Source of the DNA: Branchiostoma lanceolatum
Taxonomy: Eukaryota; Chordata; Leptocardii; Amphioxiformes; Branchiostomatidae
Reading direction: 5' to 3'
DNA length: 64,000 bases
Assembly: GCF_035083965.1 (NCBI RefSeq)
Contig: NC_089726.1
Coordinates: 13,025,501 to 13,089,500, forward strand
This document shows, piece by piece, positions 1-64,000 of this stretch; position 1 is the stretch's first letter; every line of letters begins with the position of its first letter. The notes beneath the pieces were generated by a model that made no database searches, was not told the DNA's origin, and was given only the letters and a program-made list of their open reading frames with translations. A program made the translations under genes and the position numbers.

Positions 1-1187
1 TTGCGTTTGCATAAAACTACATTTCACGATAGGGTTAACATTATGATTTATCACCTGGTCCAATCTAAGCTAACTCTGGACAAACAATTTGGGTGAACAC
101 AAAGTAGTAAAAGAAAAAGTATAACGTTACAAAGTAATAAATACACGATTATTTTGAGACAGATAACCTTATTTTAGGCGCATCTAAATCATTTTACAAA
201 TCATACTTTGGTTGTTTCTTGTCTGATAGACATAATAGCGCTGTGACTCATGTGAAAATAATTGCGAGTGGCTGTGAAACACTCTGCACGTGTGTCCGCT
301 CTTAAATTCTTACAGGGCGAGAGACTCAGAGTACTTCTCCTTCAAAGATCTTGAAAACTTTCATGTCGATTTTCGAAGGTCTCGAGGACGCACTTGTTTA
401 CGCTGACAACAGTCACTATGGGCGGTCCAAACTGCACGTCCTCAGACCAAAGTGGCATTTGATCACAGTTTACCTAAGACTTTATCAGCCACATACATCA
501 CACATAATGTTTGACTGCCCCGAGGTTTGCGTGGTTGAGATAACCCAACCCTTTGTACTTGATATGCCGACTTTCCGGGCACTTTCTCACGGTGCTGCAA
601 TGACGTACAGCGTTGATAAATGTATGAACCCATAAAATGTTTTCTTGTTTTTCATTGATTGGTCTGACTGATTGGTTGGGAAACTAAAGGCCGAGACATG
701 AACCACTTTCACAAGCGGTTGAAAATTCAAACTATGCTCCAAATACATCGAAACAAAATTTTTCGATTGTGCGTTACCACATGCATGAAGCACTACTGAA
801 TGACTTTTCCACGCGATTTTCAAATACCAACAATTCAAATAATACCTCTTACTCTTGGTTCAGTTCAGAAATTGAATATGTATTCAAATCATGAGTCAGC
901 CTTTTGTGGTGTTTAAACTGTACCCAACTATGAAATCACGGCAAAAACATAAAAACTTTATTCATTTGCTTGACTTAATTTTCCACTCTTGTTTTCGTCT
1001 TTGTCCTGAACAATTGCGCACACCAATCGTCCCAAGGGTAAAAGTCTACGTCAACGCGATGACATAACCTGGCCCAACTATTTGAGGTGCCCTAAAGGCC
1101 ACGTGCGTTAAGTGCCAACCTCCAAACTTTTCAGCCTCACAGTCTAGTAGGTCTTGACTCTGTCTTCTCCTCGAAACGTCCAACAAT
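1..1187. other. Upstream region of EGF-SEA-1
   Basis: AT-rich sequence with one 94-codon ORF at 351-635 that has no recognisable motif and no supporting splice context. It presumably includes the EGF-SEA-1 promoter and 5' UTR. No other gene is supported. Confidence 0.5.
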
Positions 1188-12949
<11,762 letters not shown>

Positions 12950-14033
12950 ACTACAGCAGTGCTCTATGACATATGTAACGTTATATATAGCTTTCCTTTA
13001 GATGCTTCATAAACGGTGTTTATCTTGTAGTTCAATAAAAAGGGCAACACATGAGTCGCTCGTACTTTGTATTTGTCTGTTTGTGTTTTTGTTTGTTTGT
13101 GTTTTTGTTATCTTGCTGTTCGCCCCACCCAATGGGAAAATAGGACATTTTATCTGACAGAAGTCTATGCATATGTGATTTATTAGGTCGATGTTTCTCA
13201 TAGTACATTTGTTGTCTGGTGTTCGGTGATTGTCATTGACACTGTACATGACCAGAAAGTTAGCCATATAATCGCGTACGTAAGGTTCTAAAGATGTTCG
13301 CAGCCTAATTGGCAGGCAGGTTTACAGGTGTCATAGACGTAGTTGATTCAGAGAGTGATCTCCATTGATTTACCACGGCAGCTTGCTAGAAGCGCCGAGC
13401 CTTGTGTAAATTTACACTTCGCCTGTGATATGGCCGTCGGTGATATTTGATCATAGTTTACATTAGATCGTATCAGTGCACAACGACTGCCTGCTATTAA
13501 GGGTGGTGAGGTCATCCAATTGTGCTAATCAATGATCACAAAATTCAACATGTTGACGACCTGAGCACTGATATATCCACAGCACGACATTTGATGCTAC
13601 GAAAGATAGAGTCTGATATGGTCTAGTTGTTCTTGACAAGTGGCTTGATAACAATGGATACCTCTTGCCAATGATACCGAAGATCCCTATTGTATATAGC
13701 TCGACCAGTTTCACCTGGAATAGGAGATATGGCGGACACAACATCAACTTTTTTGCCATGCTATCTATGATTTACTCGATGTCCACATTTCGATCAGCAA
13801 CACTGTTAGAATAATGCGAGTCACATCGCAAACCTTCAAACATTGACCTTGGTAGAAAATGGTTCTGACTGGGGCAAAAGTCTGTACTGTTCTTATCAGA
13901 AAGTATCGACCAACTCTGTGTGTAGTACACGTCACAAGACCTTTGGGTCTGACTGTGCGAAACTGTACCGGGTACAATCCGTGTTTAGCAATTAGTGCCT
14001 AAATCCTGTCCTCTCTTTAACTTTACGATAGTC
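12950..14033. other. Intergenic region between the EGF-SEA paralogues
   Basis: About 1.1 kb with the 3' UTR and polyadenylation signal of EGF-SEA-1 (13034) and, presumably, the promoter of EGF-SEA-2. I see no convincing coding exon. Short ORFs on the minus strand lack domain content or splice support. Confidence 0.6.
13034..13039 (+). terminator. Polyadenylation signal of EGF-SEA-1
   Basis: An AATAAA hexamer lies 85 nt after the EGF-SEA-1 stop codon, on the coding strand and in AT-rich 3' UTR-like sequence, followed by a T/G-rich stretch near 13070-13110. Confidence 0.65.
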
Positions 14034-14088
14034 ATGGCTCGAGCGATGCTTCTACTGATGCTGTGTGTTGTCGTCATGGCCCAAGACG
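14034..14088 (+). other. EGF-SEA-2 exon 1, signal peptide
   Basis: The ATG at 14034 opens 18 codons with a hydrophobic core of Leu, Met and Val ending in Ala-Gln-Asp, then donor GTAGGT in phase 1. Length and phase match exon 1 of EGF-SEA-1. A second in-frame ATG four codons downstream could also serve as the start, but the first keeps the basic n-region. Confidence 0.82.
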
Positions 14089-17000
14089 GTAGGTGAAGAC
14101 GTTTGATGACGTCTGCACTCGTAGATCAAGTAACAAAGTTTCTACTATCAGTCATGATCGATAATATAGCGGATTATACCTTCCAAAGCCAACTGAACTT
14201 TTTAGGGAACAGATTGCTTTTAGACATGATTTGAGATAGTTGTGCATTAGATGCAGATTCATTCTAATATTAGTCATGAAAAGGAAAACAGGACAGGGAC
14301 AAACTACAATAGGCAGTAGGGGGGGGGGGTAGGAAACTATTAAAATAGTTCCTGAAATGACTGAAACTTCTATCACTTCTATAGAGGAATAGCGTTGTTT
14401 TGTTAGCGTTGTTGTTGTTGTTGTTGCTGCTGCTGCTTGGGGAGGGGGGGCTGTAATATCACAATAGGCATCATGGACTAAAATGATATAAGCTGTAGTG
14501 CGTTACTTAAAGCTCTAATTACATGATAAAATTACTGCAACCGTCTACAGATCGATTCATTGATCGCAAGCGACCTTTGTCGACAGTTGTGAAAAATGCA
14601 GCCTTATATTTTCGTAAACAGAAAACATTGTACACCATTATTCATTGCTTTAGGCTGTAATTTCATATTCCCTTGCCACGCAGGTAATAACGAATGTGCG
14701 TCTAACCCATGTGACTACGGCACCTGTGTCGACGGTAACGACGGCTACACCTGCACCTGTGAACCTGGATGGACAGGGGCTGTGTGCAACCAAGGTGTGG
14801 CTCCTTATCCACATGACCTTTGCATCTTGTACATCAGGCAATACTTTTTTTCGCTCTTTCTGCTTCATACTGCCGGCTAATCTGTTATTAACACGATGTG
14901 ATTATTTATTTGACTTTGAGCAGATATTGACGACTGTGCGCCCAGCCCCTGTGTCCACGGTACTTGTGCTAACGGGGTGAACAACTACACCTGCATCTGT
15001 GACCCTGGATGGAGAGGACGCGACTGCGCAGAAGGTTGGCTTCGTTCCTGATATCGATTGTGTCCTTTATTGCTGCTTTCATTCAAATAGAGGAGCTTTT
15101 CTGTATATCCCCTAACGTAAGATTGTTATCACTGGACTATTGCAGTATCTATAATTCTTTAACATCTATTTGTAAAGGATATAATAGTTTACGTTTCTGA
15201 CTCTCAAATATTTCACTGATCTTACCAGGCACACAAGCAAACTTTAACCCAACAGTGTAGACATGGGGCATTCAAATTATTTGGATGGAATGGCATTATT
15301 TCATTGATAGATCAATGATCATCGTTATCACTGCGCAGATATTGATGACTGTACACCAGACCCCTGCGATTACGGCGTGTGTGCCGACACTGTAAACGGC
15401 TTCACCTGCACCTGTTATGCTGGATGGACAGGACCGAACTGCCACATAGGTTTGTCTCACGTTTAACACGCCCGTTCATTTTACGATTACGAATCAAAAC
15501 CAATGCTGACAGTTTGATCCTATTCCAAAACTATCTTTTGGGTTAAGAATAGATGTTATTGCCAATACTAATCCACATTTTTTAAATAACTGTACACAGA
15601 TGTTGATGAATGTGCGTCCAGCCCCTGTCGTCACGGCACCTGTGCTGATCATGTCAACAAGTACAGTTGTACATGCCAGGTTGGATGGCGAGGGGACAAC
15701 TGCCAAATAGGTTCGTTCCATTGCCAAAATGACATTACATATACTTAGGTGTAGGTATAGTTGCATCGTTTGTGTGTACAAATACTCAAGAAATATCGTC
15801 CAATATTGGATGTCGTCATCGGTATGTGTCAACACATATTATTTTGTGACCTCTGCAATTGTATTTCATAGTAAGGTCTGCGCATTGTTTACACTTTGTT
15901 ACAGGCTAAACACAGTCATATTTTGCGCTTAGTATTCTAACAGTACACCGGTAGTTTTTGGGGAGTAGCAAGTTTTCTGCCTCTAGGTTTGACTGATAGA
16001 TCGAGTTGTCTTGACAGGATCGACATTAACTATGACTATGTTATCCCCCATGACCCCACACAGACATTGACGAGTGTGAGTCCAGCCCGTGCGAGCATGG
16101 CAGCTGCAGTGACAGTGTCAACAGCTACTCCTGTACATGCCAGCCCGGGTATACAGGAACACACTGCGACACAGGTTTGCTTTGGAACTTACAGTACTTT
16201 TTATGATCTTTTCATTCTCAGTGTTAAAATTGTCACTAGCATAGAACACATCTATCTATAGTAGTGTACTTTATATACATGTAACAGTCGAAAGTTGTAT
16301 TTCAAAGTGTGAACTTGCATTACACATGTAAACACTAGGACAATCTTGATATAAATTGTATTAAGATTTTCCTATCTTAAGAGGCGTTGCATCAAACAAA
16401 AAGTACGGATCATAATCCTTTTTTTTCAATTTCTTAACTTTTGCCTACCAAGGCCTACAAACAAGCCCATCCTTACCTTATCATCAAAGCCTAATTATAA
16501 TGTTTGCAGATATCATGTTTACCAGCAAACTAACAAACAAAGCATTGAACAGTGATAGTCGGTGAAATTATGAGCTTCTTGGCGCAAATCTGGCGAAACA
16601 GTAATGGACATTGACTGTACTGGCATTTGCGAAGTACATTTGGTCACAGTGGCAGAAGAATGATGTCATCATTTCTAGGTCCACACCAATCATCCTCTGA
16701 GTTTGACTCTACAATTCTATCTTCCGGATCGTGTATCATACATTCCGGAGCTATTTTTTGTTGTTGTTCCGGAATATGCCTGAACGGATGCAGTGACTGC
16801 TGTTCCGGAATGCTGCTTGTCGGAGCTTGCGCCTGGGGTTCTGGGATATTCTTTACTGGAACTTGTCCCTTCTGTTCAGGAACATTTTGTCCCGGAAATT
16901 GGTCCTGCCGTTCCGGAATATTTCCGACGGTAGCTTGTTCCATCTGTTCCGGAATGTGAGGTTCCAGCGTTGGTACCTGGTCTGACTCTGGGTCCCGAGG

Positions 17001-20000
17001 CAAAGGTTCGCCCAGAGCGTGTCGCAGCCGCTTCCAGAACAGCGGTCTGTGTTTCACGTCATCCGGCCACATCAGGTACGTGTCCCGCTTCATTACAGCG
17101 TTCAGGTGGCGGAATCGTTTCAACATTCTGTTGGGAATTTCTTCCAAAAAGACCAGGATGAGACGCACCCCTCCCCCTTGCTCGAACATGTGGTACTGGG
17201 CCAGCTGGAACTCGTACTCGCACCACTTACTCTTCAGGAAGTTCCTGGTGACGAGGCAGACGGTTCTCCGGCTGTTTTCCACGGCGTCGGCGATGTTCTC
17301 CACGATGGGGGCGCCGACTGCAAAGTCCCTCTCATGTATGACTAGACTGTAGTCAGGTTCCAGGTTCTCTATTGCTTCCTTTATAACCCATCTGATGTCT
17401 TCATTGTTGTATGCAATGAAGGCATCGTGTGTGTAGGCGTGCTGTTCATTGATTTCTTCTTCTCCGATCCTCGGTTTTCTCCACTTGGCCCACAGCCACA
17501 GGAAGTAGTTAACATGCCGGATGTTGTAGTCGACAAGAAAAACAGTCATCATGGCGACGAAGATTCCCGAAGAAGCGAGCACACAAGCAAGGAGACGGTT
17601 GGGCCGGAATTCATTACTACAATCCATCTTAAAGAACATGTTCTGTGATTGTGCTTTTCCTTCGTTATAGTTCTGTTGCTGTGTGATCCCGTCAGTCAAA
17701 CGTTGCCCATACAGTTTAGCTGGACGGAAACATTTGTAGCTTCGATAAGAGAGAGGATAGGGGTTATTCCAGTTCGACACCGTGTCGTATTTGTCCTGTG
17801 CCCACTCAACAAACCACCGTAAGTCACAATCACACAGAAATGGATTGTTTGCAACGTCAAGTCTCTCCAGGCGGTTGACAACAGGTCCCAGTGAGGTTTG
17901 GTTTATAACACTCAACCTGTTGTTGCTTAGAATCAAATCCCTCAGTCCGTATAAACGATCGAAGGCGTTCCAAATCACTGCTATTCTGTTGGCTGCAAGG
18001 TTTAAGATTCTTAGGTCCCCCAAACCTTCAAATGTCTTTGCTGTCATGTTCTGTATTTGATTGTTACTAAGATCCAGCGATCTTAGCCGTGATAGTCCGC
18101 GAAAGGCGAACACCTTTAGAGTGCTGATTTCGTTATGACTGAGATCGAGTTGAACCAGTTGGACCAACCACTGGAAGTTCCCTACCTCTATGACACGGAT
18201 GTGGTTGTGCGAAAGAGTCAAAGTTGTGAGGTTCGTCAGTCCCTTCATAAACGTTCCGTCTATACCTACTAAACCATTGCTATCCAGTCTGAGTGTTTCT
18301 AACGTTGGTGACTGCACTGTTGTGTAGGACGTAGTTCTGATGTCATTGTGAGAAAGATCAAGAAATTTCAGACCTGCGATGGAGAATACAGCATCGGGCA
18401 AGTAATAACCTATTTGGTTATGCTGCAAGTCGAGCATGGTCACGTTCGCTGGCAACATTTCAACACCTTGCAGTCTGTTATGGCTCAAGTTCAGATGATT
18501 GACGCTTTTCAAATCTGTGAAGTTGAACGATAAGGCGATGTATCCTGATTCCATTTGAAAGTAGCTGTTTAAATTGTTATGACTCAAGTCAAGATAGTCC
18601 AAGGTCTCTGGAAGCCGAGCTTGGGATGTTTCCAAGTTGTTATAGCTCAGATCAAGATAGATAAGAGATGACAGTCCTTCAAACACGTCTTGTGGTAAAG
18701 TAGAAATTAGATGATTACTTAAGTCAAGATGACGGAGGGAGGGCAAACCACTGAACGCATTGTTTTCTACCGTGTTTAGAATCCCTACATCCAGATTCAA
18801 CCTTTGCAAATTTGGAAAAGTTGTGAATGAGTTAGCTTGAATGGCTGTGGTGTCAGGTAGAATTATGGACAAGGTTTTCAAGTCGTCGAAGCCTTTCATC
18901 GTCGCCAGTGTATCAGCTGTTATTGTGTTAATCCCGCCCATGGCAAATGACAACTCCTGTACATGTGTGTGTCGAAGTTCAGGCAGAACATCTGCGATAG
19001 AGGAGAAACTTGAAGTCCAGGGAATGTCCAGCGCCTGTAGATGCGTCAGTGACGTCAGCAGGCCGGGCGCTATGGTGAGATAGTCAGCTGGTGTGTAGAC
19101 GTGAGCGCTAACACACATGTCTAACCGTTTTAGAGTTGACAACAGCGGCAGGAACATTTGAACATTGTAGTTAACTGGGCCTACAGAACCTAGTTGTATT
19201 TCTTCCAAGTTCGACAGGTTCCCAAATACAGGCCCGAAATTCAAATCGTCGGCTCTTTGGACGAAGAGTTGAAATGTTTTAAGATTGCGGAGAGGTGACC
19301 ACAGCAAGGGTCGTTGTAAGAATTCACTTCCGCTTTGGATGTCCAGTTCTGCCATCGTCAGGTTTTCCAGCAAAGTCAAGGAATCAAAAATGTGATCAGG
19401 TAAACTTCTTATATTAATCAAACCGAGATATAGATACCTCAGTCTATATAAATCTTTGAATACGTCTACATCTACCCTCTCGGCAGCGGTCTCAACTGTC
19501 AGATGATTCAGGTTTCGCAGATCTATGAACAGCCCAGTTTGAAGAGCAAACGTAGATTGCAAAGTTGGACAACACATGTCCAGACGTTCTAAGTTCTCTA
19601 GCCCAGCGAATGCGCCGACCTCGATTGCCTGAATATATGTGTCCGACAGATCTAAGTGCCTCAGATTTCTTAATCCACGAAAAGAGCCGTTGTGTATTTT
19701 TGCTATATTGTTTTCGCGCAGAGCTAAGTACCTTAGAGTAGCCAACCTTGCGAAAGAGTCCTTGTGCAGTTCGGTGATGTTGTTTCCGCTGAGGTCCAAG
19801 GTGATGACGGACTTGGGAATGCCGGGCGGTACTTGGGTTAGAGTTGCGCGGGTTGGGTACTCCCATGGGCCGCCCTGTCCTGTACACACCACGGCTGCGG
19901 AGTTCCAGACCTGACAGACAGGGGGCAGCTGTCCTGCCCATACTTGCGTCATAAACGCCAAAATCGACGTTAAGCAGACCGCAAGGAGAGTGACTTTTGT

Positions 20001-23000
20001 CTCCATGTTGACTCCAGGTTTCTCCCGTTGCGGCGCTGTAGCAACGATAAAAAACCTAATGTCAATGACGAGTACGGAAACGGTTGACAATTCTGATTTT
20101 CTGAAGAGCACCCTTAAAAAACCCGAGTCCTGTGCAAGAGGGCGGAAAAAAGTTGGTTCGGTTTCGACATACGATTCAATGTTGACACAATTAAAGTATC
20201 ATTTTCTCTCTAACGGTAGACGGAATAAGCTTAACAAAAGCAGTCGAGTGACTATCACACATTTAGGAAGGTACAATATTATGTACACAAAAACGTTTGA
20301 AGACTAACCCGTATTGGGATACAGAGATTCTGGTACTTTTGTAAGAAACTCTGGCATTGTTGGAAGGGTCCTCGGGAAATTCAAGAACTCGATCGCTATA
20401 ACGTTCGCCCACTTCTTTCAGGCTTCAACTTATGGTAAATATGACAAAACTGGATTCAAGCATAACATTTAGTCTTTGATGAATTATGATACCCACCTCT
20501 GGAGTGGAATGCTCCTTTAAGTGGATAACACTCATGAAACATCAGCTATAGAGATTAAAATCATTTGGTATGAGATCGCGGAACTCTTACTAGTTTTACG
20601 CGGAACTGTAGTTTTACGATAGGATCACAGATGAAGAACAGCTAAATTACATATCGTGCGTGGGAACTTGTTCCTGATCGCTGCTCATCCGTTAAATCAA
20701 AATTACTTCTCCTTAGGCGAACTTGCATAACAGTCCGGGTGTTATGCTTAGTTCCCCATCTTAGCAAAAACACATCAAAGATTTGACCTATGATGGCCTG
20801 CCTTTCTGTGTTTTGACTATGCACCGTTGGTCTCAATTAATTCAGAAATTTTAAGTAGGGGCCTTTCACACTGAAAAGCGGAATAAGTTTAGTTCCTTCT
20901 CAAGACGAGTGGTAATTAGCGCCAACAAAACAGCATTTTTGTATCAAAGTAAGAGTGTATCACCACACAGTATTTTTTTTAGCAAAGCAAGTAACACAAA
21001 ATACCTTTGACCTCTTTGACGCCTTAAATCCGCACCTCCCCTGTTATCTCTCACCATTCGGTCCTCTTTTTAACTTCAACAATGCTTCCCAAGTGGTCAG
21101 ATTTGAACATTTGATCCGGGTCCGTCCCGAAACACGTTATTTACGCTTAGAAAAAGGCGATTTACTAGCTGTTTTTCTTACCTCAAAACGGACTGTGTTT
21201 CTTTCGTCTTCAGCTTGTAAAAGTCCAGTGGAGTCGAGAACCTGTAGCCACACTTCTTCCTGCCAAGACGTCTCCGGGTTTTCTCCAGTAGGACCAGACC
21301 TTCACGGGAAACCGTCGCGCTGGAGTTACTAGTCTCCCAAAGAAATTGTCAATGTTGTATTTCAAGCTAGACAGGACGCCAAAACATGAACTCACCGTTC
21401 TTGTATCAGTGCCAGTTGACTGCGTAGCTTTAGGTGGCCTGGTTTAACTTTGCATGCAGTAACCCATAAAGTCTCGTCAAGGCGAGTGCCAACACGGCGA
21501 AGATATATTATGGACTACGTTTCCTGCTCGGAACCATTATAGGACTGAAATCATAGAGCTTGGGCTGTCACCACTCCTGAACAGGAAACCTTCAGTATCG
21601 CAAACCGATAATTGGGCACCAGCAAGCGCCAACAATAAGTTCTACATCTACGCTCAGGAATGTCACTTGCACTTCTCAGCATTTACCGCAAGGCTGCGAT
21701 CAGGGACATCCCCTGTGTTTCTCAGAGAGACAGACAGCCCTGAGGCTGGTTTAGGGGTCAGGAGAGCCCGGGAAGCAAAGTAAAATTGTTGAATTCGAAG
21801 CTTTCTGTTCAAATTGTTTCTGTTCAGATACCGTCATTGTGAGACATGATTTTCCTTTCAAATACGTGTAGTCATCCAAATCGGCAAGATCACAGCTGGC
21901 ACCTCACAAATACAACACAGACCAAATCCCTAACATAGCCTCTTGGCTAACAGTTTGTACAAGTTGTGGTCTCCAATTAGACAGAGGAAGTTCAGCTTTA
22001 GACCAGATCATGGCAGGATTGGGCGTTCTGTTTTTGTTTGAAGGGACATCCGTTTCCGCCAGGCGTTGTCTGGCTGACTCATGCTTGGCTTAGATGTTTT
22101 TACACCACACAACCGTGTCCGTTACGTAAGGAGTCTACGGTAGCCTCTAAACAGACCCTTAGGTGGAGTCTATACCTGAATGGGTACGGTAAAGTGATCC
22201 TAGCTGTGATCAGTGGGACATACTCACGCCAAACATCCTAGTAAGGCAGTCGTAATTTACAAACGCGTTTGTTACCTCCGTGAAAAACTTGAGGTATTGT
22301 TTTGGCTTGCCTGTCTGTCTGTCTGTCTGTTTGTCTGTCCATTTGTCTATGTCTGTGTGTGTGTTTCCAGATATTTGTGGTCAGTATAACTTAAGAACTT
22401 CTGGATGGATTGTAAGGATATTTGGTATATGGGAATACGAAGATTAAGGTCGATTTTAGCCCCCTTAGTGTGGTGTGACCTTGGTGCTGAATAAGAAGTC
22501 CTGTTCTGGTATTTTTTTGCCATGACATGCTACGGTCTTGTTTGTTTGGTCGGTCGGTCGGTCGGTCGGTCGGTCGGTCGGTCGGTCGGTCGGTAGACTG
22601 GTTGGAAACAGGATGACTCAAGAACTTCTTATGATCTGCCACTTGTGAACGGGGAAGGTAGAAGTGATACAACATGTCCCAAAGAATTGGTGTTCTGAAT
22701 CTAACTTCAAGCTAGTTTTAGAATTCTAGCCAACAATATAATAATGAGTGGTAACGTTACTTGAATGAATGATAGCCTTTTGATAGCCTTTGTTGTACAT
22801 CCATGCCCTATCGGGCTAAGTACAGGCATACAAATACAAACGTCGTAATAAAGTACATATAGTGATAGGGCTTTTGATAATAATCTAAAATATGGGTTCT
22901 AACACTACTCTGTCTAATACATAGGTTTGGCTTCTTCTTGTCTCTTTGTGGTGTAAATAGATTAGGTTGAGTTGTTTTGTTAATGTGATCCACAGATATT

Positions 23001-26000
23001 GACGAGTGCACGTCCAGTCCGTGTATGCACGGCACCTGTGCTGACGGGGTGGGACAGTTCACTTGTGACTGTGAAGAGGGGTGGTCTGGACTCACATGTA
23101 ACGCAGGTAGGGACACTCTCTTACACCGTGAGATTCACCTTTTCGATGTGATTGTATTTCGATTGTATACGCACGCGATATGTTCTAACTTTTGATCATG
23201 GTTGGAAGGTAAATAGGGCCTCGTATAGTCGTAGATTTGAGAAATTCTTAATAGTTGGAAAATAATCGCCTTGTTCTTTTTATCAAGGGTTTCTATTTTC
23301 AACGATTATCCATTTACAGACATTTATTTTTCATACTGACAGACTATGATGAATGTGAATCCAGCCCATGTGCTCACGGTACTTGCACCGATATATTTAA
23401 CGGCTACACCTGTGAGTGCGATCCAGGATGGGATGGAACTGAATGCAATATAGGTACATACGTTCATTTATATATATATAATTATGCGATTGTACAGTAC
23501 AACGTTTCTTTGCGTACTATCAAATTATTCTGTCAAACATCATCATAATTGAGCCAACTCTATTTTGAAGTGGTCGATGTTACAGTCTTAGATTATTTAG
23601 GCGTACGCGTGGCATCAGGTTCGTTGCTCAGTAATTTCTTAACACGCACAAGCTCTGCTAACGACCCCTCTCACACAATGTTTTACAGGTGTCGACGAGT
23701 GTGCCTCCAACCCCTGCCAACACGGCACCTGCCATGACCTGGTGAACGGATACACCTGCAGCTGCGAGCCGGGATGGACCAATGACACCTGCCATCAAGG
23801 TACTGCAGATACTGATCAATAGTGGCAAATAGTATCTGAAGGGAGTAAACTTTGATATTGTCAAGAAACACCTAGTAACATGGCAATACGAGCATGATCA
23901 GATATTATCTTTTGCACAGATATCAATGAATGTGAATCCAAGCCCTGCCAGCATGGAACGTGTGTTGATAGAGTAAACGGCTTCACCTGCGAGTGTGACT
24001 TGGGATGGACCGACCCTACCTGCGATAAAGGTACGTTAGAAACCTTACAGACTCCCAGCTAGTAATTATCCATCGTCAAATACAATGTCCTATACTATAC
24101 TATGCTATACTACTAAGTTCCTGTGTATAACCTTGAGTAAAAAAAAGAAGATGTTTGCAACTTGCAAGTGAACAGAAACTTTCGCGGATGAAACCATAAA
24201 GTACTTTGTGACCCGCTTGATTTGTTTTATATAATTATCATACAGTGCGATATAAATCCTTTAAAGCTTTCTTTAACATCTTTAATTTTGCACAGATATT
24301 GACGAGTGTGAGTTCGACCCATGTACAAACGGCAACTGTACTAACTATAACGGAAGCTACTCCTGTGTCTGCGAGGAGGGATGGACCAACAATCGGACCT
24401 GCAACGAAAGTAATCAATAGTTTTAATATATCAGTCGTATTCTCTGTTTCCATTTTGAAAAATTGTTGGGTAACGATTGTATGTTCCTTTGTTATTCTAA
24501 CATATATCGTTACACAGGTGTTGACGACTGTGGCTCCAGCCGCTGTAACCATGGTGCCTGCATAGATCTCCACAAGAATTACACTTGTATGTGCGACCCG
24601 GGATGGACAGACTTAATCATCCACTATGAAGGTAAAATATCATTCTAATATTAGAATACGTAACTCAGTAACTGCATAAATCTAAATGATATGTAGCATC
24701 TGCAGCGCACAAAGTCGCTAAAGATGTGTATAACAAACAAAAAAATTGACCATAAACTGTTCCTTACTCCAACGCTGTTTAACAGACATTGACTGTGAAT
24801 GCAACACAACCGTGTCTGTCAACTCTACTGCCGTTGAGAACAACTACACCTGTACTTGTGATGGGGGCTGGAACAGGACCTACTGTAGTTTAGGTATTCA
24901 TAGTTACTTTGCTTTTATTTCTAGCTTGAATAAATCCATTACTTTTAGTTATCGAGTTATCTAGCTAGGAAAAATACATCTGACCCTATGGCATCTCCAA
25001 TGGGTCCTTTGTTTAGTACAACATCCTCAGAAAATGTCACTGTTCTTGACTTAAAGATGATATTCCCTCTTATCTTTAGAAATCGACGAGTGTAGCTCCA
25101 ACCCCTGTCAGCATGGTACCTGTACAGACGCTTTGGCCAGATATGTCTGCAGTTGTGAAGCCGGCTGGGAAGGAGAAAACTGTGATAAAGGTATCTACTA
25201 GTATTATTTTCCAACTCCCATCATTGCGCCAGCTGCGGTCACACTTAACGGAAGATAAAGTGCAATACAACACGTGTGTCATGAATCAAGATATAAAAGA
25301 CAATATCTTCATTAATTCCTTTTCAGAAATAGCGTTTCTGTGTTCCGTTAAGACGTCCTTATTCCAGTTGCAATTTTTAAACCACTTCACATTCTTTTCT
25401 CTTCCACAGAAATATTTAACGACTGTGCCTCCGACCCCTGTGGCTTACACGGAACCTGTACCGACGGTCTCGGTACTTACACCTGCACATGTGAAAAAGG
25501 ATGGACTGGTATCAACTGTGAAAAAGGTACAGCAATGACTCTACTTCGATTCACCACTTAAATGTCGTCTAGTGGCCAACATTTGGCCACCTTTGTCATG
25601 GAGCTCACTCTCATCTGACTCTTTGTGAGGCTAAATAAACGTGTATTGTTTTCTAATACTTAACATGTACTTTTGTATACCATATGTCACCCGTATTAGG
25701 TCCACCGACATACTCCTTCCAGCTGACAATGGATAATCGAGAGTTCACTGATCAGCTGAGTGATCCGACTTCTGAGACTTTCACTTCTCTAGCATCGGAA
25801 GTTTCAAGAACAGTAAGTCACTCGGCCTCATGTGCAAAATATTGCAAACTCTCATGTATAGAATCAACGATGGTCTATGCTTTCAAACGATATTTAAGAA
25901 TTCATCGATTCCAAACTGTCTTCAAGCTTGAAGAATTTCTTAACTCACTGAACCAAAGAAATAGAACTAACTCCAGATACGGAATTTTCTTGCTTAAAGG

Positions 26001-29000
26001 AAAAAGACATGATTTTTTTCTTCAAATTTTTTTTTGCCCCTACAGATATGGGTATGCCTGAACCAAACCTCTGTCGGCTCAGACGTCATCAACGTGGTGA
26101 TAAGCAGCTTCCGTCCCGGAAGTGTTATTGTAGATTATGACGTCCACTTCCGTCAGAACGCGTCTGTGGTAGGTGCGGAAGTACAAGAAGCATTCGTCTC
26201 TTTCTTAAGGAACAACACAGGCTTTGGCGACGCTTTAGGGATCCAAGTTGAGTCGATGTGAGTTCACCTTTGACCTGGCTCGTGTGTGTGTGTGTGTGTG
26301 TGTGTTTTTGTGTGTGTGTTTGTGTGTTTGTTTGTGTGTGTTTGTGTTTGAGTGTGTGTGTGTGTGTGTGTCAAGTGTGTGTCTGTGTGTGTGTGTGTGT
26401 GTGTGTGCGTGAATCGGTCTGCTAGCGGCTTCTACGGTACTGCAGCGGAACTTCCGGTTTTGATATCTCGTGATATCTGGCTCACCTGTTGTGGCTTTTG
26501 ATGTTAGGAAAAAGTGGTGTAGGTTTGGCCCCCCAGCAGTTTGTTCTGGCACTGCAGTGCAGGGGTGTTTTGTTAAAATGTTTGAAAGAGGATAACTCAA
26601 GAAGGGTTGACGGATCGTCGTGGTATTTGGTGTGCAGGTAGTTTAGGTGATGATTTTATTTGATAGTTTTGCAAATCAGGATCTAATTTTTATGTTTAGT
26701 GAGGAAAGTCTATTGTCACATTTTTGAACGGATTTTTTGATCGTTTTTAAGCATCTTTGATAAGTCTACCTGTCTACCTTTCTCTACCTGCCTAAGTTCC
26801 TTTCAAGAATGTGATTCAGATTAGGCTTATTTTCTAATCAAGTCTGACATTTACTGAACGCCACAGCTACAAAGCACTAAGAAGTCTAAAGTTTGTATTT
26901 AACGTATCAAATATCTCTTGATCTTTTAACGTGTCTTATAAGAGCTGATACGTTAATCTATAGATTGCAGATGTTCGAAAGCTTTCCAAAAAACAAACTG
27001 TCTACGAAAAATTATGTTTTCTCTGTCCTGTTGTCTCTGTCTCTACATGTCACAATCGCATCATTTTGTTTACAGTACAGAACTTACTAGTACTCAACAA
27101 AATTAAGACAAAGCAAGTGGTATTGGGTAAAATACCATCATCGTACTGTTCACAGCCGAGACAAATCACAACAAACTTCAATGCCTTTATCCATATTCAT
27201 TCAATTCCACCTATATCAAAGCCTCCGCGACCATGAATTAAAACTAATTTCAACCTAGTGTATTAAAGTTCCCGTTTCTTCAGCGTAATGAAAACAACTT
27301 GTTCACTTGTAGATATGATATGTTATTGGCACCTGGTGATACGTTGTCTAAATGCTGCCATCAGAGCCTTTTCCACTCATCATCATCACCATTGAGTATT
27401 ATTGGTATTTCCACTAACAGCCCACAAAATTGAGAAGATAACACGAGGAAAGCGCTGACAGCTCTTTATAGTTCACATGCATAACATGCATGGCCGAGAC
27501 GCAACGAGGCTACATCAAAACACAAACTGTTTATAAGTTTCGTGAGCAGTAATTGTAAATCTAATTTTGGGCCATTTTGATACTTAGGTCAGTTGGGGCT
27601 TACTTAAGATAGAAGCATATTCAGAATGATCAGCTTGGCTGCCTGGTGCTCTACTATGTATTGTCTTGTTGCAATTTTTTAGAATAGAGAATAAAGAATA
27701 TTTGGAATATTGCATATTGTCCACTAGCATCACCCATTACTAGACGCCATACAAATATTATGTTGGCTACATGCTGTAAAAACACCACAAGTCTCGGATC
27801 TCCTTAATTGAAATGTTTCTAACATCATTTTGCTACTTTTGTGTTCATTTTCTCTTACTTAAGAAAAGCAGATTCACTCTGTAAATGTACTCTTGACACG
27901 TCTCCCCACAATATGTCTCCGAAGCAAAGGATTGTCATCCATTTTAAGGTCTACAAGACTTACAAACAGAATGTCATTTCGCTTACCACACCATGTGACT
28001 AATACAACTCTTTTGCTTGCTGAATATATTTACTTTTAGGTGTGTAAAAATTGAAAGCATAGCGTGTAATTGAATTTCCCTTGTACATCTCTGTCATCAG
28101 ATACACACAGTTCTTTTCCCCTGGAAGCCACATTCAGAGTATCACATCTTTGTTCTTTTTAAAAGGCATGCAAAAAAACTCTACGAGTCCGTTTTAACGG
28201 CTAGAAACTGTTGACCTACAATGTGACGTACTTTTATCAATGCTTTTATAGAGCTATGTAGTCAGCCATTAACAATAATTCTTCTTACTAGTATACTTTC
28301 ACTAGACAAATTCTATTCGGAAATCTAGAAAAAGATTCTTATTCACTAAATTAATTTCTCAAGCTTTTACCGATGATGATCGCAGCACTTGTCAACATCG
28401 GTGGCGAGAACTCTGTCTGTCGCTTAGGTACGTCCTGTGAAGGAACAAACGAAGTCACAGTTCATAAGGTATCTTGACCACTTTATTGTCATATGATAAT
28501 ATCTGGTAAGATTGATGTCGACCGTTTGGAACGATGTCAAGAAATGCTATGGTTATGTGAAGTACCTGGAGCCACCTGGCATATGAAGGGATGCAGGTTG
28601 TTGCAAACGTCGTCATTCCACCTGGTTTTTGAATAGTACCAGTATTGAGCGCAATCTTCCCTGTCCCAACCGTTGTCCGGTTGTCCGGGAGCCCACGGGT
28701 GGTAGCTTCCAAGTGCAGTACCATCGATCCACTCAAAGCTTCCTTCCTTGTGCTGGTCGTGCAGGCCAAACCAGAATCCGGAATTGGAGTCGACGGAGTT
28801 CTTGAGGGAGATGAGGAAATCATCTGTAGCAGCGTCTCGGGGCATGGCAAGGGTGCCGCCGTCAACACGGCAAAGTAGGGCCGAGAGCTCGAAGTTTACT
28901 GGGGTGTTGAACGCCTTGTAGCAGGTCCCATGCCACTCTCTATAACCTAGGGGACAAGATGCTGGAAAACAGTTTTACAATTATAGAAATAGCAAAAGCG

Positions 29001-32000
29001 ATCGATATTGGAAAAGAAACCCCAACCCCTACATTTCAGTACATGTGCCATTCTATACTTTTCATTGTGTGCAATATCCCCTTTTATGTGATACCTTTTT
29101 TCTCTTGAACAGAGGCATTTTCTGATGTATGTGCGTCTTTTGTCTGAACATTATTAATTTTGTCTTTGAAACCACGTGATCAAAGTGATGAAAGGGCAAT
29201 TGCGCAACCACAAAGGCAAGCAAATAAATCAATACACAACTGAATGTTAATTTGATTAAATTCCAAAACGTTTCAGTTGTGCTCATGGTGTAGATTGGAC
29301 GCCTTACCTTCATTCGACTCTGGCGTGCCTGGAGGCCCAACGGGACCCATCAACCCTCGAGGCCCAGCTTTTCCTGGTGGTCCATCCATTCCCTTGGGTC
29401 CAGCAGGCCCCATGAGCCCCTTTTCTCCGGGAGGTCCAGGGGGCCCAGCAGACACAGGTCCAGCCGGCTCCATGGGTCCTCTTTCCCCTGGAGGTCCAGG
29501 GAGACCCGGGGGCCCAGGTGGTCCCATACTTCCCAAAGAGGCAGATGACACACCCATTTCTGAAAGACGATGGCTTTGGCGTTAATATTCAAGTCAACAT
29601 AGTACGACAGACAGACTCATGAAACCTAATATGGCATTATCGTGTATTTCAGTAGGTACAAGATCAGAATGTACAGAATTAAAATCATACTTTTTAAGTA
29701 TTTGCTACTTACGCCCAAGCTCCGTGCGTAGTAGCTCAGTCACCCAGTCCCTTGATGCAAGGTTGACCATGTCGTCAGAAAGGGTAGCTGTACATTATAA
29801 GAAATAAAATAAACACAGCTGTCATTTTCTGTAATATTGTCACGAAAGTCCAACTGGTTTGCAAACATCACAATCACTAACTTGGAAGCAATAACGAAAC
29901 TGACCTGCGAAGTATGGCAGCAGTATGGCGTTTGTCACGACAAACACAAGGACTGCTGTAAACGCCATCCACAGCTTCTTCACTTGACTGGACATGCTCG
30001 GTCCATCACCGTCAGCCTTGTTGTCAGCGGCTGCATGGTAGGCGGCTGGTTTGAAGAAACAATCATTGAACTTCAACGGCTCTAACAACGTTGAGTGGAA
30101 TGAAGAATTACAATAGAATTATAAGTCCACGTTGACGTTTGCACTAACATAGTTAATGGTGTTGTTGTTGTTGTTTGGCATGGTGTATAAACCATATGTA
30201 CATTCAGTCCACACGAGCACAGAGCGGTATCTTATGCTTAGAAAGTTGGCTTTTCAAACATGATTAACGAGAGTCAGACCAAGAAAGACAGTAAATAAAC
30301 TGGAAACTGATCTACCTGCACCGGAGCCGTACGCAGGGCTGATGGTTTGCCCATCATCGGTCTCCGACTCAGTCTGAGACTGCTGCATGGGTGCGGTGCC
30401 TGGGAGATTGTCAAAAACATATTGTTTAAAGCTAGACATAGACTTTACTGGAGTAAATACGTCTGAAAGCTAAGTACAATAGAATAGAAACATCTACATT
30501 CACTAGTGTTACCGGCTGGACCCTGCTGCTGCCGTCCAGGCATGATGTCCGCTTCTTCGGGTTTCCTGACAGAAAAACACGCCCTACACCAGACAAGGGG
30601 CTTGTTGATTGAACCACAGTCCGAGACTGAAGTGATCTCAAGATCAAACAAAAACGAAAAATCAAATTCTTAAAACAACTCGCGATCGTATGAAACGCCG
30701 CAATTTTCACAACATAGACGAATTATATGAACACGTGATTTCTTTGGTTGCTGAGCTCTAAATCATCTTTAAGTCATTACCTTCTCTAAGTTCGAGGGTT
30801 ACGACGATTTCGGTAACGTTAGCTTTTTTTGTAGGGGTATTTGCATATGGATGTTTGCTTCTTTGTTGTTTCTTTGTTGTTTCTTTGTTTGTTTGTGATT
30901 AAGCAGCACAACTCAATAATCTATGGGTAGATTGTAACCTAACATTTGGTATGTGGTTAGGTGCATCGAAGAAATAACTAGCACATTTTGGAGTCGTAAT
31001 GATATTTTTGTAACGAAGACGTGTGTTACAGATGTATGATTGGTAACGGGAGCAGCACATGTGTCCCCACTCCGCCCCAGCAGTGGCAATCCTGGATCAC
31101 CTACACCATCGTGGGTTGCGTGGCTGCAGTCCTCCTTCTCGTGTGCTGTCTCTTTGTTGTGGTGAGAAGTCAAAGGAAGTAAGTCGTGCCAAGTGCATTC
31201 TCACCTTCTGGTCAACACACTGTTTGTTTTTTCAATATCTACTACCCATTACAGACATCTAAAAACGTAATGTTTTGACGAAGTTCAATGATATCCGCTG
31301 TTGCCTGTCGTCAGTCCAAACCTTTTTCATCTCGAGTTCTCTTTAACTGAATCATATCTAGATGATAGCAATATATTTAGCTATTTCTTCCGAGTGGCCT
31401 CATGTGTCGTTGAGGCCTTACACATTGGTACCAGTGCTTTTTTCATAATCTACAGTTCTAGTTGAGTAAATGTTAATCATGTCTTATTTGAATGACATTC
31501 TTTTCCTTGTTTGTGTATTACAGCAGACAATGGTCCTGGCGATTGAAGAAGGAATATGACCAGTTTGACCCCTACGGCAGCAGACGCAGCAGCATGTGAG
31601 TCTGATGTACCTCATTTGGTCCATACCAAACCAGTACTCCCGCATGTCTAACACTTGAACATCGTACACCTTGTTTCTAACGGACGATTTAACACCCAGG
31701 ACTGACAATTTGTTGTGGGTTCTTCACCAATAGATTGTTTCATATGCCTTACACAATCAGATACGCTAGATGCGCTAGATAGTATTTAAGAAGGCTGTGT
31801 ACTACTAGTATATATACGCCAGTACATTTTTATATTTTGACATTTCCAGGGAAAGCCGTCAACGCAAGGTCACGAACCCCATTTACGAAGGGTAGGTGTA
31901 AAAAAAAAATCAGTATTTCCTGTGGTCCTTCCTCCAATTGTAAACAGTTCTAAACACAGGCACCATATCATAGCTGAACGGTTATTATCTGCAATCACGG

Positions 32001-32367
32001 TATCCTTTGTGAAAATGTGCAATGTAATCGTTTGGTAAGCAACTGATTCTAACGTTAAAAAGGTGAGTGTAACTTGCACGAATGCAATTATGATGTGAAC
32101 AACATCTAAACTTTCAGACAAGGCCCTTCTACCGCCTATGAACTCAATGACGCGGGACTAACGGATTTTGAAGAGAGCGGACTGACAGAGCTTCAAGTCG
32201 GCGGACTGACGGACACTGAAGACGGCGGATCGACCGACTTTCACTCGGATGGAGGATCGACAGAATTGCAAGATGTCGGGTCAACAGGATTTGAAGACGG
32301 CGTGTTGACAGAATTTCAGGATCTTGACCTGACAGAAGGAGAAGAATCCCAAGATGGAATGTGTTGA
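14034..32367 (+). CDS. EGF-SEA-2: 14-EGF, SEA-domain membrane protein hosting two nested genes
   Basis: A 21-exon paralogue of the upstream gene. Coding exons: 14034-14088, 14684-14794, 14924-15034, 15339-15449, 15600-15710, 16064-16174, 22996-23106, 23343-23453, 23689-23799, 23920-24030, 24296-24409, 24518-24631, 24786-24893, 25080-25190, 25410-25526, 25700-25812, 26046-26257, 31032-31178, 31524-31595, 31850-31891, 32118-32367. Total 2454 nt, about 817 aa. Order: signal peptide, 14 EGF modules, SEA, transmembrane helix, acidic tail with NPIY. The introns 16175-22995 and 26258-31031 carry antisense genes (a TLR and a lectin). I saw no second signal-peptide exon between 20112 and 22996, so one gene is the simpler model; two separate genes split at the TLR remains possible. 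The function is unknown beyond a cell-surface receptor or adhesion role. Confidence 0.82.
16644..20006 (-). CDS. Toll-like receptor, single exon, nested antisense in EGF-SEA-2
   Basis: An uninterrupted ORF; the codon at 20006 starts a typical signal peptide (METKVTLL...VWAG). The frame stays open 35 codons further upstream, but that extension looks like leader sequence. The product is 1120 aa: signal peptide 1-24, leucine-rich repeats about 65-720, one C-terminal LRR cap with CDCDLRWF about 721-804, transmembrane helix about 805-827, TIR about 856-1003 and a 117-residue tail. The single cysteine cluster marks a vertebrate-type TLR. Box 1 (HDAFIAY) and box 3 (FW) are present; box 2 reads RDFAVG, with valine where most TLRs have proline. 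It should sense a microbial or endogenous ligand and signal through TIR adaptors; ligand unknown. It lies wholly within intron 16175-22995 of the host gene. Confidence 0.95.
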   Translation of the reverse strand: METKVTLLAVCLTSILAFMTQVWAGQLPPVCQVWNSAAVVCTGQGGPWEYPTRATLTQVPPGIPKSVITLDLSGNNITELHKDSFARLATLRYLALRENNIAKIHNGSFRGLRNLRHLDLSDTYIQAIEVGAFAGLENLERLDMCCPTLQSTFALQTGLFIDLRNLNHLTVETAAERVDVDVFKDLYRLRYLYLGLINIRSLPDHIFDSLTLLENLTMAELDIQSGSEFLQRPLLWSPLRNLKTFQLFVQRADDLNFGPVFGNLSNLEEIQLGSVGPVNYNVQMFLPLLSTLKRLDMCVSAHVYTPADYLTIAPGLLTSLTHLQALDIPWTSSFSSIADVLPELRHTHVQELSFAMGGINTITADTLATMKGFDDLKTLSIILPDTTAIQANSFTTFPNLQRLNLDVGILNTVENNAFSGLPSLRHLDLSNHLISTLPQDVFEGLSSLIYLDLSYNNLETSQARLPETLDYLDLSHNNLNSYFQMESGYIALSFNFTDLKSVNHLNLSHNRLQGVEMLPANVTMLDLQHNQIGYYLPDAVFSIAGLKFLDLSHNDIRTTSYTTVQSPTLETLRLDSNGLVGIDGTFMKGLTNLTTLTLSHNHIRVIEVGNFQWLVQLVQLDLSHNEISTLKVFAFRGLSRLRSLDLSNNQIQNMTAKTFEGLGDLRILNLAANRIAVIWNAFDRLYGLRDLILSNNRLSVINQTSLGPVVNRLERLDVANNPFLCDCDLRWFVEWAQDKYDTVSNWNNPYPLSYRSYKCFRPAKLYGQRLTDGITQQQNYNEGKAQSQNMFFKMDCSNEFRPNRLLACVLASSGIFVAMMTVFLVDYNIRHVNYFLWLWAKWRKPRIGEEEINEQHAYTHDAFIAYNNEDIRWVIKEAIENLEPDYSLVIHERDFAVGAPIVENIADAVENSRRTVCLVTRNFLKSKWCEYEFQLAQYHMFEQGGGVRLILVFLEEIPNRMLKRFRHLNAVMKRDTYLMWPDDVKHRPLFWKRLRHALGEPLPRDPESDQVPTLEPHIPEQMEQATVGNIPERQDQFPGQNVPEQKGQVPVKNIPEPQAQAPTSSIPEQQSLHPFRHIPEQQQKIAPECMIHDPEDRIVESNSEDDWCGPRNDDIILLPL
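16743..16958 (-). repeat. Six 12-residue IPEQ repeats in the TLR cytoplasmic tail
   Basis: Residues about 1017-1088, after the TIR domain, are six perfectly phased 12-residue units of the form [HNS]-[IV]-P-E-[QRP]-x7, for example [12 protein letters not shown] and [12 protein letters not shown]. On the + strand this appears as a recurring TTCCGGAA-centred motif every 36 nt. Most TLRs end soon after the TIR, so this extension is unusual. It is probably disordered and its function is unknown. Confidence 0.85.
22311..22339. repeat. (CTGT)n microsatellite
   Basis: A run of CTGT units with one TTTG interruption, followed by a TG-rich stretch to about 22364. It directly precedes a dispersed repeat copy starting at 22382. 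Confidence 0.85.
22382..22640. repeat. Dispersed repeat copy A
   Basis: Contains the motif ATAACTTAAGAACTT, then GGATGGATTGTAAGGATATTTGGTAT and, 230 nt later, ACTCAAGAACTTCT. Related copies lie at 26589-26650, 30903-30967 and 33200-33255. Copies A, C and D each follow a T/G-rich microsatellite closely. Confidence 0.6.
22548..22594. repeat. (GGTC)n microsatellite
   Basis: About eleven uninterrupted copies of GGTC in the host-gene intron upstream of the TLR. Confidence 0.95.
24518..24893 (+). other. Non-canonical EGF exon pair with shifted cysteines, EGF-SEA-2
   Basis: Exon 24518-24631 lacks the sixth EGF cysteine (end reads [10 protein letters not shown]). Exon 24786-24893 (108 nt) has five cysteines, two of them near its start as DIDCEC, and four sequons (NTT, NST, NYT, NRT). 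The pair totals ten cysteines. Position, loss of the sixth cysteine, four sequons and the ending TC-x-x-GWN-[KR]-T-x-C match the pair at 10010-10348 in EGF-SEA-1. Confidence 0.8.
25700..26257 (+). other. EGF-SEA-2 SEA domain (two exons)
   Basis: Exons 25700-25812 (113 nt) and 26046-26257 (212 nt) have the same lengths and phases as the EGF-SEA-1 SEA exons. The second exon contains [13 protein letters not shown], an excellent match to the SEA autocleavage loop with the scissile G-S. The first contains [13 protein letters not shown]. Several sequons (NQT, NAS, NNT) predict glycosylation. Confidence 0.9.
26282..26410. repeat. (GT)n microsatellite with interruptions
   Basis: About 130 nt of GT dinucleotides with occasional TTT, TTG and GTCA interruptions, beginning 24 nt after the SEA donor site of EGF-SEA-2. 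Its closeness to the 5' splice site could affect splicing; that is inference. Confidence 0.95.
26589..26650. repeat. Dispersed repeat copy B
   Basis: Starts GATAACTCAAGAAGGGTTGA and continues to GTATTTGGTGTGCAGGTAG. It lies downstream of the (GT)n run in the SEA-to-transmembrane intron of EGF-SEA-2. Confidence 0.6.
28482..28487 (-). terminator. Polyadenylation signal of the nested lectin gene
   Basis: TTTATT on the + strand reads AATAAA on the minus strand, 50 nt past the lectin stop codon. Confidence 0.6.
28537..28961 (-). other. C-type lectin domain exon
   Basis: The exon begins [10 protein letters not shown] (the long-form extra cysteine pair) and contains WFGLHDQ and the loop GQPDN. DREDC, RWNDDVC and HPFICQ follow. 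All six cysteines and the Ca2+-site residues (QPD, WND) are present. The domain ends with a short tail of about 10 residues and a stop at 28537. Confidence 0.9.
28537..30565 (-). CDS. Type II membrane collagen-like C-type lectin, nested antisense in EGF-SEA-2
   Basis: Six coding exons (minus strand): 30513-30565 with ATG at 30543, 30316-30399, 29905-30081, 29713-29787, 29308-29559, 28537-28961. All junctions are phase 1 and GT-AG. Total 1044 nt, 347 aa. Order: cytoplasmic N-terminus rich in Gln/Ser/Asp, membrane anchor about residues 81-101, short neck, a collagen stretch of about 22 Gly-x-y triplets with one interruption, and a six-cysteine long-form C-type lectin domain. QPD and WND motifs are intact, which in this family predicts calcium-dependent galactose-type sugar binding. 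The plan resembles membrane collectins and scavenger lectins, so a trimeric pattern-recognition role is likely. The frame is open upstream of the ATG within exon 1. A candidate 5' exon ending at 30781 would bring an in-frame stop, which supports this start. The gene lies within intron 26258-31031. Confidence 0.87.
29308..29559 (-). other. Collagen-like exon of the nested lectin
   Basis: This exon encodes Gly-x-y triplets rich in GPP, with GER, GEK and GKA charged triplets that favour triple-helix formation. The register breaks once: a Gly is replaced by Glu in the stretch [12 protein letters not shown], with a two-residue slip. Such an interruption is common as a kink in collectins. Confidence 0.88.
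30903..30967. repeat. Dispersed repeat copy C
   Basis: CAGCACAACTCAATAATCTA followed by ACATTTGGTATGTGGTTAGG, directly after a GTTT-rich stretch at about 30861-30898, 65 nt before the EGF-SEA-2 transmembrane exon. Confidence 0.6.
31032..32367 (+). other. EGF-SEA-2 transmembrane and repeat-containing tail
   Basis: Exon 31032-31178 encodes the juxtamembrane segment, a helix of about 23 residues rich in Val, Leu and Cys, and the stop-transfer sequence RSQRK. Exons 31524-31595 and 31850-31891 give a basic/aromatic segment and then NPIY. The last exon (32118-32367) begins with [13 protein letters not shown], matching the EGF-SEA-1 terminus, and continues for about eight units of 8-9 residues of the form [GDV]-[LS]-T-[DEG]-x-x-[DEQ]. 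The stop TGA is at 32365-32367. Confidence 0.82.
32155..32349 (+). repeat. GLTD-type tandem repeat in the EGF-SEA-2 tail
   Basis: About eight degenerate units of 24-27 nt encode acidic peptides such as [16 protein letters not shown] and [15 protein letters not shown]-1 has a single GVTD at the matching position and stops four residues later. Confidence 0.75.
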
Positions 32368-34470
32368 TACGCGAGGACAGACACAGCTATCTGTGCCCCA
32401 TACCTGGTGTGTCTACAAACACAAACTTTCGAAAGGTTTTACTGTGAAAAGGAATATTACAGACACAGAAAAGTCACAAAATTATAAAGCTTCATTTTCA
32501 TTGCAAACTTTCATTTCTCCCATATGCATTCACATTTCATGTCAAACTTACTAAAAGGAGAGCGTCTTAGCTTTCGGCAGAAAAAAAAAATGTCCATAGA
32601 TATCTCGAACCATAGGGGCAAATTACAGTGCTTGTTATAGAAACACTTGTAAATAAGGTAGTAATGTAAACTACTCTTGGTGTTGATATGTGAACTGGCA
32701 CTTTTTGTATTTTGGCTGTTTAAACAAACTACAATCCGAAGCCAGTTTCTACATATGACTGTATGAAAATTTAGATTTGGCTAGAGAAAGTCTTAATTAT
32801 TGCCATTCACTACTAGTCACTCTGCGATGAGACGTATTTATGTACACAGATATAGCATATGGAAATACGGAAACACAAACAGGCGCACCGGTTACTGCAA
32901 ATATACGTAAGCCTCTGATACTAACACAGACTTTTGGATGCTGCCAAATGTACATTAGCACTTTTTTCTCAGAATCAAACAAACAAGTTTGCAAATAATC
33001 TTTGTATTTCCACCTGCGATCTTGGGTTTCTTTGTGTAATTTACAGATGATCTCTGAACAGTAAGAATATTATATGACTATCATAATTTGTCCTATTTCG
33101 AAAAAGACAAATTGATAGTAAAGGTTAAAGATCCAAGTGCATTTATTACCTTGGTTATGTTTTAGTAGCATTGTTTGTTTGTATGTATGTATGTAGTTGA
33201 ACAGCATGACTCAAAAAATTAAGCTATGGATGGCTTGTCATGAAACTGTGGTAAGACTTAAAGTACATGTAGTTATGTTTTGTCCCATCCAAGAAGTGAA
33301 GAAATGATTAGATATTGGGCCTCCTGGCGACTCTCCTTGGTAATGCAGAAGAACGGTCGGTTTTGATATCTTGTGTTTTGTTCAAGCCATGCATGGTCAT
33401 TGTTTTTGGGTGGTAGATAGCTCTTATGAGCGGGAAGAAGTGACATAAGTTTGGGCCCTCTAGCAGCTTTCTTTGGAACTACAGGGGCGTTTAAGCTTCA
33501 GATTTTGAAACAGTATAAGTCAATAAGGGATGAACCTTCATTCACATGTAGGAAACTTTGATGAAGACCAATGTAATGGTATGTTGATTATGCAAAATAG
33601 GACTTGATTTATTGATTGATTTGATTGATTGATTTGCATAATCAATGAGGATTTACACTTCAATTGTGCTAAATGACAGGATGGACAAGGAATGTCATAA
33701 AGGCAAACTAATTCATATTCATATTCGTATGATTGTATTGACCTACAGACAAAGCTACGTCCAGTCTTAGTTTTAGCAAATTGAATGTATTCAGTACATG
33801 TTGTTCTTTAAAAGTAAAGCTCTTCTTCAGAAAAATTTCAAATACAGCTGATGTATACAATACAAAGGGCAACAATCTACATGGACAATCTTCATATTCC
33901 ACAGACTTACAAAACTGATCTATTCCACAAGCTTACTTCATAACTGACATGTTGCTGTATCAAAGTGTGTAATCTCAAAATACACAATGTAAATGACACC
34001 TCCTCAAAGTACATTGAGCACACAAATAAGAGCATAGTTATATACACAAGGCTAGATGGAATGCTTTGATATAAAGCTATTTAACTCTTAAGGCATAGTG
34101 GACATTTTTTCCTTCAAAAACTGAAGATAAGCCATAATCATAAAATCTTGATTAGCATAGCAGCATCACTAAGATATAAAAAGAAAGGATCATGCATCAT
34201 AATGCATCATATATAGCTATCAATACAATTAACAAGCAAGGAATACTGTAACACTAGTAACTGCCAGTACTAGACAATGTTCCTTTCCTACCCTTTTACA
34301 AAGAGGCAGGATTAAAGTGTGAAATGAACAAGCAGCTCCAAAGTTCCACATTACTTCAGCACATGCTTCTGTCCAAATACGCTTAATCTCTATCTGGCAC
34401 AAACTCATCTTTGGGTCATCAATGATAAAAATTCTCACATCATAATAATTCTGTCATTACTACCTGATAA
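32368..34470. other. Convergent intergenic region
   Basis: About 2.1 kb between the stop of EGF-SEA-2 (+) and the stop of the NACHT/TPR gene (-), containing both 3' UTRs. A GTAT/GTTT-rich run near 33170-33195 leads into a dispersed repeat copy at 33200-33255, with a related segment near 33510. No gene is supported. Confidence 0.6.
33200..33255. repeat. Dispersed repeat copy D
   Basis: ACAGCATGACTCAAAAAATT followed by GATGGCTTGTCATGAAACTG, right after a (GTAT)n run. A second related segment (CAGTATAAGTCAATAAGGGA) lies near 33510. Confidence 0.55.
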
Positions 34471-35611
34471 TTAATGTACAGCAGGGAACTGATAATGTCT
34501 AGAAGCGATGGCTTCTTTAGCAACCCTCTCTGGTTCCACAATTCTTAAGTTCCTTGAGGTTTTTGCTGTTCCCTTCTTTCCTGTTTCCACAGTTGTTGGA
34601 TCACCTGTCAACACTGTCTCATTGTCTGCTTCTGGTGAGGTTTCTTGACACTGTTCGGCAAATTTGGCAGATCCTGACTGCATGTTTGCCTCAGCGTGAC
34701 TTTCCTTTCCTTCCCCTACAACCTGTAGCTCCTGAATCCCTGCCTCCGCCGCTTCTACTCCATCTGACCCCCACTTCTCCGACTCAGCTGAGCTCCCTCC
34801 CTCGCTGCTTGGTGATTCGTCGATTGGATGAAGCTGCTGGTCTAACGTTGTGTCCGTCCCACGGTTTAGCTTCTTTACTCGCTTTTGACTTCTTTTTCTT
34901 GGCAGTGGCTCCTTGTAGGTAGGGTATCTTCCTGGGACATGGTACCATGCGGACTTGTGTTGTACTCCAGATTTCTTCACATTTTCCCGTGGTTTTGGTG
35001 GCTCATCTAACAAGGTCTGTAGTGTACTATGAGGTCCGTGGACCGATTTTACATTACTTTCGTCTACACTGTGTGCACTGGGGATGTGACACGATGATTT
35101 GTGTGACACGTGAGAGCTCCTGCTCAAACGCGACAAGTTCGTGTTCCGTGAAACAACCGTCATCCTACTAGCGAACTCCGACACTGAACTCTTAGTGTTG
35201 AAGTAATGAATGGACACACTTCCTTCTCTGAAGAGACTCTGGTCACCTTTAAAGTCTTCCTGTCTGACACTTTCTTCCCACTGTGGTTCTCGGGGTGGGC
35301 TCTCCTGGAATTCTCTCCATGGAGCTTCTTCTCGTTCGAAACCTTGTGGTGGGACGTCCATTCTGTTGCGCTCACTCCCAGCAGAGTGTACTCTGGGTAT
35401 CTCCCGCGTAGCTCTACTCATAAGGGTGTCCCTCCCGTTGGGGCACGACATGGCGGACTGGGTTCTCCAGATCCCACTGGGGTTGCTGCTAGGCCGACGA
35501 GACCCTCCATACTGCTCCTGCCTTCTGTTTTTCTTCCCTTGCTGCTTCTGTTCAAACTGTACAATGTCCTGCTCATGCCAGCTCATGTGGCTGTAGGGCC
35601 GGTCTCGAGAC
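34471..35611 (-). other. Low-complexity C-terminal exon of the NACHT/TPR gene
   Basis: A single exon of 380 codons including the stop. It is rich in Ser, Arg, Glu and Gln with no recognised domain. It starts in phase 2 directly after the last TPR exon. Its length compared with known TTC41 proteins is atypical, and it is probably disordered. Confidence 0.75.
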
Positions 35612-38600
35612 CTGGAGAAGATGATGTGGACAAGAAAATTAGCAATACAAAAAAAACTTTGGCTAAACATTTTAGCCCCACTGTGACAGCAACTTGCCAA
35701 AAGGTACTTTCTCTATACACAAAAGTTTGCAATGGCTGCTTTATAGTTTTGTACCAACATTATGAAAACAAGCAGTACCCATACAAAGAAAAGCTTACGA
35801 TTTGTCTGTACCCATAATTTGCTTTTATGTAATTCAAACTATACATCAATAAAAGGAAAATCAACATTTATTGAGATAAAAACATACTAACCTTGCGTCA
35901 GGTTGTTTCTTGGTACTGAAGTCGTACAGCCCCGTGCTGATCTGTGACTCTACATCACGGAGACTGTTCCGTACGGCCCGTGTGATTGGGTGTTCGGGGC
36001 CTAACAGTTTGGTACGGATGTCCAGGGACTGCCGGAGGCACTTCACCGCTTCTCTCTTCACATGCTGGGCACCATCAACCTTCAGTAGTTTTCCTGTAGA
36101 AACAAGGCAGTTTGAGTATCTCATCACTGTTTGGTTTAAATTGTGAGTGTCTAAGTTCCTCAAGCCGTTAATAAACTTTCAAAAGCATTTTTAAAAAGTC
36201 ATTTGCAAGCTCCAATAGCAGAATATCTCTTGATCCATAAACAAAATTTACTTTCAGCTATTTGATTATTCATAAGAAAAAAATTGGAATGTCACATTTT
36301 TAGAATACCCTTCATCTATATTCTATACCTACAACATCTAGTATTTACTAGACATGGAGCAAAATTCAAGATCCTGCATTATTTTTCAAATCTGGACATT
36401 GAATTCTTGCTGCTTCATTTGTCACCCATAGGGCACAAAAGGCAAGTCCATCAAAAATTTCTGACTTTGTATCATCTTCCCCTACCTAAGTGGAACAGGG
36501 TAGTGGCCACCAGCAGATGGTTGGACCCGAGACACTGTTCCCTGATCCGTAACGCTCGTCGGTACAGCATCTCAGCCTCACGTCGGTTGAACCCCTTCTT
36601 GTTGTTCCTGATGACAGTAGAATATCATGTAATGATTCTACTATTAGACTAAAAAATTTTCTTTTGAGCTGGAGATCCCCAACTCGAATATGGCAAGTAA
36701 GTAGAGTGAAGGCTGTTTATGAATACAAGTATCTCTTGTTGAAAGAGATAGTTAAGATAATGTACAGCTGATATAATTGAGTACTAGTATAATGTCTGTC
36801 TGCCATACCTGTCTGCCAGTAGCCCAGCAAGATCATTTAGCACATCTGCAACCATGGGGTGGAATGTACCATACCATCTGTGAGGGAAAAAGAACAGGTT
36901 ACAAGTTTACAGGTAAAATACAGAAAGTGGTGTGATTAGCCACAAGCTGTATATACAATGTATATCGACTCTGTTTTCATGTAATGCCACCAAATTTGAG
37001 AAAATGATTAATAAATATGAAAGCTGCAACCATGATGACACTTTTTCGCAATGCTATTGAGGATTGAGTACAAAGTACAATGTTCCAAGAGTGCACCAAG
37101 TATTTATTTCCTTCTAACCTCTCCCTTGTAGTGAGTGCCTCCCTCAGACACTCCTCAGCCAGGTGGTACTGGCGTCTCCTCATCTTCAGCACCCCCATGT
37201 GATGCTGTACGGAGGCCAGACCAGGGATGCTGCAGGCCGACTCCATGTGGTCCCTGGCCTCCTGTAGAAGCTGGTCCGACTCCGCAAAACAGCTGGAGTA
37301 GGTCTTCATGTTCCCTAGCTGGTCCAACAGCCTGCCTTTGGTCTCAATCTTGGAGGAAAAAGAACAAAAGTAAAAGAAAGAAAGTTTGATGTCTTTGAAA
37401 TGGTAAGCATTGCTAATGTTTTCCTTATTGTGGCTTTAATAGTGAAATTAATCTACATGTATTTAATCATGTATAAATGTTCAATACACATCTTAGATAA
37501 AAAAGACATAAATTGGTTAGCACTGTTCCTAAGTTTACTTTTATCATTGTCATATTTTCATACATTTCTATGTGATAGCAACTAATCACTTTTCACCAAG
37601 TAAAATATGATTTCTTGCCAATGAAACACGAGGACACATTGTTGAGATGAGAAATATGTTGTGATTAGCACATGTACGTGTATGTGCTAGTTACCATTTT
37701 AGCCATGTGCTCAGCATCCTCCTCCTGTATGGAGTTGATGGTACCCAGTGCCTTCCAGTACCAGTCCTCTGCCTCCTCCGTCTTCAGCTGGAACAGGTAC
37801 AGGTTCCCGATGTTCTCCTCCACCTTACACAGCAGCTGCTGCTCCACCAGGCCAGGAGAGTCCGCATTCTGCAGCTGGTCATGTGCCTTGTGCAGCATCT
37901 CTTCTGCATTCTGGAACTTTCCGATCTCATTTAGAAACTGTCCTGCATGACACGCCAAGGCGGCGACTTCGTACTGCGACATTTCCTTGATTTCCTCACG
38001 TTCCTCCTCCATGTCGAGGTGAGCCACACGGCTTTCCGTCAAGAACGTAGACTCGATGTCCATGGCTCGCTCTTCGGGAGTCGGGTCAAAGCCGTCGTCG
38101 TCGCTTCTACCGCCAGCCAGACTGCCAAAGCTGGTGGCGATGCTGAGAGCCGCGCCCATGCTGCTCTGGCTGGCGTTGCTGACTGAGGCCTGGTCTGAAC
38201 CTTCCTTAATGGTAGTGAGACAGGAGTGGAGTTTACCAGTAGGGCTCAGAGATCTTGGGTCTGTAAAGAGATACATGTAATAAGATTTGATTTTTGTATT
38301 ACTAGATGGAAAATCTTGTGGAACTGAATGCTATAATTGATTTCAAAGCATGTATGAAATGCTCCTGTAATGAGATTCAGATCTGAATATTGCAGACTAA
38401 TTTGATTAGTGTTTTGACCATGGTTATATATTCTACTTTGAGATCAAACGAAGGTACATGTAACTCATTGAAATCACAATATCACAGTATATCTAGAATT
38501 TCTTCTAAATCCCTGCCACATTTGCCTGTCTGTCTGATTAAGTGAGATTATAGTCTGTCTTACTTCCATTTACAGTATGAATAAAACAGCACCCGAAAAT

Positions 38601-41600
38601 TCAAATGTTTTCCTCTCCTCATATTCTCCCCTTGGGTCTATCATTAACACCCAGTAAAAACGATAGGACGACAACCACTAAATCACTATTTGACTGTAAA
38701 CTATCATGTACAGCTGTGCCTACCTATATCACTATCACTTGGGTCCTGCCAAACGGGGGGCTCTGATATCACTACACTCACGGTACGGGACAGGCGGCCC
38801 TGAAACATTAGACAGTAACTTTATCAGTACACAAGTAATTCAAACTTTCCCATATCCTCAGCAATCAAGCTTTACAGAAACAAAAAAAAGGGATCCTTAA
38901 AGTATCTATTCCTTCAAGTTTGTCAATTGCACCAAGTCACAAAGCTTCCTTAAGCTCTTAAGAGGTACTTCATTTCTCCTTTAATACAAATAAAAGAGGT
39001 CTTATTTTCTTTGCAGAACACAACATGTCATCTTTATCTTTGTTTCATAATGTACACAGGATAAAAACTGGGATTAAGGCAAGAGCCCTTCTGATTCCAA
39101 ATAATACAGGGTTTGCCTGTCACAGTATAAAGGGTACAAGCTTAAAATGCAGCCTACACTTAGCCCAACAGGATATGAATATATTGTCAAAAAGTGTTAT
39201 TTCTTCGGATGAAACTGAATCTAATTTCATGATACATTAAAACCTGGATTCAGCAACCACTGCAGGGGTGGAGGAATAATGGTTGCAGAGGAGAGGTGGT
39301 TGCTCAGGACAGGGTGGGGTTAACTATGTAAAAATGGATGGGACTGTTTCAATGTGGCGTGTGCCAGGTATTTGCGCGACCAGGTTTGACTGTACAATAT
39401 AGCAACAAATGTGAACTTACATCTGCTTCTGCCGTAGACTCATTAAAAGGTTACTAGGGAGAGGTGGTTGCTGAGGACAGGGTGAGTTTAACTATGAAAA
39501 AATGGATGGGACTGTTTCCTTGTGGCTTGTGCCAGGTAGTGCCCAACCAGGTTAGACTGTATAACAAATGCACACTTACATCTGCTTCCGCTGTAGACTC
39601 GTTGTCTCCTGTGATTTTCCTGACCATGCGCCCGTACACCTCGCCTGGATCGTACCCCGCCTGCGTCAGGAACTTCCAGTACCGCACCAGGTCCAGGCGG
39701 AGTGTGCTACTCTGTCTGCTGTCCCCCCACATAGCCAGGAACATCCTGCAGAGCGTTGTTGTTAATAATGAAGGAAATCATAAGGCTACACTGAATTATC
39801 AGACTATACTATAGACTTGCAATGTCATTTTAAGCAGCAATCACAAATAAATATCATAAACAACTTCAATGAACTTGACAAGATACCAGAAGAAATCTTT
39901 CATAAAGAAGGAAATTGCTTTGGATCCATGACATCTTTATCTAGATATGGAACAACAGAAGATAGTAGATATTTGAAAAGCAAGACACCAAGCCAAACAA
40001 TAGATGCTGGAAATGGAGAAAAAATATTCATGATCATATCTACAGAAATTTGGAACAATAGTGGGAGTTGTAAACAGCATGACATATCTTTAAGTTGATA
40101 TATTTTGTATTACAATTATGTTAGTAGCAAAACATCTAACATTATTACTTAGACGTATTGAAATTCAAAAAGAAGGCATCAAACTACAGCATGTTAACAA
40201 ATGGCAATAAAGGTTAGACACATGCAGTCATGACACATGCATTGCCCTCTGCGTACCCTGGTTCAGACAGAACCTTGCAAAGTCGCCCCACCTCCCCGCT
40301 CATTTCTAGGTGCCAGGGCAGCTCGTCCACGCGGCGGTCGGAGTGCGGCTGGCGGCTGAAGTACTCCGCCAGCACAGCGTGGTACTTGTTGCGTACATGT
40401 TCGTGCATGGTGGGAAAGGAGAAGGAGGACTTGGAGGCAGTGCTGGTAACAGTTCCTGTAAAGTAAAAATAAAACAAAGCCTGCTGCAGAGTTTTGTATA
40501 CAATAGAATCTGATTATACATTAATTTGTTAAGTAAATCTTATTTAGGTCAGTTAATTGTGATACCTTACAGGGCAATTTTCCAGGGCTCTGGAACAAAA
40601 TGACATATACATATACCAACACAGATACACAAACAGAGTGCAGTAATGCATACAAAATATGTCATCAAAATCAACCAAACACACACATTATTAGACCACA
40701 GATAATGTCATTAGCACTTAACAAACAGGCTTACCTAACAAAGAACACTCCACAGCCTCTCGAATGTCCTGGTGAAAGAAGTTGAGCAGTCCCCCCGGCC
40801 TCTCAAACAGGGCGTCCTGTGCACAGGATCGGAACAGCGCCCAGTCGAACGCCGCCACCTTGTAGTCGTCCTTGTAGCCCAGCAGTTCTAGTGCTCCCAG
40901 GATTTCAGACTCCTGCAGGCCGTTACGTGACACCGCGATGAGCCGGAGAGCGTCAGCGACCCAGCCTCTACTTCCTGCAACAATAGAGAAAACATTGTAG
41001 ATTAAGGAACTTTCTGGTCAAAATTCCAGATGCAAACTGAGCTTGGTATAGAGCGACCTAACAAAAACCAAACGGAAACAACAAAAACACCAAAAAAAGC
41101 ACCAAAGAACATTGCCGGACCTCTCTCTATCGTCTGCTCCTTCCTGCTGAGCCACCCATAATCCTTTGCCCAGCGGTGGATGATGCTGACCCAGAGGTCG
41201 CGGATACTCGTCGCCTCGAGATACACCTCCAGCTGGGCGTCCAGCCTCTGCTGTTGACCAATCACACACAGCTCGTTGGCCAGTATGAAGAGGAAGAGCG
41301 GGCGGTTGCTCAGCTTGCACTCCACAATACGCTGTAGCTGGGTCGGGTCCAGACACTTACAGTGTTCAGCCAGGTGTTCCTCAATTACTGAACTCTTGGA
41401 AGGTGAACCTGAAAAATATCCATTCTCAAAGGTCAATGTCATGATGCCTAGAGTTACAATCTTACAAAAACAGCAAATGAGGAAGATTATGCAATATGTG
41501 CATTACTGATTAGTACAAGGCTTTGGTTTCAGCTCAGCAGAATAGTTTAAAAGACTGATACTTTTGGAAAGTCAATGATATACACGGGGTGCATTATAAG

Positions 41601-44600
41601 CCTGCATTTTGAATCATCTTACAAAGTGCATTAATCTTGAAGAACTTAGGAAGTAAGCTCAGCTTTAATATTTCACCTTAGGACGTAAGCTCATCTTGAA
41701 AATTATAGCTTTATAATACAAAACTGAGCTCATCTTGAAGATTACAGCTAAGCAAGTCAGCTCTTCTTGAAGATAAGCTTATGAAACTGAGCTCATCTTG
41801 AGGATTTTAGATGAGAAAAATGGCTTATCTGAAAGATTATAGCTTAAGAAGTGGGCTCATTTTCAAGATAACAGCTCACAAAAGTGAGCCCAGCTTAAAG
41901 ATCACAGTTTATGAAACTGAACCCATCTTGAAGATTACAGCTAAGCAGGAAAGCTTAACTTGAAGATGACAGCTTAGCTAACTGCATTGCTGCTAATAGC
42001 CTGCTATCATATTAGTCAACATGTTTATTCAATTACAGTGAGTTTACCTTGTAGATTATAGCTTGATAAGAGTGTGCAGCAACATATGACCTGTAGATTT
42101 GTTCCATTACATACCTGCCAGGAGAGGGACTGCTAGGTCACTAACATCTGGCCTATTGACCAGTGCCTTGTAAGTCAGGTCTGACCCTGTGGTGGTGACG
42201 ATGATGCGACATTGGGGTGGGAGAGGGTAGGGCAGCCACGTAAACTCCTTCACCTGCAGTAAACAAAAACACAAAGGCATGTCAACAATTATCATCACTG
42301 ATTATCGCCAAAATAAACAAGAAACTTGACTGTTAACTTTTATTTATTTTCTGTTTGTATTTTTCAGTAGTAAATCTAGTCACTCTCTCTCAATCTGTCC
42401 ACATGACCTTTATAACCATTCAGTTCTCGACTTGCAGCTCTTAAGAAAAATTAGATTTTATTTATTCCTCATCATTTGTTCCCCCCAGGCTCTCTCACCT
42501 GCTGGGTGGTCATGCCATATGTGCTGTTTAACTCATCTATCCCATCAAGCACCAGTACAGACGGCCCAAGGGTCAGCGCTGCCAGGAAGGCCTCACATGT
42601 GCGGTGGAAATCCGATAGATCTTGTGTCGTTGACGCCATATCACTGGGGGCTCCTGCATCATGAATTCAGGAATAATTGTCAGACTAGACCTCCAACACA
42701 TTCAAAATTCGCAGAACAATTTCTGTGCAGTTCCCAAGATTAAACTTGTAACTATGCCAAAATCTGTGCCAGTATCCTTACATTAGCCCTGTTGTTATAA
42801 AAGGCATTGAAGACTACCTAAAGTGATGAAAATCTGACTGTTTCAAAATCTTATCCAGTTGCTTGAGTACCTGTTTTGTAGTGTATAAGAATTTCTCCTT
42901 TAAAATCCAAACACTCTGACTGGTACAATGGATATTGCAGAAGTAACAATTCTTTTTTTAAGTGTATAATATCATGTATACCTGCAAATTCATTCCTAAG
43001 TTCCTGGGTACAGCGGCGCAGAAAGCTTCCAACATCAGTACTTTCTGCACTTGCTCCCACATAGTGTGACACCACAACTATGTCAGCAGTGCTGGAGGCA
43101 AAATTCTTCACCCAGTTGGCGACCATAGCAGTCTTCCCACAGCCTCGCTCACCTACCAACATCATGATGGACTTGTAACCTGGCTCCGAGGGTGGCCTGG
43201 AGAACAGGTCAGAGTTCAATATTTGTTAAACTGCTGAATGTAGCCAGTAGCATATGCTGTACAGAGAATATATTTTCTACTATAATTAAGTTTGCACGGT
43301 ACACCACAAAATGTCAAATTGTTGATGGTTTGCTTTTATCACAACAACAAAATATTGTAAATCTACAAGCTAGCTGCAAATAGTTTTTTTAATTGTACAG
43401 GTGCATATGACATAAAAAGGTTAGACAAAGCAAACCACATCAAATGCTACCTCTAATTAGCACAAAGAAATTTCACAAAACTGAAGTGACAGTAGAGCAG
43501 TTCTACAACTATGGAAGAAAGACAAGACTTTGTGACTACCGGTACTAAGCAAATGTTTGCCTCAGGACAGGAACAGTGACAACAGATGTATCCATAGATT
43601 GTACATGTACCTCAGTATGTTTCCTTTCACTGACATGCCATGTTGAAGTCACACAAAGGGCAGAAAGAGAGAGAGAATGAAAAAATTAATGTCCTTGAAG
43701 AATAAGAAGGAAGAAAGAAATGCTAGACTGTTAGGTGATTTCTGATTTAGAGTTTTTTTTGTAACAACTAGTCAGTTGGGGGTAATATATTATAAAAGGT
43801 AGGCAAATAGATCAGATTTTATGTAAAACCTGCAAAGATGAATATGAGTAGTTCGGAAGCCAGGAGTAAATGTAGTAAGGGAAAAGCTCATGTGAAACCT
43901 TCACATTCAAGTTGACAGCTCCTTATTTCCAATACATCAAAGTATACAGGGAATTCAATAAGATTAAGAACTCACCTGGATCTGAAGGAGTTGTCAAGAC
44001 ACCTGGTCCGAGTCAGGAAGTCTTCTGCCAACGGTTGAGTGGCTCCTGAGAGGGCGTGCTCGTCCAGCTGGTTGTTGAGGCGCTCTAACTCTGGTGTCGA
44101 CACGAAGATACGCCGGCGGGTCTCAGCAAAGGACTCGTGAGCTGCCCACTGTCTGAACGATTCCCCACCTGTAGGAATCATTTAGTAGAAATTCCCATCA
44201 TTCACCACTATGGAATTATAGTATTTTCTCATTGATAATACAAATGAGGTCTTCAGAAAGCCAGATGATGTGTTATGACAATTGTGCAATATTAAGAGAA
44301 GTAGACTTGTATATAACTTATAATGATAAAATATAGAAATATTGATGGCCAATGCAAAGCACTTTTTTTAAACCATGCGCCCTATGGATTGTTGATGTCA
44401 TTAAGGGGCCGACCGAGGTGTTTTAAATGTGTCGTTTTTCATGTTGCTCTGTGTAGAATGAAGATGATGTTGAACAACAGGCAGTTACGCGTAAACATGT
44501 CCAAGTGACCACTTGACCAATGTGGCCACTTTTTGGTGGTCTCTTAGATATTTTTCTCCATTGACACAAGCATCAAGAATTCTGTCTGAAGTGACCACCT

Positions 44601-46151
44601 GTTCAAAAACAGTAGAGTGCATAATGGAATTTGGGCTATCTCCAAGACAGTGGGCCTTGACCTAAATACCTCCAGGTCCCTCATGAAATACTTTCTTTCT
44701 CCTACAAATGTAAAGTCTATCTCTTGTGAGTGGAGAAAAGCAGTTTCATGTTTCAAAATCTACAAGTACAACACACTTCCCTCTATTGTTTCAATGCCCC
44801 AACAAATACATGAAAATACAGTTTCCAAAATCAGTTATCAAGCAAGGACAAACAGAAATGTGTTATTTGGGCAGTGCCTTGCATGACCAACTCCCTGTAC
44901 CAGCCTTGGAAAGAGTCAATGAACCATAAGCTGAGCTGAGAAAGAAAGTGCAGACAAGGATACAACATTGAGTGAATGGTGTGACACACAAAACACCACC
45001 TGTGCACTCTATTAGCCATTCAAGCCAAATAACATTGTTGTCAAAAGCACAAATACAGGTAACACCATTGGCCACTTAACAAACGTATGTCTGGTTAAAA
45101 GGAATAAAATGCAGTCTGACTGTGACAAGTCTTCCAATGTATCTCTGGGGTGGTGAAATCTTCCATGTAACATCTATAGAATACTGTAGACAAGATTTGT
45201 CTCCCAATATTGTTGTTTCTTAAGTGAAAATTACCTGACATGTAGCGATTGCAGAACTTTCAAAGTGCTAAAGACAGACATTGGAGTGACTACATGTTGA
45301 GTACAACACAACACTGATGCACTTCATTATAATGCTTTGATTACAACAAGATATTAATCTGCAAAACACTTGTGCTACTCACCAACATCCAAGAAGTCAT
45401 CAACAGGTGGGTAGAGACTGTCAATGACCTTCGTCCAGTCCTCCAGAAGCATCCTTCCAAGCTCTTCCACTGTACTGAAGTACCTCACAGGAAGGCCCTT
45501 GTTAATCAATCTCTCCTTCAGATCTCGCACGCGAATCTCTGCATATTCAGTCTCGGGAGCATATTCCTGTAGTTTCTCTTCTTGCTTGTCTTTGGGTAAA
45601 TCTGCCAGCCTTTTGTCAAGTTTTGTAGAGTCCCTGAAGTAGAAGTAGCAGTGTTCGTTGTCGTTAAGGGAAGACGCTTGTATGATTTCCAGCTCAGTAA
45701 TACTGCATGTTTGGTGTGCTTCTTGTAGCACCCATCCGTGACCACCCTGTGCTGCCACCACAAAGTTCTTGTCCATCCAGGATGCGTCTGCTGATAGATC
45801 TTCCAACGCCTTGGGTAGCGGGTCTGCAGTCTCGGGGCGATGCGAGCCATACCGGTCCCCTAGCAAACATATGAAGAACGGCGTGCACCTGTTTATGTAA
45901 TCCAGACACAGCTTGACGACCTGTCCTGAGTTTGCCTGGTTGTTGTTTATCCCCCATCTGAGATCGATAGGGGTGAAGTTGGTGCCCCTGTCTCTGCAGA
46001 TTGCGTCGAGGGTGGGAAATATACGCTTCACAAGGTAGTCTCGCTCCTCCTGGAAGTCCACGAAAGTTGAGCTGACAAAGGGCTTGATTGGCTGCCGGTA
46101 CGAGAACTGGCGCTTGACGTTGCTGATGCTGCGTACTAGCGGAGGCGGCAT
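34471..46151 (-). CDS. DUF4062-NACHT-TPR protein, TTC41/nephrocystin-3-like
   Basis: Sixteen coding exons (minus strand): 45383-46151, 43976-44168, 42982-43196, 42499-42653, 42115-42253, 41121-41408, 40735-40974, 40257-40455, 39580-39745, 38724-38799, 37695-38260, 37119-37348, 36809-36877, 36486-36607, 35892-36093, 34471-35611. Total 4770 nt, 1589 aa. Residues 1-256 are a DUF4062-type domain (FVSSTFVDFQEERDYL...IDLRWG). Walker A GERGCGKT falls at about 336-343 and Walker B VLVLDGIDEL at about 425-434, defining a NACHT-type STAND ATPase. Helical TPR-like repeats run about 813-1210, then about 379 residues of charged, low-complexity tail. The order matches TTC41 and resembles nephrocystin-3, which acts in cilia. 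The exact orthologue is not certain, and the long tail is unusual for TTC41. Confidence 0.85.
39291..39603. repeat. Tandem duplication covering the end of NACHT/TPR exon 9
   Basis: Two copies of about 150 nt (39291-39444 and 39459-39603) share GAGAGGTGGTTGCT, a central ATGGATGGGACTGTTTC and a splice donor (ACTTACATCTGCTTC on the + strand). The second copy includes the genuine exon 9 end and donor. The first carries a decoy donor and about 20 nt of exon 9 sequence inside the following intron. Confidence 0.8.
41650..41985. repeat. Degenerate minisatellite in an intron of the NACHT/TPR gene
   Basis: Eight to nine imperfect units of about 35-40 nt built around GAGCTCATCTTGAAGATTACAGCT, in the intron between exons 41121-41408 and 42115-42253. 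Many units contain both AAGCT and AGCTT, giving partial dyad symmetry. Confidence 0.75.
42115..43196 (-). other. NACHT nucleotide-binding exons
   Basis: Exon 42982-43196 carries the P-loop GERGCGKT preceded by a hydrophobic strand. Exon 42499-42653 carries Walker B with the acidic DGIDEL. Exon 42115-42253 carries a sensor-like RIIVTTTGSD strand. All catalytic motifs appear intact, so ATP binding and hydrolysis are expected. Confidence 0.87.
45383..46151 (-). other. DUF4062-type N-terminal exon of the NACHT/TPR gene
   Basis: One 769-nt exon encodes the entire N-terminal domain. It starts at an ATG followed by Pro-rich residues and contains the typical PFVSSTFxDFQEERD, the IDLRWGI strand and PFFICLLGDRYG. 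It ends in phase 1 at GTGAGT. Domains of this type precede the NTPase in TEP1, NPHP3, NWD1 and TTC41. Confidence 0.85.
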
Positions 46152-48649
46152 GCTGTTGTTGATTACGCTGTCACTGCAGGCTTGTTGGTCTCATCTAGTG
46201 TTTGCGCATAACCAGGTGTCCAACGAACTCTGATGACCTCGCTTCCAAAGTGCCAGCTGCAGTAGTAATACATAAACAGTTAGAACACATCACATAAACT
46301 TCTCTTTCCACGCCATCGCCCCATTTTAGTGCACGAAAATGGAGGTCTAACTTCTGCCACGCAACATCCAAGAGGTCATAAAACTTTGTCCTCGTTCCTA
46401 TGACTACAAAGCCTGATATAATCGCTGGCCCTATTGTTAGTGTACAAAGAGCTAGTAGGTTTAACAGTTAAGCCCTTATTCTGTAGGGTCATTACTACAC
46501 TGGACATTACAATTAGAGCGGGTAAAATTTTAACCACAGGCTACATTCTGTCAAGGGTAGGTATGCTGAAAAGGCAAAGGGCACGTATTAATAACAATGA
46601 ACGTCACAGGTAGAAAGGCATGATATATTTGTTCTTTTGTCCCTTTTAACTTAACGTTAGCCCAACAAGGAAAGAACAAACTATTACTTTGCTCTTTATT
46701 TTCATACCCCCATATTTGTCTTGTTAGTGCGCAAGGTGTAACATTAATGTACGTAATTTAACCCTGTATCCGTATGTGCCATGGTTCATGAAGCCAAGCA
46801 TTAATCCACCCAGACAACATCGTTTTAATGATATTCTAATTAAGGTGAAAACAAAGCACCAAAAATCAGTTACAGACCACAGTGCATTGCACTGTGATAT
46901 TTTCTTTCAAAACATTTGCTTTTCAATTGGTTCCCCTCAGGCTATTCTTTAAATCAGTTACAACGATACTTTGTGTTTTGACTTTTAATATCTATTGCAT
47001 GTAAAAATAGATGTTTCATCACTAATACCTGTATCGTCTTACGTATATAGATATGTATGTATAACGTTATATAGTACAGACGCATGATTAGAACACGAGA
47101 GGAAAGTAACAAATCATTACCAGGTGCCCCTCCCTGTCCTATTTAAACCATCACGTTTTGTTTTCTTAAGAATTTGATATCACCCCAACGCTAAAAACAA
47201 GCATCAATCTCGCTCTAATGTACAGTTCGTGATTGTTGACAGTCCACTTGTAGGCAGTAAAACAGTACGCTCCGTGTCTAACTACACATATGAATGTAAA
47301 TAGGCGCTTAATTTTTCCACGAAGATCAACATGGCTTTGTTGTTGAAACTGACTTCTGTAAACGTTACCTGGGTTACGTACGATCGGGACCAAACTAGCT
47401 GTGGCACGAAGGACCGACTCTTTCTTCCAGACGTCTTGTGAGCCCTCTACAGTCCAGAAGATCGCTCGAGCACCCAGGCAGCCGCCACGACCCTCTTTAG
47501 AGACGTCTTATTTCACGCTTCGTACACAAACTCTAGGCAACGTAGTACCACTTCGAGCAATGTCCAATGAGTCTTGCAATTGAGCTGTCCCCATTCGAAA
47601 GTGGGAGACACTTTTTAAATTACATATTACAACTCGTAGTTTAGCAATGGTACATCCCAACTCACCTTTACTAAGGCTTTTCGCATAAGTTTGATGGAAA
47701 ATTTTTATATGAAATTTCAGCTGACATCTGAGAGGTTACTTTTGGCGATGGCTACTAATAAATAGCGTCGTTGATTCCCCTCTAGTGTTTGGAATAGCTC
47801 AATATAATCACGTGATTAATTTGGCTAGCACGCACATTTGTGAAGGGGTACTATGTTTTATATGAACCTTAACTCAGGGGGAAATCAATATCAAACACAA
47901 AAAACTACTAGTATTGATATCAAAAACGAGACTAAAGGTATTCAAATCTATTGATATGGCATAGTCTCGTTTACAATAAAATCGAATGAAGTTTCAACCA
48001 CCCTCCCGATTAGAATCGTCCGATAGCTATGACGTCAGGTCAAACTTTCCCAGGTGACCACAGCTCGTTCCCAACACTCCCGCCTGGCACGTGCAGTCGG
48101 TGACAACCGTGTCCCGTACCGGGACCTTCGGGCGGGGTTATGAAGATTACAGCATTGACATGCGGTGAAAAGATATTTTCAGGTCAGACTTTGCGACATA
48201 GCAACTGTTACTGCTGTGTAAAAAGAAAACAGCCCCGCCCATTGAACTGCTTCTTGTGAAGGGGTGGGCAAAGTTAGGGACGCGGTCGCCAAGGGAGCTT
48301 TAATACGGAGGTACGGTTGCCGCCTACTGTACGGATTCACTGCTTACTACACTACAGAACATTTGCCTTTTGCAGTTTCGTTTACTCGTTCTTACTGCGG
48401 CTGCCGAAAGAGTTCTCAATTTTCATCGTCTTACAGCACAGACTGAGTGTCAGGGGCTCTGAAAGAGCGGGCTTCATACAATTCGGCTCATGAAAACTAA
48501 CGATGGGGCGTGTATGGGTTTGTAATTGTGATGCAACAACTGTCTGTTCTAGAACTCTCACGATGTGATGGTCGAAAAAACTATATCTGACCCTGAGTCC
48601 GATAGAATCTTAAAGGCATCAAAGGAAGGAGTGCCCAGCGGAAGGGCCA
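46152..48649. other. Divergent intergenic region between NACHT/TPR and WD-repeat genes
   Basis: About 2.5 kb separates two oppositely transcribed start codons. It should hold both promoters and 5' UTRs. I saw no protein-coding exon. An in-frame TAA lies shortly before the ATG at 48650. A few GTNRCC half-sites are present but no complete RFX X-box that I could confirm. Confidence 0.55.
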
Positions 48650-51600
48650 ATGGCATTGACCACGCGCAAACTCCGGCCTTGGAAAGACGTCCAACTGGAC
48701 ATTCAGAAGAAACTGAAGAACTGGAACTCCCAACGAAACGCCGACAATGTCACCATTCCTTATGGACTACAGGTAAGCATCTTAACGATCCTTTCACATA
48801 TCTTTTTTTCCTTCGAGATTCAATACAATTTCAAGCTTTTGCACCTCAATCAAATGTTTAAAAATCTCCCCCCCCCCCCTAATATTGCCCTTCCTCTCTC
48901 AACCATTTGTCACTGTTGCCTCTTCGTTACCATGGATCTGTTTGTGAAATAAAACTTTTTGGTACAGTTTACTCATGCCAGTCATGTGAAGGAAACAACC
49001 ATTTCAACAATAAATAGAAGTAAATAGTCATGTAGTCTATAAAATCTCTAACAGTCCCTTCTGTTGGCATTATCTAAAGATTTGAGTATTATATACTCAA
49101 CTACAAAAACATACTTCTGATACTGAAGGAAAAATTAGTCATCAAAATACGCTACAAAGATCTGATTCTTCTTTGCCTTAGGATTGAAAAATGTGTGACA
49201 ACATTCCCTACAGCCAGTTATAAAACTATTTTGGTAACAAAATGCCTGAGAAAAAACATACTTTTCTTGCTATGATAGGTCACTTAATGATTTGAACTGA
49301 TCACTATCATTTGTGCCCACACCAGATAAACCACCTTTGTCATACTATGCTTTGTTAAGATAAGGTGTTCTCACTTTAGGACACTCTGAGAATGATTTCA
49401 TGGTACCTAGCACTAATCTTGCCATAGAAACCATGTTCTCATGTTACAGGCATGACAAACACTGTTATAAATTGGTTGGGAAAGCTCAGTTCCACCCTTT
49501 GATAGTTCTTGAGCTATAAAATAATCAGTCTGTATATGAGTAATTGACTGACATTTTGATAAGAACAGCTGCTATTCAGATAAGTTGTGGGGACAAGAAT
49601 ATGCTTGTGTGCAAGGTAGTATCAATAATGCATTGCTGTCTTTGTACTAAGATAGTTGGTTTAGACGTCATTGACTCATTAGTGATATCAACCAAAGAAA
49701 GGTTGTCTTCAACATTATATTTCCTTGCTTTTTGTTATAATGTTATCAATCAAATAGAAAAGGTTTTATGTTTCACTTGAAAAATTAATGACTACCTTTA
49801 CTTTTACCAGTCCTTTCCATTTGTCACAATCTTTTCCAGTCTTTTTGCAATTTTCAAAAGTGACATATTTAGCTCAACTGGATACAGAGTTGTTTTTGAA
49901 ATGGTCTGTATTTTGTCAAGAAAACCTACTTCAATATGACACTATAAGTGGCCCTACTGGCACAAAGTCCACTCAAATATGTGCAGTTTTATCAGAGGTC
50001 ATCAGTGCTTGAAACAATGAAACAAACAACATCTGTTTTTGATCAGAAGATTTGTACAGAATTGGCGACTAATTTAGCTTTACAGCATACTTCCTTAGCC
50101 AAAATTGCAGGTAAATTATTATTGTTAGATTGTATCCATGGATACAAATTGTTTAGCACAACAAACTATGTGTAAGGGCCTGTGACATAATTGAGGAACA
50201 AGTTATGATGTCATGGAACATTGTTTTGTCCATAGCAACAGATCTATAAATGTTCAGCACATTCCTGTATTGTAAATCATGTGCCTCATGAACTTTGGTT
50301 GCTTGACAAAAGTTCAGGTCTAAACATGGCACGAATCCAGTGATCGTTTTGTTGGTCTTTTGAATTTGTTTTGTGAAAAAATTCTACTAACCCATCCAGT
50401 TGGCCTGTGTCAGTAGTACCATTAACATCAGCTTAATATATTTGTAAACAGTAAAGTCTTTTTTTGTTTCCTGATTTCTAAGCAGTATCAAGTGTATGGC
50501 AAAACTTATGTCACGAATACCCAGTGTATGGGTGTGTTCTAAAGACATACACAAAATTTCTCCACACTAGCATTATCATAAATGAAAAGGACAATGAAAA
50601 TAAACCATAGAAACAGATTTCTTATTGTAGAATTTGTAGACACCATGCACAGCAAGTTTATACACATACCAAATCCCTTTCATGAGTGTTAGCTTGGCAT
50701 GCCATGTCTTTTCAGCTGACATTGTCAAAGATTACTGCAACTGCATGAATGTGGGGCTTAAATATGAAAAATGACTTTGAAAAAAAATACTGATGACATG
50801 GAATTCTATTCTCAGTGTAACTAACGTGCAGATTTTCTGGGGTCACATGTTTAATAGCATGATCAAGGGTGTAAAACCTATTGCACTTTATAATTGTTCT
50901 GACATAGAGCTTGACAAATAATGCCTCTGTTTACATGGTTGCTATTAGCAACAGGTTTGAGGGGAACGCTAATGGAACAATCAGGGAGGCAAGTTCCCTG
51001 GCCAGACTAAATGGGAATGTGAAGCCTTCTCAGAATCTCAAAATATTTTCTTTGAAAGCCATGTAGGGTATTCCTGCTGTGTTTTTTCTAGCTGTATAAC
51101 ATTACTGGATAGTCTGACTCGTTTGCATATGTCAAGTCTCCTCAAATTTTTGAGTACACATGACTAAAGATTTGAGTTAACGTTATTCCATCTTATTCTA
51201 CAAGCCATGACAGTAAGTTGTAAAAGTTATCAAAGTCTAAAATGCAAAAAGTTTCTGCAGTGAAGTGTTAGCAGCCTGGAATGTCTGAACATTTTAGCCT
51301 CCAAGAACCGTGAAATAGCAAAATCTTTGATGCCATGACCACAATAGCTTATACAGGATCGGCTAGTAGTTTTCTTTGCCAACAACAAACATTAACATAA
51401 AGGAGAGAAAATTACTCTAATGATACTGTTTGCTCTTTCCTGGCCTTGCGGTACTTGACATTTAGCGGTTATCAATGACTGGACAGAGGTGATTACATAT
51501 CAAGTTTCCAAAGTGGGTAGTCCATATTTTCAACACTTATGAGGCTTGGGTAAACCATTTGTGAAGGGGCTTATAAAGGGAGGTGTCGTTAACGGAAAAT

Positions 51601-54600
51601 TGATATGGTTAATGTTTAATATAGGCCTTTGATAGAGGTAAGGCTACGCAGTGCACAAATATTAGCTTGCTCAAGGCAATCGTGAAAGATATAGTTTGAG
51701 AATAGTTTGAGTTCCAAAATATGAAGAATCAAACGATCAGCTGGATTTTCAATTGCTTTGTGTCAACATAAACAATTATTATAATTGAATATGTTTTAGT
51801 AAGAAGAATGTAACTTTTGACTTTAGGAGCCACATTATCTACTGTGAGAATCAGATTGTGCTTTTATGGTATTGCCAAATGTGATCTTAAGTGCCAGGAG
51901 GTTAGTTTAAAGACACAATTCAAGCACAAGGTCGAAGGAGTCGATGTTCCTAGTTTGTTGACTGTAAATCTAAAGCTGACATAGCTCATGTTTTTGTGTA
52001 AGCAGTTATGTGTTGATGATAGCTGAGACATTGGAAGAGGCCGTCCGAGTTTCAGCTTCTCAGTTTTCTCTGGCTTTGTCTCTGTTTGCTTTGAAATTAT
52101 ATTTTTAGCTCTTTATTGTGTTTCCCTTGAGCTACTCAAGTGAACCTAAATTTGTGGTCAAACAGTCAGCTGAAGTCCAGACTTCAGATGTAACAGAGAG
52201 TTGTCTTTTGTTCTTCTTAAGAACCTATCAAGATATATAAGAACTTTAAAGTTGTTCGAAGTTGGATGAAAGTTTTAAAAGAAGTTTTTTTTTATAGATC
52301 AGAAAATTTGTCAGTGAGAGTTTTATCTGCAGCAGGATGGCAACAATGTTTAATGCATTAAAGGGATGAAAAAGTGTCATGCTTAAATGTCCTCAGTCTG
52401 GTTCAACCGCTTACCTTTTTCAATGCTTAGAGGGGACTCAAATATGTGACCTTTTTTCGCATACTATCAAGTTTAATCCTCCCTAAGTCAGAATCAATCT
52501 ACTGTGACACAGACACTAAGTTGGTCCTATTGGCCCATGACATGATAAGGTCAAACTCTCTTTGTGACCTTGACTGCCACAGTATGGCACCCATGGATCA
52601 AGTGCAGCGCCAAAGGTCATAGGTCCATTGTACTATTAGAAAAATTCAATCCTGAAAATGTTGATACCTCAGCCTGAAATCCATCCCTTTTTCAGCTATA
52701 GTACACTCCCAATACATAACATTTGGAGCATAACATATAGCTGAAAAGAGATCCGAGACTGTTGCTGCCTTTGACTGCAACCTGACATTGAAATGCTGGT
52801 AGCTGTTTGCCTGATGTGTGCCTTAATATTACAAGACTGGAAAAGACAAGTGGCTGCTTAATGTCAGAGTTTGCACAATGGGTCCCTCTGATCTCTTCAT
52901 TACAACTTGCAATCTTAAAACCTAACCAAACTCTACAACCACTCCTCAACTTGGAAGAGCATGCATGTTAATCTGCATCTCACATTACTGTGGACTGAGT
53001 GTCTGTGGTATCTTATATTGAAAAGGGTAAAAGAGACTTCAACAAATACATGTACAAGTGAGTAAGCATAAGGAATGATTGCATATGGGGGCCTGAAAAA
53101 TGCTTTGCATATTACACCTGCTCTCTATTTCGTCCATTTAGCTGGAGCACAACCTATCCCACCCCAACCCTGTGCGATGTATGAGCTCCCAGCGAATCCT
53201 GACGGGGGACATCTTTGTGGCCAATCAGGGAGTGGGAGTCACAAACCAGCTGTACTTGTGGAACATTGACGCAGACACCAATGGTGCTGAACTCAAGAAG
53301 TATGTGACTGTGTTGTGAACATTTCATATATACTAGACCATTAGTTCAAGTCAAAAGTAAGAGTGAAATGCAGGTTAAGTGTGTTTTATACATGTTTATG
53401 TTACAGGTGCCCTTTTAACAAGTTAATTCAATGGCTGATGTGAAAATATGCCAACAATTGTGTGTATGAGGTGAGTGTGCTTTATTAAAGCAAAGACCAG
53501 AACTGATATAAGTACATTAGGTTGAGTTGAGAGGGTAAAAAAATCAAACTAAGAATAAAGAATAGTACAGAAAATTATGAAAGCCGGTTTATTTGTGATC
53601 TGACCCTTTTTTTTTAACTTCACTTCCTTCTTTCATTGTGACCTTACTGATGTTGACTTTTCTGACCACAGATATCCTGTGACCCCGGCCATGACCCTGA
53701 TGAAGTGCATCCCTAAAGTCCATGCCCTGGTGGGCTACTGTTCCAGTGACATGACCATCAACATCTTCACTGACATGCTGCATGGCTTCAAACAGGTTAG
53801 GACTTTTCTATCAATTCATGTCTGTTTTTTGCCAATGGTCAGATACACTGAATTTTGATTTTTGAGGACTATGCAGTTTGGTCAGAAAATACAGGATCTG
53901 ATTTCGGATGTCACCTCCCAAAACCAAAGTCTATTGAGTATCAGATCAGTTGTTCATTGTGTGAAGGGACCTGGAAACCTTTGAAGGAAATAAAGTGTTT
54001 ATACAATGATACATTAACTCAGGATTGAGTCTGAAAATGACCTTGTGAAAACTGTTATACTGATTAAATCAAAGGTGATTTTTTTGTTTCTCTCACAATC
54101 ACTCACTCGCTCACTCACTCACTCACTATCTGGTTTATCGTCTTCTTTTCCCCATCATCTGGGGGTTTGACGTACTTGCATGCTGATGGGGGAGCTTGGT
54201 GGCCGCTTGCCAGGTGCCTCTGTCCTGTGGATCAGCAACTATATATTTCTGATTTTCCACAGCTGTCCATGAGCCCCATGCCGACTACTGTGTTGTCAAT
54301 GGCCTTCCTTGATGACACTGATGAGCTGGTGTTGGGGACAGTTGGATCATTGCTGACCTTCAGACTTGGCATGTTTGACATCCGGGCCAAACTGGTACCA
54401 TCCAGGCCCTTTATCACAGATCTGACGAGAGAACAGGTAGATTATTTAACAGTTCACCTAGGTTTTCATGGTTGTTCAATTTCCGAGTGATTTGCCTTTT
54501 TGTACAGGCAATTTTTGAAGCAAAAATCTGGTTCTAAGTTGCTTTGTTCCTCTGATGAATGCATAATTTTCTTCTTCCATTTTGCAGTGGGTTCTGAACC

Positions 54601-57600
54601 TACAGGTGGACAGGAGGACACGGCAGCTGATAGCGATGTGCGATGACGGGGTTTTCTTCATCAACTACAGCAGCCGCATGCAGGAGCGGTTCCTGCCCAA
54701 CTGGCACCAGGCCGACCTCAGCTGCTGCATCGCCTACAGACCCAAGGAGTACTTCATCACAGCCGCTACAGATGGGACCATGAAGGTAGAAGCAAACATT
54801 GTACACCACAAATTGTACCATGCATATACAGCTGACTGTTTATTGCATTTTGTATTTTGACTTGTGACGTCTGAAAATAGGCAGTATGACAAGCAATGCC
54901 TATTTCTTTAACCTTTAGCAGACTGAAGTAGCCATTTGGCACCCCATTCTCTATTAGTTACAGTTAGACAGCAGGGAGAAGGTTAAAGCAAATAGATGTT
55001 GGAATGTTGTAAATGATCTGAAATTGTGATTTGTAAAATGGCAAAGATAAAACACACTGATCAGAGAGGGGCATGGAGTTCTGTTATCATAATGCAACCA
55101 ATATGGACTGTCATCTATAGTGTGAGGCGAGATTGAACAATACAGGACTGGTGCTTTTTCCCTCCTCAGGTGTGGAACTCCATTGTGTTCAGCCAGGTGC
55201 ATGAGTTCATGGGCCACTATAACCACATCACGGGGCTGGCGCTGCACCCCCGCTACCCCCTGCTGGTGTCTGGGTCCAGGGACGGGTCCATTAGGGTCTG
55301 GAGGCTGGACACTCTAGAACAGGTAAGATCATTTCTGTTGCATGGTAGAAAGATGGCCATTACACCATAGGTCAGATTAATACTATAACCTCCAACTTGT
55401 GCTTTAGATAACCATTCTTGGAATCAAACAAAAAGCTATTTTTAAGTATTGACAATTGTAGTGAGTCGTTATTCTAGCAACTCTTCTGATACAAAGAATA
55501 AGACGGAAAAGACGCATTGCTAACTTTCCTTTGTTTTCAGACCTACCGCCTGGACATAGGGGATGACATCTTAGAGATGAGCATGTTAGGGTCAGGCACT
55601 ATCTTCTACAGGACCAAACATCAGATCAAGGTATGTGACAGACTTATCAAGCAATGTGTGTTCAATCTACATGCAGAATTTAGCATAGATGAATGAAAAA
55701 AAGGTAATCATTACGTTTCATACTGGCATTTGTTGTAGCATTATGTAGTGAGAAAAGTCTTGTTGAAACTTTTTTTCTGTTCCCTAGGTGTGGTACCTGA
55801 ACCAGTTCCACTCTACCTTCAGCCATGTGTACTGCAGCGTCAACAAACTTGTACGCATCAACTGGGTGGGACTGCCATCACGGGTCCTAGTGACAGGAGA
55901 GGTAATGACTGACGTCCTGTTTAACGTCATAACATGGGATTGTCATTTTTATTTCAGCTTAATGTCAGAGAAAAGTACAATCAATAAAGGTCAGAGAAAA
56001 CTAAAAAATACACAAATGTAACGTTATATTGACAAAACTATCATGATTTTTCTACTCACTTCACTTCAACTCTATTCAGCTTTTGCTGTCTGTAGTCACA
56101 CTGGCCATACCAATACCTCATTCACTATGTGACACATATATTACTGTTACAGTAATGTTTGTTATTTGTTTGTTTCTCTTAAGGATGGCAGTGTGCGTAT
56201 CCTGTCAGCTGTTTCTGGGGTAGTGTTGAACATCATCTATCCCATGGCCACCTACCAGGTCCTGGATAACCTAGTGTATGACCCCAGTGCCAACAAAATC
56301 TTTGCTGTGCTAAAAGATGGAGAGGGTAGGTCACGTAATCCATTAAAATATGGATATACAACGTTGATTTCCATTATCAGAAAGCATCTGTCATCAACTA
56401 GAATAATCCAAGGGGTATCAAAGGACACAATTTCCTTCATAAGTGTTTCCTCAACCTATCATTGGCTTCTTGTTTAATTGATACCAACAAGATTAAAGTA
56501 TAGACTGAATATTTTTCATACAACACCATTGTAGACAATGTATGAGCTGTCTTTTTTCCCTTTTCACAGTTCTGGTGTATGACAGCTCCACCAACCCCTG
56601 CATGCCTCGACAGCTGCTCTGTCCAGGGAGTGATGATGAGCAGGTAGGTAAATCTGAGTACAGCTTGCATAATATTGTTTGGGAAAACATAGTCACAGAC
56701 TGTATTAGCTCCTTGTGTTGCCTCCATCTAGGTACATTTTTGTACAGTCTTCATTTCCCTTCTTTGCTATTCTTTCCACTTTTTTTACCATGTGTATAGA
56801 ACTTGTTGCAGTTGCCACATTTTCTATCAACATTACAACCGCATCTCTGTCCCAGGTTCTGAGTGCTGCCCTGGTGAAGATGGAGCTAGCACTTGGGCAG
56901 GATGACACCACAGCAGGAAAGGCAGTTGTATTTGCAGGCCACAAGAATGGACAGCTCTCCCTGCTCCACTCTCCCGACCAACTCAAGATGCACAACATCC
57001 AAGCACACAGTGGTGAGTGTCCATCAGGTTTTAACAATGGTGGCATCTAGAAATGCTTTTTTTATTAATTAATGCATCATTTATTGTCAGTTTCAAGAAA
57101 AAGACAATACAAAGGACATGCATGGGTAACCACAAAACCAATAAATAAAAACCAATTGATAGCAATGATACATTTGTATTTGCATTTAACATAAGACGAC
57201 TGACCCCAGTCTAGAATTGCTTGGTGGTATAGACCTTTTTACTTACCTGTTAAGTCCATTTGCTTCTATAACCTTCCTTTATACTCCAGTTTATTCAGTT
57301 TCAATTCTATTCTCTCTGATGGTTATGATGATATGATAAAAGATGTTCTTACAGCACTGTCTTGTAGTACTGTCCATGGTGCTGAATGTACTCCATGGTG
57401 CTGAAATTAGTGTTGCAGCTATCTATTTGCTTTGAAGATTAATGTTAGGATGTATGGACAACTCAGAGTTAGCTTTTCATCAGTTCTTAAGTTTCAAAAT
57501 GTTAAGATTGTTTTTAATCACCAGTTTCTATTGTGTATGAGGGACCGGCCACCAGGGACCAGCTTTTCTCTATAACTCCTGATTTGCTTTCACCACAGGC

Positions 57601-60600
57601 CAGGTCTCATTTCTGTACTCGTCACATGGGAAGCCAGACCATGGCATCCTTGGCTCTGTTTCCCGCCTGGTGTCCTGTGGGACAGACAAATGTGTGCACA
57701 TCTGGGGGATAGGTGTGGAGGAGGACACCATCAGGCTGGTGTGCCTGTCAACTGTGCAGTGCAAAGTCAGACCCATGCTGATCTCTATGGTAGGAAACAT
57801 CCTGGCCTTGGTGACCACAGATGGTGTACTCTCCATGTACAAAACATACACAAAGGAAGAAATGGCATTGGAGAAGACAACCTACATGTCAGGTAAGTTG
57901 CTTTTCAACCATTAAAGGCCTGGAAATAATTCTATCCTCAGAGTTTGATTTCCTTTTCAGGTAGATTTTATGAGCCTACCTTCCAAATTACAAGAAGAGA
58001 AATTATGTGTAAAACATGTGTTTTTTGTTTCAGCATCTTCCTGTGCAGTCCAACTCACACACCACATAGAAGATGACCATAAGAAAGGGGTTACTGCACT
58101 CTGCTGCTCAAGGACTCTGGACCTGTTTGCAACTACTGGGAAGGATGCTTGTGTCAAAATCTGGAACACAGAAAACAAGTTGGTCAAAGAACTTGTCTTG
58201 GATAACACTCTACAAGGGGTGTGCTTTGCAAATGACAGAGGAGACCTACTGATTGGTTACCAAAGCCATGTTAGCTATGTGCCGTTATTGAACTACCTTC
58301 CAAAGCTGTACCTGGAGGAACTTGTTGAAACCGATGTCTTGGATGAACAGTTGGAGGAGCCTGTTCCATATGACCCTTCCCTGCAACTACTGTTCACTAT
58401 GGATTCTATCCCTGTTTTCCCTTTAGACTTGAAGGCAAGGAGGGAGATGGAGTTGGAAGCCTCCCTTTCTGTACCTGCAACCCAAGTGTCAGAACGGGAC
58501 TTGCCGATAATACCATTGTCTACAAAAACCTCATCATTCCTCTCAATCCAGCCTTCCTCCCATCTCAGGCAAAGTACCAGTGCACGGACACTGGCTTCTC
58601 AAACTACACAAGTGGCAGCATCACCAATCAGACTTTCTCCTCCACTGGAGACAATGGAAACAATCCCTTCACGTGTACAGGAGGAAGAAGAAGACGTTGC
58701 CAAGGAAAAAGAAGTAGTGCCAACAGATACAATGCCAGTTGAAAGTAAATCAAACCAATTCACAGAAAAGGATAGAAAGAAAGGGTTGGAGAAAGAAGAG
58801 GAGGAGGACCCACTCTTGAAGCGCAAACCTATCATCGCTCCTGATGGATACATCCCCAACTCTGTCATCCGGTTTATCATTGGTTACAAACCGCCTCCAG
58901 AGAGATTTATTCAGCAGGAGTGGAAGCTGAAGGCTGCTCCATCAGGTGCATTACCAGATGTGGAAGAGGAGGAGGAGGAGGAGGAAGCTGAGGATGAAGA
59001 AGGGCTAGTGATAGATTGGAGCAGCTCGCCAGAGTTAGACCTCAAAGAGGATGATGAGAGGTGGAAGCTTCCATCTCCTGTCCGGTTTGGGGAAAAGAAA
59101 GAGAAGCCTCGGGAGCAGAAGCCAGGCCCAAAATTGGACTACACATTCAGGAAAGTTAACTTTGGACCTCCTTCAAGAGATGAGCTTGAGTCACCCAGCA
59201 GTAAAAAGGCAAAGCCAGCAAAGGAGAAGAAAGAGTGGGAAGGCCCTACTTTACTTCGAAACATCATCAACTGCAGTTGGTTTCCTCGTGACAAGCTAAC
59301 TGACCAGAAGTTGACTGTGGAGAATGTCATGGCCATTCTTTTGACTTTGTTGCAAGATACAAGTGATATAGATAGGCACAAGAAAGTCTGCCAGGCAATC
59401 ACAGATATACATAAAGAGCTCGGACTTGGCGAAGAATTGCTGGACACGGTTGTCAAGATTCTGCTTGGCCAACTCGGCAAGAGGAATGCCATCATCAGAA
59501 GGAATGCAGTGAGAACACTTGGTGAACTTGGGCTTGACAGAAAGGTCATCCTATTGGCTCTGATATCTGCTCTTGCAGACAATGACAAGGTTGTGCAAAA
59601 GGAAGCTCTCAATGCCATAGTAACAGTCGCTGGAGTCAAGACCAAACACGACCTGGCACAAATGCTGCAGCAGGTTGGGGTTCTCAAGGAGCCGGTCAAA
59701 AACAAGGATAGACAGAATTTGAAGGAATTGGAGGAAAGGGTTGGGAAAAAGGCTCATGGTCAAGCCCTGCAGGATAGCTTGTCTGAGATGAATGCAAGAA
59801 TAGCCATGTGGAATGAAAGGATTGACCAGAGACATGCATCCCCACCACTTGACATGGATTTCTTGGACTTCATGAATAAGGAAGACCAGCTTGACAAGAA
59901 AAGTGGAGGACCATCTAAAGGGGCTCCTCAGCTTTCAAGAAAACAGAAAGAAAGGGGTCTTCCTAGTTCAAAGGCCGGTCGCAAAACTACCATGTCCTTT
60001 AAAAGGCATGCCAAATCACGTCCAAAACGCCCCCAACCAAAGACCACTGTCAAACATCCCTCATCACGTGTCAAGGGAGATCTGGCCAGTGGTAAGAAGT
60101 GGACAATGTTGCACCATAATCAGGCCATCAGAAAAATGTTGATAGCCAAGGATCTTGAAGAAAGCAGCAGCCCAGTTGGGATGGTAAAGGAGACAGTGAC
60201 AGCACAAGACCAAAGCAGATATTTGCCTGAAGTTCCACGCAGCAGCAGAAGTGAGAGTCCAGCAGACTGCACTAGGCATGTAGCCAAGGTCACAAACTCG
60301 GCAACCAAAGCAGGGCACAGAGAATTGTCAGATGCAGATACAGCCTCCATATCCCACAGAAAGGAGGTTATTGATGACAAATCTGTATGCCATGATGACG
60401 ATACTGTATTAGGTACTGATGATGCAACGTCAACAGCTCCAACTGACGATGTTGCATCTACAGCCCCAACAGTGGAGGAACTGGAACTAAGACTTAGAAG
60501 GACTTTCACGGATGATTATGCTGCAACTGAATCCAGCTATGATGACTCTGGATTAGGCCAGATGTCTGATACCTCCAGTTACATGGATGGTATGTATTTT

Positions 60601-61686
60601 GGTTTTCAATAGATTCAGGCATAGCTTGTGATGTGCTTCAGATGAATTTATGATGTCAATATAACTTCACTGTGAGCTGGATTAAACAATTCTTGTGTTT
60701 TATCTTTTACAGGTTTCAGGGTTCGGAAGCCTATGCAGACACATTACTTCCCACCTATTAAATCTGGCATCCCGTTTGAACTGAGGAGTGACAGCGACAA
60801 ATCGTTTTCTTCATACAAAGAGGAGGAAGATGATGAGACCACAGAAAAATGGCGACGGCTGTTCAACAGACCAGCAGCGCAAAGACGCAAACAACTGTAT
60901 GAGGAACGTGCCCAGAAGTTAAGCGGACAAGGTGCCTCAGCAAAGCAGAGTGCCCTCCCACCAATTGTCTATGTGAATGACATGAAACGATTGACAAAAG
61001 GTGACCTGGGGCAACGGCTCCTCCTCAGCGTAGCAACACATTTTGCACCAGAGGCAAGACAGAAGCTGGAGGGAAGGGATCGACATAGGATCACTAGCCT
61101 TCCGCATAAGCTGGGCTCACACACAGATGTGGAGAGCTACGGTTGTTCAAACTTCGGGACACTAAACATGCTGTGGACCACAATGGCACCACAACGACCA
61201 GAGATACCAGTCCTGTATCCACACAACTCAACCTTTGCACCCACAAAAGATGGCGCATACGGTCAAAGACAGCGTAAAAAGCCATTCCATGTTCCATTGC
61301 CATCTCTTGAGATGTTAACACGGGTGCAGGCCATCCAGGAAAGCGGCCTGTTGAAGGAGAAAAGTTTCAAAAAGACCTTCAGTAGGTCTTACCCCTCTAG
61401 TACCACTTACAGTTGGTCTACCCCCCTCCCACCTGCAAGGAACCTGAACAGCACTCTCAGGAAGCTTGAGCTTTCGGAGGTAGACCTAAGTGCCAAACCA
61501 GCGGCTAAAGTGAGATGTGGTGTCCACAAAAGGGGGCACAGATGTAAAGTGTGTCAAGGGTACTACTCCTCTCCAGAACTTGCAGCTTCAAGACCAGATT
61601 CTGAGGAAGACCCTGCCGCCAGTGCTGCTCCACCACCGTCAAGGGCAGAAGTGTGCAAAGTGATTTCCTTGCCTATTCTGGCATAA
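48650..61686 (+). CDS. Two-propeller WD-repeat protein with HEAT-like region, WDR87/WDR97 class
   Basis: Fourteen coding exons: 48650-48772, 53142-53299, 53672-53795, 54263-54436, 54588-54785, 55170-55322, 55541-55630, 55788-55901, 56184-56325, 56570-56643, 56856-57012, 57599-57892, 58034-60589, 60713-61686. Total 5331 nt, about 1776 aa. The start is the only ATG after an in-frame TAA, and its phase joins exon 2 correctly. Residues about 40-680 contain WD repeats (for example HYNHITGLALHP...SGSRDGSIRVW and GTDKCVHIW, TGKDACVKIW). A charged linker with poly-Glu follows, then HEAT/ARM-like helices at about 1010-1170, basic low-complexity segments and a C-terminal Cys/His cluster. The plan fits large axonemal WD proteins such as WDR87 or WDR97; the paralogue is not settled. 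The cellular role is inferred as ciliary. Confidence 0.87.
48773..53141 (+). other. Long first intron of the WD-repeat gene
   Basis: A 4.4-kb AT-rich intron, by far the longest in this gene. It has several short ORFs with no domain content or flanking splice logic. First introns often hold regulatory elements; none was identified. I see no gene in it. Confidence 0.6.
58034..60589 (+). other. Large exon 13 of the WD-repeat gene
   Basis: A 2556-nt exon with phase 1 at both ends. It holds the last WD units, a Ser/Thr-rich region, poly-Glu (58961-59000), the HEAT-like helices (about 59300-59720, with RRNAVRTLGELG and KEALNAIVTVAG) and a Lys/Arg/Pro-rich stretch. The reading frame runs into intron for eight codons after the GTATGT donor at 60590. 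Confidence 0.85.
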
Positions 61687-61718
61687 TGCAGCCAGTTTTG
61701 CCTGTCCATTTGAACAAC

Positions 61719-61724
61719 AATAAA
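61719..61724 (+). terminator. Polyadenylation signal of the WD-repeat gene
   Basis: An AATAAA hexamer 33 nt after the TAA at 61684-61686. The short spacing implies a short 3' UTR. Confidence 0.7.
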
Positions 61725-64000
61725 GATTGAGATGTCAGCAAATATATGCTGAAACCCTTGCAGAAAATACTAATTTTCTCTGCTTATTTGTTGCATCATC
61801 AGTTACATTATGTAATGTGGATATCTGAAATATTATGAAAGATCAATATGATCAATAGATATCAATAAATATGATCGATGAATAAGTTCAATTGCATTGT
61901 CAGTAAATAGTCCATCAATTTCTGAATGAAAATATGCTGTTCCAGAAAAAAATCATTTTGGTAACTTGGCAGACGAAATTTGTGAGCAAAGGTAGAATTT
62001 CCTTGACATTTCCAAGATTTTCTTTCACTTAACGATTGCTATAATTCAACCTACTAGTATTTGTAACCAAAGAAGGAAAAACATACATGGATTAGATTGT
62101 GGTCCGCCATTCCAAGAAGCTTCTTTGTCAAACCGTCAGTGTGAGGCCACTATACTTTAGCAGTTCCCACAGGTGCCCCTCCTGGCGGATTGTACAGAAC
62201 TGCAAATAATGGTCCATGATGGCACCATCGCACTTCACTGCACTGCCCAGAACTTAAGACGAACATTTGACCTCTGTATAGCTATTCAACATTATCCGCG
62301 GACTTCAGTCTTTAATCTTTTGTTTCTATTGTTGGCATTGTTTACAAAACAAAATCCGGCCTCACTCCGGTTTAACTTGAGTGGACATTACAAAAGCAAG
62401 TGCGTACAAGTGAAACCAAAGAAGCAAAAGGTATATAGGAAACTGACGTACGCACAATCGAGCCGTGGAAAATTACATGTCCATGTTGAACAGCACGTAG
62501 GCTTGGACTTCGCAGGCTTTTTGATGTTTAACTATTCAAGTTAGCCTCGTCAGCGACAGTAAACAAACGGGGATAAACTTTCATTTGACCTGGTTGAGCA
62601 AAACAAAAACAGGTCATATTCCTTTGATTTCTAACGTTACTGCTTCATATATGCGTGTCTGATTTATTTGATATGTTCATTAGACTCTGTGTTCCATGAG
62701 TGTCTTATCCGACGGCTACATTGTAATTTAGATAAGCACTAACGTTAGTGTTTCCTTGAACATCATTTTTCAAAACTTGCTTTTGCCATGTCCGGAGTTA
62801 AGATGAGAACCTTCTTGCTGTAAAACTTTAACATTATCTCCAAATTCAAATGGCAACAAGTGTCCAGGCGATGAGACTTTTTCCCCTCAAAAGATTTTTA
62901 AGCCGTTTCTAACCACGCCTTGCTCATCATGTTTCGTTCCCCTTTACGTCCAGAGCTTTAACGTTACGTCCATATGAATGCATCATCAACGAAAAAAAAA
63001 GAAATTTGTACAAAAAATTTCAATCACAGAAAAACTTCTGCAAGGTGGTGTAACGACATAAACGTTAACTATAAGTAAATCCATGGAGGATGACGTCACA
63101 TGGAGAGCCTGTAAATGACAAAAATGACGAAAATAGACCAAGGTGAATAGACCAAGAAAGGAGGTTATTAAAAGTTGATAAAACGCCAGTGAGGTTTAAA
63201 TCTCATTAAATTGGATGGAAGAAATGACAAAGGAAAGTACAAAGAACGCGTAATACTTATTGTAGAATCTACAGACGTGGATACTCTCAATATCATACCC
63301 CCTGCGAAGAATGACGTATAGATATAACGGTACGATGATAAATGTCACCAACTGTCATATCAATAACATTACCCATGATCCTTTGTGGCTGATTTACCAG
63401 GACGCATGCGCACAATGCAGACGATAAGTTTCCGCAGAAACAGGAGCCGGTCAGATTTGGGCGCAGTTTTTACCACATTTTCATGGCTTTGTGCCATTTT
63501 CTTCACCCAAAGACAACAAGCAGAACGAATTTAACGTTTCCCTGTTGTAGAAATACCATTCTTCAGAAGAAAGCTGACAGAAAAAGGTTTGTAGAATCTT
63601 TGTTTATGAATGAGTGTGTTTAAAAAGTCAACAAGGCCGCGGACTGGCGGCCTTTTCAGATCGATTCCGTTCATTTTGCCCTCTGAGATTATTCAGCGGG
63701 CAACATTTACGAACATGCTGCTGCTAAAATAAGAAGCCTGTTGTATTTCCGCCTCAGTTCGATCACGTACATCGTAGTTGACCGGTAAAGACGTCTAGCT
63801 CAGTCCATCTCAGAGGAGCGCTGGGGAAAATCAATTGAACTGCCGAGGATACAGATAATTGCATTTGACGGTTTGATCTTTGCTCGTTTTTGTGGTCTTG
63901 AGGATCAAAACACAAGACCTGGATTTCCGCTCAGCAAAAATGGCTATCAGAATTATAATATCTAGCGTCATGAAGGTGGGCCAACGTTTCCTGACTTCGC
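61725..64000. other. Terminal region without a supported gene
   Basis: About 2.3 kb. A 123-codon ORF at 62173-62544 has no recognised domain. The last 60 nt contain an ATG at 63940 opening about 20 codons to the window edge, which could be the first exon of the next gene but cannot be tested here. Confidence 0.4.

Follow-up and report, generated by a model that had tools for sequence, protein, structure and literature searches.

The window analysed here, 64,000 nucleotides of the genome of the lancelet Branchiostoma lanceolatum, contains the gene EGF-SEA-2, two introns of which hold a Toll-like receptor (TLR) gene and a collagenous C-type lectin gene. The features of the locus, numbered from the first letter of the window, are as follows.

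14034..32367, plus strand: EGF-SEA-2, 21 exons, 817 aa; start codon at 14034, stop codon ending at 32367
14034..16174, plus strand: EGF-SEA-2 exons 1-6 (gene model, EGF scan, Pfam)
14034-14088, plus strand: exon 1, signal peptide
14684-14794, 14924-15034, 15339-15449, 15600-15710, 16064-16174, plus strand: exons 2-6, five EGF exons
16175..22995, plus strand: intron 6, host of the TLR, 6821 bp, phase 1
16644..20006, minus strand: Toll-like receptor of 1120 aa, encoded by one exon with its start Met at 20006; open reading frame ends at 16644
20007..21450, minus strand: possible 5' UTR region of the TLR (by eye)
22996..26257, plus strand: exons 7-17, with more EGF exons followed by the SEA domain (exons 16-17)
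26258..31031, plus strand: intron 17, host of the lectin, 4774 bp, phase 2
26412..26699, plus strand: 5' end of intron 17, a repeat with a same-orientation match at 33318-33610, past the 3' end of the host
28482..28487, minus strand: AATAAA some 50 bases past the lectin stop codon and still within intron 17
28537..30543, minus strand: collagenous C-type lectin, six coding exons, 335 aa
30543-30513, 30399-30316, 30045-29905, 29787-29713, 29559-29308, 28961-28537, minus strand: lectin coding exons, with GT-AG introns
31032..32367, plus strand: exons 18-21, TM segment (by eye) and cytoplasmic tail with NPIY
31032-31178, 31524-31595, 31850-31891, 32118-32367, plus strand: exons 18, 19, 20 and 21

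In our gene model the coding frame of EGF-SEA-2 is open over all 21 exons, with GT/AG borders at 20 of 20 introns. Eighteen of these introns measure 108-595 bp and the other two 6821 and 4774 bp, in agreement with the sequence-only reading, which had given 6.8 and 4.8 kb against mostly 100-500 bp; its claim that the only two very long introns each hold one complete minus-strand gene is likewise borne out by the gene models. We considered intron length as evidence in its own right and rejected it: the guests themselves make the introns long, and their presence goes far to explain why these two are the longest, although removing the TLR coding sequence still leaves 3458 bp of intron 6 and removing the lectin from start to stop codon leaves 2767 bp of intron 17. 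The further claim that the insertions leave the splicing phase of the host undisrupted is true but uninformative: since introns are spliced out, any intron content leaves the phase unchanged.

SEA domains can self-cleave at a GSVVV-like site. The EGF-SEA-2 protein combines EGF repeats with a SEA domain (Pfam, E 7.9e-15) that precedes the TM segment, and the neighbouring paralogue EGF-SEA-1 also has a SEA domain (Pfam, E 2.4e-14) ahead of its TM segment (both TM segments placed by eye); GSVIV in the former and GSVIA in the latter are putative cleavage sites. Atypical EGF exons overlooked by the EGF-exon scan (12 and 13 of EGF-SEA-2, 21 and 22 of EGF-SEA-1) were placed by hand. The splice sites of intron 17 score low, the donor ranking 7th and the acceptor 6th from the bottom of 49, which counts against a continuous host, although the scoring matrix is dominated by EGF exon junctions.

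The guest in intron 6 matches both LRR_8 (E 5.3e-80) and TIR (E 4e-18) within one protein, which identifies it as a TLR. Its LRR ectodomain is followed by a putative TM segment (a 21-residue hydrophobic stretch between LRR and TIR, by eye), the TIR domain and a C-terminal tail with 12-residue repeats; the closest PDB structures are TLR3 for the whole protein and TLR6, TLR2 and TLR1 for the TIR domain alone. The whole coding sequence lies within intron 6, on the strand opposite to the host. Immediately upstream of the start codon is an acceptor-like site, 'ttttttatcgttgctacag', and donor-like sites are found near 21180 and 21395 (all by eye). Neither AATAAA nor ATTAAA occurs on the minus strand from the TLR stop (16644) to host exon 6 (16174), so the 3' UTR of the TLR might extend antisense into host exons; the next minus-strand AATAAA signals past the stop are at 15071 and 14910. 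Variant poly(A) signals do occur within the 469-bp gap after the stop, for example TATAAA at 16275 and CATAAA at 16205.

The guest in intron 17 has a Collagen match (31.3 bits, cut-off 27.2) followed by Lectin_C (E 2.2e-21), and is thus a collagenous C-type lectin, predicted to be a type II membrane protein from a hydrophobic segment near its N terminus (by eye). Sugar-binding CTLDs carry the calcium-site motifs EPN or QPD, plus WND; QPD and WND are both present in the translation, and sugar binding is putative. The whole lectin coding sequence lies within intron 17, opposite in strand to the host, with 488 bp between its start codon and host exon 18. No second copy or fragment of either the TLR or the lectin is found elsewhere in the window (tblastn, E 0.01).

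At the starts of the two guests, CpG observed/expected reaches 1.17 (20000-20399, beside the TLR start) and 0.96 (30400-30799, lectin start), the mean being 0.58 (s.d. 0.29). Comparable peaks occur elsewhere (1.05 at 23200-23599, 1.03 at 32000-32399), and by this measure neither start has a clear promoter island. TATAWAW is absent from the minus strand in 20006-21800 (TLR) and 30543-31400 (lectin).

The paralogue EGF-SEA-1 and the probable continuity of the host

EGF-SEA-1, in the same window, provides a template for the host gene.

1188..12949, plus strand: EGF-SEA-1, neighbouring paralogue, 30 exons, 1087 aa; largest intron at most 939 bp
11762..12021, plus strand: EGF-SEA-1 intron 26, counterpart of EGF-SEA-2 intron 17, 260 bp, phase 2, without a nested gene

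The two paralogues have a common domain order: signal peptide, EGF, SEA, TM and NPxY tail. Of the 109 residues compared across the SEA block, 63 are identical, and conservation is lowest at third codon positions (50 of 109, versus 78 and 86), as expected under protein-level constraint. In the best-match table EGF-SEA-2 exons 17 and 18 pair reciprocally with EGF-SEA-1 exons 26 and 27 (scores 160 and 88, next best negative), exons 1, 18, 19 and 20 pair with exons 1, 27, 28 and 29, and exons 13 and 21 are without a clear partner. In the exon-chain program a score offset kept exons 1, 13 and 18-21 from being paired. Among EGF exons 2-13 the only reciprocal best matches to EGF-SEA-1 are 2 with 4, 3 with 8 (with ties), 4 with 13 and 8 with 18, all by small margins. 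Of the equivalent introns of EGF-SEA-1, suggested for comparison by the sequence-only reading, the counterpart of intron 17 is short and empty; that of intron 6 is ambiguous, the EGF exon pairs at face value placing it among EGF-SEA-1 introns of 191-912 bp. Of the two paralogues, EGF-SEA-2 alone carries the guests.

The open frame and the EGF-SEA-1 template both suggest that the host continues on either side of each guest, and EGF-SEA-2 is probably transcribed as one unit. Were the locus instead split on the plus strand into one gene for a short EGF protein that is secreted (exons 1-6) and a second, EGF-SEA gene starting in or after intron 6, the plus-strand poly(A) signals of intron 6 (AATAAA at 22847, ATTAAA at 20190 and 20554) could serve the former, but neither a stop codon nor a TM segment or anchor is seen in exons 1-6 (by eye), which argues against a separate short gene. 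Scanning the plus strand of intron 6 for signal-peptide-like first exons gave 0 matches and recovered both known first exons (shuffles gave 0-2 matches and the minus strand 0; the scan has little power for absence beyond its thresholds). Moreover, exon 1 pairs with exon 1 of EGF-SEA-1, whose model unites the same start with the same SEA/TM end. The long introns hide no EGF exons: the EGF-exon scan returned only low-complexity GT-run matches (26253-26408), and the tblastn EGF matches within these introns are all part of exon 7, reaching at most 85 bases into intron 6. Because EGF-SEA-1 has the same architecture with no intron above 939 bp, we consider two separate half-genes very unlikely. It is just as hard to credit an assembly artefact, in which one or both guests were misplaced by a wrong join or a mixture of haplotypes: polymorphism in lancelets is extreme and includes many large indels and rearrangements (PMC4284660, in the text available), and low-complexity runs lie within both long introns (22548-22594 and 26282-26411), but the window is free of any N, the host splice sites are intact at both long introns, and both guests are complete.

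Arrival of the guests and their relation to the host

The locus is very probably a case of ordinary opposite-strand nesting, the guests having been inserted as duplicated genes into introns 6 and 17. By such insertion the host would have acquired complete innate immune receptor genes on its other strand, the TLR in intron 6 and the lectin in intron 17, probably after EGF-SEA-1 and EGF-SEA-2 had separated. The nested genes would be transcribed on their own, the host pre-mRNA would traverse them and then lose them by splicing, and beyond possible transcriptional interference host and guests would have no functional tie. Most guests are thought to be inserted young duplicates (PMC8467205), and lancelet TLRs are described as turning over rapidly, with a similar pattern for CTLs (PMC4284660, in the part consulted). 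Directly seen in the window are the intact gene models, the strands, the intron phases and, in EGF-SEA-1, a short intron without a guest where EGF-SEA-2 has intron 17. Simple insertion into an intron is an ordinary event and suffices to explain the locus; of the interpretation first proposed for the locus, the nesting is supported by the EGF-SEA-1 template, while a tolerant landing zone is not needed.

The lectin, having introns (six coding exons) and not being an intronless copy, arrived as DNA and not as a retrogene. In this it departs from typical guests, which are short and without introns (PMC8467205, available sections), and it counts against the ordinary-nesting reading. It is unlikely, and less likely than a DNA copy, that the TLR landed in intron 6 as a retrocopy: its coding region is a single exon, as in the typically intronless guests of the same source, but the acceptor-like site by its start codon and the donor-like sites further up suggest a spliced 5' UTR, and nothing longer than an 8-base poly(A) run follows the gene (both by eye). 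The nested genes may also have been lost from EGF-SEA-1 instead of gained in EGF-SEA-2.

No inserting element was identified for either guest. The repeat in intron 17 (26412-26699) matches its partner beyond the host with E 3.8e-14 and 1.2e-12, and the reversed window gives no match; a further pair, 22382-22433 and 30903-30959, is weak (nhmmer E 0.08 and 2.1; blastn 6.6e-4 and 2.7e-4). We rejected a combined profile of the suspected repeats as circular because it recovered its own five members plus one weak match (E 0.24). Since 26412-26699 with 33318-33610 is the sole firm pair, we do not claim a repeat flanking both guests.

The sequence holds nothing that would require or support antisense co-regulation, in which an immune-induced TLR and lectin would control the host through polymerase collision, antisense RNA or short host transcripts, the nesting being kept by selection; we regard it as improbable. 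Both nested genes are oriented against the host, the lectin start codon is close to host exon 18, and a long TLR 3' UTR could overlap host exons 6, 5 and 4, but the variant poly(A) signals ahead of exon 6 could end the transcript sooner. Elsewhere, the C. elegans gene ceh-10 brings about expression of a short form of polq-1, in which it is nested (PMC12274878, in the text available), a review considers inverse regulation of opposite-strand pairs likely (PMC4394429, excerpt), and 2mit may have been kept in its timeless2 intron by a putative enhancer there (PMC3786989, excerpt). On the other side, the mean co-expression of C. elegans nested pairs is below that of neighbouring pairs (PMC12274878, same text), the expression divergence of nested pairs in mammals is not significantly different (PMC8467205), no functional relation is apparent between 2mit and timeless2 in the available part of PMC3786989, and human guests mostly lack a functional relation to their hosts (PMC4394429, same excerpt). 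In C. elegans, however, a host is more likely to be expressed where its nested gene is expressed (PMC12274878, same text). That the TLR and the lectin act as antisense switches of EGF-SEA-2, with the TLR transcript reading through exons 6-4 on infection and lectin transcription blocking or restarting the host, is very improbable; if it were true, a single microbial stimulus would truncate or silence one surface receptor while producing two others. Antisense control, if shown, would make the locus a compact example in which three receptors are coordinated by one immune stimulus.

Comparison with known nested genes

Read as simple insertion, the locus neatly illustrates that innate receptor genes, which evolve fast, can take up residence in the introns of other genes, and it comes with a built-in comparison, the neighbouring paralogue EGF-SEA-1, in which the matching intron is short and empty. 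The nested arrangement, though genuine at this locus, is widespread in animal genomes. In seven vertebrates 4.3-8.7% of protein-coding genes are in nested structures, with opposite strands in 220 of 296 human simple nested pairs and in about three quarters in human and mouse (PMC8467205); C. elegans has 567 opposite nested pairs (PMC12274878, in the text available). Among the papers listed by literature searches, judged by title and abstract opening and with subscription papers mostly outside their reach, none concerns the EGF-SEA-2 locus.

As in EGF-SEA-2, several complete opposite-strand coding genes lie within one host in NF1. Among the NF1 guests, OMG is an LRR protein. Human NF1 hosts three such genes, OMG, EVI2A and EVI2B (PMC4394429, excerpt), all in one intron, whereas the EGF-SEA-2 guests lie one per intron and are both innate-receptor-like. 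The C. elegans pair ceh-10/polq-1 has the same opposite nested layout and is a model for what co-regulation looks like, with the difference that experiments there demonstrated that the nested gene induces its host (PMC12274878, in the text available).

Two further systems have LRR guests. The LRRTM/alpha-catenin pairs resemble TLR/EGF-SEA-2 in combining an LRR transmembrane guest, the opposite strand and a large host intron. LRRTM proteins are not known to have a TIR domain. LRRTM genes lie inside the introns of vertebrate alpha-catenin genes, on the opposite strand, for which the authors' model is translocation into the intron; that nesting occurs in most jawed vertebrates (PMC3933685, in the part consulted), whereas the EGF-SEA-2 nesting is known here from one window. 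Similarly, 2mit encodes a putative LRR transmembrane receptor and lies in opposite orientation in intron 11 of Drosophila timeless2, so that the likeness to the EGF-SEA-2 locus is again an LRR receptor guest on the opposite strand inside an intron; the difference is that timeless2 has one guest, associated mainly with the nervous system, in an arrangement kept across Drosophila species (PMC3786989, excerpt).

The host gene and its upstream paralogue

EGF-SEA-2 was rebuilt exon by exon, including a scan for phase-1 EGF exons that returned matches on the plus strand only. The genes concerned are:

1188-12949, plus strand: EGF-SEA-1, paralogue directly upstream of EGF-SEA-2; 30 exons, 1087 aa
14034-32367, plus strand: EGF-SEA-2, the host; 21 exons, 817 aa, frame open throughout, introns GT-AG
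20006-16644, minus strand: TLR, a Toll-like receptor gene in EGF-SEA-2 intron 6; 1120 aa counted from the Met at 20006
30543-28537, minus strand: lectin, a collagenous C-type lectin gene in EGF-SEA-2 intron 17; six exons, 335 aa

EGF-SEA-2 contains EGF repeats and a SEA domain (Pfam), and its tail carries NPIY, the EGF-SEA-1 equivalent being NPLY. Eighteen of its 20 introns measure 108-595 bp, intron 6 spans 6821 bp and intron 17 4774 bp; the coordinates and sizes given by the sequence-only reading were thus correct. With an intact host model and two complete minus-strand genes, the nesting it described is confirmed.

EGF-SEA-1 has the same architecture, and the largest of its 29 introns does not exceed 939 bp. 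A check of its equivalent introns, also proposed earlier, bore out the picture for intron 17: EGF-SEA-2 exons 17 and 18 match EGF-SEA-1 exons 26 and 27 best, respectively, and the latter lie 260 bp apart in the same phase, so the host exons flanking the lectin adjoin each other in the paralogue. Since EGF exons 2-13 of EGF-SEA-2 pair poorly with EGF-SEA-1, the counterpart of intron 6 is not confidently assignable, but all 29 introns of EGF-SEA-1 are short. Scanning the plus strand of intron 6 for a signal-peptide-like first exon gave 0 matches (both known first exons were recovered; 20 shuffles gave 0-2 matches each). Across the SEA block the paralogues share 63 of 109 residues, third codon positions being the least conserved. 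Judged from sequence, EGF-SEA-2 is taken as a single gene.

Between 4343 and 6127, EGF exon pairs of EGF-SEA-1 are duplicated in tandem (copies at 4621, 5314 and 5994, 81-92% identical; at 4343, 5017 and 5719, 76-83% identical), part of the intron DNA also being similar (79%). EGF-SEA-2 exon 13 (24786-24893) and EGF-SEA-1 exon 22 (10250-10348), which immediately precede the firm exon pair 14/23, are EGF-like with some of the six cysteines missing, and each has several N-x-S/T sites. The last exon of EGF-SEA-2 holds an imperfect 24-base tandem repeat (32155-32229) encoding acidic repeats with no equivalent in the last exon of EGF-SEA-1. Downstream, the minus strand of 34471-46190 may encode a nephrocystin-3-like DUF4062 - NTPase - TPR protein (DUF4062 above cut-off; nephrocystin-3 and TPR matches weak, below cut-offs); a degenerate 65-base tandem repeat lies inside this stretch (41635-41984; ~4 copies, 66% alike). 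One more gene is possibly present at 54068-61686 on the plus strand, with an 887-codon open frame (HEAT_2 above cut-off, WD40 below).

The nested receptors and their likely origin

Between two stop codons on the minus strand of intron 6 lie 1184 open codons, which encode LRR and TIR domains. The best PDB match of the whole protein is TLR3, and those of the TIR domain are TLR6, TLR2 and TLR1. Within the TIR domain (17300-17360, minus strand), a valine stands where TLR2's HKRDFIPGKWIIDNI has the BB-loop proline (PDB match); this proline is important for signalling in several TLRs. The C-terminal tail past the TIR domain contains 36-base (12-residue) repeats around 'IPEQ' (16766-16956).

The lectin has a collagen stretch, a C-type lectin domain and, close to its N terminus, a segment that looks hydrophobic by eye. 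In the PDB the protein as a whole matches a collagen chain best, and mannose receptor 2, DC-SIGN and collectin-11 are among the matches of its lectin domain. At its 5' end, intron 17 contains a repeat (26412-26699) that is found again in the same orientation at 33318-33610; the reversed window gave no match.

Searches with tblastn found no second copy of either receptor in the window. Most likely, two immune receptor genes, already duplicates, entered two EGF-SEA-2 introns on the opposite strand. The lectin has its own introns and would therefore have arrived as DNA. The TLR could conceivably be a retrocopy; against this, an acceptor-like site immediately upstream of its start codon (by eye) suggests a spliced 5' UTR.

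Independent transcription or co-regulation

Each nested gene is most likely transcribed independently of EGF-SEA-2, with host RNA spliced across both. The lectin has an AATAAA at 28487 and is therefore able to terminate inside the host intron. For the TLR, no AATAAA or ATTAAA occurs before host exon 6 (the next are AATAAA at 15071 and 14910), although variant poly(A) signals are present between the TLR stop codon and that exon. A distance of 488 bp separates the lectin start codon from host exon 18. Co-regulation by antisense transcription, one of two explanations that the sequence-only reading offered, is an unproven functional link that the sequence does not demand; the missing canonical TLR signals and the 488-bp spacing offer a way to test it. 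Published evidence on co-expression points in both directions: in C. elegans, mean co-expression is reported to be lower for nested than for neighbouring pairs, yet where the guest is on, the host is more often on (PMC12274878), and for mammals no significant difference in nested-pair expression divergence is reported (PMC8467205).

Comparison with known nested genes

In seven vertebrates, nested structures are reported to include 4.3-8.7% of protein-coding genes, and of the simple nested pairs 220 of 296 in human and 193 of 248 in mouse lie on opposite strands (PMC8467205); a review gives a lower human figure of ~1%, and ~10% for Drosophila (PMC4394429). Opposite nested pairs number 567 in C. 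elegans (PMC12274878). Two or three nested genes were reported for 23 of 74 hosts in a human survey of single-exon nested genes showing signs of interference, 94 of the 104 nested genes being putatively noncoding (PMC3192792). LRR genes have repeatedly been found as guests (PMC3933685, PMC3786989), lancelet TLRs are described as 85% species specific, with a comparable picture for C-type lectins, and lancelet genomes are rich in large indels and rearrangements (PMC4284660). Given such nesting, multi-guest hosts, LRR guests and lancelet turnover, two innate receptors within one host would need no special cause. Like EGF-SEA-2, NF1 hosts multiple guests: its opposite strand carries a pseudogene as well as three coding genes (PMC4394429). 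The EGF-SEA-2 arrangement is a further instance of already known opposite-strand nested genes.
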